A stretch of 64,000 bases of DNA from Bryoerythrophyllum caledonicum (Eukaryota; Streptophyta; Bryopsida; Pottiales; Pottiaceae): the NCBI GenBank assembly GCA_963971425.1, contig OZ020516.1, forward strand, positions 33,592,199 through 33,656,198. Direction: 5' to 3'. Shown here in pieces: positions 1 through 64,000 of the stretch. The position numbers and the translations under genes are program-made. The number at the start of each line of letters is the position of its first letter. The first letter of the stretch is position 1. The notes under the pieces were generated by a model, which saw only the letters and a list, made by a program, of their open reading frames with translations, searched no databases and was not told the DNA's origin.

Positions 1-244
1 GTGTGACCATGAAGTGTGACCATGGAATTAGTCCATTTTCCTTGGTCATGGCTCTTGGTATGTAGTGTAAACCACCCCTGAGTCTATATTCAATTCCTAT
101 TGCAAGAAGCACCAAGACTAGAAGGCACATTCATGTGAGCACATGCAACAAGTCCATGGCAGATTACTGACTCGCTGGTTTCCAAACTCCTGTAGCACTT
201 GTTGCATTAAAATTCCGACTCCTCTGTTGTTTCCCCTCTAATTG

Positions 245-561
245 GCCATATTCGTTAAATTGAGACATTTCACGAAGTTTGAGACTTCCAGTCCTACTAC
301 ATTGATTTTAATGTTTAGTGTCATGGGAAGTAAATGACTTGTAAATGCTATAAGTTTTCACTCTTGATGAATATTTTTACCGACCATGTCTACTATGATC
401 CCCCTCTTTGAGTAGTATAGATTGTTGTGCTCGTAGTAAAAATTTATATCAAAAGTAAAAACTTATAGCATTTACAAGTCATTTACTGCCCATGACACTA
501 AACATCAAAATCAGTGTACTATCAAGTTCAAAGTCAAATGTCTCAATTTTATGAATATGGC
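245..561. repeat. Outer inverted repeat interrupted by the MITE
   Basis: Positions 245-270 and 536-561 are imperfect reverse complements (GCCATATTCGTTAAATTGAG against its counterpart). They flank the inner MITE at 296-519. This looks like an older palindromic element that received the inner MITE near its centre. Confidence 0.55.
296..519. mobile_element. MITE of the TGTTTAGTGTCATGGG family
   Basis: A terminal inverted repeat of about 60 bp: the left arm reads TAATGTTTAGTGTCATGGG and the right arm is its near-perfect reverse complement. Inside that, both arms share AGTAAATGACTTGTAAATGC. It is about 224 bp with no coding capacity. The termini resemble CTACA/CACTACA ends, so a non-autonomous CACTA-type element is possible, but no clear TSD is visible. 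A relative lies at 59317-59540 and an isolated arm at 23993-24026. Confidence 0.7.
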
Positions 562-1436
562 GTTAACATACAGTATGTGCGAACCATCTGCTGGATCTCC
601 TGGAAGACAAGGAGCAGCGCAAGTACCAACGCTGGCTGCGCAATGTGGAGGCTTTCATCAGGAAGTAACCGACACATTTCTAAGCTACACATTGAACCCG
701 GGAGTTTTTTCCTTTTTTGCAAAGACAGAAAACGCGACTGTAGAGGTAGCTAATGAATCAATGCCGCTTCTCAAGCGGTAATGATTACGACTTTAGTTGA
801 GGGTGAAAAGTAAGGTTTCATACACTTGGGATGACCATATCAGGAACATAAACCTTTCATGGCAAGCCTGTGGATCATCCCACTTTCATTGTGCTAGTTT
901 CACTTACATTAGTTTGAAGTGTCTAAATTTATCATAAAATAGAGCGGCTCAGGCTTTCCAAGCTGCCTCGTGGTGCATCTCTTTCATGACCCATGTCATC
1001 CTATGTCCCGACCTTCTTTATTGGGCATAAGTGCTAACCTAGTTTGTACTGAGTTCATCCAGAATAAATGATTTTATTCAAATGCCAACCGCTAATCTAA
1101 GGTAAGCCTCCCCATAACCAACAAAAACCCATGGCCAACGCCTATAAAATTGGGGTATATCCAACCCTCTTCCATCCCATTACCACCAACTCAGCTCCAA
1201 ATGGAGGTTTGCTATTAGTCAAGACCCTTACTTTTGGTCGTTGCTTGTGGAGGGTACCTACTGCTGGCCACCCACTAAACATGGCTGCACAATTTGAAAA
1301 TTCAGTTTTCATCGAAAAAATATGAAATCACTTGGGTTGGAATTGTAATTCCATTGGCTATCACTGAAAAGTGAAAGTATAATTATCTCCTCTCTCCATA
1401 TATGCACATTCCTTAACTTGTCGGTTTTAGGGGGGC

Positions 1437-3260
1437 TTACTTTAACTTGATGTGTGTGGTAGGGTGTTCACAGGGGCAAGCCTTGAGGAGGACGGTCTCG
1501 ATGGTGACGCCGGGGCCGATGCCGATGAGCAGGCCCCAGTCCTTGCCCTGGCCGCCGCTGGTGTTGCGCCCGGACTCGCGCGCGTCGTTCCGGATGCGGT
1601 CCAGCACGAAGTAGACGGTGGCGCCGCTGATGTTGCCTACCTGGTCCAGCGTCTGGCGGCTGTACTTGAGCGTGTCCGGCGACAGCCGCAGCTCCCTCTC
1701 CACCTTGTTCATGATGTCGGCGCCGCCTGGGTGCATCGCCCAGAACATTTCGTCCACGCTCGCCACGCCCGCCAGCTCCTTGGCCTCCTGCACCACCTCC
1801 TCCAGGTTCTTCGACACCGCCGTGCCCAGGTTTTTCCCCAGATGAAAGAACAGCCCTGCATCAATATAATTATCTTCCTCGTCATCACAGGGCAGAGCGG
1901 TATCATGTCATGTGTTTTGGTCATACACAAGTCTTCTGTTGGGATGCAACCGTAGACGGTGTCAGGCACCCCTCGTGATCTCTCTCTCTTATATGTTGGC
2001 GCTGTACATTGATTCGATAAGCAACACAGGTGGAGACTGGCGAGTAATGGAGTTATTAGTTACGCCACCCAAAGTCTCAAGAGCGTGACCCCTCTTGTGG
2101 TTTATCGGACTACTCTTTTCTCATTCTAAATTTAGTTATCAGATCAACAGAAGAACTTGGTGCTCTCATCCTTCAATTACGTATGCAAGATCAGCTTGGT
2201 GATCTTTAAAGTGGTTGTCGCCGTCTTTGAGAGGGAAGAGAAGAAAGAGCTGGCATGAGATACTGTCTCCCTTCTCTCCGATGAGCCGATTGTAGGTCAA
2301 TCGAGACCTGCTGTACGTATAGCTAAGTTTGATTGTAATTGTGTAATTCACGTACCATGTTCTTGGGGGTAGCCGGTGATGTAGTCTAGGGTGTCGGGCA
2401 AGGAGGTGGTGGCCGCGTACTGGATCTCGAAGATGGGCTTCTCCCAGGCAGTAGGTTCAGCGCTCCATCGGAGAACAAGGCATGCCCCACGAGCCCATCA
2501 ATGTAGTCCTCGCTGGGCGCGCGACCTGAGACAACGGTGCGTCGGTGCACTCCACACACACCGCCAGCACGCGCGCGCCCTTGTTGTTTTCGGCGAGGTC
2601 CTTGGCGGTGCGCATGACCGTGCCCCCCGCGTGGCACCCTATGTAGTACATCTGCACCCTCCTCACCTTGGACGCGTTCAGGCCCGCACCGTTGACAACC
2701 AGTATGTCAAGCCCGGGCATGTTCACCAGGCTCGCGGTGCTCACCACCAGGTGCGTGATGTCGCCCTTGTCGCCGCCCCAGTCCGCCAGCGCCGCCTCCG
2801 CCGCCGCCACGGCCAGCTTCGGCACCCACTCGATCAGAATGTCGTGGCGTACGCTGATGGAGGTGTCTTTGTACGTGCCCAGCTCCTTCGTCACCACCAT
2901 GTGCCGCTTCGTTATCTGCATGTTGGAACCTGCAACCGACCAGTACGTGATCCGTCAGTCCCATGTACTCTTTCCCCGGTTTTGAGCGGTGCCAGAGAAT
3001 CATCCATGGCTATGTTTGTTATCGATGGCCGACAATATGAAAACCGCCTAGTCAAGATAATACGCACTAATTCTCTTGAACTTCTCGAGGAGCTCCGTCT
3101 TGTGGTTGCTGTGGGTCATGGTGAAGTAGTAATCCGGGAACGTGCTGGTCTCGTGCACGAACGAAGGCACGGCGGTCCCAATCGCCAGCACGTAGGCCGG
3201 GCCCTCGGCCCCGGGTCGCATGCGCTTCGGCACAGCTCCACCTTGCTGCGCGGAAGCCAT
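1437..3260 (-). pseudogene. Type III polyketide synthase (chalcone synthase-like), frameshifted
   Basis: Three exons on the minus strand fit a type III PKS of about 395 residues: 3260-3068, 2929-2356 and 1855-1437. Exon 1 gives the family start ([10 protein letters not shown], then FPDYYF and [11 protein letters not shown]). Exon 2 carries the active-site Cys in YYIGCHAGGTV, then AKDLAENNKGARVL. Exon 3 carries the catalytic His in FWAMHPGG, the Asn in GNISGA, and the terminal WGLLIGIGPGVTIETVLL. Intron 1 (3067-2930) is at the family's conserved phase-1 site, but the split codon, normally Cys, reads Ser. A second intron (2355-1856, GT-AG, phase 1) is predicted because joining there restores exact alignment. 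Two indels, near 2527 and near 2459, break the frame of exon 2; a few residues are lost after the DGA motif. The product class (chalcone, alkylresorcinol, curcuminoid) cannot be decided. Probably a pseudogene. Confidence 0.85.
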
Positions 3261-4110
3261 TGTCACAGGTCCTCTCAAACCTCAGTGGATCACACTCACG
3301 ACAGAGTCTCAAGAAGCTAGTGGTGTATCGAGTGGATTGCAGGTGGAAGTTTGTAAGAGTTGGTTCTGCCAGAGACCATCTATCTAGTCCTCAAGATTGG
3401 GGAAGTGAAGTTGCTGTTTAGGAGTTATTACTAGCAATCCTGTCGCTCCTCAGTTACTATTTCAAGCATTTTGGAAGTGGGTGAGTCACCGAGTCACAAA
3501 AGACGAGAAACAGTAGCCATTTTCACATTCTACGTAAGAGAAGGGCGACAAGGTTGTTTGGTAGACTGGACTGGTGCCGGTGCATGAGGCTGTACTCGTG
3601 GGCGACGTTAGTGCGGGCTGTATGTATAGGGTGAAGCCCTGGCGGGAAAGCCTCACCCGGCGTAACGCCCGATCGGGGCAGAGCAAAAACTTTTTTGATC
3701 CTGCCCGGGCAGTAAGTCGTGAGATTTCATTACGCCCCGTTCTTGCGCACATTCCACGTTGTTAGGTGCGCCGGAATGAATGGGAGACGAACCCGATCGG
3801 GCGTTACGAGACTGTATGGTCACGTAAGTGTTGCTATGATAGCCCAACTCTTTTGTTACAGTGATGCCTGGATTTAAAATTTGAGATTCATCATCTCCTG
3901 AAGGACACTAGGTGGATGTGCTTGTAGTTTCTTCGAGTTTATTTTGTAGAACATTGGTGGGTGGTGAAGAAAGTCTCGGTTTCGACCTGGACTCTCGAGT
4001 GGAAAATGGGGTTCAAGGATTGAGTGCTTGTTGAAAGAACAATTCGCGTCTCCTTCTCTTGTCTTCTTCTCTGTTGACATTTAATGCTTGCACTTTTCAC
4101 ACCTCTCCAC
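3261..4110. other. Intergenic, holds a 17-bp inverted repeat
   Basis: No gene. The one structured piece is a perfect 17-bp inverted repeat, CGTAACGCCCGATCGGG at 3661-3677 and its complement at 3792-3808, 114 bp apart. It suggests the ends of a small DNA transposon, but I see no matching target duplication. Confidence 0.5.
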
Positions 4111-5328
4111 TGCTCTAAAGATGGCATTTAGTGTAGTGGACACTAAATTCGAACCCATACACTAATTGTCAACTTTACAATTAGTGTAGTGACAGAACTA
4201 TACACTAAATGTCAACTACTAAAGAAGAAGAACGCCAGTCCTTGAAGGGGCCGGCGTGAATAAAGTGTTTGTTTGTTCCACCACTAAGACCATGCCCATG
4301 TCAACTACTACGCTAAATGTCAATTATAGTAAATAGTGGAACATAAGGTTTTTTACTTGTGCACGTTTAGTGTATGAAACCTAGAAAATGATCATGTGTA
4401 CATTTTGAGCATCAAAGTAAAGAAGATTTTGAGTGCATGTAGAAAAACAAGAATTTGCAAGAGAAATATTGGGAAAAATAGAACGTTGATATGGATCGAA
4501 AGGAAAATCCCAAAAATTGGACAAAGAAGAATGTACATATGGAGGGAAAATGAAACTACAAGTACAAGATTGGAAAAATAAGAACTTTCTTTTTAGAAGG
4601 AAAGTGAGTAAAGAAAGGAATATTGGAAAAGAAATAGAACATAAATATATAACAAATATACAATACATATAGAAGTACACATTAAATACTCATTAGATAT
4701 TCATTACATATCCATTAAATATGCATTAAATATTCATTAAATATACAAATATTCATTAAATTGTCATAAAATATACTATTATAACTCTAAAGGTTCATTA
4801 AATAATATTTAAATGTTCTTTAAATGTTCTTTAAATATACAAATATACATCAAATATGCAAATATACTTTAAATATTATTTACAAATATACAAATATACA
4901 AATATACATTAAATATTCTTTAAACATTCATTAAAAATCATTGAATTTTCATTAAATGTATAAATATACATTAAAAATTCATTAGATATTCATTAAAAAT
5001 TTCATGGAATGCAACAGATGGAAATGGGAATAGTTGGGAATGGGAGGATAAGGAGATGAGGTTGAGGATGAGACAGGGAGAATAAATGCACAGCGGCCAG
5101 TAGGCCATTGATTGGGGGCTAACACTATTTATCAACTTGTTAATTAGTTTTTGTGCTAGGGTAGGTGATTGATTGGGGGCCAATACTAAGTGTACTGGGA
5201 TAGGTGGACAATTGAGGAATAGTATTCTTTACAATGGTGGCTAACACTAATTGTCAAGTTGTTAACATGTAGTGTACTAGGATAACTACACAATTCGTAC
5301 CATTACACTAAAAGCCATCTTTAGTGTA
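4111..5328. mobile_element. TIR element with AT-rich core
   Basis: The ends are near-perfect inverted repeats of about 22 bp: AAAGATGGCATTTAGTGTAG at 4117 and its complement ending at 5322. Subterminal motifs TTAGTGTAG and TACACTAAATGTC recur near both ends. The core from 4640 to 5000 is a run of ATTAAATAT and ACAAATAT motifs. There is no transposase. It carries a LINE 3' fragment at 4222-4297. Confidence 0.55.
4222..4297 (-). mobile_element. 5'-truncated LINE 3' end, 76 bp
   Basis: This matches the last 76 nt of the giant LINE family described at 35621-48386. It ends in the same GAAGAAGAACGCC tail (seen reversed) and the same hairpin. It is flanked by a perfect 13-bp target duplication, ATGTCAACTACTA, at 4209-4221 and 4298-4310. 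Confidence 0.85.
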
Positions 5329-5525
5329 CCAGCTACAATCTAACTTTAGGAATTAGGCGGTTGTTGTTGCTCCGCTTATATGTATATCAGACGACTTATT
5401 TACGGTACCTTAATCAAGATTAGCACACTTTGCTTCGACATGGTATCAAAGCAATAGAGAGACGTATAGAGGGTTAGGGAGAGTCAAGTGTGCGCTACTC
5501 CTTGTAGTAGAAGAGAGTGAAACGT

Positions 5526-5911
5526 CTCCATCAAACATTGAATATAGTGTGGATTCATTGGTAATGTGGGTGAAATATGATGTGGACCACATCAATTTTG
5601 GTTTAGGAACACAATTGATGTGGACACATTTCAACATGTGTCATGCCATTATTTGCCACCTCACCCCCACTCACTACCAAATATCTTCTATTCCTCATTG
5701 CTTGCCACCACCTGACCGCTACTCACTGCCACCTCTCCATAATCCACATTAATTTTGTGTCAACAACTTTGAAGCATCCCACATTATTTTTGAGGGACAT
5801 TATTTGATGTGGATTGAGAATCAAGATGGACCAATGTAATTTGCGTGTACAGGAATTAGTGTAGGTATTTTGAAATAGGTTAGCCCACACTATATTCAAT
5901 GTTTGGTGTAG
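5526..5911. mobile_element. MITE, family CTACACCAAACATTG
   Basis: The inverted ends are ATTGAATATAGTGTGG near 5537 and CCACACTATATTCAAT ending near 5900, followed by TGTTTGGTGTAG. The interior has GATGTGGACCACATCAATTT. The left tip is degenerate. It is related to 6871-7173 and to a fragment at 12978-13085. Confidence 0.6.
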
Positions 5912-6022
5912 AGATGGTAGATGGCAGATAGTAGTAGAAGCTCCAACTTTGAAGTTGCAAAGTCCAACAAATTAGTTGGACCTCTAATCTATAATGTGTG
6001 ACAAATTAAGACGACAGTGGTA

Positions 6023-6809
6023 TTAACCCCTAATGGCCCAAAGGCATTTTCACACTAGAAACACTTCAAAGCTGTTCGTTCTAGTGCAATGAGTAATGAG
6101 GTAATTAAACCTTTTATTTCTACATCTATCCATTGGATCTAAATTAAGGCTTGTTTTTTAATATCCTCACAAAATTTCATAAAATTTGACCCCACGGATT
6201 GAAAGATAATAGTGTTTTGAGTATTCAAAACAAATGTGCAAAGAGTGAAGGTTCAAAATTTGCCAATTCACGTTTTATTTTTTTGTGAACTGTATATGAT
6301 TTAGAATGGTAATTCGAATGGTCAATAAGAAGGTTTTCACCAAATCTTGTAGTAGAAAAAAATAAAATGAAAGAAAAATATGAAGATCTCTAAGTTTTAT
6401 AGGGAAAAGAAGAAGTTTTTTGGTACCTTGCTAGACAAAGTGTGACAATGTGTCAAAATGTTTAACTTAGATTATTATGCTATTTTCCACCTAAGACAAG
6501 AGATTTTTCTTGACAATATGAAAGGAAATAATATTAATTGCTAGTGTTGAAAATCAAACATTCAATAGATTGTCCTAGAAAAAGTTTTTGGAGTTGTCCG
6601 ACGTGCCCAATCTCCCCATATGAAATTCAAAACCCTATAATTTTTTCATAAAATGCCGGATTCAAGTTTAAATTGGAGTGACACGAAGCTTTCAGCAGTG
6701 TCCATCTACAATAGAAATTTCAAAAAGGAATGTTATAAATTGAGACGATAGGAACCTGCCCAAACCTTCAAGTGTCTCCCAGGGGACTCTTGGGCCTTTA
6801 GGGGTTCAA
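6023..6809. mobile_element. TIR element, TTAACCCCTAA ends
   Basis: The left end TTAACCCCTAATGGCCCA and the right end TGGGCCTTTAGGGGTTCAA are imperfect inverted repeats 787 bp apart. No coding capacity. The ends resemble those of 19605-20796, so the two are probably one family. Confidence 0.5.
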
Positions 6810-6870
6810 GTGAGAAGGACTTTGGCATTAAGTACAATCATCTACTACAATCATTTGATACAATCATCTA

Positions 6871-7173
6871 CTACACCAAACACTGAAAAATTATGTGGAT
6901 TCATTTTATTTTTTTGACACAAGTAAAGAGAACCTTTACTGCAAAGGGACGGGGGAGAACAACCCGAAGGTCCAGGCAGACCCCGCCAGGTGTGGATTCA
7001 TATTTGAGGTGGATCACTCACACTAATTTGCATTTAAGCACATGCATGTCAAAGTATGATTGGCTATTTGTTTGCAAGCAAGTGTGTGCCACTCACTGCT
7101 TGGATGTAAATTTTCAATTAGTGTAGGTAATTCAAAATAGTGTGGTCCACACTATATTCAATGTTTGGTGTAG
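6871..7173. mobile_element. MITE, family CTACACCAAACA
   Basis: A perfect 12-bp terminal inverted repeat, CTACACCAAACA, lies at 6871-6882 and 7162-7173, extended by weaker pairing. The element is 303 bp and non-coding, of the same family as 5526-5911. Confidence 0.65.
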
Positions 7174-7321
7174 CTGATGCGGCACACCAGCTATTCATCT
7201 GTTCATGATCTGACCACAAGGTCACGCCTCGGGGATCCAACTCGATTATCGGGTGGCAATTGAATGAAATCTTTATTCTGGATAAGTTCCCATATCTCAG
7301 TGCAAACTAAGTTGGCACTTA

Positions 7322-7848
7322 GGGCCGCTTCACATCGGGCCAAATCAAGAGTCCGTCCGTCAAAATTTCTGCCCAAACTATGGTGAGAGTCCAAACTTTT
7401 GGATTAAAAAAAAACATTGCAATATATATATTGAAGCCTTTGGGCAATTGTGGTGTCAAGCCCCAAAGCCCAAACCCCATATCATTATGCCATAAAAAAT
7501 CACCCTAAAAAAATTAGTTTAAAAAAAATCAGCCAAGATTCGGCCTCTTTCATCTAACGGTCTAGAACTTGTCAGATTTTGATTATTTCATTGAAAAAAT
7601 CGACGGACTCTCGAAGGAAGTTTGGGTCGACTAAAAACGGCAACCCAAGTTTTGCTCCAGAGTCCGCCGCCTTGGCGCCAAAACTCTTCAAAAGTACTGC
7701 CATGTAGGCACATTGGAAGACGACGGCCTTTGGACTTTGGACTTTGGCCTTTGGTGTGAAGGCCGAGAGGCCGGACTTTGGCCATTCAAGCAATCTCATT
7801 GGTGGAAACCGACGGACTCTCGACCTCGGATTTGGTGTGAAGCGGCCC
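7322..7848. mobile_element. Harbinger/Tourist-like element with TTA TSD
   Basis: The element starts GGGCCGCTTCACA and ends TGTGAAGCGGCCC. TTA is duplicated on both sides (7319-7321 and 7849-7851). Subterminal pairing continues through AGAGTCCGTC and GACGGACTCT. TTA duplications are typical of the PIF/Harbinger superfamily. It is 527 bp with no transposase. Confidence 0.75.
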
Positions 7849-7851
7849 TTA

Positions 7852-9072
7852 TGCCCATGTAAAGAAGAACATGCACAAGGGGCCCAAGAGGCATTCACAT
7901 ATGTGAAAACAACCGATTTTCCCACATGGTTTACCTAGTTAATAACACAAATAAGGTAATCTCATTTCATGTAGTTAAAATGCAACTGTCACATTTGATT
8001 TTTGCACATGGTAATTTGACAAGGTAATTTGATAAGGTAAATTGTAGTGTTTTTCACTTCTGTTTATTTTTATTTTTTTCCAAATTTCATGTGTCGTTGA
8101 GAATAGGTGAAAATGCACATTTCAACCAAAAACATTTCCAAATTTCCATATTTTCAATCCAACCAAGACATACAATTTTTAAAATATGGGATTGACTCCT
8201 AGGTATCCACATTCCATATCATGGATTGACCTTGCCCACACAAGTTAGGAGCTTGGATTCACCTCCACACCTTGTCCTTCCACTTGCCCATGACAAAACA
8301 TATGGGATATACAAGCAATCATGATTTGTGGATTTGTGGAATTGGTGAATGTTTGTACCACGTACATACATTAAAGTGATCAAACAATATGGTTTTTCAC
8401 ATATGTGAATGTGCTCAAACAAGGCAATTGCTTTTGTTTTGACATATATGACATTACGTCCTACATGTCAAAACAAAAAGCCATTGCCTTGTTACGACAT
8501 GTTGGAAGTAGTAAAAACAATCTTTTCTACTCATAAGGAAATTTACCACATATTCAGTAAACAAACCTAGTAAAAGTGTGGTTTTTACCATGTCCCTCAA
8601 GTGCTAATCCCTCCCCTGGGCCCCTAGTGAGAAAACAAAACCACCACACCACATCAGCATCAACAACCTTAATTGCAGCTATACAAATGGGAGCTTACAA
8701 ATATCAGTAACACAACTGAAAGTGTAAGGTGCAAGAAATTGATCCAGGCCCATCTTTAACCAACGTCTATCGCATTTTCTATCGTGATATGAGCCCCACA
8801 ACGACAGACTTCTGTTACAAAACAAAATGGGGACTATGATGCTTAGTCAGGTTTATCAAAGCTAGGGACCCTTCTCTTTCAAATATGTGAATTCAAGTCT
8901 TTGGCTAGCTTGGGTGTGAAGTCCTAAAGGTCAAATTAAATCTCCACTTGGGCGAAGGCCTTGCCAGAAATGCTGGCCTCCTGCTCTGGGAATGGTAGGT
9001 CCCCCACATTGCCGGCCCGGCCGGTGTCCTCATCGGGCAGGACGGCGTGGATACACTATTGGAACACCATAA
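7852..9072. other. Intergenic, one imperfect hairpin
   Basis: No gene. Positions 8418-8445 and 8464-8492 are an imperfect inverted repeat (AACAAGGCAATTGCTTTTG and its counterpart) with a loop of about 18 bp. It could be a solo hairpin or the remains of a fold-back element. Confidence 0.45.
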
Positions 9073-9477
9073 GAGCATCTCCACCCCTCACGGTGAATTA
9101 TCCACGCCAGGGTGAGAAATGTCCAAGTGAAGTGGACACGCTTGAGAGTTTAGAGTGTTGATTCTGCAGTGCTACTAGAAGAAACGAAAGTTGAATTTCG
9201 TTAGAGAACGTCACTTTCTGGTTGGGAACTCAACAAATGCCGGTTATGACCATCGTACACAACAGATCACTGACACATTGCGGAAGAAGATTGGTCTATC
9301 GCGACGAGGAATTTTGGAGTACGCACGGGGATGGGTGAAATCAAGCGTCCCTAGGAACGCGGACCAACAAAACGGCGGAGCGGGACCCCGGGATGGCGCA
9401 TGGGTGGGGCGATATTTTATCATTCCAGCACTAAAGCGGCAAATTTGTCGGGCCCTTGTGCTGTGGTGGAGATGCTC
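9073..9477. mobile_element. Tourist-like MITE, GAGCATCTCCACC ends, TAA TSD
   Basis: A perfect 13-bp terminal inverted repeat GAGCATCTCCACC / GGTGGAGATGCTC, flanked by TAA on both sides (9070-9072 and 9478-9480). GAGCATCTCCA ends with a TAA/TTA duplication are a common grass PIF/Harbinger MITE signature. It is 405 bp and non-coding. Confidence 0.8.
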
Positions 9478-9544
9478 TAAAATATTTTCCCGGGCGCATT
9501 TCCATTATATTGCGGGGCAACACAACAAGTAAGCGCTTGCCACG

Positions 9545-9938
9545 TGGCAGCTCTGACGTTCACTTTACGTTTTCACACATCCAGTTGACTTCACGTTCTT
9601 TTTTTCACGTCTAGTTCACTTCACGTTCTCACACATGCAATTGACTTCACGTTCTTGTTTTCACATGATCTCCTTATTGACCCTGGTCGAGCGTTGCACC
9701 AAACCTCAGCCTTGGGTGGGTCCATTTTTCTGGCCATGCCCGTTTTAGGATTCTTGAGGTTTTTTTGAAATTTTTTGGGCCAAATTTTGGGGCTTGCAGC
9801 CCCAAATTACCCTCCAACACTCGAATAGGGGCCGGTTTTGCCCCTACCCTCCCCACCCTTCCAAGCCTGAGGCTTGATGCAACACTCGACCGGGGTATTT
9901 ACACAAATCCGTTTTCACATCCAGTTCACTCCACGTTA
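9545..9938. repeat. CACGTT-rich tandem repeat split by a small MITE
   Basis: Motifs of the type TTCACGTTCTCACACATCCAGTTGACTTCACG recur about four times at 9545-9665 and again at 9908-9938. The MITE at 9680-9896 separates the two parts. Confidence 0.5.
9680..9896. mobile_element. MITE, about 217 bp, 45-bp inverted ends
   Basis: The left end ACCCTGGTCGAGCGTTGCA and the right end TGCAACACTCGACCGGGGT pair over about 45 bp with few mismatches. The flanks show no convincing duplication. The centre has a second palindrome, GGGGCTTGCAGCCCC. Confidence 0.65.
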
Positions 9939-12900
9939 ACAATTCCTAAACTGCCGAACTGCCCTGATGGGGCGAGCCCTCCAAATCGAGGAGGAACCCT
10001 GGCCAGGGCCCTAGTTCAAGAGAATTTTTTTCACTTTTTCACTTTTTCACATTTTTCATTTTTTGCACTTTTTTCAATCTAGGGGGGTTTGTAACCAGTC
10101 CCAATGCATATGCGCGCATAGGTTCACAATCCGAGCCCTTCCGGGTGGGTCCCGCCACGGTTTGCCACAACCTGACGGGCATCCTGTCCTCAACTATGTG
10201 TGCATACTTACGTACGGGCCCATTTTTGGGAGTTTGTGACCAAAACTACTCAGCCATCCTCTCAAACGCTCGTACCATATGGTGAGTGAAGAATGTGTTG
10301 CAGAACTTATCGAGGTGTTATATTTTACTTTTCTAGCAAAGTAGGTGGAAAAGTCTAATACTCAGAAGCAAAAAAAATTGGACTATGAAATATGAAGCCA
10401 AAGTCGAACAGTGAAGGTGAATTTGAAATGTAAACTTGGATCATAATCATAAAATAAATTTGATCATTGTAAATAATTTTTTTTAAATATCGTTAATCAA
10501 AGAACAAATCAAGTGTGGATAAGATTTATCTTTAGAAGATAATTTAAATTTTATACAAAGAAAACTTTGTATAGTAATTTGATTTCATACACATCAGATC
10601 AGATAAATCTGTAAAAAGGAAAGTATAAATTGAATAAGGGAAACAAAAATGATTTCAAATATTCACAAATTTCATAAATGGTTTCACAAATTGCAAGGTT
10701 ATAAGGGCGGGTTGTGACCATGGACAACATAGGGTGCATGGTTATGGGGGGCAATAACTTTGGCTTCTTGTAATCTCCATAGCCTATCTAAAGACGATCT
10801 TGCTTATCCAATCCTATGATTGCAAATATGTCAAGCTCTTTCTACCTCTCCAATAAATTTCATTCATATCGAGCTACTCTAAAAAATTCATTATAGAAAA
10901 ACTATAATAACCATTTTTGATAGAGGATGGTCAATGGTTAATAATGGAGGAGGGACTTTAATGAAGATGATACTAAGTTTTTTTTAATGTAAAAGTAGTG
11001 TGATGAGAGATTTGGAGGTCAAGGGCTTTTGGGTGACATGTGTCTACTCATAGGATATGTTTAGTCAGAACATTAGCTAGAAGAAAGTAGCTTCAAGTAG
11101 TAAAATTTAGTCCCAATACTAATTTTGAGATTTTGCAGAAAAAAAAATGATGTGGGAATTAGGAATAATTAATGTACTCATTCAATTAAATTATCATCAC
11201 CATATATATGGTATTTCTATATATATATATATAGAATTATATTGATGCTAAGAGATAGAAGTAGTCTATGTTATTCCACAAAGTATATGAATAATTTAGG
11301 TCTTATTGTATACAAAGTGAAATCTTTGAGTTACTTGTGAAATCCAAAAGGAATATGACCTTGACTTGGATTCAAATTCCATTGATTTGCTAGTTGAGGT
11401 AAGGAAGATAATGAATTTAGTAATTTGCTACATTGGTAAAATTCTTTGCCAATAAATTAATGCCAATATGCCAAAGATTATTTTGAATATATCTTTTTAT
11501 AAGAGAAGGGTGCATCCAATTTGGCGGTGTTATACCACAACTTATGAGTTCTGAATTACAGTAGTGTAGTGGAAAAGGGCTGCAACTACACCAAGAATCA
11601 CTTATTATACCAAACATAACTGAGTGTCAAAAAAAAGTAAAGAAATCGAAACTGACCCTCAAACATGTGGGCCGATCCCACAACCAGTAGCCCCCAATCC
11701 ATACATTCATTGTTCCAGCCACGTCGTTGCCAATCAAATTTGATACACATGTGTGTCATGTAATGTTTCATTGAATAAACCCACCTCGTTGCCCATCAGA
11801 ACATGACCTTGACTTGATCAATCAATGGTGACGTGATAAGAATTATCAAGTAATGTCGGGCAGGTAATGTCGGACTCCGGTCTGATTTTGGCATGCTCAT
11901 GGCGGGCTGCGGGCTGTGCACGGCTACACCACCCATACAACTGCCCTTCTGTACACTTTTCCAGCCACCTCTAAGGTTGTATGACCTATAACCACTAACT
12001 TAAGCTTGCTGACCTATTTATAGCGTTTGTATATGTGGTAAGACATTTTTTGGGAATTCAAAATAGGATTTCATGAATATTGCAATTGTCATGACCATTT
12101 ATTTCTTCATATTGAAATTGCTACAAATTTTCAAAGTGGATAGTAAGCCGTGACCCATTCTCGACATACAAAACTCTCTATTTCCACAGTACTTTGTACT
12201 AATGACCACTTCTGCAAGAGACTAAAAACCAAGAGCTTTGAAACAATCATAAACTGACACCCAATCATAACTGACTTCCTAAAATTTCGGAAATGGGGTG
12301 GGTGGTGGTTTTGGTCCACATAAGATTGTTGGTTCTGGGGTTCATGGTGGTGATAGGTTATCCAACCTTATAGCTGATCACTTCTCAAGCCAATTGTCCT
12401 TCAATTCTTGCTTTTTCTTCTTCATGCTTACAGCTCTCTCGACCTATATCTGAGCTTGATTTGTGATGATGAATTTCTAAAATCCGTGCTAACTGTTACT
12501 TTTTAAAGAAATCCTTTTTTCATCACTTGCCCCAGCTCTATGAAATGCAGTTTCTGCACCAAAATCACCATTTTCCACTTAATTTTTCTGTTCTGTTGTA
12601 CTAAAACTCGACTGTGTCTTAGCTAACTCCCCTCTCTCTTATGCTAGCACAATCCTTCTTCAAATTTGACATTTTGCATGCCACCACAGATCTTTGAAAC
12701 ACAACCAGGGTTTACAAGTCTATCGTTCTCATTTAAACAGGGGTTCAGGTCCAACCCTCAAGGGTTGACATTCTCATGACCATTTCACGGTAGCAAAAAC
12801 ATCCAAACCGGTTGTTCTAGTGCAATGAGCAAAGGAACATCCAAACTTCTACATCGTGTCGGCTTTTTGGTACACAACACTTGGTGTGGAATTTTTGAAC

Positions 12901-14100
12901 CGGGAGTTTAAATTCGATGCCACCATGTCGAGTACGATTTAGTACACCAATTTTTAGAGGTGAGGAAGGGGTGTACACCGTTCACTGAATATAGTGTGGA
13001 GGTATAGGTAATGTGGATGAAAATTGATGTGGACCACATCAATTATAGTTTTGGATGAAAATTGAGGTAGACCACATCAATTTTGGTTATTGTATATAAT
13101 ATTAATATGTTATTATTTTATGTTATTATTATGTTATTATAATATTATAATATTATTATTTTAATATGTTATATTCTTATGTTAATATTAATTTATGTTA
13201 TATTATATTATACTATTATGTTAATATTCTTATGTTATATTCTTATGTTATAAAATAATATTATTATGTTATATTATGTTATTATGTTACTAGGGTTGGT
13301 GCCCGTCGTACCGATGGGGAGAGCGGAGTGTGGTGTGTTAAATTTACGTTTGTATGTTTTGTATTTTAAAACCTATAAGCTCAAATCAAATCTAATTGGA
13401 AAAGTACATATATTTTTGGAGTGCATGTAATGTTACCCTAGTTTAAATCCACTTCAAAAATAAAGTACTTTTGCTTTACATTTGCATTTTGATCAACCCT
13501 TTGTGCACATAAGTATCACTTGCCCAATATAAGAGGAGAAAACCCTTCACATCAAGAGGTCAAAATCAAGAATCATTAGGTTACTACCTAATATCAAGAG
13601 TCAAGAAGAGTGCATCACCGTGCCTCACCCTTCACATCAAGAGGTCAAAATCAAAGAAAGAGAGTCATGTGACCTGGAGTTAAAATTTATAACTTTTAAC
13701 TTTCGCACCACTTTTTCATCCAAGCTCGACGTGTTTTACATCTGACGCATTCATCCATTCGACGGATTGCTCATCGTCTATTGTTTTATAAATATAGATT
13801 GTATTATTATGTTATTATTTTATAATGTCATTATATTATTATGTTATTATTATATTATTATATTATGTCATTATAATATTATTATATTATAATTTTGGTT
13901 TTGAGTACAATTTGTAAAAACTTATCCACATCAATTCCCGTGTCTTTTATTTTGAAACAAGCCCATTTCGTAAACCTTTATTTGAGGATGATAATAAAGG
14001 TTTACTAGCACACACGTCCAAAAAAAGATAATACTTGGATTATGGTATTTTTCACCAGAGAATGTTTTTTGCAACAACATTACTTGCTCGATATAGTCAT
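9939..14100. other. Gene-free AT-rich DNA with TTATTA satellites
   Basis: I see no protein-coding signal. Low-complexity TTATTA/TATGTTA tracts occupy about 13087-13290 and 13800-13895. Between them, 13290-13797 is a unique-looking block beginning ACTAGGGTTGGTGCCCGT. A fragment of the CTACACCAAACA MITE family lies at 12978-13085. A short TATATA run is at 11217-11234. Confidence 0.5.
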
Positions 14101-14135
14101 CGATCAACCTAAGGACGGCACTGGGCAGCCTTTAA

Positions 14136-16398
14136 TCAGCAACACCTCCTGGGGATGCAGAGGTGCCCAGTCATGTGCCAGCTCTCGCCACCGTCCGGGT
14201 ACGCGTACGGGCACGCCGGCGTGAACGAGTCCTTCTTCACCAGCACGTTCCACTGCGCGTTCGGATCGTCCGTCGCGAACACCGTCCACGCCGGCGTCGA
14301 GTACTCGTACCGGCTGTGCGTGATGCGATGAAACTTTTTCACGTCCCTGTTCTTCGTTATGTCCTCCGTGTTGATATCCACCACGAAGATGTCCCCGTAC
14401 GGCCTCACCGAGTGCAGGAACAGCGGCAGCGAGATCGGCTCCGCGGTCACCGCCGCCAGGTCCGACGTCACCGCGATACTCCTCCCATCCGGACTGAACA
14501 CCGGGTGGTTCACGTGCCCGCCCACGTCGTCCCCGCTCGTCAGCACCCGGATCACCACCGTCGGGTCGCTCGCCTTTACCAGGAACACGGCGAAGAAACC
14601 CGGGTCCAGGCCGTTGTCCAACTCCGGTGCATCCTTGGGCTTGTCGCGCGTCGACGAGAAGACGATCCAGTCCCCGTTCGGAGACCACTGGCAGTGGGTA
14701 TCGGTCCACTCCCCGTTGGTCAGCCGCGTCACCGTCCCGTCACCGTACTCCCCGACCTCCGCGTCCTCCATGATATACAGGTTCTTGTGCTTCTTCTTCC
14801 CGCCGTCTCTCGTCGACCGGAACACGAACTTTTTCCCGTCTGGACTGCTCGACGGGAACGCGTTGTTGAACGCGCCCTTGGTGAGGATCCGGCGCTGCCG
14901 CACGCCGCTGGAGACGTTGGGAATGGCAAAGATCTCCAGCGGCTGGGCGGCGTTGAAGGAGGGGCCCATGCAGACGTAGAGGACGTCCATGCCGGGGTTC
15001 TGGTTCCACATCGGGGAGAAGATGCTGTCGGGACCCTTGGTCTCGTACACGATGCGCAGCCCCTGGCTGTCGGCGACCCACACGGCCTTGAACTCGTTGT
15101 CCACGAAGGCCAGCTTCGAGCCATCCTTGGAGATGGTCGGGAACACGCCGGACACCCGGAACAGCCCGACGTCCTTCACAGGGGACTCCAGCTTGTGGAA
15201 GTTACGAGGGACGTCATCGCCGTGCTGCAGAAGGTCACTCCTGCAGCGATGGTACCCGACGCGGCCGCCATCGTCCAGCACGAAGGGGTTGTAGTGGTCG
15301 CCTTTAGGCCTGGTCTTCTGGGTGATCTGCACCGGCGGTTTCCCCGGCGCGGCCGCGTCGAAGATCTCGATGTGGCGGTACTGCGCCTCCACGCGGACGT
15401 CACTGAACTTGGACTTCTGGCGGATGGTGGCCACCGCCACTTTGGTCTCGCTGATGGCCGCCGGAGTCACCGCGTCGAATGCCTCCGGTGTCACTCGGAA
15501 GGTCTCCCCGGTGCTGATGGTGAACCGGAAGACGCCCCAGGTCTCACCGACTTTCCTGTGGAAGAAGATGACGTTATCGCTGGCCCACGCCGGCCACCCG
15601 CCGTTCTTGATCAGCCGCACGCGTTCCAGCGGCTTCTCCACGTTCATCACGTAGATGTCGGTCTGCAGGTCCTCGATCTCGCCCTCCCAGCCCTTCTCTT
15701 CGAACGACGCCACCGCCACCTTCTTCCCCGACGTCGACACGGCCGGGCTCAAATCAAAGACCCCTGCATATACAGTAGCACACATACACAGTGCAATTAA
15801 GTAGATGAGATTATTCAATTTACGACCAGAGAAAGAAATTACCTTTGGGAGTGAGGCGATCGGTCTTGCCGGTTTTTAGGTTGGTCTTGTAGACGACGGT
15901 CCAGGGGCTGCGGCGTTCTTGCACCGGCTCCTTGGTGGAGACGTAGACGAGCGAGTGGTCGACGGTGCGAGAGCCCACCTTGTAGCCGCCGCCGATGCAG
16001 CCGCTGTCCTCCAGGCGCGTGCCGCCGAACTCGGTGGCGCCGTAGATGTCGGCCAGGCTGAACACCTTCACCTTCTTGTCGGCATTGAACCGCAGGGCGA
16101 TGCGGAGCGTCTCTAGGCTGTCGTCTCTCTCGGAGACGAAGACGAAGCCGGAGACGCGATTGGCATCGACGTCAGCGTCGGTGGCGCCGCCCTCGGTTGC
16201 GAGCTTGGGGCGCTGGAGGAGGACCTTGAGCGCCGCGGGAGGGATGGGGCGGCAGTTGTAGTTGTAGGAGACGCCGTCGGTGAGGTGGAGCTCGTCGCGG
16301 GGGGAGGAGGGCGGGACGGGGCAGGAGAAGATGTCGAGCGGCACCGGCGGCCTGTAGGTTGCGAAGAAGGCAATGCTGCCGCGGCTCTCTCCGCCCAT
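14136..16398 (-). CDS. TolB/DPP6-N-like beta-propeller protein
   Basis: Two exons, 16398-15843 and 15763-14136, with a 79-bp GT-AG intron (phase 1), encode 727 residues. The start is the first ATG, giving MGGESRGSIAFFATYRPP, a start typical of this plant family. The C-terminal two thirds carry repeated PD40 (WD40-like TolB) blades: FPTISKDGSKLAFV, FPSSSPDGKKFVF, CQWSPNGDWIVFSSTRD and HPVFSPDGRSIAVTSD. Such proteins are annotated as DPP6 N-terminal-like or TolB-related. They have the propeller of dipeptidyl peptidases but no alpha/beta-hydrolase domain, so no peptidase activity is expected; their biochemical role is not known to me. GC-rich, strongly codon-biased exons match a normal grass gene. 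No frame break is visible. If the intron were retained, an in-frame hydrophobic segment would precede the propeller, which I take as chance. Confidence 0.88.
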
Positions 16399-16410
16399 TT
16401 TCGCTACTTC

Positions 16411-16510
16411 GCTAGCTAGCAACCTGCAGATTACTACTTGTATGCTACACTTTGAGATGCGCTAGCTAGCAACCTGCAGATTACTACTTGTATGCTACAC
16501 TTTGAGATGG
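16411..16510. repeat. 50-bp tandem duplication in the 5' leader
   Basis: Units 16411-16460 and 16461-16510 differ at one base, the last. Each begins GCTAGCTAGCAACCTGCAGA. They lie between the TATA box and the ATG, so the duplication lengthens the leader or spacing by 50 bp. The near identity implies a recent event. Confidence 0.9.
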
Positions 16511-16513
16511 CAG

Positions 16514-16521
16514 ATTTATAG
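16514..16521 (-). promoter_or_regulatory. TATA box of the propeller gene
   Basis: The minus strand reads CTCTATAAATCTG about 116 bp upstream of the ATG at 16398, a suitable place for a TATA box. A tandem duplication lies between it and the ATG. Confidence 0.55.
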
Positions 16522-16524
16522 AGC

Positions 16525-18283
16525 GATCGTTCGAGGGATGGGTGTGCAAATTACTCCTTTCTACCAACATCCATCCACTACTAAGAATCCATTATCATCC
16601 ACCACTAAGAATCCATCCGCTACGCATGGAACACTACAGTCGGCTCTCTATATATGTTGCTCCTCGGGAGCGGGATTTTTGGTAACACTTATAAAGTTAT
16701 AACATATAATGTTTATAGAACTAGATATCGACAATTAGTAACACTTACGAAATACAATACCAATAACGGATATTTAACAAAATCTGGACAAAATCACCAT
16801 TTGTGGACTGATTAGACTTTGAATTCTTATCGGCTGCCAGCCAATGCTAAATCTCTTTCTATGAAAATTAAAAACGGTCAAAACTTACTCAAATTTTGTC
16901 CAAATCAAGCTCATGAGGTGTTTATTGACATCTACGAAAAATGTAGATGACCAAAAACATCTCATTTGCTCCATTTGGATAGAAAATGAGTAAGTTAGGC
17001 ACTTTAGAAGATTATTTATAAGACGCTTTGGTAGCTCTCGGCTCGCAGCCAACCACTATTTCTGGACTTTCATTTGTCCATATTTTGTTAAATATCCGTT
17101 CAATGGTTAGTAACTTTTAAAGGAATACACTTATGAAACTTGATAGTGATGATTAATAACATTTAATGAAATAACACTTGTAAGACTTCAAAGAAAAATC
17201 CATGACATATACAGAATATGAAAGCTAAAAATACAAAAAATATAAACCGTAATGCAACTAAATTCAACTCATCTAAACTCAACTAAACTCAACTAAATTC
17301 AACTAAACTAAGCTTTATCAAAAAAGTAATCCATAGTGGATTGATGGGTATCTTTCATACGGGCAATTGCCACATCTTGCAAAAGAGTTTGAACCAAGTT
17401 GATGCGTGATGAAACATCAAGTGGTCTTTGTTGAAGGAATTTCTTCACAATATGAAGTGCACCTTCAACAGTGTCAAATCCAACCACCTTGTCTACCGCA
17501 TCATTTATAACCTCATCTGCGATAATCTCCAAGTCTTTGAAAGGAAGCATGTCTAGGATATCCTCCTCAGTAGGTTCATAGGGATTATTTAAATCAAAGT
17601 CAACCTCATAGTTTATGAACTCATGAGCGTCCATAACATCGCTATCTTCTAGGTCTGAAGATAAAAGTGAAAGCCAATGACGCATGCACCCATTTGAAAG
17701 TTTAAAAAAAAACAGTCACAACCAGCAATCAAACCTCAACCTGATAGGCCATGCATCCATGACGGGGTCGACGGCATGCCTCTTGCATGCGGCAAACAAC
17801 CACACCAAAAATTTTAAAAATAAATAATTAAATAAATAAAAATAAAAACTCACTACATGGCCTGCAATACCCTTCTCGAATATGGCCTGCGATGCCCCTC
17901 CAAATACTACTGGAAGAATCCTAACAGATTCTTAATTATAAGGACAAATCTTCTCAAGTTCCACAAAAGGTATGGTATATATTCATGTGAAGTAATTAAA
18001 AAATTTAAAAACAAGTTTTGTTATGATATTTTTGCCAAATGTAACACTTATAGAATCATTTTAACAAAGGGGGGAGCGGAACATGTTATAACACTTAACA
18101 TATAACACTTACTAGTGTTAATTTTGACTCTTGAGGTTTTTTTCGGGAGCGAGATTTTTAGTAACACTTATGCGGTTCTAACACTTATAGAGGTAACATT
18201 TATAGTGAGTCGACTGTAATTACTTTCCTCGATGAAAACTTCTAAAGTTTGTTTTTTTTGCATGTTTCAAAAGTACCACATAT
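16525..18283. other. Intergenic with a direct repeat
   Basis: Similar 50-60 bp segments starting GGGAGCG(G/A)GATTTTT and containing GTAACACTTAT lie in the same orientation near 16668 and 18147. They flank the possible transposase remnant at 17308-17685. Otherwise AT-rich and gene-free. Confidence 0.45.
17308..17685 (-). pseudogene. Possible pogo/Tigger-like transposase C-terminal tail
   Basis: An open frame of 125 codons on the minus strand has an acidic segment (EPTEEDILDMLPF), a helix with spaced leucines and glutamines (HIVKKFLQQRP), and the ending HQSTMDYFF. This order, an acidic stretch, then an A/L-rich helix, then a K/H-Q-S/T-x-x-x-FF ending, resembles the C-terminus of CENP-B/Tigger (pogo) DDE transposases. 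No catalytic DDE part is found next to it, so at best it is a fragment. It could also be an unrelated hypothetical protein. Confidence 0.3.
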
Positions 18284-19168
18284 TAGAGTTTTCCTGAAAG
18301 TACTCAGGGTTTGAACCCTGACTGTCACCCCGAAACATTGAATTGGGTTGTACACCTGAAAGTCCACTTGTTTTTGAGAAACATGATGGTTTGGCTAACT
18401 TAGGGGTTTATTGCATAAATTATGGTCCTTTGTCTGCCAACCAACATGCTACAGGGTTAATCATCTAGGCACACTCACCGTCCAAACATAGATGCAAGGT
18501 GGCATTGGTGACTCCAAATTACTAATTTGGTTACATTAGCTTGCACCATGCGCGTGGCCCATAAAATATGGAGGGTGAGAACTTTCACCCTGCAAATATT
18601 TGAGTTATTCATAAAGGGAACCGGTCTTTTGTCCTCCTTTTTTCAAGCTAAAGAGAATCTAACCTGTATTTGAGTATAGTCGCAAAGTAATCCTGTGAAA
18701 TAAATTCAGGATTTAAGGGTTTTATGGAGGTGTTATTTATGGCACAAATGGTACAAATCTCCCAAAAACAAACAAGAACAATGTTGAACGTCATGACACT
18801 CTAGCATGTATCCTACAATCCTAGAGATGTGCATGACTTGAAGGGTCAGAGTTTGCTTAAAATAAAAGCCAGGCACAAACTGGGGCTCAAAAACTAATCT
18901 AGGGCTCAAAAACTAATCTATCCAATGTTCTATTCAAGGTCTACAATGAAACCGTGCCAGTGGACTCGGCGACCCTGGCTTTTCCATTTTATAGGTAAGA
19001 AATTGAGGATTTGGGGTACTTTGCGGTTAACTCTATTGCCGTATTGAAATCTCACCCTGCTTTGGTGAATAGAGAAAGACACAAGGTCCTCAAAAGATGC
19101 TACACCGGGTCTTTTTGGCTTACACAAGGTAGCCACCCTTTAAGACTCAGACTTTCAGGAAAACTCTA
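18284..19168. mobile_element. TIR element, TAGAGTTTTCCTGAAAGT ends
   Basis: A perfect 18-bp inverted repeat lies at 18284-18301 and 19151-19168. Just inside the left end is AGGGTTTGAACCCTG, which on the minus strand is a good Pol III B-box match. A lone copy of the terminus is at 62564-62581. The 885-bp element has no coding capacity and no clear target duplication. Confidence 0.55.
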
Positions 19169-19604
19169 TCATGTATGCAATTCTGTTTGAGAGTAACAAT
19201 TATTGGTACGTTTGATATTTCAATTTTCTTTGATGTTGCAGAACTTAGCAAGATATGAAATTCGAGAACCAGCAGGAGATCTGCGTGTCTTTGCATTAAG
19301 AATGAAAGCAAGTAATACATACAATGGTCCCCTACAACTGACGGGCAAGCAAAACATCAATTCGATTAATATGCAAATTTGTATTAGATCCACCCTAAAA
19401 TTTCATTGACCCTTAATCGCCGAAGCAGCCACTTTCTAGCTCTCGGATAACATTTGGGGATGAGTAGCGATGTAAATGATCATTTTTCATCCCTTTTATT
19501 TGGTGAAGAATTTATTGAATGCATAAGCAAAAGATGATGATGGAACTTGCCTCATTGAGGTCATCATGTTTTATCTACGGCAGAAAATGTTTATGACACG
19601 GATC

Positions 19605-20796
19605 TTAACCCCTAAGAGCCCATTCAACCCATAGGGAACGTTTTGGATTTTGGGCAGGTACTTATGATTGGAAAAGTCTTCAATTCTTCGAATTTTTTTA
19701 CATTAGATAGTCCTTGATGAGATCTTTGTAGAGAAGTTTACAAAAATGTATTCGGACTTACGGTTAAAAAGTTATAAGCCTTCAAAGTTTAAACGGGGTC
19801 TCTGGGCAGCAGGGGCAGCCAAGTAAACCAATAGAGTACAAACACATAAATCGGGCAGAAAATCCGGTTAGAAAGGGTGAAGAAGAGTGGGCAGCCAAAA
19901 TCATGGGTGGGAAGGTAGAGAACATGAAGACTAGACTTCGAGGCTCAAAGTCTAAGAGCAATAGTTCCATATAGAAAATAAAATACAATTTTAAAAATTA
20001 ATAATTAATAATTAATATATTAATAATATTTTAATAATTAATATAGTATAATAATTAATATAATAATTAATTTATAATTTTTGTTTACTGTATATTTTGA
20101 AGACACTTCCATATTCCAAGTCTGCTCCACAAAGACTGTGACTTCAAAAGGAGTGGGTGAATGAGGTGGCCCTTCATATTGTGAAGGGTCCCCAATTTCA
20201 AGCACTGCCCTCCCATATAATGCTTCATATAATCAATAAATTCATGAAAATTAGAGGTTTTACTATTTTTACTCTATTTTTTTCTAAAATTAGTGAAGAC
20301 ATAAATTGAAAGTTTTCACCGTTAAGATTCTCAAATGCATGAGGTTGAATGAAGCAAACAATTACATATCAGTTATGTTGTATTTTGTCATCATTTTGAA
20401 CCCCCTTACACTAAAGTACATATTTCTACATCTAATATCCCTCAAATTGATCTCAAATTTTGCACCCAAATAGCTAACAACATTTGGGTCATAGTGGTAT
20501 AAAACTTTTATCAGACTTTAGTGTAAAAGTTCAAAGATATGCTAAGTCAAAGTGGGCTGACCTAGCCGGGCAAGGGGGGAAAAAACTTTTCATTGCACTT
20601 CAAACCTTATGATCTTCATATCTGTGCAGTGGATTCCGACCAATTTTTTTCTAGAAGTTTATGTGAATGTCTATTTTAAGATCTTATGGATGAATGTCCA
20701 AAATTAGAGTTTAAATTAGATTTTATTGCCACTTATCGATTGTGGCAGTTTTGGAGTGTTTCATGAGGAAAAATGCCTTGGGCTCTTAGGGGTTAA
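19605..20796. mobile_element. TIR element, TTAACCCCTAAGAGCCCA ends
   Basis: A perfect 18-bp inverted repeat lies at 19605-19622 and 20779-20796, 1,192 bp apart. The interior is AT-rich and non-coding. The ends resemble 6023-6809, and a GGTTAACCC-type motif also occurs inside the inverted arms (21310, 57594). Confidence 0.6.
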
Positions 20797-21220
20797 TGTA
20801 GTGGATTTGAGAAACTTTTTGTTCTAGCTTTAAATATGAATTTGATCCATTAAAGAGATATTTTTTAAACTTGAGTCCAACTAAAAAAAAATGAAGTTCA
20901 TGAAGTCATGTATCCATTTCAATTCTAGTTTATTTTTTAAATACCTAAAATTGAACAAGCTATTGCAATTTGAAATTTGACCCTATAACCGATTTACTAT
21001 TTTTATCTGAACACGGAAGTTTCATTTATACCACATGTTTTGGCACTATGATGTCTACCTTTGGTGAAATTTTCAAAAAAAAATAGCACAATTTGTATTA
21101 AATGACTTTAATTTACTTTTTCTTCAGAAAATCACAATATTTTCAATTTCTTACAACAAAATCTATGATTTTTGTGACATAAAGAAAACTTGTGATTTCT
21201 TCTCTTAAAATTGATGTTTT
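20797..21220. other. AT-rich spacer
   Basis: No gene and no structure seen apart from short A and T runs. Confidence 0.5.
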
Positions 21221-23387
21221 AAAATTTCCACTTTCATTGAATGAAAAATCAGAGTACACAGTTGAATGGAAATTGGGATTCTTCCACGGTCCTAGGCTCC
21301 GGCGTTTAAGGGTTAACGAGCTATTCTCTATATTCTACTTGACCATGTACTTGCATTTAGGGGGTGAAAATGGGCTAGATAAGGGTGGATATAGCTCACC
21401 ATGTATTTATGTCCATATATTTTTCTTGGATACACAGTCAGGTAAACAAACAAATGGATAGTAATTGCATATACATAGAAATATATGTTAGTAAATATCT
21501 TGAACACTACAACAAAGTGCTATGGATTTGCGATGCAATGATATTCACAGCCTCGCATGCATGAGAAAGTACATCCACGCGGATGTGTGAACCAAGTCTA
21601 CGGGCCAAACGACCCACAAGGCCACAACCAGTGTCGAGAGAGTTAGAGAAGGGGATACAATCTGCAGTGAGGCGTTTTGGCTCCTGATTGCACCTATACT
21701 TTTTCAAAAAGAATTTTAAAAATCAAGATGTGTATTTGTAAATTTCAAAAAGCTCCAAAAATGTATACATTTGGAATTTTTTGTGCAAAAACATGCATTT
21801 TGTGTCTTTTGCAAAAACAAAAAAAAGGCAAGAGTGAAGGGAGAAAAATAGCAACTATATTTGCATAATTTTTTTTTTTCTTTTTTGCACAAGACACAAA
21901 AAAGCATACCCCTTGTTGAAATGTACACGTATATGTTTATCATTAATTCATTGTCCTAAAGCAGCATCTTCCCCTTCCACAAAATCTACTTTATTTTCCG
22001 AGAGTATACGAATGATGCACATCACACATAGTAAATTTTGACCAATTTGACCCTTTTTTGCGACAAATTTCCAAAATGGACTTGTTTGAAAACTATAACG
22101 ACATTCAACAAAATATCCCTCTAACATAAACAACGCCCAGAGGCTACAAGTGGGCCAATCCCACTCGCAGCTGCGAAGCGCTGCACATACCGACTCGCCT
22201 CTTCCCACCTCCTTCTCACTCCATCTCGAAAATCCACCAAATCCAACTGGATATTTTGCGTTTTTCACTTGGGATCCATCCCTAGAGATGAACTCTTTCA
22301 CTTCTCCCCTTTTCCACTGATTAGAGACGTTTGATTTGGTCGCATTTTGTCAAATTTTTTGAAACCCCATTTTTCTCTTTTTCCTCCAAATCCCTCAATT
22401 TCTTGTAATACAATTCATTTTTATTAGATGAATGATGCTAGTTTGTCATTCCTCCATGTATGTATGTATTTTATTAAAATTAAATTGTTGATTAATCGTT
22501 TTATTGAGTTAGAATTATTTGAGTTTATTGTTCCTATGTCCATCAATCGTATGAAATCGGTCGATGAATTGTTTATATGTTGTTGAATTGTTATAAATCG
22601 ATTGTGTTCAATATAGGTTTTTGTTTGATTCCATCAATGTTTCCGGAATATGTAGTGTTGATTTGGTGCAAAATGTAGCATCGGTAGGTTTGTTAATGAG
22701 GTGGTTACTTAGAGATTATGATCGAGAAATTAGCGTAACACATATATTAGTTGTCTGTCACATATATTAGTATGACTTGCCATGCCATTTTATTCTCTTG
22801 TTGCCGATTAAAATCCGTTAGCTATTAAATTGAAGGTTTGGTGGAATGATTGTTGATGCTTTACTTGTTGGTATTTTATATAAGTGGCTTGCTGTAAATA
22901 ATTTGGTGCCGATGTTGTTCATGTTGGCGTCATGTAATTTGGCGCCGGTAATGTGGTATGGAACTCCCGTAAACGCCTATGTCTAGGCTTGGCGCCAACT
23001 GTCATGGCACCGAGGTTTCGACACATTGGCGCCGGGTCATCTTTGCGGCTGCTAACGTCCAGCGTGGCAAGAATGTCGGCACGAGATTAACTGGCGCTAA
23101 CATGTCTAACCTCAGCACCATTAGTCTTGGCATCGACCCAGGGGTTAGATGTGGTTTTAGTTTCCAAACAAGTCCATTTTTGGAGATAGCCGCAAAAGGG
23201 GTCAAAATTGTCAAAATTTAGTCACACACACCCCACTCACGCCACATATGCTAGCATACTCTGTTTTAATAAGGCATACGTTGTGAATCATGTTAGTATA
23301 TTCTATATAATTATGGCAGACATTAAATGGATCGAAACCAAACGAGTGGGAATGATGAGTGGGAATGAATGAATACTCTCGTTGTCA
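21221..23387 (+). repeat. Left arm of a 2.17-kb inverted duplication
   Basis: This segment is repeated in reverse orientation at 55518-57684 with only scattered differences (I estimate about 98% from the parts compared). It includes a TGGCGCC-rich stretch at 22920-23110 and two copies of a motif, CAAACAAGTCCATTTT, near 22085 (reverse) and 23165. The short reading frames inside (for example 21948-22301) are mirrored in both arms and look like chance frames. It may be the long terminal repeat of a fold-back or Mutator-type element, or a product of rearrangement. Confidence 0.85.
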
Positions 23388-24522
23388 CCTCTAGGTCGTT
23401 CATTGCTACTTATTCCTACAACCATAAACAATGCTATCTCTTTCCAATCTTCTCTTCTTGAAGAAAACAATGCTATCTCCTCTCAACATATAGTGAGTGT
23501 TTTCCAAGGATCGATCTACACTCATCCCTCCCATAATCCATTAGTTATAGCCAAATCTAGTATAATGGATGGAGGTGGTAAGAACTTAGTAGAGGCCAAA
23601 AGTTAGTGGTAGCTTTAGTAGAAGACTTGGTAACTTCAGCACAATTTCATCTCCATCTGCCTACTGTCATTTCCTAAAATTGGCCTAGCATCAAGTGCCA
23701 CGTCAGATGCCATGTGAAAATATCACATTACCATGCCGACTTGACCTATACATAGGCAAGTTGGATGGTTGAAAAGCTCAAAAAGTGTTTTAAAACCATT
23801 CATAACAATCTTGACAAGAAGATGGCAGCACATGTGAGGATTGTGGCACTATTGTGATTGAATAGTGACATGTGAAGGAATAGTAGCACTGTTGAGTCAG
23901 TAATTGATTGGTCTCAAAAACATAAAACAACAACATCATTCACAAATTCTATGCTATTATTTTCAAACACGTCAGCACTAGTCACATGGCACCACTACAC
24001 TGATTTTGATGTTTAGTGTCATGGGTAGTTCGGAGGGGTTCTTGGTACCGAATCTAGCGTTGACAAATGCGGCTTTGGCAACTGTAGTGCATATGTTACA
24101 ATCATAAGGTCCCATAAGTTATACCTCTCCTAGGTTATAAGGTTATAATGCCACTAACTTATAAGCTTTGCTAATAATAACCTCAACTAAATTCTAACTA
24201 CAAATATGTTTAGTGTCACGGGAGTGATGAATGAGGCGGTACATTTTGTCCAGCTCTGCACCGCTTTTGATGGGATGCTGGGATCTGACAAAGCCATCAC
24301 GTTGAATGCATGTGATTTCCTTCCCGGAACATCCTGCGACGATAGTTTGGCAGACTGCTTACATGACAGAACGCTTCAGATTAATTCTGCGCTAGAGTTC
24401 TCGATTGTGGGATCAGAGATCCAATCACCGATCTGTAAGACAACGTCTTCTGTCAAATAGGCAACTTGACATTGTGTCCAGCTCTGAATATTTCATACAT
24501 AGCTCTGCGCCACTTTCGATGA
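23388..24522. other. Spacer between left arm and LINE/MULE block
   Basis: No gene is seen. An arm of the TGTTTAGTGTCATGGG MITE family is at 23993-24026, and a second partial copy in the same orientation is near 24204-24222. Segments containing TTTTGTCCAGCTCTG and ATTGTGTCCAGCTCTG are repeated near 24247 and 24470. Confidence 0.4.
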
Positions 24523-24690
24523 GATCTGAAACCAGCAGGCCTTCACATGGGATCTGAAACCAGCAGGCCTTGACGTGGGATCTGAAACCAGCAGGCCTTC
24601 ACATGGGATCTGAAACCAGCAGGCCTTGGCGTGGAATCTGAAACCAGCAGGCCTTCACATGGGATCTGAAACCAGCAGGCCTTCACCTGA
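24523..24690. repeat. 28-bp tandem repeat, six units
   Basis: Six units with an exact 28-bp period, each starting (G/A)ATCTGAAACCAGCAGG. Units alternate mainly between a CCTTCACATGG and a CCTTG(A/G)CGTGG ending. There are no spacers, so this is a minisatellite and not a CRISPR. Confidence 0.95.
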
Positions 24691-24838
24691 AATGTGTTGC
24701 TTCCGAAATAACCTGCGTCTGTCTGTAGCAGGGAAGCATCTACATTGCGGTTTTGAGCTCTACCAAAACAGGTGCAATGACTGCTCACATTGTAAGCAAG
24801 CAGATAGGTGCAATAGGTGCAATCAGGAGCCAAAACGC

Positions 24839-25198
24839 CCCGACGAAGACAAACAACGCAGGACCCAGCGACCCAGCGACCCAGCGACGAACACAGACGA
24901 CCCAGGAATTGGAGTCCACACTGGAGACCCAGGAACTCGAGTGAGGAAGCCCGCAACGTATACTAGAGTCCCGTACACACAAGTGCTGTAGACAGCAGCA
25001 AGTTCAGGGCACTCGTCGTCAGTACTGGAATCAACAGCAAGTGAGGAGCGCTCGAGCCAGCAGCCAGTGCTGCAGTCTGCAGCAAGTGCGGGAGCACTGA
25101 AGTCCTGTAAACATAAAAAGAGACACACACAGCAACTGCCGGTGACAGCAGGAGCCCTAGAGTACTGGAGCCCGCAGGAAGCTGAAGTCCTCAGCGAC
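24839..25198 (+). mobile_element. Probable 5' leader of LINE copy A, left of the MULE
   Basis: This block is rich in CAGCGACC motifs, like the leader right of the MULE (30361-30660). The MULE target duplication CTCAGCGAC ends it at 25190-25198, so before that insertion it was continuous with 30370 onward. The true 5' end of copy A is unresolved. Confidence 0.45.
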
Positions 25199-26328
25199 CC
25201 TCGTCACTAGCCAGCCTCGAAATCGAGGACTGGCTAGGAGAAGATCTAGCCGTTGATGGCCAAGATCTAATCTCTGCCGTTCATCTCGGGTGGGGCCCGG
25301 TGCGTTACCCCACATTTACATTCCTGAAATTTTTAACTTGAAATTTATTCCTTGAAATCTTTTACCTGAAATTTTGATGTGCTAGTGTTTGTGCTGGAAT
25401 TTTTTGTGTAATGAGCATTTTGGCCATTTTCTTGTTTTTTCTTGAATTTTTTTTCCCAAAAATGTATTCTCTTCTAGGCTTTATGATTAAAGAAGGTGAG
25501 AGACCCTTAAGAAACTAAGATTGACTTGGGGTTTGCCAGATATTTTGGTCATGGCCTCTCTATTCGGTCTCTTGGGCTTTCACACTACAAGGACCAAAAC
25601 TCCACATGTTACATACTTTGATATTTTTTTCCAACATATAGTTTTTACACAATATATTTAATGTCACTAAATTGCAAACTTTATGATCTTCTTTCTTTTC
25701 AATTATATTTAGGCTTAGAGCACATACTTAAAACCCCATTATTGCATCGACTTCATTGGAGCATATATTTCAATGCAAACTTCTTGGTTCATTAACCCAC
25801 TTTTTAACTAAATATCATGAATTCATAAATATCTCCAATATCTATTAAATTGAATATTTATTTGGAAACCTTTGCACTTCAAGTGGATTTTAAGTGCATA
25901 AATAAGTAGTGGATTTGTAAACATTATGTTTTCAATGTGACTAATGTCACTAACCTTCAAACTAGGAATTAGTCACATTAGTCACACTATGTTTAGATAA
26001 TCATATTAGTCATATTGGAAAAATAAGCTTTAAAAGTCCATACCATCTTCGTACAATTTTCAACTATCATACATGGACATGCACTACAATTTATTTTTTT
26101 CTACATAGAAGATGTAATTCAATTTTACATAGTATACATAAATAATGAACCTACCAAAATGAATATACATTCAATAATGAATGATGCAAATTCAATATCT
26201 ATAATATCATGGTAGTAAGAACTACCATTATATAAATTTTTATTATATATAATAAATAAACAAAGTTGTATGTAATATGCCTATTATATAAAACCTCCAT
26301 ATGAACCTATAATCTTGGTGCTATATTG

Positions 26329-29300
26329 CTAATAAATATTCAAATCTTTGAAAAACAACTCCACATCTTGTGCACCTTCACATCCTTCTTCTTCTCGAGC
26401 AACACTATTACTACTTTTTGCAATCACACATTGGCAATTGTGACACTCAAAGATTGTTCTCCCATCAAAGAATATATTGTGTCCTTCACAATCTGGACAT
26501 TCTTCTCGACACAACCTTGGAAATTTCACCCTTGTACGCTTCTTTTGTATAAGTTGTCTTCAGCGTAGAACTTTAATTCCGCCACCCGGTCTTTGTAATT
26601 GCAGCACATGGGATTTCATACCATGCAAGTCTTCATAATTCAATTTTCTTTTCTTCTTCTTGTGACTAGAATGTCCAAGTCTTGTATTTGTAACATGGGC
26701 TTGGATAGGGGTGATACTTCCACCTTCCCTTGACAGTGAGATTATACTTGGCCGTGATCCAATGCCCAAGTTCTCTTGGATTACTCCTAGAAACATTTGT
26801 CCTGCCCTCTTGATCGTTTCGCATTGCTCCATAGTCAAAGCATCATACCTTTCCCTAGGAATATTTGTTGATGCCGTTACATTTGATATCTTTATAATCA
26901 TCTCCCTTACAAAATCAACCCCACAATTTGGATTTAATGTTGGCCCTCCGCTAGAACCACTTGGACCACTGCTTGGACCTCCGCTTGGACCTCCACTTGA
27001 ATCTTCATTTGGACCTTCACTTGGATCTTCCAACTCATGCATGAAACCATGAGGTTCATATATACTTGGCAACAAATCAAGGAGGTGTTGAAATTCTTCA
27101 TCAACAATTTGCTTCAACGCCAACATGTGCTTACAAATGGGACCATAATCGTTACACTCGCACCATTCGCGAGATAAACTTACAATGTACCATTTGTTTG
27201 CCACGGATTGACTTCGAAATGCAAATTCCATGTGACACTCGTCAATTGTTTCCAGATTTGAAGACCGATCTTTATATCTCTAGACCAATTTTTTCGTTTT
27301 TTGCAGCCTTGATGTCCGACCTTGATCTCCTCCCCTAAGCGAGTACTATCCCGACACACTCAACCAATGAACATCATTATAATGCTCATCTAGTGTCATT
27401 CCACCAAATCGTCGACCATTATCCGGGCTACCTATTAGTGCAAAGATAAGTTGATCAAGTCTTCGATTAACTTTCCCATCTAACAAGGAATATTTGACAT
27501 ATTGCCACATAGGTTCTACAAGATTTGTTGTATTCGCATGTCCATGTTTGAACATCCTAGCCCATCTAGGCCACATACGCTTCCAAGGACTATTGTTACC
27601 TGCCCAACCCTTATCAACATACTTTAATACATCGCCGTGAGCGGCATACTTTGTCTTGAACCTTTCATATGCTGTGTTGAAGTCGTCCTCGGTAACCGCC
27701 TCCAACATACCAGACATTTCCTTGTACAAATCATTGCGTTGTGATTCGGGCAATTTAGGCAACAAATGTTGCACCCATGTCTTCTTTGCATGGAACCAAC
27801 ACAGCAAGAGTTGACATTTTGTTTGGATTCCACCAATTTCTTGGTTTTGCCAACACCAAACATCTTCTTGAATTGCTCTTTTAATAGCATTATTTGAAAT
27901 TTTGTCCTTGCCAATCACAATCGCATTTGGTCGGATATCGTCCATGTTTCGAAACACAGCCTTCATAGTGAGCCACAACGCCGTTTGCACTTGGCCACTG
28001 TTGTTGTCATGACTACATAACATGAGGAATACGGGCATGCCCAAACCGCTTCTATAGGGGCACACCCCCGCAAACAATGGCATGCCCCATTGGTTTGTTT
28101 TGAAAGTAGAATCTATCACCCATGCTGAATTAGGGGTGATAGCCTTTGCCCTTTCTACCATTTCCTCCGTTTGAATTACTAATACAAACGGCCGCTTATT
28201 AGGATCCGGGTTCATAAGATCATATGCTTGAAAAAATATCACTTTTTTCTTCTCTACCCAAGTAGGAACCGTCTCTATAACCTTATCATAGTCATCACCG
28301 CCACCTCTTTCTTGCATTTGTAGCTTATACGACACGTTTGAGGCTTCTTTTGCATCTAAAAAGAAACGATATGTTTTTTGTTCATACAATGGAGCTGCTT
28401 GTCGTAAAATTTCTTCACACCTTTTGGAATGAACCAGGGCACATTGAATGTTATTCAAATTACTTAACATCTCGGCACAATTATCTATTTCACTTTGATG
28501 AATGGGTAAAAAATAACTATCCGTCTTGGATCCCGGTTCATGACCATTATGCTCGGCATTCACATGAACTTCAACATCTTGTCCTTCTTCAATAGGATGT
28601 AAAATCCTCACACAAAATTTATAATCCACATATTTTGCAGTAGAGCATTGCTGCACTCTACCACCTTCGTCATCATAGCCAATTGCTTTGCCTTGGAATT
28701 TACGTCCCCCGTGACATACAAAAATCACCATTTCATGAGGATAAGGTGTTACTCTTTTGTATCTATGAATGGATTTTAAAACCACCTCATGTTGGGCCGC
28801 CAAATTATTCATGAATGCCTCCAATTCGGCCAATGGCATTGCATACCTCTCAGGGTACTGTCGATAACGTCGAACTCCCCTTCCTTGACCTTGTTCTCGA
28901 ATTTGACATGGAGCACAAGATTCAATCACCTTCTCAATGAATGGTTTTGGAATGCCATTCAACTGTACACCCACAAGCCATCCCAATTCTCCAATCTTTG
29001 ACATTGTGTCGTTGTATGTCAAATGAAGCCCCCCTCCATGGTGCGCGGCCTTTACAATCAAAGGCCATTCCTCAATATATGGAACATTGAGATGTGGCAC
29101 CTTTTTATTGAACAAACGTTCCTCGCCACTTGCAAGTGTTCGTACCCCAAAATTCCTCCCATACACTCCCCATTTCTTTAAAATGAATTTGTGTCATGTT
29201 TCCATTGGAACTTGCTCTTGATGGACAAAATTCTCGTCTAAAGCAATGATAGTGTCCACCGATAGTTCCACCCTCCCCCTGCTCCAATTTACAAGGTAAT

Positions 29301-29505
29301 TTGCCAACTCTCGCTTGAGAGAATAGAATGTAGTATGTAAAAATAGAAAAGGGTCCAAGCTTGGCTCCTGAATCCCATCTACTTCATCAACATAGTCTTC
29401 TTCTCCATCGTTTTCTAAACGTGGAAAATCAACCGATATTTCATCGCCCGATAAAAGATCATCAAGGTTTAGAACCTCAAAAATCTCTTCCAATTCCGCC
29501 ATCAT
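26329..29505 (-). pseudogene. MULE transposase with four in-frame stops
   Basis: One continuous frame of about 1,058 codons is interrupted only by stops at 29196-29194 (TGA), 27348-27346 (TAG), 27282-27280 (TAG) and 26562-26560 (TGA). In order it contains an acidic N-terminus, the FILKKWGVYGRNF segment, a MULE catalytic domain (first Asp in WVIDSTFKTNQWG, the later CWFHAKKTW motif), a SWIM zinc finger (WCECNDYGPICKHM) and a C-terminal CxxC-CxxC zinc ribbon (CPDC, CHNC). This order is typical of MuDR-type transposases, from which FAR1/FHY3 factors also derive. The two TGA stops replace expected Arg codons, as by C-to-T change at a methylated CGA. No intron is needed. The gene is dead unless read through. 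Confidence 0.88.
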
Positions 29506-29622
29506 TTTCAACCCTTTGCCTACCAACTTTATGCCATCACTTCTATCCGATTATTCCTTATTTTGTCTACACAACCAACACACAAATATGTTAGAATATG
29601 ATTTCAAAAATTCTTAGTGATT

Positions 29623-30046
29623 ACGTCACCACCACTAATTGGCCTTGGTGGTGACCTTCACCACCTCCCAATTTTTGAATGGTCCCGATTTTCAAATGGT
29701 GGTGGCGGTCACCACAACTAATTGCCCCCGGTGGTGACCGTCACCACCTCCCAATTTTTGAATGGTCTCGATTTTCAAATGGTGGTGGCGGTCACCACCA
29801 CTAGTTGCCCCCGGTGGTGACCGTCACCACCTCCCAATTTTTGAATGGTCCCGGTTTTCAAATGGTGGTGGCGGTCACCACAACTAATTGCCCCCGGTGG
29901 TGACCGTCACCACCTCCCAATTTTTGAATGGTCTCGATTTTCAAATGGTGGTGGCGGTCACCACAACTAATTGCCCCCGGTGGTGACCGTCACCACCTCC
30001 CAATTTTTGAATGGTCTCGATTTTCAAATGGTGGTGGCGGTCACCA
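29623..30046. repeat. 83-bp tandem repeat, about five units
   Basis: The motif GGTGGTGACCGTCACCACC recurs at 29647, 29730, 29813, 29896 and 29979, an exact 83-bp period. Each unit contains this palindrome plus a second GGTGGTGGCGGTCACCAC. It sits upstream of the MULE transposase start, where it may form hairpins or serve as subterminal binding sites. Confidence 0.95.
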
Positions 30047-30669
30047 CCACCACCATGGGGGGAAGTACTCCAAGAGTACTACTCCCCCCATAGTACTCTC
30101 TGTGGGATTCGGCAGGCCCCCTGCCCATGGCCATGACGAACAAGTGGTAGAACACTTTTGATTTTGGAACACCACCCAAAACCCCAGCCATGGGTCCCAA
30201 GCCCTCCGCCCTCCATGCCCGCCAACCCTGCCACGCAGGCACTCCGAGCCCACCAACCCCGGGCCCAACCCAAGATGGACGGCCAAGATTGGATCTTGGC
30301 CATCAACGGCCAGATCTTCTCCCAGCCAGTCCTCGATTTCGAAGCTGGCTGGTCACGAGGCTCAGCGACCTTGTCTCCAACAGCACCCAAGCTAACAACC
30401 CTCCAAGCTAGCGACCTCCCTCGAAAGCCAACGACTTCCCCTAAGGAGTCCAGCGACCCTCTTCCAACCAGCCCAGCGACCTACACCACCCTTCTAACGA
30501 CCTTCCCAGTCAACTAGCGACACCCACACCCACACCAACCTTTCCCAGCCAGACCAAACGACTTACCCCACCCCTTAGGACCTACCTCACCCCTTAAACG
30601 ACCTACCCCAGCCCATCAGTCCTAGCTCAACTACTCCAGACCAGCGCCCTATACCTATCAGGACCCCCA

Positions 30670-32312
30670 TGGATGCCATAGACACCGAGAACCCACATTC
30701 AGGAGTCATGAAGTTCACAGAGGCTGTAGACTTAGCCCCAATGGCAAGTGGAGGCCCAATCCCATCCAAGAAAGCTAGAGGTAACTATGCCACCTCCATT
30801 CAAGTCTCTATCCCTAACCTCTCCTCATTTCGTTTTTGATTAGGCTTTTCTACCATGGAAAAGCTTGCCAAGGATGTAGGACAGGAGCCCCTATTCAGTG
30901 GAGAGAGTATTAGAGATATGATCACTCGTGGAGTACCCAAGGATGAAGCAGAGGAGGCTCTTGGCACCGCTGTGGCTTACCCGAGGATCCCGCAATTATT
31001 ATACTCATCGATCCGCAACGACAACATCGAAGGCCAACACTACAACCTTACACAGGTACCCTTCGATATCCCTACGCACCCTATCACCGGACTCTCCTAT
31101 GACTTCCATGTGGCAATTCATTTCAAATTGCCACCACACCCCATGTACCATGACGACGTGAAGAGGCTAGCATTAGCTAGACTCGAATACATGCACATCC
31201 CATTAGGCACCAACCTAATGGACCCCACGGCCGTTCTATGCAAAGGGGTCAAAAAAGAGGGGCAGAAGATTATATGGTCAGGAATTATTAATCTACACCT
31301 CCTCAGGCCAGAGGTTGATGCTATTGCTGTCCTTCGTGGCACTAGATACTTCATTTTACAATTGGACCCCATATGACAGGCCTCCTTAGGGAAAGTATGT
31401 AAAACTTTCCACGCAGTAGCGAGGAAGAACTTATCAGTGTGAATCAAGAGCGAGTCTCTCAAAGGTGTGACTGCCCACACCCTCTTCCAAGATGTGGTGA
31501 CAAACAGTTTCTCGAGAAACTTAGAATTCGAGATTACAGATGTGCAGAAGGTATAGGAAGATTCACACGCCTTCATTGTTGCCCCAACCCCTCAACAAGC
31601 CAAAAAATTTGAGCTACACCAAATTACCACACAACATGAGGTGTTGTCAGCGCGTGCTAGTAGCTCTGGAGGCCTCTCTCCAGCTGATAGAGCCAAGAAG
31701 GACGCATTAACGGTCACCCTCTCACATCTCCCCATCCTTGTCAGCGTGGTAGAAACCACGGCAGCCATTCACCAAACCTTTGAGGCCAAGAATATCATCT
31801 CCCTCTGGTTCCATAGGCAACAGAGAGGAATGCACAACGGTAGTGCCAATGTGCAATTCCCTAACCCCATCATCTACCGCCAATTTCTTCACAAGACATT
31901 CACCATAGGGCGTCACCAAGTGGAGATTTCTCCCCATCGCCGTAGCCTCGAAGGAGAAGACCCACCCGCCACCGCATTATTGCAGAAGTGGGGTTTTAAT
32001 GACATCAACAAAGCCCTCGTAAACACCGTGGAGTCCCTCCAAACTACCCCCGCTCTAGCGAGCATCACCAGGTCAGAAATGACCTCTATTATAGATGCAC
32101 GCAACAAAAGACTGCGTCAGGAGCTCTCTACCCTTAGAGAGGACATCATCAAAGACACAAGAGCCTATACCGATAACCGCACTAGTGAGCTACAAGCCAA
32201 GTTATCAAATGTGGAGCAGCTAATGACCTCAGCACTGATGGCTATGCAACAAATTACAGGATTGAGGCCACCAAACACTCCAACCTTGGAAGACCACTCA
32301 AACGTGGATTGA
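30670..32312 (+). pseudogene. LINE copy A ORF1, several nonsense mutations
   Basis: The frame starts at ATG 30670 (MDAIDTENPHSG) and aligns along its length with the intact ORF1 of copy B (44312-45934). Shared blocks include the LFSGE...DMITRG stretch, the PQLLY and EGQHYN segments, HNGSANV and SPHRRSLEG. In-frame stops are at 30838-30840 (TGA, where copy B has Trp), 31374-31376 (TGA), near 31420 (TGA) and near 31553 (TAG). The C-terminal part is predicted to be helical and coiled-coil-like. Function would be as in copy B; here it is inactive. Confidence 0.8.
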
Positions 32313-33680
32313 CCAATGACCCCAGTCCAAGAAATCATGAATATGGCACCACATGGAAGGACAAGGTTAGCACCCCTCTCCTCCATACTCCCCAATTCTC
32401 TTCGAACATTTCTATTATCCCCTCTAGTATGTGCTCTTCTCGTCACTACTATATGCTAGTTAGTACTCTCACACATACTATACTAGTACCCCCCACAACA
32501 CTACAACCAGATGTAAACTCCCAAAGGCTTCACCCTCTCACTACCTTGCCTTTGATAATGACATATCTTTTCACTACTATAGTTGAAGTATACCTTAGCC
32601 TTACCACAAGATATACCTCCTCATCACTAGTCACCTCCTACTCTAGACACATTCTCTACTATTACCACAAAATACTTACAACTAAATGCATGATCTGGAG
32701 ACCTCACGTTGAACACATGTATTGTTTTTGGGGTTTCACCCCACATATCTATAAACATTGTCATTGCATATACCATTACGGTATGAATATCTCTTGGGAA
32801 AAAACATACAAGATACACACACTCAACACTCATACACTCTCACAACATCTCTACATCACAAACACACCCCATACACACACACACAACACACAAATCCTAC
32901 TCCGACAAACACCTCCAACTTATAAGAATATTTACCACCTTACATGTCACCTATTACACACACCTCCCAAAAACACAACCATACAAACTATCAACAACAC
33001 AAACTCACCAAAAACAACCATCATAATTGCATACATACCATCATACACACACACACACAAAATCAAGACAAACACACAAACACCCACACACTCACACACA
33101 CAAAAACACACACAAAATAAATCCACAAATACACATGTACACAAATACACATGTACACAAATACACATGTACACACATACACAAAAACAAAAATACACCC
33201 ATACAACCAAATATACACACATAAGACCAAAAATACACATAAAACATATACACACATACATACACACACACACTCACACATCCACAATCACAAACACAAT
33301 CCCACTTACATAAAACCACAAAGACACACACAAAAACACACCTAAAAAACTATAAACAAGCCCAAAACATACACCCCATCCCTCGGGTAAACACACACAC
33401 TACATACACATCTCACAAACATACTTACCTACCACAACCCCCTATACCCAAAACAACACATATCTCACATCAAACACCAACCAAAAAATATTGCCATACT
33501 GCACAATACCTACAAAACCATACACCTTCACATACACCATACACATCACCTCCTACCACCCATCCTAAAATCAAAAAATATCACCACCCTCCTTACCCAC
33601 GTAAACTTCTTTCTAACTCACAACAACTCCTTACCCACAATCCCTGGAGAAAAACATACAATTATCGGGGAACCAAACAT
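32313..33680 (+). repeat. CA-rich low-complexity tract of LINE copy A
   Basis: Long runs of ACACAC and ACACATACAC, densest at 32820-33330, with almost no G on the plus strand. The matching stretch in copy B is much shorter, so it has probably expanded by repeat slippage. The frames across it are low complexity and not evidence of a gene. Confidence 0.75.
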
Positions 33681-35620
33681 GTGACCTCCAAAGACCACAT
33701 GATAATACACATCCACCCTATAGTATACCATGCTACACAAAACAACATAGATCTTCTTACTAATATTTACGATGTAGCAATATGCAAGTTTATTAATACG
33801 AGGAATGTATACCGTATTAGAACTTATATTCTATACCAAAATATTTTCTATAGTTTATACCATACTCAAATTTGTACTCACTATTACAATCAATACAAAT
33901 ACTTCATTCAAAAATATACTGAATACGAATACCATACCCCATACAAAAACAAAACAAAAAACTACACAAAAAAGTATACTAAATACCGCACCGAATGCCA
34001 TACACAAAATACTCCAAGCTGCACCAAAAGAAAGACTCCATACCATAACAAACATAAATACCCCGCCAAAAATTACAAAGAACAAAAAAATACATACTCA
34101 CATACTGGTATATATACTAATACAAATACAGATACGGATACAACAACTTATACTACTACCAATACGAACATTATCATGAATACTGACAAAAATACTAATA
34201 CGAATACTGTTACAAATACTAAGACTAAAACTGGGATACATACTAATACAAACATATGTATAAACTTTAAACCAAAAGCAACTACACACACATTTATAAC
34301 TACATATCATCAAAGGGCAAGGAATATTAAAATGTCTAAAAATAGGAAAACCAAGGAGAGTAAAAAGAGATATATTAAATTAAATAGGAAAAAGATAGAT
34401 ATTTATAAAATTTCAAAGGTTTCAAATAGAGCAAGTAATATTAAAAATAAAAGAACAAAATTGGAGAGGATATGTAAGGAGAAAATAAAGGGCAAGGTAG
34501 AATACCATTATCATATGAATACAATTAATAAGAACATAGCAACAAACAATAGTACTAAAAATAGAATATGCTTCCTAAGAGAATTAAAAAGAAGGGATGG
34601 AAAATTAACCAAATTAGTAATGAGATACACAAATTCTAGATTTAAAATAAGCAGAAAAATACTAAGAACAAAACAAAACATTCTAAAAAAAGAAGTAGGA
34701 ATATAAATTATAGGGATAAAAGGAAAGTCAATAGTAAAATTAAATTTGATAAGAGTTTGCGTTTAATGGGTAGAAATTTGTTGAGATTGTGTAGAAGGAA
34801 AATTGAAGTGGGGATGGCCGTAGGGCTGGCTCGATGGGCGCCGGAGGTGCCAAAAATAGACTTATTAAAAATAGAAATTATATTGAAAGTAAGAATATAT
34901 ATGAATCTTTTTGAAATAAATATCAATATATATTTTTTGTATACTGGTACGTATCTATATAAATATCTGTATAATGGTACATATACAGATATGTATACTG
35001 CTGTGTATACTAATACAAATAATGATACTTACACTAGTACAAATACCAATATGAATACTAGTACGTATACCCGTACGAATTATTACAGGAATACTAACAA
35101 GGATATTGATACAAACACCGAGACAAAAACCGAGGCATATACTAATACAAACATACGAATAAATACTAATATAAAAACAAATAAAAATACATATACACAC
35201 ACAAAGACAACAACATACCATCAACGTAACACATACAGAGAAGAACGGCGGTCTCTGAAGAAGGCCGGCGTGAATCGTAACACATACATATACATACACA
35301 CATACAAAAACAAATACATACAATCAAAAAAACACCAAAGTCACATACAAAAACAAAAAAACTTTAAACAAAACAAAAAACCCATCTACTACAAACTACT
35401 AATATTAATCGGAGGAGACATAGAGACTAACCCAAGACCTATGCCGAACGTATTAAAAAGACACCCCACTTCACACAAAAAGAATGCCAAAACATATTTC
35501 ATACCAAATACCATAAAACTACAACCCGAATACGAACACATCGCCCAAAAATTTGCCCCCCTTTTCAAAACCACACATATATTACATCAACAACATAATA
35601 ACGCATACCCACATATCGCC
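33681..35620 (+). pseudogene. LINE copy A ORF2, N-terminal part
   Basis: Thr/Asn/Tyr/Lys-rich low-complexity coding sequence in more than one frame (33681-34706 and 34757-35620), so degenerate. The last part is clearly homologous to copy B: KLLILIGGDIETNPRP at 35393-35440 is the 2A-like motif (here with Arg where Gly is expected), followed by KRHPTSHKKNAK and IPNTIKLQPEYEH. The frame is interrupted at 35620 by copy B and resumes at 48398. A 38-bp LINE 3' fragment is inserted at 35238-35275. Confidence 0.75.
35238..35275 (-). mobile_element. 38-bp LINE 3'-end insertion with 13-bp TSD
   Basis: Only the terminal hairpin and tail of the LINE family are present, in reverse. They are flanked by a perfect 13-bp duplication, CGTAACACATACA, at 35225-35237 and 35276-35288. 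The duplication shows that this is a real retrotransposition event and not a chance match. Confidence 0.88.
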
Positions 35621-35870
35621 AGAAGAAGAAGAACGCCGGTTCCCGAAGGGAGCCGGCGTGAATAAAGTGTCTGTTCGTTCCATTGCTAAGACCATGCCCA
35701 CCGGACAAGGAATTAGCGAATTGGAACTACTTCCCCCTTTCGAGGGTAGACACTATGTAACGAGTAGCCAGAAACCAACCAACAACGACCAACCACGACC
35801 AAACTAACTAAACAACAAAAAACAAAACCAAACAGGCAGCCAATCAGGAATAGACAGAGTGGCGAAGTTC

Positions 35871-38800
35871 CTAAGGGGGGTCTTGCCTATCAGGGAGGAC
35901 TTGGTTGTTTTCGATTTTGCGTTTATGCAGTAAAATAGACATGGCATGTTGAATAGCGATGGTGTTGATATTTTTAAAGGTAGTTTTAATTGTATCAATG
36001 GGTATCTTGAAGGAATCTTCGAGAGTTTTCATAGATGGGATAAAGGTGGTGGCACGAGCGCCGGATGTGATAACAATAAGGGGGTCCACATTCCAGCCGA
36101 GGGCAATGATGTCGTCTATGAGGGGTTGGTATTTATCTATTTTGTTTTGTATTGTTTCCGGGGAGAATCTATCGTTGCAATATGTAAATTCGATGAATTG
36201 AATGGTGTAGTCTTGGTTGATGTTCTCGGGTGGTGGGTCGTTGTATGGTAAACCTTTGACACAAAGAATGTCCGGTTTGAGCCTAGCGTTGCAATGACAT
36301 CTTTGGGTCATACATGAGCATGGAAGTAGCCATGGGGGGACCGTGTTTTCTTGTGGATTGCTATTAAAAGTGTCGGCGTTCATAAGTATGAAACATCTCG
36401 ATTTATTGTAGGAGGTGATTAGTTTTCGGACTTCCCATACCGCTTTGTTATGTCTTTTAACAATTAGGGAGTGTATGTGGTGGTTTTGGCATTTGAGTAG
36501 CACATGAAGCCATGTGTCGGGGTCCGTTGAGGGGCATATGGGGCATGTTATGGATGGGAATCTTTCTATTCCAAAGAAGAGTTGTTTGCAAGCGTTTCCC
36601 ATGTACTGACCCGTACGGAATTTGATGAGGCACGTTATTTGTGAGTCTGAGATGATGGGGTTTTTCCAAAAGTTTGTAGAGAGTTCATTGTCTATGTCGT
36701 TATTGTTAGTCCATTTTTCTATGTTAGGAATATTTTCTGAGATTGTATCCAGGTTGTTGTAGAGGTCTTGTTTTTTGAGATATTTGCCCAAAAATCTAAT
36801 TGGGCCTTTGTCGGGGGTATCTTCTTTGGAAGGCCAATCTTCTTTTTGAAAGTAGTATGGGGTGGCATGGGCATGTTCGTGAGGGTCTTTGGCATTTTTG
36901 TGTGTTTTTTCTCGGCCTTCTTTTGCAAGTTTGTCTGCTTGTTCGTTGCCATCAATGTTGGCATGGGCTCTGACTTTGTGAAGGGTTGTGATTTGTGTAC
37001 GTTTTTGTAACATTTGTACCATTGATGTTAGTATGGTTTGGTCGGGGTGACTGTTGTGAAGGGTTGGGTGTGTTATTTGAGTGTTTAGTAGGTAGAGTGC
37101 ATTTATACAATCGGTGAATATATGTGCAGGTTCATTTTTGTATTCTGTTGTGATGATTTGTAGTGTTTTGTGAATGGCCATGAGTTCTGCTCTGAGGATA
37201 TTTTGTAGTCCATGGAGTCTTTTGGCTAGTTTAATTTCTTTGGTAGAATTATATATGCCATAGCCAGCTTTTTCTCTTCGCCAAGAGCCCGGGCTAATTT
37301 GTTCCGGTGGTTTAAAGGAGCCGTCGGTGTAATAACTGTATGCGGGGTTAAATTTTGGTGTGGTATGAGTTGGGTAGTCTGGGAGAGGGGGAGGTATGAC
37401 GGAGTAGTTTAATGTGTTGTTGTCATAGTTTAATTTCGACCATTTTTTACTTTTGTTTACAGGGGTTTGTATGGGTGTTGGTGGGGCCGGTTTTGTGTAT
37501 GGTCGTAGTATGTCTAGATTGTCTGTTATGGAGGTAAGTTCCGCAAGTTGTTCTAGGGAGCCCAGGTTTTGATTTTGATGATGGACGCATAGTATTTGTA
37601 ATGTAGATGGCTCTATTCGAGGTTTTTTTAGCTCGGGTGGGATATTAGGTTCTTCGTATGGTATTGTGTCTGCTTCGAATAATGCAATGATGTGGGAATC
37701 TGGGAATGGGTTTGAATGTTGGTTGTTGTTTTGGTACCAATTGTTGTTCGGTGTGACGATGATTGTTTTTGTGTTATTTGGATCGTGTTTGGCGGCAAGT
37801 CTAGCCCAATGTATGGTTTGTTCTATGTCTTTCTCGTTGTGGGGGTGAGCTATTCCATTTCCGATCCATTTGTGTTCAAAGGCCTTGCCTAGGGATCCAA
37901 ATATTTTGTCTCTTTCATATGGTGAGTAGAATTTATTTAGTTTGGTAGGACATGTGATCGGGGAGGAAAAGTATGAGTGTTCGATGTTAAAGGATGATAT
38001 TAGTGAGTCTATAATGGGGGTGGGTATTGTGTATTGCGCATTTTTGAGGGGGTCAATTTTTGGTATTCGATATTTATATCTTTGGTATAGCCATATTAGT
38101 TCGGTTTCAAAGGGTTGGGTTCTTGGTTCAATATTTGTAGGGGATTGTAATTTTGTATGATATTGGTTCCATAACCATTGGAGCCGGGTAATGGGTATGG
38201 TGTGTAAATGTCGGCCGTTTTCTTCGTATAGATGTGCTTGATTGTTATCTATTTGAATTGTGTTTGAGGATGTAAGAATATCATTTTCGGGGTTGCATTC
38301 TGTTGTGTAGATGTTTAAAAGTGGGATAATTATGGGTGGCGTTACGGACCTTGAGTCTGAGGATTGTTCTTGTGGATGGTGGGCGAGGATGATATCTGAG
38401 TATATTTTGTTTTGGATCTTTTGGTAGTATTGTTTTAATTTTTCAGTGTTATGTGTGGAGGTATTGGTGTCATGCCGTGGAAAAAGGTCTCTTTGGGGGA
38501 GCCATTTATTGTATGTATTATCATTGTGTTGCCATTGGCATAGGTATTTTGTGTAGGTATTTTGTATGTTATTTGTGTCTGTGTGTTGGATATGTTTATG
38601 GTTTATGATATTATTAATGGGGTATGTGGTAGGGTTTTTGGGGATGTATGTTGGGGGGCGGGGGTGGTATGTATGTGGAGTGTTAGGGGGATTGGTTGGT
38701 GTGGGAATATTTCTTGGGATGATGTTATTGTTGAGGGTGATGAATGGATCTTTAAGTGTATGAGAGTATGGGTGTATGTTGCAAGGAGTATGACATATAG

Positions 38801-41800
38801 TGGGGCATGTTATGTGGCAAAATAGTTGTTTAGCAACACTTAGGGCACTCTTTATTAGTTTAGATGGGGTGAAGTGGTAGGTTTTGAAGTCCTCATTGTT
38901 CATGATGTGTGTACCGTTAGGTAAGGTAATTTGGTTTAGTTCAAAAATATTTTTTGAGAGGAGTTTTTGTAAAAGCTTTTGGGAGAGTTGGGCATTGAGT
39001 GTGTTATGATTTAATGTTTCTTGGCGCCATATTATTTCTAGTGTTGTAAGATTAGTGAGGAAGTTCGGGAGCGTACTTTTAAGGTGGGCTTTAGCTATAT
39101 GTTTTAATAAGAAGAATGTTCGTGTTATTGGTGATCTTATGCAGTCACTTTTTTTAATTCTCGGTATGTTTTCAGCGCCACCATATTGGGCAAGGACATA
39201 GTGAGTTAATCCATTATATATTTTCCCAAGTCTTCCTTTATCGTTTAAAGCATTTTGCAGTTGTTCGCCTATACATCGGAGGTATGCGTTTTTTAGGGAA
39301 AAAGCTTCAAGTCCAAATAGGTTATGTGGTAGTTGGGTTATTGCATTTGACATACATTTTGGTAATCCACATATGGTTTTTTGTATGGCTATTATTTTTT
39401 TATCAAGTTTTTTGATAGCTGGCATAGAGTATGGTACACCGTAGAAACTGTATGCCACACCTGGGCGTAGTACGGTATCAACCATTTTTATTTTTTGTTT
39501 CATGGTGGCTGGGCATGTTGTTAGTTCTTTGCATTGTTTGATGAGCTTTGTGGTTGTAGTGTGGATTTGGATTTTCCATTTTAGTGAGGGAACAAGATTT
39601 GTACCTAGGTATATGTATGGTTCGTTTTGGTGTAGTATAGGGATTGGTTGGTTGCGGTAGTTGATGTTGGAGGTTTGCAATAGGGCTTTGAAAGTGGTAG
39701 GGTTCAATTTAGATTTGTTTGGGCATCCGGTAGCGGCACATTTTGGAACTCCCACATCAATGCCAGCCCATTTACAATATCTATCAACTTTATGGAGTTG
39801 TATTTGGATTGATTTGATTTTGTTAGTTATGGTGGCTAGGTCATCTGCGTATGCGGCGGAGTTTATTGTGACTTGTGATGTGCCGAAAGTATATCCATTA
39901 TTGCCTCTTTCTAGCCATCTAAGTAGTGGTTCTAAAAATATAATAAATAGGTATGGGCTGAGGGTGTCCCCTTGTATAGTTCCTCTTTGGATGGGTATAG
40001 GTTTTGTTTTCCCAAAGTGTTCGCCGATATAGCAAGTAGATGATTGGGAATAGATGTTTCCAACAAGTGTAGTTGCCTCTTTTGGGTAGCCAAGGTCTGA
40101 CATTATTGCTAGAAGTCTGGCATGATCAATTGAGCCAAAGGCATTTTTGAAGTCCACGTATAGTATGTATATATCTTGGTTAGTAAATTTTACGTCTTCT
40201 AATGCGGCTATTATAGTTTGTATTTGCCGTGCGGTACTTCTCTCCGCTCTAAATCCTTCTTGACTATCATGTAGGATTTTGAATTTTTCGCCGTATGAGG
40301 ATAGTATGTGGGTGAGTGTACTGGTAAAAAGCTTATATATTGTGTTAGCTAGTGCAATTGGTCTATGATTGGGTAGCATGGATGGATCACCTTTTTTGTA
40401 TAGTAGAATTGTTGCACTTGTTTTCCATGAATTTGGTATTTGTTTTTGTTTATAGCAGTGAGAAAAGAATAGGAATAGTAGTTTATGAAATCTTGGAGGC
40501 ATGTTTTTGAGTATTGAGTTTGGTATGCGGTCTGGGCCTGGGGTTTTATTATTTCCAAGATTTTGGAGGCATGTGTCGTATGTGGCTCTGTTGAGGTATT
40601 TATGTAGTGGAATTTCTGGTTCGCCCCGTTTGTCAAGGGTATATCCGTCCAGGTCGTGTCAAGGGTATTGGCGTATTGCACATGTGCATTCTATTGTATG
40701 TTGTGGCTGGTAATTACATGTTGGTACTGTTGGTCTATTGGTTTTTGTTTGTTGGTTGAATATTTCATTCGCAATGTCTTCGGGGCTAGTTAGAATATTA
40801 TTATATTGATCTTTGATACAATCCATTGGTGGGGATTCAAGGTTTTTAAAGACTTTTTTGTTAATTTTTTTGGGGCTGATTTCGTATAGTTGTCTGTATT
40901 TTGAGATGGCTTTTTTAATGTTTTCTTTTGTGTATTTTGTGATTATTTTCCGGGCTTGTATGTTGGCATTTTTTGCAATTATCGCGATATCTTTTATCCA
41001 TGTATCGTGGGGAAGGTCCGGAGGCGGCGGGGTAGGGATTTGGATGTGTTGTATATTTAGTAGTTCATTGTGTATGGGGTGGTTATGCCATTGAGGGTTG
41101 TTTTTTACAATTCTAATGGTTTTACGTATGGTATGGTATGTGGTTAAGTGTTGTTTCCAAGTTTTAGAAAGTTTGCGGGATAGATACCCGCCTTGTTGAG
41201 AGGTTCTGTTTGTCATTTGGGGTATTGGATGTGCTCTACAAGTTTGTTCTAGTGTATCAGAGATTTTATTGATGAGTTTGTCTAGAGAGTGGCATGCTTC
41301 TTGCCATTGTGCTTGTGTTAATTGACTATTGATTTCAAGAGTGTTTATGAGGGAGTCTATTTGTACGGTGTTTTCTTCAAAGAATTTTGTGTTGAATTTT
41401 TCTATGTTGGTTTTTGGGATGGGATTGAGTATGCGTATAGTGTCTTTGTTTGGGATTGTAGGAGTTCTACTAATTAGTGTGTTTTTTGGGATGTGCAGTT
41501 GTACGGGTGAGTGGTCCGAATTGAGAATAATATCTTTGTTTGTTGTGGAGGTGTATTGTGTGTTGTTGTTTGTATTTATATAGAAACCATCTATTAGACT
41601 CCAATCACTATAATTGTAGCCACCTTGTCTAGAGAATTGTGTATCGGTATTGATGTAAGTGAAGTTTAAGTTTTCTGTGAAGCGGCGCCATTGGTAATCA
41701 ATGTTTTGAGGGGGGGTGTGATGGTTCCCATTTTGGCGGCCAATTAGCGCTATGTCTCTATTGAAGTCTCCACATAATAGGTATGTATGATTGGGATGAT

Positions 41801-44192
41801 TATTAATATGGGTTGTAATAGTGTTTTGTATATCTAAGAGAAATCTAGTATCTTCGGGATGGGATGGCATATACATGTGAAAGATTAACCACGATTGTAG
41901 TGGGTGATTAGTGATTTTAATTATTTGAATGTATGGTGATATGCGCATTGGGGTAGGGATTTTGTTGATGTTGCCGGGGAATGTATATTTTCTATGTATT
42001 AATGTAAGGAGGCCACCGCGGCCCGGTGTGTATGGTCTCCTTTGTTGCATGCATCTTGTAAGTGCATGTGTATTGTTAAAGATGAGTTTATAGTCTTGAA
42101 ATATATTTTGTATATATTTTGTAGATTTTGTGGCGGTTAGTTTTGTTTCTTGTATAGCTATAAGAGCCGGTGGTGTGTCTGTGTTTGCGACTAGAGTTTG
42201 TAAGCTAGGAAGGGCAGTGTTTAGTGAGGAGGCATTCCAAGTGATTATGTATGTATTTTCTTGGTTTGGTCTAATGTTTTGATTTTGGTTTTGAGGAGGG
42301 ATGTAGGGAAGAGGTGGGGGTGGGTGGGTGTATTCTGGTATAGGGTCTAGACATTTTAGTGATTCACTTATGAGGTTGTTAGGGAGGTAAGGGAATTTTA
42401 GTTTTATTATATCATTTGAGGGTGGTATGTCTTGACTATGTAAGAAGTCGTATAGTCTTTTATGTATTGAGTTCTCATGGTTTACAATGTTTTGGTTGTT
42501 TTCCAAGAATTCTATGTATGGGTGCGGAGTGTGGATGTGTCTTTCTGGCGGGTTTTGTAAGTTTAGTATATTTTGTAGTAGTGTATTGGTCCATGTTATT
42601 GTGTTTAAGTTTTGTGGGTTTAGGAGATGGTTACATTCATCTATGTGTGGATGGGTGGTGACTACTAGTGCATATAGCATGTGGGGTGGCGGATGCATAT
42701 TTTTTTGTTGGACGTATTGGGCAATGTTTGGATGTGTAGTGTTATGTGTGTGGTGAGATATGTGTGTGTTTTTTAGAAAAGGTGCGAAGGATTTTGCAAT
42801 GTGGCCATATTCCGGTTGTAATTTTATGGTATTAGGTATGAAGTATATTTTGGCATTTTTTTTATGTGATGAAGGGTGTCTTTTTAGTATATTAGGCATC
42901 GGGCCTAGATTAGTCTCAATGTCTCCTCCTAAGATTAGTAGGAGTTTTATGTATTCTGGTTTGTTGCTCTGTTTTAGGGTTTTTATTTTTCGTGTAACTT
43001 TATGAGGTGGTTTTTTTTTTTTTTTTGTTCTATTGTAGTTGTGTTTGGTCTGTGGTGAGAGGGGGTTTTTATTTGGGTGTGTTGTTGTTTTTTCTTTTGT
43101 TGTACAACTGGTGGTTTTTTCATTTATGGTTGCTAGTTGTTTTGTTTTTAGGGTGGATTTGCGTGTGTTAGTTTGTGTGTGTTCAGTTCTATGTTTTTGT
43201 TTAGTTCTAGTTTGGGAACCGGTGCTCTTCTTTTTCTTTGTGTGTATGTTTATGTATGAGTGTTTGTGTGTATGTGATTTATTTTGTATTTTTTTGTATG
43301 TTTGTTTGTTGTTTGTTTTCTTATTTGTTTGTGTAAGTATGCGTATGTTTTTTGGTGTATGCGTATGTATTTTATTGTTGTGTGTATTTGTGTGTATATG
43401 TGTGTGTGTATAGATTTTAGTGTTTGGCATTTGGTTTTCGGTGGTATAGTATTTGTATTTTGTATAGAAGAAGTATCTTTTAATATATGTTTGGTAGTTG
43501 GTATAGTGATTGGGTATTTTGTGAATGTATTTATGTTGTAAGATGTATTTGGTATGGGCCGTATCGTGTATGATTGTAAATTGTGAGTGGACTACTTTTT
43601 GTATTATACTAGTGAGAGGGAAGTATTTACTTATGGTATTTTTGTAGTGTAGTATTTTAGTTTGTTGTTTTCTTTGATTTTTTGGTTTATATATATTTTT
43701 TGGATGGGTTGTTTTTATGTTTTTATTTTTCTTTATGGTTGTATGTGTTTTATTTGTTATGGTATTTATGATTTTCTTGTTTGTATTTGTGATGTATGTA
43801 GTGCTAGTTGAAGTGGTTTTATTTGATTTATTGTTTTGTTTTGGTTTATTGTTTTGTATGTTGTTTTTGTTACTTGGCTTGGTGTTTGTTTGTGTATCTT
43901 GGCTTGTGATAGTCTTAATGTAAAGATGTTGGTTTATGTTATTGCATCTTTTTTCGTATGTGGATGTTGTGTTCATATTTGTGTGTGTATGTGTATTGTA
44001 GGTAGTATTTTTATTTGTGTATGTATATGTATTTGTATGTATGTTTTGAGAATTTGTATTTATATGTATTTTGGTATTGGTATTTGTATATGTATTCGAG
44101 TATGTATATACATATTCTCCTTTGTGTAGAATGATGTATTTGTATTGAATATGAAGTCTAATACAGTCTTTATACGCCCCATGTATGGGCAT
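35871..44192 (-). pseudogene. LINE copy B ORF2: APE, RT, RNase H and RLE; one TGA
   Basis: About 2,773 codons from the first ATG at 44192, with one in-frame TGA at 40661-40659 (codon 1178), where copy A has Trp. Order, numbered from that ATG: residues 1-415, Thr/Asn/His/Lys-rich; 424-431, 2A-like DIETNLGP; about 650-900, APE endonuclease (TWNASSL, AIQETKL, CGDFNRD, SLIDGFY, SDHSPV); about 1200-1500, reverse transcriptase (SQEGFRAERS, YVDFKNAFGSIDH, QGDTLSPYLF, YADD at 1448-1451); about 1500-2280, thumb and linker; about 2285-2430, RNase H with acidic residues in YTDGS (D2290), RAEL (E2336), FTDC (D2361) and GNEQAD (D2420); C-x2-C-x9-H-x4-C from 2550; then a PD-(D/E)xK core with KPD (D2641), IEFT (E2668) and a following KIDKY. 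RNA nicking and copying (target-primed reverse transcription) is the expected role. All catalytic residues appear present, but the stop separates APE from RT. Confidence 0.88.
42900..42923 (-). other. 2A-like ribosome-skipping motif in ORF2
   Basis: DIETNLGP follows a hydrophobic KLLLILGG stretch, as in 2A peptides (consensus D-x-E-x-N-P-G-P). The first Pro of NPGP is Leu here, whereas copy A (35417-35440) keeps that Pro and changes the Gly to Arg. Both copies are mutated at different positions, so the active ancestor probably had the complete motif. It would release the low-complexity N-terminus from the enzymatic part. Confidence 0.65.
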
Positions 44193-44311
44193 ATGGTTGT
44201 ACACTACTACATATAATGTATTAGTATAGCATCCATATTTTATACTAGGCTTTAGTATATGGATACGGTATATTGTATGGTCAATGATAGTTGCCTTGTA
44301 GTCTTTGTAGT

Positions 44312-45934
44312 CTACAAGTTTGGCGGCTTGTCTTCAATCATAGGTGTAGCCATGCTTCCCGTGATGGCTTGCATTGAAGCAAGCGAGGCGCTCATTGCTT
44401 GTTGGATGCTCAACATTTGAGCCTTCAATTCTTCATGTCTTTGATCGGCATACTCTCGTGTCTCCTTCCTCATCTTCTTGTTGCTTTCTTCCATAACCGA
44501 CTCCACAATCTCCAACACATCTTGCTTGGAGATGTTGGGTGAGGGTTCTTGTATCTTGAAGGTCTCCACCGTGTTGATCATGGCGGCATTAACGTCATCG
44601 AACCCGAATGCCTTCACTTGTGCTTCGGAAGGGGGTTTCGTTCCTTCTAGACTCCTTCGGTGTGGTGCAAACTCTACAAGGTACCCTCCCATGGCAAAGG
44701 TTTTGTTCACAAATTGCTTGTAAACAATTGGGTTAGTACAATGTACGTTAGCACTACCATTGTGCCTAGTTCCACATTCTTTATGGAACCAAATAGATCT
44801 AGTATTAGTATCACCAATGATTTTGCGAATAGCATCACTTGTATCACAAACACTCATAAGGATAGGAAGAGGAGAGAGGGTTAGAGTTAAGGCATCCTTT
44901 TTTGCCTTAGTTTCTTGTGAAATCTTCCCTCCGATGATGTGTTTTGCTTGTATGACCTCATGGTGTGTGGTGACTTGATGGAGTTGGATCTTCTTTGCTT
45001 GTTGGGGTGTCGTGGTCATGATGAACGCGTGGGTGTCGTCACTGCCCTTTTGGACTCCGGTAATCTCGAACTCTTGCCCCCTTCGAAAACTATTCAAGAG
45101 GGCGTCCTTGAAAAGATTGTTGGCCGAAATTCCCTTCAAATTGTCACTCTTCACCTTGACAGAGAGGTTAGAGTGCCTAGCAATATTTTGATAGCTCTTA
45201 CAAACCTTTCCAATGACATTGTGCCCATCTAGCTTGAGAATGAAGAGTCTAAGTCCCTTAAGCATCATGATACCATCAATTTCGGGTTTTAGCAAGTGTA
45301 GCTTAATTGTTCCCGCCCATACACCCTTTTTTCCCGCATTTTTGACACTTAAACATTGAATTGAGATAGGGTCTATGAGATCATTGCCTAGTTTTATGTC
45401 CATTACTTCTAGTCTTTTTGTGACCATTATCTTAATTTCATCATGCATGATTTGGGAGGAAGGGGGTTCGAAATGAATTGCAATGTGAAAATCAAGGGCC
45501 AAACCTGTGGATGTGTTGGTGGTGATATCGAAGGGAAGTTGGGTGATGTTGTAGTGTTGTCCCTCCACTCCATTTCTTGTGCTTGGATAGAGTAATTGTG
45601 GGATGTGGGGAAATGCCACCTTTGCCACACTTGCCTCCTCCGCCTCTTCTATCTTTAATCCTCTTGTTATCATATCTTCGGCGGTTTCTCCACTAAAAAG
45701 TTCTTGGAGTCCTTCTTCGATTGCAAGGGCCTCCATAGTAGGATACCCCAGCCAAAATTTGAAGGTCACATTTACCGGTTGGGTGATATGGTGTAAGTTG
45801 TCTCCTATCATGACATTCTTCATTTTCTTGCTTGAAGTGGGGGTGTCTACGGTTTGCCTTGTTGTCTTCTCAATCACCATTGTGTCTTCGTCCTCCTTCT
45901 CATTAAAGTTGAGGAGTCTTTTAATGCTACCCAT
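44312..45934 (-). CDS. LINE copy B ORF1 protein, intact, 540 aa
   Basis: An uninterrupted frame from ATG 45934 (MGSIKRLLNFNEKEDED) to the stop at 44312. It ends 120 bp before the first ATG of ORF2. No RRM, zinc knuckle or PHD finger is visible, so it is unlike the usual plant L1 ORF1. Two regions are conserved in copy A: residues about 60-240 (FSGETAEDMITRG, QLLYPSTRNGVEGQHYN, LDFHIAIHF) and about 330-450 (KKDALTLTLSPLPIL, HNGSANVHCTNPIVYKQF, APHRRSLEG). The C-terminal 80 residues, rich in E, K, Q and M, look like a coiled coil that could trimerise it. By position it should bind LINE RNA, but this is inference. Confidence 0.8.
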   Translation of the reverse strand: MGSIKRLLNFNEKEDEDTMVIEKTTRQTVDTPTSSKKMKNVMIGDNLHHITQPVNVTFKFWLGYPTMEALAIEEGLQELFSGETAEDMITRGLKIEEAEEASVAKVAFPHIPQLLYPSTRNGVEGQHYNITQLPFDITTNTSTGLALDFHIAIHFEPPSSQIMHDEIKIMVTKRLEVMDIKLGNDLIDPISIQCLSVKNAGKKGVWAGTIKLHLLKPEIDGIMMLKGLRLFILKLDGHNVIGKVCKSYQNIARHSNLSVKVKSDNLKGISANNLFKDALLNSFRRGQEFEITGVQKGSDDTHAFIMTTTPQQAKKIQLHQVTTHHEVIQAKHIIGGKISQETKAKKDALTLTLSPLPILMSVCDTSDAIRKIIGDTNTRSIWFHKECGTRHNGSANVHCTNPIVYKQFVNKTFAMGGYLVEFAPHRRSLEGTKPPSEAQVKAFGFDDVNAAMINTVETFKIQEPSPNISKQDVLEIVESVMEESNKKMRKETREYADQRHEELKAQMLSIQQAMSASLASMQAITGSMATPMIEDKPPNL

Positions 45935-48386
45935 GTATTTGAATGTACTACTTCTGGTTTGTATGAAAGTTACTATGTGGAGGAGGAGGGTCGCTATAGG
46001 AGGGAAGGAGGTCTTAGGGCTTAAGAGGGAGGTCGCAGGGTTTGTAGGGGAGGTAGAAGAGGAAGGGAGGGTGTTAAGGGAGGTCGTGGGGGAGGGGGGG
46101 TCGTAGGAGGGTCACCAGAGGTACAGGGGGGTCGCAACTGGGGAGCTCGCGGGCTGGGGAGGGGAGATGATAGTGTGGTTGGGGGGACCGTTGGTGGGTA
46201 GGTCGAGGGGCTATTAGGTCGGTAGGTCGTTGTGTTCCAGGAGACGGGGTTGCAGTGTCGCCTCGTTGTGCACAGGCTGCGGGGTGATTATCCTCAAGTC
46301 TGGTTTTCGAAGAGTGTCTTTCTCTCTGCGTGCGTGCTTCGGGTGACTTGTGTGTGTTTCTAAACTGCTGGTTCTGCAATGTAGGGGTACTGTGGTTTGT
46401 GTTGGGGTTTTCTGTGGGGTTTTCTGGAAGGGAGATGTGTGGTGTTCTGTGGGGTTGATGAGGGGAGGAGTGGGTGTGGGTTTCTGGGGAGGGAAGTGCG
46501 TTTGTATTTGTGGAGAAGGGGGTGCGATACTTTCTAGGGGCTGTGGGGGGAGGGTTTATGACTGGGGTTAGCTGGGTTTAGGGAGAGTCGGGGGGGGGGG
46601 TGAGCTTCGCGGTGTGATCTGTGAGAGGAGAGTTCTGTGTGCTATGTGAGGTGAATGTGGGGAGAGTCGAGGGGGATCCGGGTTGTCCAATGTGTTTTGT
46701 GAGGGGGGAATTCCGTTTGATATGTGGGGTGAATGCAGGAAGAGTCGGGAGGGGGGCGAGTTGCACGATGTGTTCTGATAGGAGAAGGTTCTGTGCGTGA
46801 TGTGAGGTGAGTGCGTATTGTAAGGTGAGTGCGGGAAGGGTCGGGGAGGGGAGCGAGCTGCGCGATGTGTTCTCGCAGTAGGGTGTTCTGTTCGTACTGT
46901 AAGGTGAGTGCGGGGAGGGTCAGGTGGGGGGATTTCTACGGGGTGTAATATGAGAGGTCTAGGAGGGGGGGAGCTTTGTTTGCTGGGTGGGGGAAGTGAG
47001 GATCCGCAGGAGAGGGAGTAATTGTGGGTGGGTGTATTAAGTTCTGGGAGGGTTTGGAGGATGAGGGGCTGTGATGTGAGTCGAGGGGGAACTGCCAAGG
47101 GGAAGGGCTGTGGTGAGGTGAGTAATGGGAGGGTTTGGGGGAGAGAGATTGCTGTGATGAAATCTGGGAGGGTTTAGAGGCTAGGGGATTCGGAGGTGTG
47201 CTTTGGGGGGACTGGGAGGGGGGGAATCTATGTTCAGTGCGAGGTGATTTTTGGGAGGGAGTTGATCTGCAGTTGTAGTGGGATGGATTCGGGGTGGGAA
47301 GAGGTGGCGAGGGTTTTTGAATGGGTTGAGTAGTGCTCTCGGCGAGCAGGGAGGGCGAGTGGCTGCCGGTATAGTGAGTGGGGGGAGGTGGAAACAAAGG
47401 GAGGGGGTAGGGAGGGAGGGAGGGGAGAGGTAGAGGGGAGGGGAAGGGGAGGGTGGTGTGAGAGAGGGGGCACCTGTTGCGAGGAGGGAGGGGAAGTTGA
47501 TGAGAGGTGAATGCGGAACGATGGTCTAGGTAAACGAGCTTACCTGATATGTCTTCGTTGAGGTTGAAGTCGGATCTGTTGCTACGACTTGTGCTCCTCG
47601 TCTCTCCGTTTCGATTAAGGGCTGATCTACTACTTCGGATTGTGCTCCACGTCTTCGTAGGGTTTACTGCTCCGTTTTGATTGAAGGCAGCTTTGTTGCA
47701 TAATGTGTTCTTCTGCGCTGTTGAAGTTGGTGCTGTTACGACTGCTCTGAAGACAACGTTGCTGCTACTACACTTGTTAACTTTGATAAAGCATGTTAGT
47801 GTATGTCCACAATTGCATTTTACATATATGAGATCTAAATCAACTAATTGAAATTTGCAATAAATGAAGAGGAAAGGTATAGCCTGTGATGTCGATTTGG
47901 AACTACGTTGTAGCAGTACTGGATGGCGTCTTCGCTCTATCTTGAACTTGGAATCCTGGGTTGGGGAAGGGGAGACTCGTTGGAGAGGTTTCCAGATCTG
48001 ATCCCTGTACTTCCAGATCTAGGGTGGGTTGTCTTCTATGTGGTCTAAGTGCTAGCAGATCTGATCCCAACACTAAGTTCCGCGCTTCAGATGATACTTG
48101 CATCGATCTGCTCCTTAAGACAACCTCCAACTTCCCTCCTCAGATCTGGTGTTGAGCCATCCAACACTTCCCCTTTGAATCTCAAATCTCGCCAAAACTA
48201 CCACAGATCTGCACACTACGAGGGCTCACAATAGGGCCAGCCAACTCCTATTGCACGCAGTTTGCATCTCACAGGCTAAGTCCCCCACCTCCCCTCACCA
48301 GGAAATACGGAGCTCACTCACTAGTTCTCATCGTCTCCGCTTTCATATTCAAAATTCGGTGTCGGAAACTAGTTTGAAAAGAAAAT
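45935..48386 (-). other. 5' leader of LINE copy B
   Basis: 2.45 kb without a conserved protein. 46070-47470 is strongly G-rich on the plus strand (C-rich in LINE sense) with many GGG runs, densest at 47400-47460. The proline/serine-rich frames there follow from the composition. Like the copy A leader, it has GCGACC(T/C)CC motifs. 47520-48386 is ordinary sequence that should contain the promoter. Confidence 0.7.
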
Positions 48387-48397
48387 CACATATCGCC

Positions 48398-51300
48398 ACA
48401 TATATAAACCAACACAATGAATATCCTCCATCCCACATTCTATATGCCCTAGCTATCACTATACACCCCAACATAGACCTCTGCAATCAACTCCTAAACA
48501 CACAAAATCAAACCATAACCCAATGGACCAATACACTCCTTCACACTCTACATAATCTACAAAACCCCCCTGAAAGACACATTAGTACCCCACATCCTCA
48601 CACAACATTTCTTGAATCCAACTTAAAGATCATAACCCACAACACATTGATAAACAAATAACTATATGACTTTATACACAACCAAAATACACCCCCAACA
48701 AATGACATGGTAAAACAAAGATTTCCCTACCTCCCTAATACTATCATAAATGAGGCACTAAAATGCCTAAACCCCCTCCCGGAATACACTCATCCACCCC
48801 CACCACCAATCCACATCCCACCACAAAACCACAACCCACATACGAACAACAACACAAGCATAATAACATGGAACGCCTCATCCCTAAATACCGTGCTTCC
48901 AAACCTACAAAACATAATTATACACACTAACACACCACCGGCACTCATAGTCATACAAGAAACAAAAATAACGGCTACAAAATCTACAAAATATATACAA
49001 AGACTATTTCCCGACTACAAACTTATTTTCAATAATACACATGCCCTAACACGATACATACAACAAAGAAGACCATATACACCGGGCCGAGGGGGCCTCC
49101 TCACCCTCATACACAAAAAATACGCCTTTCCAGGCAATGTCAAAAAATCCCTACCCCGATGAACATATCCCCATACCTCCAAATTTTGGAAATCTCTAAT
49201 CACCCACTACAATCATGGCTAATTCACCACATATACATGCCATCCCACCCCGAAGACATCAGACATACCGAGAACATCAAAACTAACATCACCACCCATA
49301 TTACCAACAACTCTAACCACAATCACATCTTATGTGGTGACTTCAATAGAGACATTGCCTTCATAGGTAGACAAAACGGAAACCAACACACACCACCACA
49401 ATTAATAGACCTTCAATGGAAAGAATTTACAGAAAACCTAAACTTTAATTACATTCCCACAAACACTACATACTCTAGACAAGGAGGATACAACTATAGC
49501 AACTGGAGCCTAATTGATGGATTCTATGTACGTGCAACTAACCATACCACATTTACTTCCACAACAGACAATAACATTCAACTGAACTCTGATCACTCAC
49601 CTATACAACTCCACATCCCAAACAACACATTTATAAATCGTACACCAACCAACACAAACAATGACCATATACGTATCCTCAACCCCATCCCACAAAACAA
49701 CATAGAATTATTCAACATAAAATTCTTTGAGGAAAACTCACTACGCATTGACTCTCTAATAAACGATTTGGAATCTAATAACCATCTTTCCCAAACACAA
49801 TGGCAAGAAGCCTGTCACACCTTAGATACACTCATCAACAACATATTCAATACAATTGAACAAACTTGCAAAGCCCAACCCATACCACAAATGACAAATC
49901 GAACATCACAACAAAGTGGATATTTACCCCGGAAACTATCTAAAACATGGAAACAACATCTAACCATTTACCACACCATACGGAAAACCATAAGAATCGT
50001 AAATAACAACCCCCAATGGCGAAACCACTCTATTCTCAACAAACTCCAAAACCTTCAACACACACAAATTCCTAATCCACCCCCCATACACCTACCTCAC
50101 GACACATGGATAAATGACATAGCATTAATTGCAAAAAATGCCAACATACAAGCCCGAAAAATCACCACCAAACATACCCAAGAAAACATTCGAAAAGCCA
50201 TCTCCAAATATAGACAACTATATGAAACTAGCCCCAAGAAAATAAACAGAAGAATATTCAAAAATATGGAGTCCCCACCATTAGACTGCATCATCGACCA
50301 ATATAACAATATACTAACTAGCCCAGAAGACATTGCAAACGAAATATTTAACCAAGAAACAAAAAACAACACACCTACGGTAAACACATGCAACTATCAA
50401 CCGGACCACTGCACTACATGCACATGCGCAGTACGACAATATCCATGGCATGACCTAGATGGATTCACATTAGAAACAAGAGGAGACCCGGAAACCCCAC
50501 TACACACATACTTTAAACAAGCTACATATGACACATGCCTACGTAACCTAGGAAATAACAAAGCCCCCGGACCGGACCGCATATCAAACTCTATCCTAAA
50601 AAATATGCCTCCAAGGTTCCACAAACTACTAAACCTCTTCTTCTCCCATTGCTACAAACAAAGACAAATCCCCGCTTCATGGAAAACAAGTGCAACGATC
50701 CTACTATACAAAAAAGGAGATCCATCCATGCTACCGAACCATAGACCCATCGCACTAGCAAATACCATCTATAAACTATTTACGAGCACATTCACATCAA
50801 TACTATCATCATATGGCGAAAAACATAAAATACTACATGATAGTCAAGAAGGATTTCGCGCAGAAAGAAGCACCGCTAGACAAATCCAAACAATAATAGC
50901 CGCATTAGAAGATGCACAATTTACAAACCAAGACATATTTATACTGTATGTCGACTTTAAAAATGCCTTCGGCTCTATTGACCACGCTAGATTTTTAGCC
51001 ATAATGACGGACCTTGGATACCCCAAAGACGCCACCGCACTAGTGGGAAATATATACTCCGAACCCTCAACTTCCTACATAGGAGATCACTTTGGTAAAA
51101 CTAAACCCATAGCCATCCAAAGGGGAACAATACAAGGAGATACCCTAAGCCCATATTTATTTATTATATTCCTAGAACCACTACTTAGATGGCTAGATAG
51201 AGGCAACAATGGATACACATTCGGGACATCACAAACCACCATCAACTCCACGGCATATGCGGACGACGTTGCGGCCATAACCAACAAAATCAATGCCATA

Positions 51301-54300
51301 AAAATACAAATTAAAAAAATAGACAGGTACTGCAAATGGACAGGTATGGATGTAGGAGTCCCAAAATGTGCCATCACTGGATGCCCAAATAAATCAAAAA
51401 CAAACCCCACCGCATTCAAAGCCCTAATACAAACCTCTAACATTAATTACCGAAACCAACAAATACCCGTTCTACACCAAAACGAACCATGTACATATCT
51501 AGGAATAAGTCTCGTCCCCTCTCTAAAATGGAAAACCCAAATTCATGCCACCACCACAAAATTAATCAAACAATGCAAACAACTAGTAGCTTGTCCGGCC
51601 ACTATGAAACAAAAAATAAAAATGATCGACACAGTTTTAAGACCGGGCGTGGCATACAGCTTCAACGCGGTACCATACTCAATGCCCGCCATAAAAAAAC
51701 TGGACCAAAAAATAACTACCACACAAAAAACCGTATGTGGCATGCCAAAATGTATGTCAAACATAATTACCCAACTTCCACACAGCCTCTTTGGACTAGA
51801 AGCTTTCTCACTAAAAAACGCATACCTTAGATGCATAGGAGAACAACTCCAGAACGTTCTAAATGATAGTGGCAGACTTGGGAAGATATACAAAGGCCTA
51901 ACACATCACATCCTCGCACAATATGGGGGGGCAGAAAACATACCTAGAATAAAAAAGACAAATTGTACAAGATCACCAATAACACGTACCTTCTTCTTAC
52001 TAAAACACGTAGCAAAAGTCCACCTAAAAAGCACTCTCCCCAACTTTCTTACAGAACCAACAACACTAGAAAAAGCCAGGACTCTTGAAATACAAAACCA
52101 TAATACACTCAACACACAATTATCTCAAAAGTTATTACAAAAACTCCTAACAAAAAATATCTACGAACTAAAATAAATCTCCCTACCCAACGGAACACAC
52201 ATCATAAACAATGAAGAATTTAAAACCTACCACTTCACCCCATCAAAACTTATTAAAAGTGCCCTAAAAATTGCACGACAACTCTTTTGTCACCCAATAT
52301 ATCCCCTCCCACCCAATACACATACCAATACACATACATACTCTCATACAATTAGAGACCCATTCATCACTATAAACAATGACATCACCCCAAGAAATAT
52401 CACCACACAATCGATCCACCCTCCCCACTCCCACCCATACCACCCCCACCCCCCAAACCACATCCTCAAAAACCCCACCACCTATCCCATTAACAACATC
52501 ATACACCACGAATACAAGGAAAAAATAGATAAAAACCAAATAGAAAACAATTACACTAAATATCTATGCCAATGGACTCACAATAACCACACTTACAACA
52601 AATGGCTCCCCCAAAGAAACCTTTTCCCAAGACACAACCAAAACACCATTTCACATAACACAAATAAATTGACACAATATTATCAAAGAACTCAACACAA
52701 ATTTTACACCGAAATTATCCAAGTTCACCACCCACAAAACCAACCCCAAGACACAAGGTCCGTCACCCCACCCACAATAATCCCCCTACTAAACATCTAC
52801 ACAACGGAATGCAACCCCGAAAAAGACACTCGTACCTCATCTAACACAATAAAAATTGACAAAGACCAAGCACACTTATACGAAGAAGTGGAAGGCATCT
52901 TTTTACCATCCCAATCACTAGGCTCATATGGTTGTGGAACCAATACAATACTAAACTACAAACCCCTACAAACATTGAACCAGCAACCCAACCATTCGAA
53001 ACCGAAGTCATTTGGCTATACCAAAGATACAAATATAGATTACCAAAAAATAACCCCCTTAAACTTACACAATATACACTACCCATACCTATACTTAATT
53101 CACTAATCTCCACATTCAACATCCAACACTCATACTTCTCCTCCCCCGTCACATGCCCCACCAAACTCAATAACTTTTACTCCCCCTTTGAAAGAGATAA
53201 AATATTTGGATCACTAGGCAAAGCCTTTGACCACAAATGGATAGGTAATGGTATGGCCCACCCACACAATGAAGAAGAAACACAACAAGCTCTATATTGG
53301 GCCCGACTCGCGGCCAAACATGATCCAAACCACACCTCCACCCTAATCATAACCCCAGACAAAAACTGGTACCAAAATCATAATCCACACTCGGGCCCCT
53401 TTCCCGATACACACATCATCACAATATTCGAAGCGGATTCAATAACATATGAAGAACCCACCATCCCACTAGATCTAAAAAATCGAGAATTGAATCATCC
53501 ACTCTACAAATAATATGTATCCACCACCAAAATCATACTCTAGGCACACAAGAACAACTAGAAGAACTCTCCTCCATAGCAAAGACTCTAAACGTACACC
53601 GGATATTCACAAAATTGGCCCCACCAACACCAATGCAAACACCTGTCAACAGAAGCAAAAAATGGTCAAAACTACACTACAATAACAATACACTAAACTA
53701 CACCTTAACACCCCCACCCCTCCCGGAGTATCAAACTAACACCCCACCTAAATTTAACCCCGAATATAGCTACTATACTGATGGCTCTATTAAACCGCCA
53801 GAACAAATTAGCCTGGGATCTTGGCGTAGAGAAAAAGCCGGTTATGGAATATACAACGCTACGAAAGAAATCAAACTAGCCAAAAGACTACATGGACTGC
53901 AAAATATCCTCAGAGCAGAACTAATGGCCATCCACAAAACATTAGAAATCGTCTCAACAAAATACAACAATGAACTGGTGTACATATTTACAGATTGCAT
54001 TAACGCACTATATTTATTAAACACCCAAATAACACATCCTACCCTCCATAATAGTCACCCCGACCGAATCATACTAGAATCAATGGTCCAAATGATACTA
54101 AAACGAGGACAAATCACAACCCTCCACAAAGTCCGAGCCCATGCTAATATTGATGGTAATGAACAAGCGGATAAACTTGCAAAAGAAGGAAGAGAAAAAT
54201 CACATAAAAATGCCAAAGACCCACATGAACACGCCCATGCCACCCCTTACTATTTCCAAAAAGAAGATTGGCCCTCCAAAGAAGACACCCCCGATAAAGG

Positions 54301-55234
54301 CCCGGTCAGATTCCTGAGCAAATACCTCAAAAAACAAGACCTACATAACAATCTTGACACAATCACAGACAAGTTTCCTAACATAGAAAAATGGACTAAC
54401 AACAATGACATAGACAATGAACTCTCTACAAATTTTTGGAAAAACCCCATCATCACCGATTCACAAATAACATGCCTTATCAAATTCCGTACCGGTCAAT
54501 ACATGGGAAACGCCCGTAAACAACTCTTCTTTGGAATAGAAAGATTTCCATCCATAACATGCCCCATATGCCCCTCAACGGACCCCGACACATGGCTACA
54601 TGTTCTACTCAAATGCCAAAACCGCCACATACACTCCCTAATTGTTAAAAGACATAACAAAGCGGTATGGGAAGTCCGAAAACTAATCACCTCCTACAAT
54701 AAATCGAGATGTTTTATATTAATGAACGCCGACACTTTCAATAACAATCCACAAGAAAATACGGCCCCCCCGTGGCTACTCCCATGCTCATGTACGACCC
54801 AAAGATGTCATTACAGCGCTAGGCTCAAACCGGACATCCTTTGTGTCAAAGGTTTACCATACAATGACCCACCACCCGATAACGTCAACCAAGACTACAC
54901 CATTCAATTCATTGAATTCACATACTGCAACGATAGATTTTCCCCGGAAACAATCCAAAATAAAATAGACAAATACCAACCCCTTATTGACGACATCATC
55001 GCCCTTGGATGGAATGTCGACCCCCTTATGGTAATCACATCCGGCGCTCGGGCCACCACCTTTATCCCATCTATGAAAACTCTAGAAGACACCTTCAAGA
55101 TACCCATTGAAACAATTAAAACATCCTTTAAAAACATTAACACCATAGCTATCCAACATGCCATGTCCATTCTTCTACATAAACGCAAAATCGAAAACAA
55201 CCAAGCCCTCCCCGATACACACGACCCCCTCTAA
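48398..55234 (+). pseudogene. LINE copy A ORF2, APE to RLE part, broken
   Basis: Homologous throughout to copy B. It contains the APE domain (TWNASSL, VIQETKI, CGDFNRD, SLIDGFY, SDHSPI), the RT (SQEGFRAERS, YVDFKNAFGSIDH, QGDTLSPYLF, YADD), the linker, RNase H (YTDGS, RAEL, FTDC, GNEQAD), the CPICPSTDPDTWLHVLLKC knuckle, and the KPD...IEFT...K restriction-like nuclease. Breaks: TAA at 48659-48661, a one-base shift near 49145, TAA at 52174-52176 (copy B has Gln), a shift near 52885-52925 and a shift near 53485. At codon 1178 of copy B, copy A keeps Trp (QYPWHDL). Old and inactive, but useful as an independent witness of the family's protein. Confidence 0.88.
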
Positions 55235-55380
55235 ATTCTCCCCCCGCCTTGATTTTCATGATTAGTTGGTTTTAAGGTTTTTGACTACTTGCTTGGTTTG
55301 TGGTTAGTTCGTTGGCTAGTTACTTGGTTTGTGATTCATTGGTTGGTTGGTTGGTTGACTTGTGGTTCTTTGGTTTCTTG

Positions 55381-55517
55381 TTACATAGTGTCTACCCTTG
55401 AGAGAGGGAAGTAGTTCCAGCTCACTAATTCCTTGTCCTGTGGGCATGGTCTTAGTAGTGGAACAAGCAGACACTTTATTCACGTCGGCCTCCTTCGGAA
55501 ACGGACGTTCTTCTTCT
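55381..55517 (+). other. LINE 3' UTR end with terminal hairpin
   Basis: This shared 3' end runs from GTTACATAGTGTCTACCC through AATTCCTTGTCC and GGGCATGGTCTTAGTAGTGG to a stem-loop and TTCTTCTTCTT. The same module ends copy B (35621-35760) and all four short insertions, so it is likely the RNA structure that the reverse transcriptase recognises. Confidence 0.8.
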
Positions 55518-57684
55518 TGACAACGAGAGTATTCATTCATTCCCACTCATCATTCCCACTCGTTTGATTTCGATCCATTTAATGTTTGCCATAATTATAC
55601 AGAGTATACTAACATGATTCACAACGTATGCCTTATTAAAACAGAGTATGCTAGCATATGTGGCGTGAGTGGGGTGTGTGTGACTAAATTTTGACAATTT
55701 TGACCCCTTTTGCGGCTATCTCCAAAAATGGACTTGTTTGGAAACTAAAACCACATCTAACCTCTGGGTCGATGCCAAGACTGATGGTGCTGAGGTTAGA
55801 CATGTTAGCGCCAGTTAATCTCGTGCCGACATTCTTGCCACGCTGGACGTTAGCAGCCGCAAAGATGACCCGGCGCCAATGTGTCGAAACCTCGGTGCCA
55901 TGACAGTTGGCACCGAGCCTAGACATAGGCGTTTACGGGAGTTCCATACCACATTACCGGCGCCAAATTACATGGCGCCGACATGAACAACATCCGCACC
56001 AAATTATTTACAGCAAGCCACTTATATAAAATACCAACAAGTAAAGCATCAACAATCATTCCACCAAACCTTCAATTTAATAGCTAACGGATTTTAATCG
56101 GCAACAAGAGAATAAAATGGCATGGCAAGTCATACTAATATATGTGACAGACAACTAATATATGTGTTACGCTAATTTCTTGATCATAATCTCTAAGTAA
56201 CCACCTCATTAACAAACCTACCGATGCCACATTTTGCACCAAATCAACACTACATATTCCGGAAACATTGATGGAATCAAACAAAAACCTATATTGAACA
56301 CAATCGATTTATAACAATTCAACAACATACAAACAATTCATCGACCGATTTCATACGATTGATGGACATAGGAACAATAAACTCAAATAATTCTAACTCA
56401 ATAAAACGATTAATCAACAATTTAATTTTAATAAAATACATACATACATGGAGGAATGACAAACTAGCATCATTCATCTAATAAAAATGAATTGTATTAC
56501 AAGAAATTGAGGGATTTGGAGGAAAAAGAGAAAAATGGGGTTTCAAAAAATTTGACAAAATGCGACCAAATCAAACGTCTCTAATCAGTGGAAAAGGGGA
56601 GAAGTGAAAGAGTTCATCTCTAGGGATGGATCCCAAGTGAAAAACGCAAAATATCCAGCTGGATTTGGTGGATTTTCGAGATGGAGTGAGAAGGAGGTGG
56701 GAAGAGGCGAGTCGGTATGTGCAGCGCTTCGCGGCTGCGAGTGGGATTGGCCCACTTCTAGCCTCTGGGCGTTGTTTATGTTAGAGGGATATTTTGTTGA
56801 ATGTCGTTATAGTTTTCAAACAAGTCCATTTTGGAAATTTGTCGCAAAAAAGGGTCAAATTGGTCAAAATTTACTATGTGTGATGTGCATCATTCGTATA
56901 CTCTCGGAAAATAAAGTAGATTTTGTGGAAGGGGAAGATGCTGCTTTAGGACAATGAATTAATGATAAACATATACGTGTACATTTCAACAAGGGGTATG
57001 CTTTTTTGTGTCTTGTGCAAAAAAGAAAAAAAAAAATTATGCAAATATAGTTGTTATTTTTCTCCCTTCACTCTTGCCTTTTTTTTGTTTTTGCAAAAGA
57101 CACAAAATGCATGTTTTTGCACAAAAAATTCCAAATGTATACATTTTTGGAGCTTTTTGAAATTTACAAATACACATCTTGATTTTTAAAATTCTTTTTG
57201 AAAAAGTATAGGTGCAATCAGGAGCCAAAACGCCTCACTGCAGATTGTATCCCCTTCTCTAACTCTCTCGACACTGGTTGTGGCCTTGTGGGTCGTTTGG
57301 CCCGTAGACTTGGTTCACACATCCGCGTGGATGTACTTTCTCATGCATGCGAGGCTGTGAATATCATTGCATCGCAAATCCATAGCACTTTGTTGTAGTG
57401 TTCAAGATATTTACTAACATATATTTCTATATATATGCAATTACTATCCATTTGTTTGTTTGCCTGACTGTGTATCCAAGAAAAATATATGGACATAAAT
57501 ACATGGTGAGCTATATCCACCCTTATCTAGCCCATTTTCACCCCCTAAATGCAAGTACATGGTCAAGTAGAATATAGAGAATAACTCGTTAACCCTTAAA
57601 CGCCGGAGCCTAGGACCGTGGAAGAATCCCAATTTCCATTCAACTGTGTACTCGGATTTTTCATTCAATGAAAGTGGAAATTTT
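55518..57684 (-). repeat. Right arm of the 2.17-kb inverted duplication
   Basis: Reverse complement of 21221-23387. Homology begins exactly at the base after the copy A tail and ends at AAATTTCC (57677-57684). Outside both arms the flanking sequences are unrelated. Confidence 0.85.
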
Positions 57685-57701
57685 TAAGGGTTCGGACAGA
57701 A

Positions 57702-57879
57702 TGGTTTGGACATAATGGGTATCACCTAGATATTGCACAAGTATCACATAGATATTACACGAGTATGACCTTGGCAGCACATGGATATCACCTTAGACAA
57801 AATGTATATAGTTTCCAAGAAATTCGGACACAGTCCATTTTGAATTAATTATGTACAAAGTAGATCTCCACGTAGGGTA
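57702..57879 (+). repeat. 180-bp direct repeat, copy 1
   Basis: Starts TGGTTTGGACATAATGGGTA. It is repeated in the same orientation at 60669-60845 with about 95% identity by eye. It contains several ATATCAC/TATCACC motifs. It is not long enough or suitably bounded for an LTR. Confidence 0.85.
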
Positions 57880-58284
57880 GTGAAAAAGTAATTGATTGGT
57901 CTCAAAATCATAAAACAACAACATCATCGGACATCCACCGACTATTTGCTATAACTCTCAGACACGTGAGAACTAATCACATGGCTGCAGTGGTTAGTTG
58001 GTAACTGAGTCAGGGAACGGATGAGATGTAATGTAATCCTAGCAGGCTTTTTGCAGTCTTCACGTGGGTGATTTAAACCAGTCGTGATGGTTCTGTCCTT
58101 CCTGCACTAACCCAGAAATGTTAATGATGTGAGCTCAAGTCAGGTCAGATATAACGTGGTATTCTATTACTAGCACTGAGCACTGAGCACTGAGCAGTGC
58201 GCTGAACTCATCGCATCTGATCGCCAGCCGGGTCAACTTCTGCAAGTGCAATTATATATGTATACTAGCAGTTGGCGCTTGCTT

Positions 58285-59012
58285 TGCAACGCATTAGTTC
58301 AACCATTTTAATGTAGTTTTTATATCACAAAATATTTAAAAAGAAAGGTAACAACAAATTACATAAAATAGAAATATGTCTTTGAAACCTATGCATGAAT
58401 CTTAATAATGTAATAGAATAGAATAAAATAAAATCAGTTAGGTTTTAGATTTTTTGCATTTTAACATGGAATTTCAAAAATATTATGACGTCAAATTTGA
58501 AATCAAGAGTTTCAAATTTATTTTGGATAAGCACAAATTGCAACACACAAATGCAAATTTCACACACCCACAAACTCAACATGCAATTTCAATCTCAATT
58601 TCACACACCCACAAACTCAATTTGCGATTACAATCTCAAATTCACACACCCACAAACTCAATTTGCAATTACAATCTCATAACTTGCAATCTCACCTCAA
58701 AACTTGTAATTTCAATTTCCACAACTCGAATATGCAATTTTGCAACTCCAACTTTGTATGCCAACCTCCAAGATCACAATTCCAACTTCACAACTTTTTC
58801 ACTCCAAGTTTACAACTCATAATTTACAATTCAATCTTTTAGTGCTTAACTCAAAAATATTTTGAACGTCAAATTTGTAATCAAGAGCACAAATTGCAAT
58901 ACACAAATGCAAATTTGTCACACCCAAAAACTCAAGCTAATGCTGTGCAACGCATTAGTCCAACCATTTTAATGTAGTTTTTATATTACAAACTATATTT
59001 AAAAAAAGGTAA
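58285..59012. repeat. Direct repeat pair around a 41-bp minisatellite
   Basis: A segment of about 66 bp starting TGCAACGCATTAGT(T/C)CAACC occurs at 58285 and 58946. Between them, 58558-58681 holds three 41-bp units starting TTCACACACCCACAAACTC. No coding signal. Confidence 0.8.
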
Positions 59013-59051
59013 CATGCTTCACTGCGCGGTTGGTTGCACAATTAACTGTGC

Positions 59052-59130
59052 GGTTGACTGCACCGTTCTTCTAGTTCACTGCACGGTTGACTGCACCGTT
59101 CTTCTAGTTCACTGCATGGTTGACTGCGCG
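59052..59130. repeat. 33-bp tandem repeat, about 2.4 units
   Basis: GGTTGACTGC recurs at 59052, 59085 and 59118, with CACCGTTCTTCTAGTTCACT between the first copies. A local minisatellite. Confidence 0.85.
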
Positions 59131-59316
59131 ATTGATCGCTGCGTGGTTCACTGCGCGGATTATGATTTTAGTAGTATGATATTTTTCGTCTGTTAGTCCC
59201 CAAAATTACAAGCAACTTGTTCATAGTAGTATGATATGTATAGTTGGTAGCTGAGTCAGCGGATTGATAGCCATCTAAACCCTGAGCCCTAAACTCTTTC
59301 CCACACAGCCACTCAG

Positions 59317-59540
59317 CACTACACTAAACATCGCATTTAGTGTAGTGCCCAGTAAATGACTTGTAAATGCTATAAGTTTTTACTCTTGATGCCAATTTTT
59401 ACCAAGAGCACAACTCTCTATAGTATTCAAATAAGAGGATCATCATAAACATAGTTGGTAAAAATATTCACTTAAAGTAAAAACTTATAGCATTTACAAG
59501 TGATTTACTGGGCGCTACACTAAATGCAATGTTTAGTGTA
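59317..59540. mobile_element. MITE, second member of the 296-519 family
   Basis: 224 bp with inverted ends: CACTACACTAAACATCGC on the left and GCAATGTTTAGTGTA on the right. The inner arms AGTAAATGACTTGTAAATGC are shared with 296-519. The outer 30 bp differ between the two members while the inner arms are nearly identical. Confidence 0.75.
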
Positions 59541-59961
59541 CCTGCAAATAACAACTGAAAATTCAATAACTTTCAATTGGAAAAGTTTCAAACTGAACAC
59601 CAAAACTTAAAATTCGGGGAACTTCCAAAATTGTGTCTTGTATAAACTAAAGAATTTTCAAATTAAACCCAAAAACTTTTTATTCAAATTACTTTCGCCT
59701 CATTTTTGAAATTCATGAAATTCAACCTAGCTGGCCACATTTCAACTCAAATTTCATCTGCATCTTAAAACAATCAATACGACTCCATACACTCATAAGT
59801 GTTGACTTTTACATGGATCCAACCCCCCTGCCTCCCCCTCCCTCGATGGTGGAGCCGGTGTAGGGGACGGCTCCGAGCAGCTTGGAGCTCTGGACAACGA
59901 CGGTTTAATTTGGGTGTCATGTCACGGAGGCGCGACGGCCTCGTGGACTGATGATACTGTA

Positions 59962-60318
59962 GGTGAACCTCTAGTTCGGCACTTTAATGCCGAATAATTA
60001 ATTAAAGTGAAAAAATGACATTCAGCATTCAAAATTATAGTAATGTTATTTTCGGCAAGAAATCAAATACTACTATATTTGGCCTGTTTTGGCACCCATG
60101 GGAATTGAACTCAAGACCTTGGGATTCCAAACTCAAGTGCTTATGCATGATTGCCATGGATGAAGACTTTTCCAAGCCTTAATCCACTTTGATGTCTCTA
60201 CATGTGCCAAAATCTGTAAATATGCAATTTTTACAATTTCGGCATTTTCAAAAAAACATTTTCCACTTAATTCGGCATGGGCTTTTCTAATTAATTTATG
60301 CCGGACTAGAGGTTCACC
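59962..60318. mobile_element. TIR element with TA flanks and tRNA-like core
   Basis: The ends are GGTGAACCTCTAGTTCGGCA and TGCCGGACTAGAGGTTCACC (one mismatch), with TA on each side, which fits a mariner-type duplication. Inside, on the minus strand, 60085-60150 looks like a tRNA-derived sequence ending GGTCTTGAGTTCAATTCCC. 357 bp, non-coding. Confidence 0.6.
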
Positions 60319-60668
60319 TACGGTACACTGATGGAGAGAGAGATTGGACAATGAAACATGTCTAGGGGCTCTCGGTGCAAATATGGGGATGTTGAAAGTA
60401 ACATACTTTGATTCGTGCAAACAACAATAGCGTAGTGTTTGGAACGTCCACGTATCATATGTTGAAGGTGAAAGGAATAGTCCCTAAGAATTCCACTAAA
60501 AATCCTATGCTATGAGCTATTCCATATGAATTTTTGGGGAAGAATTACATGAGGTCTTATATCATGTTTTCTTATCTCTGTGTCTTTAATTCCTAAAAAA
60601 TTTCATACCGTACCCCAAGGTCAAATTCAACAACCTTGTGTCGAATTAATTATTTTTTCTTCGCACAG

Positions 60669-60845
60669 TGGTTTGGACATAATGGGTATCACCTAGATAT
60701 TGCACAAGTATCACATAGATATTACATGAGTATGACCTTGGCATCACATGGGTATCACCTTAGACAAAATGTATATATTTTCCAAGAATTCGGACACAGT
60801 CCATTTTGAATTAATTATGTACAAAGTAGATCTTCACGTAGGGTA
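60669..60845 (+). repeat. 180-bp direct repeat, copy 2
   Basis: Second copy of 57702-57879. The flanks of the two copies are unrelated. Confidence 0.85.
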
Positions 60846-61069
60846 TGTGACATCCAAACGACATTTTTTGAAGTTTTCTTGTGTTTTAAGATCATGTTGG
60901 ACACCCCAATTCATGCAATTTTCCTATGACCGCCTCTTTGAATTCATGTGTTCGAAACATGGTCTAAAACTGTGGAAAAAACCCTACTAGCTACATCATT
61001 TGGAGATGTTCCTAGCCCTCTGCTCTTCAAATGCAAACAGATAGTTAAAGGGCTATACTTGTAACATAC

Positions 61070-61188
61070 CGAAAGGGGGAAGTAGTTCCATACTGCTAAT
61101 TCCTTGTCCAGTGGGCATGGTCTTAGTGGTGGAACGAACAGACACTCTATTCACGCCGGCTCCTACGGAGTCCGGCGTTCTTCTTCTT
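61070..61188 (+). mobile_element. 5'-truncated LINE 3' end, 119 bp
   Basis: The last 119 nt of the LINE family, with hairpin CGCCGGCTCC/GGAGTCCGGCG and a TTCTTCTTCTT tail. It is flanked by a 12-bp duplication, CTTGTAACATAC, at 61058-61069 and 61189-61200. Confidence 0.88.
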
Positions 61189-61200
61189 CTTGTAACATAC

Positions 61201-62242
61201 TCTCTAATCTCCCACCGTTGTATTAGTATCTCTAATTTCTCCTTCTCACCATGCAAACCCCTTGATGCTTAGGCATGGTGTTGTTGCCATCTATCTAGTA
61301 ATGAAAATATACTGTTGAGAAAGCTCTAAGGATCAAAATATAATAGACTACTTACTTATGTACTGAAGAATATGTTTATATATATTTTTTGATATTTCCT
61401 CCCCACTTCACCAAACTGTATGGACATGTTTGAAATGAATGAATTTTGCAAGAATTACGTAGTAATCAGTATTAACTCTTACGTGATTTTCTTTTGGGAG
61501 ACCGGAGACATATGATTTTTATAGAATTCGCATTTCTGCGATGAAGCCAAAATAAAATAAAACAAGAATAGGTAGGAGGAACTACCTATCTTTTTTCAAA
61601 GAAGGAAAGTGGGGACTTGAATCCACAACCTCGACAACCACAAACTTGTGCTTTACCAATAGGTCACATTGGTGTCCCCTATGAAGCCACAATAGAGAAA
61701 TGCCATCTAATTCCCATGGTCATTTGTTTAGTGCCCTTTAATCATGTCTTTATTTTATGAGAAAAGGAACATGGAGGAGATAGTAAAAAATCCCCAATGA
61801 ACTTGTTTAAGTTTGGCAATTAGTCACAACCTAAGAATCATGTTGATGATACAAGTGGGTGTTTTTTCATGTAGCAATACGTGTCTTATCTCGTCAATAA
61901 AGAAATTAAAGTATCCCACCAATTGTCAACTGCCCACCTTATGCATCAATGATACAAGTTTGGTCACGTAGTCGTTGATATTTCTCAAGTTTCTGAGAGG
62001 TCTAGATGAAAATTTGCAATAAACAATAGAGTTTTTTTGAAAGTCATGTTTTCCCAGGTGGCTGGCATGTGTCAAGGCAAAATGAGAGGGTGGAGCACGA
62101 TGTGCGGACACTGTGTCTTTTTCAAAACACAAACTCAGTATGAGATCCATCATCGGAAATTTTGTAGGGTGAGAAAATCTCACCCTGCATAGTTCCTAGA
62201 CATAGGTTGGCATTCCTTGAATAGTACTATAGTATCCACAAG
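61201..62242. other. Intergenic, tRNA-like fragment only
   Basis: No gene. On the minus strand 61665-61611 reads like a decayed tRNA: ATTGGTAAAGCAC near the A box and GGTTGTGGATTCAAGTCCC at the T arm. It is too degenerate to call a tRNA gene; a SINE or tRNA fossil is more likely. Confidence 0.4.
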
Positions 62243-62337
62243 TAATTCCCTGTCCGGTGGGCATGGTCTTAGTAGTGGAACGAACAGACACTTTATTCAC
62301 ACCGGCCTCCTTCGAGGATTGGCGTTCTTCTTCTTCG
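62243..62337 (+). mobile_element. 5'-truncated LINE 3' end, 95 bp
   Basis: The last 95 nt of the LINE family ending in TTCTTCTTC. It is flanked by the 8-bp duplication TCCACAAG at 62235-62242 and 62338-62345. Confidence 0.82.
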
Positions 62338-62597
62338 TCCACAAGCTCTACCTCAACTCCTAAGCCTAGACCCCACATTCACATGTGCATGATTTGTACA
62401 ACCCCATATAGCCTCCTCCTTTCATTATTTGCACTCTAAATTCAACCGGACATCCTTGGTCACTCAAACTTTTAGATTTCTCAATTTCGGCACTGCACAT
62501 CCATGCCAACAAATAAAATCCAGGATACAATATCTAATTCCGGGTCGCCATGCCTAGTACTTTCAGGAAAACTCTAATCTTGCCCACACGTTCTGGC

Positions 62598-62604
62598 TAT
62601 ATAA
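62598..62604 (+). promoter_or_regulatory. TATA box of the VWA gene
   Basis: CTATATAAC lies about 108 bp upstream of the ATG at 62712, which suits a plant TATA box. Confidence 0.6.
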
Positions 62605-62711
62605 CAGAGGATGAGCACGTCATCAGCAGATCGAAGGAGCAAGGTAGTGGCTAGGGAGTAGAGCGTTTGCAGAACAATTGTTGTATCTCTGTAATCTTTT
62701 CCTTTCTCACC

Positions 62712-64000
62712 ATGTCCTTCAACGATGACGAGCCAATCGTTACTCCTCCTAATGCAGGTTCAGAAACTCAACCCAATTTTGCAGATGATTCTTTTTCGTA
62801 TATGCAAATTTGCTAGTATTGAAGCAAGAACGAGAGAATTATACTGAATGGAGCATGTGTTGATTTGTTGCAATGGCCGTGAGATGCAGGGCCTCGGCCG
62901 ACGCCGATCGTGCCCGGGAGAGTGCAGCTGGTGATCAAGAACAACAACAAGGCGCCACTCGGGGAGAACAACCAGAAGTTGCTGCTGGAGCTCACCGGCG
63001 GCGACAACACCGGCGACCGCTCCGGCCTGGACCTGGTGGCCGTGCTCGACGTCAGCACCAGCATGGCGGTCGACAAGCTCGACAAGATGAAGACCGCTAT
63101 GCAGTTCGTCATCAAGAAGCTCAGCCCCATCGACCGTCTCTCCATCGTCACGTTCTCCACCGCCGCCGCCAGGCTCTGCCCGCTGCGCCAGATCACCGAG
63201 GCCTCGCAGCTGGATCTGCTGGGGCACATCGGCGGCCTCAAGGCCGACGGCAACACCAACATCGCCGACGGCCTCCGCACCGGGCTGAAGGTCCTCGCCG
63301 ACCGCAAGCTCAGCGGCGGCCGTGTCTTCGGCGTCATGCTCATGTCCGACGGCGAGCAGAACATAGGCGACGCTGGCCAGGTCGTCATCGGCAATGTGCC
63401 CGTCTACACCTTTGGTTTCGGCGCGGGCTACGACCCCAAGGTGCTCAACGTGGTCGCCAAAAACAGTGCGGGAGGGACGTTCTCCCCCATCAACGACATC
63501 GACAACCTCAGTAAGGCCTTCTCCCAGTGCCTCGCCGGCCTGCTCACCGTCGTGGTGCAGGACCTCACGTTGAAGGTGGCGCGCGTCTTGGACGAGTCGA
63601 CGGTTCAGAAGGTAACCGCCGGGAGCTACCCGCAGAAGCCGGACGCCGGCTCGGTCACCGTCACCTTCGGCGACCTGTACAGCAAGGAGGTGCGCAAGGT
63701 CATCGTCGACCTCCTCCTCCCCTCCATCGAGAGGGAGCGCGGCGCTGACATCCTCGACGTCTCGTACTCATACACCACCGGTGGGAAGCCGTTTGGTGCG
63801 CCTCCCGCGACGGTGACCGTGCGGCGCACCGGCACGGCCGCCCCGGAGAATGACCAGCCGGCGCCGGAGGTGCAGACGGAGGAGGCCCGTCTGAAGACGG
63901 TGACGATGATTAAGGCGGCGAGGACCATGGCGGACGGAAAGAACCTAGGGGACGCCCGGGATAAGCTGGTGGAGGCCCAGAACGCGCTGGAGGACGTGGA
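62712..64000 (+). CDS. VWA-domain protein, 5' part, runs off the window
   Basis: Exon 1 is 62712-62757 (MSFNDDEPIVTPPNA, splitting a Gly codon), the intron 62758-62889 (GT-AG, 132 bp), and exon 2 runs from 62890 past the window end. The protein has a short acidic N-terminus, a basic PIVPGRVQLVIKNNN segment, then a von Willebrand factor A domain. The MIDAS metal site reads DVSTS (residues 69-73; DxSxS), with SDGEQN further on, followed by FSPINDIDNLSKAFSQCLAGLL and a beta-rich segment. It resembles plant VWA proteins related to the WAV3-type RING ligases, but no RING is seen before the VWA domain, as in many grass members of this group. Metal-dependent protein binding is expected; the partner is unknown. 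No frame break within the window. Confidence 0.88.

Follow-up and report, generated by a model that had tools for sequence, protein, structure and literature searches.

A probable moss genome carries a damaged member of a young and highly abundant family of non-LTR retrotransposons predicted to encode two endonucleases

The window, by which we mean the whole 64,000-nucleotide stretch of DNA analysed here, contains a 12.8-kb non-LTR retrotransposon, element A, on the minus strand (35622–48386). It very probably represents a damaged member of a two-endonuclease family that is young and has been strongly amplified in a moss. Its limits are set by terminal direct repeats and by its insertion point within a second element, B. 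The 12-bp repeats (CACATATCGCCA at 35610–35621 and its right-hand copy at 48387–48398, both on the plus strand) are the target-site duplication that an earlier note, made from the sequence alone, had claimed. That note also called the element complete, which is true of its length and not of its coding capacity: one in-frame stop interrupts ORF2 (40659–40661), at a position that is open in B and in four other copies, and the 2A-like motif is altered.

Reading from its 5′ end, A comprises a region of tandem repeats of ~78 and ~97 bp identified with TRF (46580–46912), an ORF1 of 540 amino acids without a Pfam family (44312–45934), for which homologous ORFs exist in B and in other copies, and the ORF2 frame (35871–44333, the start being given stop to stop), which is interrupted only once. 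ORF2 encodes, in this order, a 2A-like motif, an APE endonuclease, a reverse transcriptase (RT), a weak chromodomain-like stretch, a PCIF1-like domain, RNase H, and a C-terminus of the CCHC plus PD-(D/E)xK type. All these features, and those described below for A, lie on the minus strand.

The APE domain is located N-terminal to the RT (41505–42242; PF03372, E = 2.6e-6), and TWN, QET, YMPS, GDFN, LID and SDH, which we take to be the APE motifs, follow one another between 42242 and 41505. The RT itself (39603–40388; PF00078, E = 1.5e-26, with the match covering residues 91–352 of a 1595-residue segment) aligns with R2 and L1 chains and has the motif AYADD at 39840–39854. RNase H is encoded at 36912–37340 (PF00075, E = 1e-12). 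These three domains had all been recognised in the earlier note and are borne out here.

A second endonuclease, of the PD-(D/E)xK (RLE) type, is predicted at the C-terminus of ORF2, and this assignment holds on the tests run. Between 36545 and 36129 the frame encodes CxxC..H..C, RHN, KPD, IEF and K..KY, with the CCHC zinc knuckle and RHN motif at 36438–36545 and the putative nuclease core (KPD, IEF, K..KY) at 36129–36281. None of 200,000 shuffles reproduced the ordered motif, the pattern having been composed after inspection of the sequence. When the scores against three R2 chains were added up, 1 of 3000 shuffles reached the total; taken singly, the score against chain 8gh6 was reached by 0 of 3000, and those against 9nl3 and 9nl2 by 116 and 125.

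The family is young and abundant. Exact 3′ tails number 1489 in the assembly (0 in the reversed control), and an open frame of 3087 amino acids is common to 33 of the 150 places scored. Two scans of viral contigs for relatives of the element found none. Between subfamilies, ORF2 is under purifying selection, in domains and linkers alike. With A as the reference against six diverged copies, dN/dS was 0.08–0.09 for the RT, 0.11–0.19 for the PCIF1-like domain, 0.07–0.14 for RNase H and 0.08–0.11 for the CCHC-RLE region; two partial comparisons gave 0.08 and 0.12 for the APE. Since the linkers are constrained as well (0.04–0.33), the test supports the whole of ORF2 more than any single domain. Against three near-identical copies the enzyme domains gave values of 0.14–0.59, based on few changes. 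The dual-endonuclease LINE of the earlier note is upheld by the Pfam match of the APE, by the ordered motif and shuffles for the RLE, and by purifying selection on both, and the RLE fold remains a prediction from sequence.

Two other readings of this domain set have to be weighed. One is that the APE makes all cuts, the C-terminal CCHC region being a nucleic-acid-binding module or the RLE serving only to bind DNA. A profile search had been proposed in the earlier note; Pfam matched the APE and the RT and gave no useful match for the C-terminus, for which a profile built from seven copies did not find any R2 chain in the PDB either. An hhalign alignment was limited to the CCHC-RHN part (E = 0.0078, probability 5%), and one copy (L055) has lost the first lysine of K..KY. 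The nuclease claim of the earlier note is sustained by the motifs and shuffles and not by PDB profile or Pfam. Against the binding-only reading, however, stand the complete ordered RLE motif, the invariance of KPD, IEF and the lysine of KY across seven aligned copies, and the low dN/dS of the region, and we regard it as improbable. The other reading, a divergent plant L1 (an APE LINE) with extra domains by chance, draws on the prevalence of L1 in plants (PMC3747384 tabulates 233 flowering-plant families) and on the presence of APE and RNase H in plant L1 too, as described in PMC4640811. Yet among solved structures the RT of A matched R2 best, with 112.8 bits compared to 76.8 bits for human L1, the only L1 compared. 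Among the copies read the tail is (TTC)n rather than poly(A): A has it, as do nearly all of the 30 loci, with L008 (T-rich) and L025 (CT-rich) as exceptions. The RLE motif at the C-terminus of ORF2 likewise speaks against a plant L1. We have rejected this identity on the RT scores and the tail, and consider it very unlikely. An element with two endonucleases is the reading that we retain.

The host had been taken for a grass, which does not hold. It is most likely a moss: the lone plastid-type rpoA of the assembly is nuclear and sits on contig C3, the contig of the window, a nuclear rpoA being a moss trait; the LHCII proteins are closest to moss chains; and plastid gene order also contradicts a grass. 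We identified rpoA with TIGR02027 and by reading the gene, because PF01000, whose domain is shared with nuclear RNA polymerase subunits, is too loose for this purpose. Plastid-like contigs carry rbcL of two distinct types, which suggests that the sample included another plant, and the element might on that account derive from a contaminant. Family copies are nevertheless spread over many large contigs, C1–C15 included, C3 carries the nuclear rpoA, and the window itself contains an exon of a plant type III PKS, so that an origin outside the moss is scarcely credible.

Several accessory parts of A went unmentioned in the earlier note, namely the PCIF1-like domain, the 2A-like peptides, the weak chromodomain-like stretch and the 3′ hairpin with its (TTC)n tail. 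The 2A-like motif reads GGDIETNLGP in A (42900–42929) and GGDIETNPRP in B, and is seen in four further copies; a copy on contig C7 has three such motifs within one frame. As in APE LINEs that bear 2A peptides and in elements of trypanosomes and sea urchins, a motif of the type D[V/I]ExNPGP (the consensus given in PMC4981915) precedes the catalytic part. The moss element differs from these in its plant host and in the three motifs of the C7 copy, and skipping is here a prediction. The chromodomain-like stretch (38481–38612; PF00385, E = 0.43 in A and 0.0027 in B) lies below the Pfam cut-off and was matched at E ≤ 0.1 in three of six copies.

The PCIF1-like domain (37743–38147; PF12237, E = 5.5e-10) belongs to a cap methyltransferase family and scores above the curated cut-off, with matches in all six copies. 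PCIF1 (CAPAM) is the cap-specific m6Am methyltransferase and NPPF its catalytic motif. In contrast to that enzyme, the domain of A is embedded in a LINE polyprotein and has HPHN for NPPF, as do all six aligned copies. This position was set by eye, because the alignment with human PCIF1 (6irx) ends just before the motif; the stretch up to FFGSRG aligns with E = 1.5 in a profile search and 0.52 with phmmer. As NPPF is apparently missing, the domain seems more likely to bind cap or RNA than to methylate. Among open-access titles and the opening lines of abstracts, no PCIF1 domain in a LINE is reported, nor is a bryophyte Dualen/RandI element.

Judged by domain content and not by RT kinship, A may work like Dualen/RandI of Chlamydomonas. 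Dualen of Chlamydomonas has a cysteine protease; no peptidase was found among the Pfam matches of ORF1, pieces of ORF2 and a leader, although a fast-changing domain could escape such a search. The two share APE and RLE within one element, the combination that defines Dualen/RandI, together with RT and RNase H (PMC4640811 and PMC3636483). They also share a simple-repeat tail other than poly(A), present in all eight RandI families that PMC3747384 tabulates for green algae; its table covers flowering plants and green algae only. The tails differ in kind, (TTC)n in A versus (ATT)n or (CTATTT)n in RandI, as do the hosts, a land plant versus a green alga, and the PCIF1-like domain, chromo-like stretch and 2A-like peptides set A apart. 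R2, which has one fixed target in 28S rDNA, is the top RT match among solved structures and has the same C-terminal arrangement, CCHC-RHN-KPD-(D/E)-K..KY. A, unlike R2 with its RLE only, additionally has APE and RNase H, and, with differing downstream flanks at 30 loci, the family shows no single fixed target among the sites read.

We propose that one transcript carries both ORFs. The product of ORF1 probably binds RNA and, as judged by eye, has a coiled coil at its C-terminus. ORF2 opens with a leader of low complexity, and skipping by the ribosome at the 2A-like motif would then free a catalytic polyprotein with the order APE-RT-(chromo-like)-PCIF1-like-RNase H-CCHC-RLE. The RT may recognise the 3′ hairpin together with the (TTC)n tail and copy the RNA by target-primed reverse transcription, a proposal for which the 3′-end copies, the direct repeats and the hairpin are the observations. 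The two strand cuts are probably split between the nucleases, so that one would nick the DNA for priming and the other would cut the second strand, and the PCIF1-like domain would bind cap or RNA. A more far-reaching version, to which we attach limited confidence and which is on the whole unlikely, is a living land-plant dual-endonuclease lineage that depends on both APE and RLE, divides the two strand cuts between them, and has acquired a non-catalytic cap-methyltransferase fold, which reads the capped 5′ end of the element's own RNA and so favours full-length copies. Second-strand cutting by LINEs is an unsettled question, and the view that RLE gave way to APE during LINE evolution leans largely on Dualen, according to PMC4640811. 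A young, abundant moss family in which selection maintains the two nucleases would render the question testable, and could show how LINEs share the work of cutting DNA between two unrelated nucleases; its PCIF1-like domain suggests a new mode of capped-RNA handling by such an element.

The hairpin and tail occupy the 3′ terminus of A (35622–35665). In 11 sequences, three of nine predicted pairs show double changes, and two of four hairpins folded alone were weak (z = −1.7 and −1.9). An Rfam scan of the window gave 0 matches at the gathering threshold. An inverted 3′-end copy was considered as a general feature of the ORF2 leader and rejected: the one in B is a short insert flanked by a direct repeat of its own, and in the leader of A none stood above shuffles.

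Element A is nested within B, an older related element on the plus strand, with the junction between the inverted arms at 35620|48387. The two are 78.7% identical across 7.1 kb. Sequence comparison traced the 5′ part of B, with ORF1 pieces and the ORF2 leader containing its 2A-like motif, from 30840, the first part recognised, to 35620; the 3′ part (48387–55518) holds APE, RT, chromo-like, PCIF1-like, RNase H and RLE sequences with several frame breaks. The short copies mentioned in the earlier note are present as four 3′-end fragments of 37–122 bp: a 37-bp copy within B (35239–35275, minus strand; 13-bp direct repeat) and copies at 4222–4298 (minus; 13 bp), 61070–61190 (plus; 12 bp) and 62243–62336 (plus; 8 bp). 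Direct repeats thus accompany all five insertions examined in the window.

Element A lies on the reverse strand between 12-bp direct repeats (35610-35621 and 48387-48398), in agreement with the earlier note, which had placed a target-site repeat at its ends. Its flanks (35293-35620 and 48387 onward) are the two halves of a forward-strand relative, element B, whose inverted matches to A converge on the insertion point and extend over 7.1 kb at 78.7% identity; A is therefore nested in this older relative, the reading frame of which is split into several frames. End repeats of 12, 13, 12, 8 and 13 bp were found at all five insertions examined in the window, namely A and each of four short copies (37-122 bp). 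The short copies claimed from the sequence alone are also borne out. At L005, a 5' truncated copy, the repeat is TGCGCCACTATA, 12 bp or slightly longer as judged by eye.

The 5' region of A contains tandem repeats with units of ~78 and ~97 bp (46580-46912), and its 3' terminus consists of a hairpin followed by (TTC)n. ORF1 (44312-45934, reverse strand, 540 aa) matched no family in a search against Pfam, and its homologues are ORFs in B and in two further copies. The frame of ORF2 spans 44333-35871 on the reverse strand and holds one in-frame stop (40659-40661), at a position that is open in B and at four loci with other copies (L052, L053, L054 and L055). The description of A as a complete element thus applies to its length, but not to the ORF2 frame. 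In order, ORF2 comprises a 2A-like motif (42900-42929), APE (PF03372, 2.6e-6), RT (PF00078, 1.5e-26), a stretch weakly similar to a chromodomain (PF00385; 0.43 in A, 0.0027 in B), a PCIF1-like domain (PF12237, 5.5e-10, better than the curated threshold), RNase H (PF00075, 1e-12) and the C-terminal motif CCHC-RHN-KPD-IEF-K..KY; the APE, RT and RNase H noted earlier were all recovered. The ORF2 leaders (33000-35400 and 43200-44150) are TAC/ACA-rich, of low complexity and open across hundreds of codons.

The second nuclease had been described as of the R2/R4 type. A profile of the C-terminus from seven copies returned no R2 chain among its PDB matches, and hhalign against three R2 chains aligned the CCHC-RHN part alone (E 0.0078, probability 5%; control region, E 0.51). 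Stronger support came from direct alignment: the score of 68 against the R2 chain 8gh6 (shuffle mean 33) was reached by 0 of 3000 shuffles, those against 9nl3 and 9nl2 by 116 and 125 of 3000, and the summed score against the three by 1 of 3000. Non-overlapping other stretches of ORF2 scored 82.5-122.5, compared with 171.5 for the C-terminus. The ordered motif appeared in 0 of 200,000 shuffles, a count that serves as a guide only, since the pattern was written after the sequence had been seen. On sequence grounds we place an RLE at the ORF2 C-terminus.

The combination of APE and RLE is what defines Dualen (RandI) in the relevant passages of two reports (PMC4640811, PMC3636483), and element A likewise has both. 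It works like Dualen and may be a member of that clade. The portion of a further study concerned with Chlamydomonas relatives records Dualen in every species of its set (PMC8226300). Eight green-algal RandI families, none of them with a poly(A) tail, appear in a 2013 table whose flowering-plant entries are restricted to L1 and RTE (PMC3747384); for Physcomitrium, the relevant passages mention two LINEs, clade not stated (PMC7466625).

PF12237 was matched by all six aligned copies (best 2.9e-13) and, genome-wide, by 150 of 150 scored places above the Pfam cut-off, these being the best 150 of 2614 candidates, with element copies and any host PCIF1 gene unsorted. Alignment to human PCIF1 (6irx) extends to FFGSRG (E 1.5 by profile search, 0.52 by phmmer). 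Just past this stretch, where we would expect NPPF, which we take to be the catalytic motif of PCIF1, six of six copies have HPHN, a position placed by eye.

Comparison of A with B and the copies at L052, L053, L054, L055 and L056 gave dN/dS values of 0.08-0.09 for RT, 0.02-0.18 for the chromo-like stretch, 0.11-0.19 for the PCIF1-like domain, 0.07-0.14 for RNase H and 0.08-0.11 for CCHC-RLE, each from six comparisons. For APE the values were 0.08 over 121 codons against B, where dS is saturated, and 0.12 over 91 codons against L052. Linkers are also constrained (0.04-0.33). During the evolution of the family, selection has thus maintained the whole of ORF2, including both nucleases and the PCIF1-like domain, with no single domain singled out by the test. 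Against the near-identical copies on contigs C7, C4 and C6, the enzyme domains gave 0.14-0.59, with few changes.

The 2A-like motif reads GGDIETNLGP in A and GGDIETNPRP in B. Four further copies (C7, C4, C6 and C8) have GGDIETNPGP ahead of their catalytic part, and three motifs of this kind occur in the frame of C7 (GELEINPGP, GDMETNPRP and GDIETNPGP). These are candidate ribosome-skipping peptides. The consensus -D[V/I]ExNPGP- occurs in non-LTR elements, according to the section of the source on this motif (PMC4981915).

A 21-mer from the 3' tail is matched exactly at 1489 places in the genome (reversed control, 0). A 209-aa C-terminal query gave 98-100% identity at the 150 places scored; its 8436 first-pass candidates are not a copy number. 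An open frame of 3087 aa is common to 33 of 150 scored places (the best 150 of 2614 candidates). Among 11 sequences, three of the nine predicted pairs of the 3' hairpin show double changes and five are disrupted or contain a gap in one or two of them; four 3' ends folded alone gave z of -6.1, -1.7, -1.9 and -3.5. ORF2 leaders vary among subfamilies, whereas C7, C4 and C6 match A at 97% over its 3' 7.3 kb. Along A, the likeness to C7 climbs from ~85% to mostly >95% at about sense position 5930, a pattern suggestive of exchange between subfamilies. Between the CCHC-RLE parts of B (54224-55231) and A (35874-36881), dS is 0.26, compared with 0.65-2.5 for most other parts of ORF2, as if subfamilies had swapped 3' ends.

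The host is most likely a moss, and the attribution to a grass genome is contradicted by rpoA and LHCII. In the assembly (437 Mb, 894 contigs), the rpoA model TIGR02027 has its sole match on C3, the contig holding the window (283 bits, above cut-off), and none on the plastid contigs; read out, the gene encodes a plastid-type RNA polymerase alpha subunit. Nuclear rpoA is a moss trait. At this locus (L058, C3:15883401-15884900) a possible transit-peptide exon lies directly upstream. LHCII is nearest to 8htu (469.6 bits) and 7xqp (467.7), presumably chains of the moss Physcomitrium, with the next chains at 440.6 or below, and the two-domain chain 9vfj scores higher in sum. The LHCII genes at C7:27705118-27714122 are clustered, with members in both orientations. 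The plastid contigs (27-31% GC) carry atpB-rbcL-trnR(ccg)-accD-ycf4-cemA-petA, the tRNA called by ARAGORN and most gene names assigned from translations. Two plastid-like contigs of this one assembly hold different rbcL types (L031 on C821, L033 on C894), and the sample may therefore hold a second bryophyte. Within the window, type III PKS (chalcone-synthase-like) exons lie at 1440-2954 on the reverse strand; the nearest solved chain is 2p0u (123.6 bits), which we take to be from Marchantia, with other chains near at 117.9. At 26563-29193 on the reverse strand lies a MULE transposase (PF10551, 1e-6) that also has a SWIM zinc finger (PF04434).
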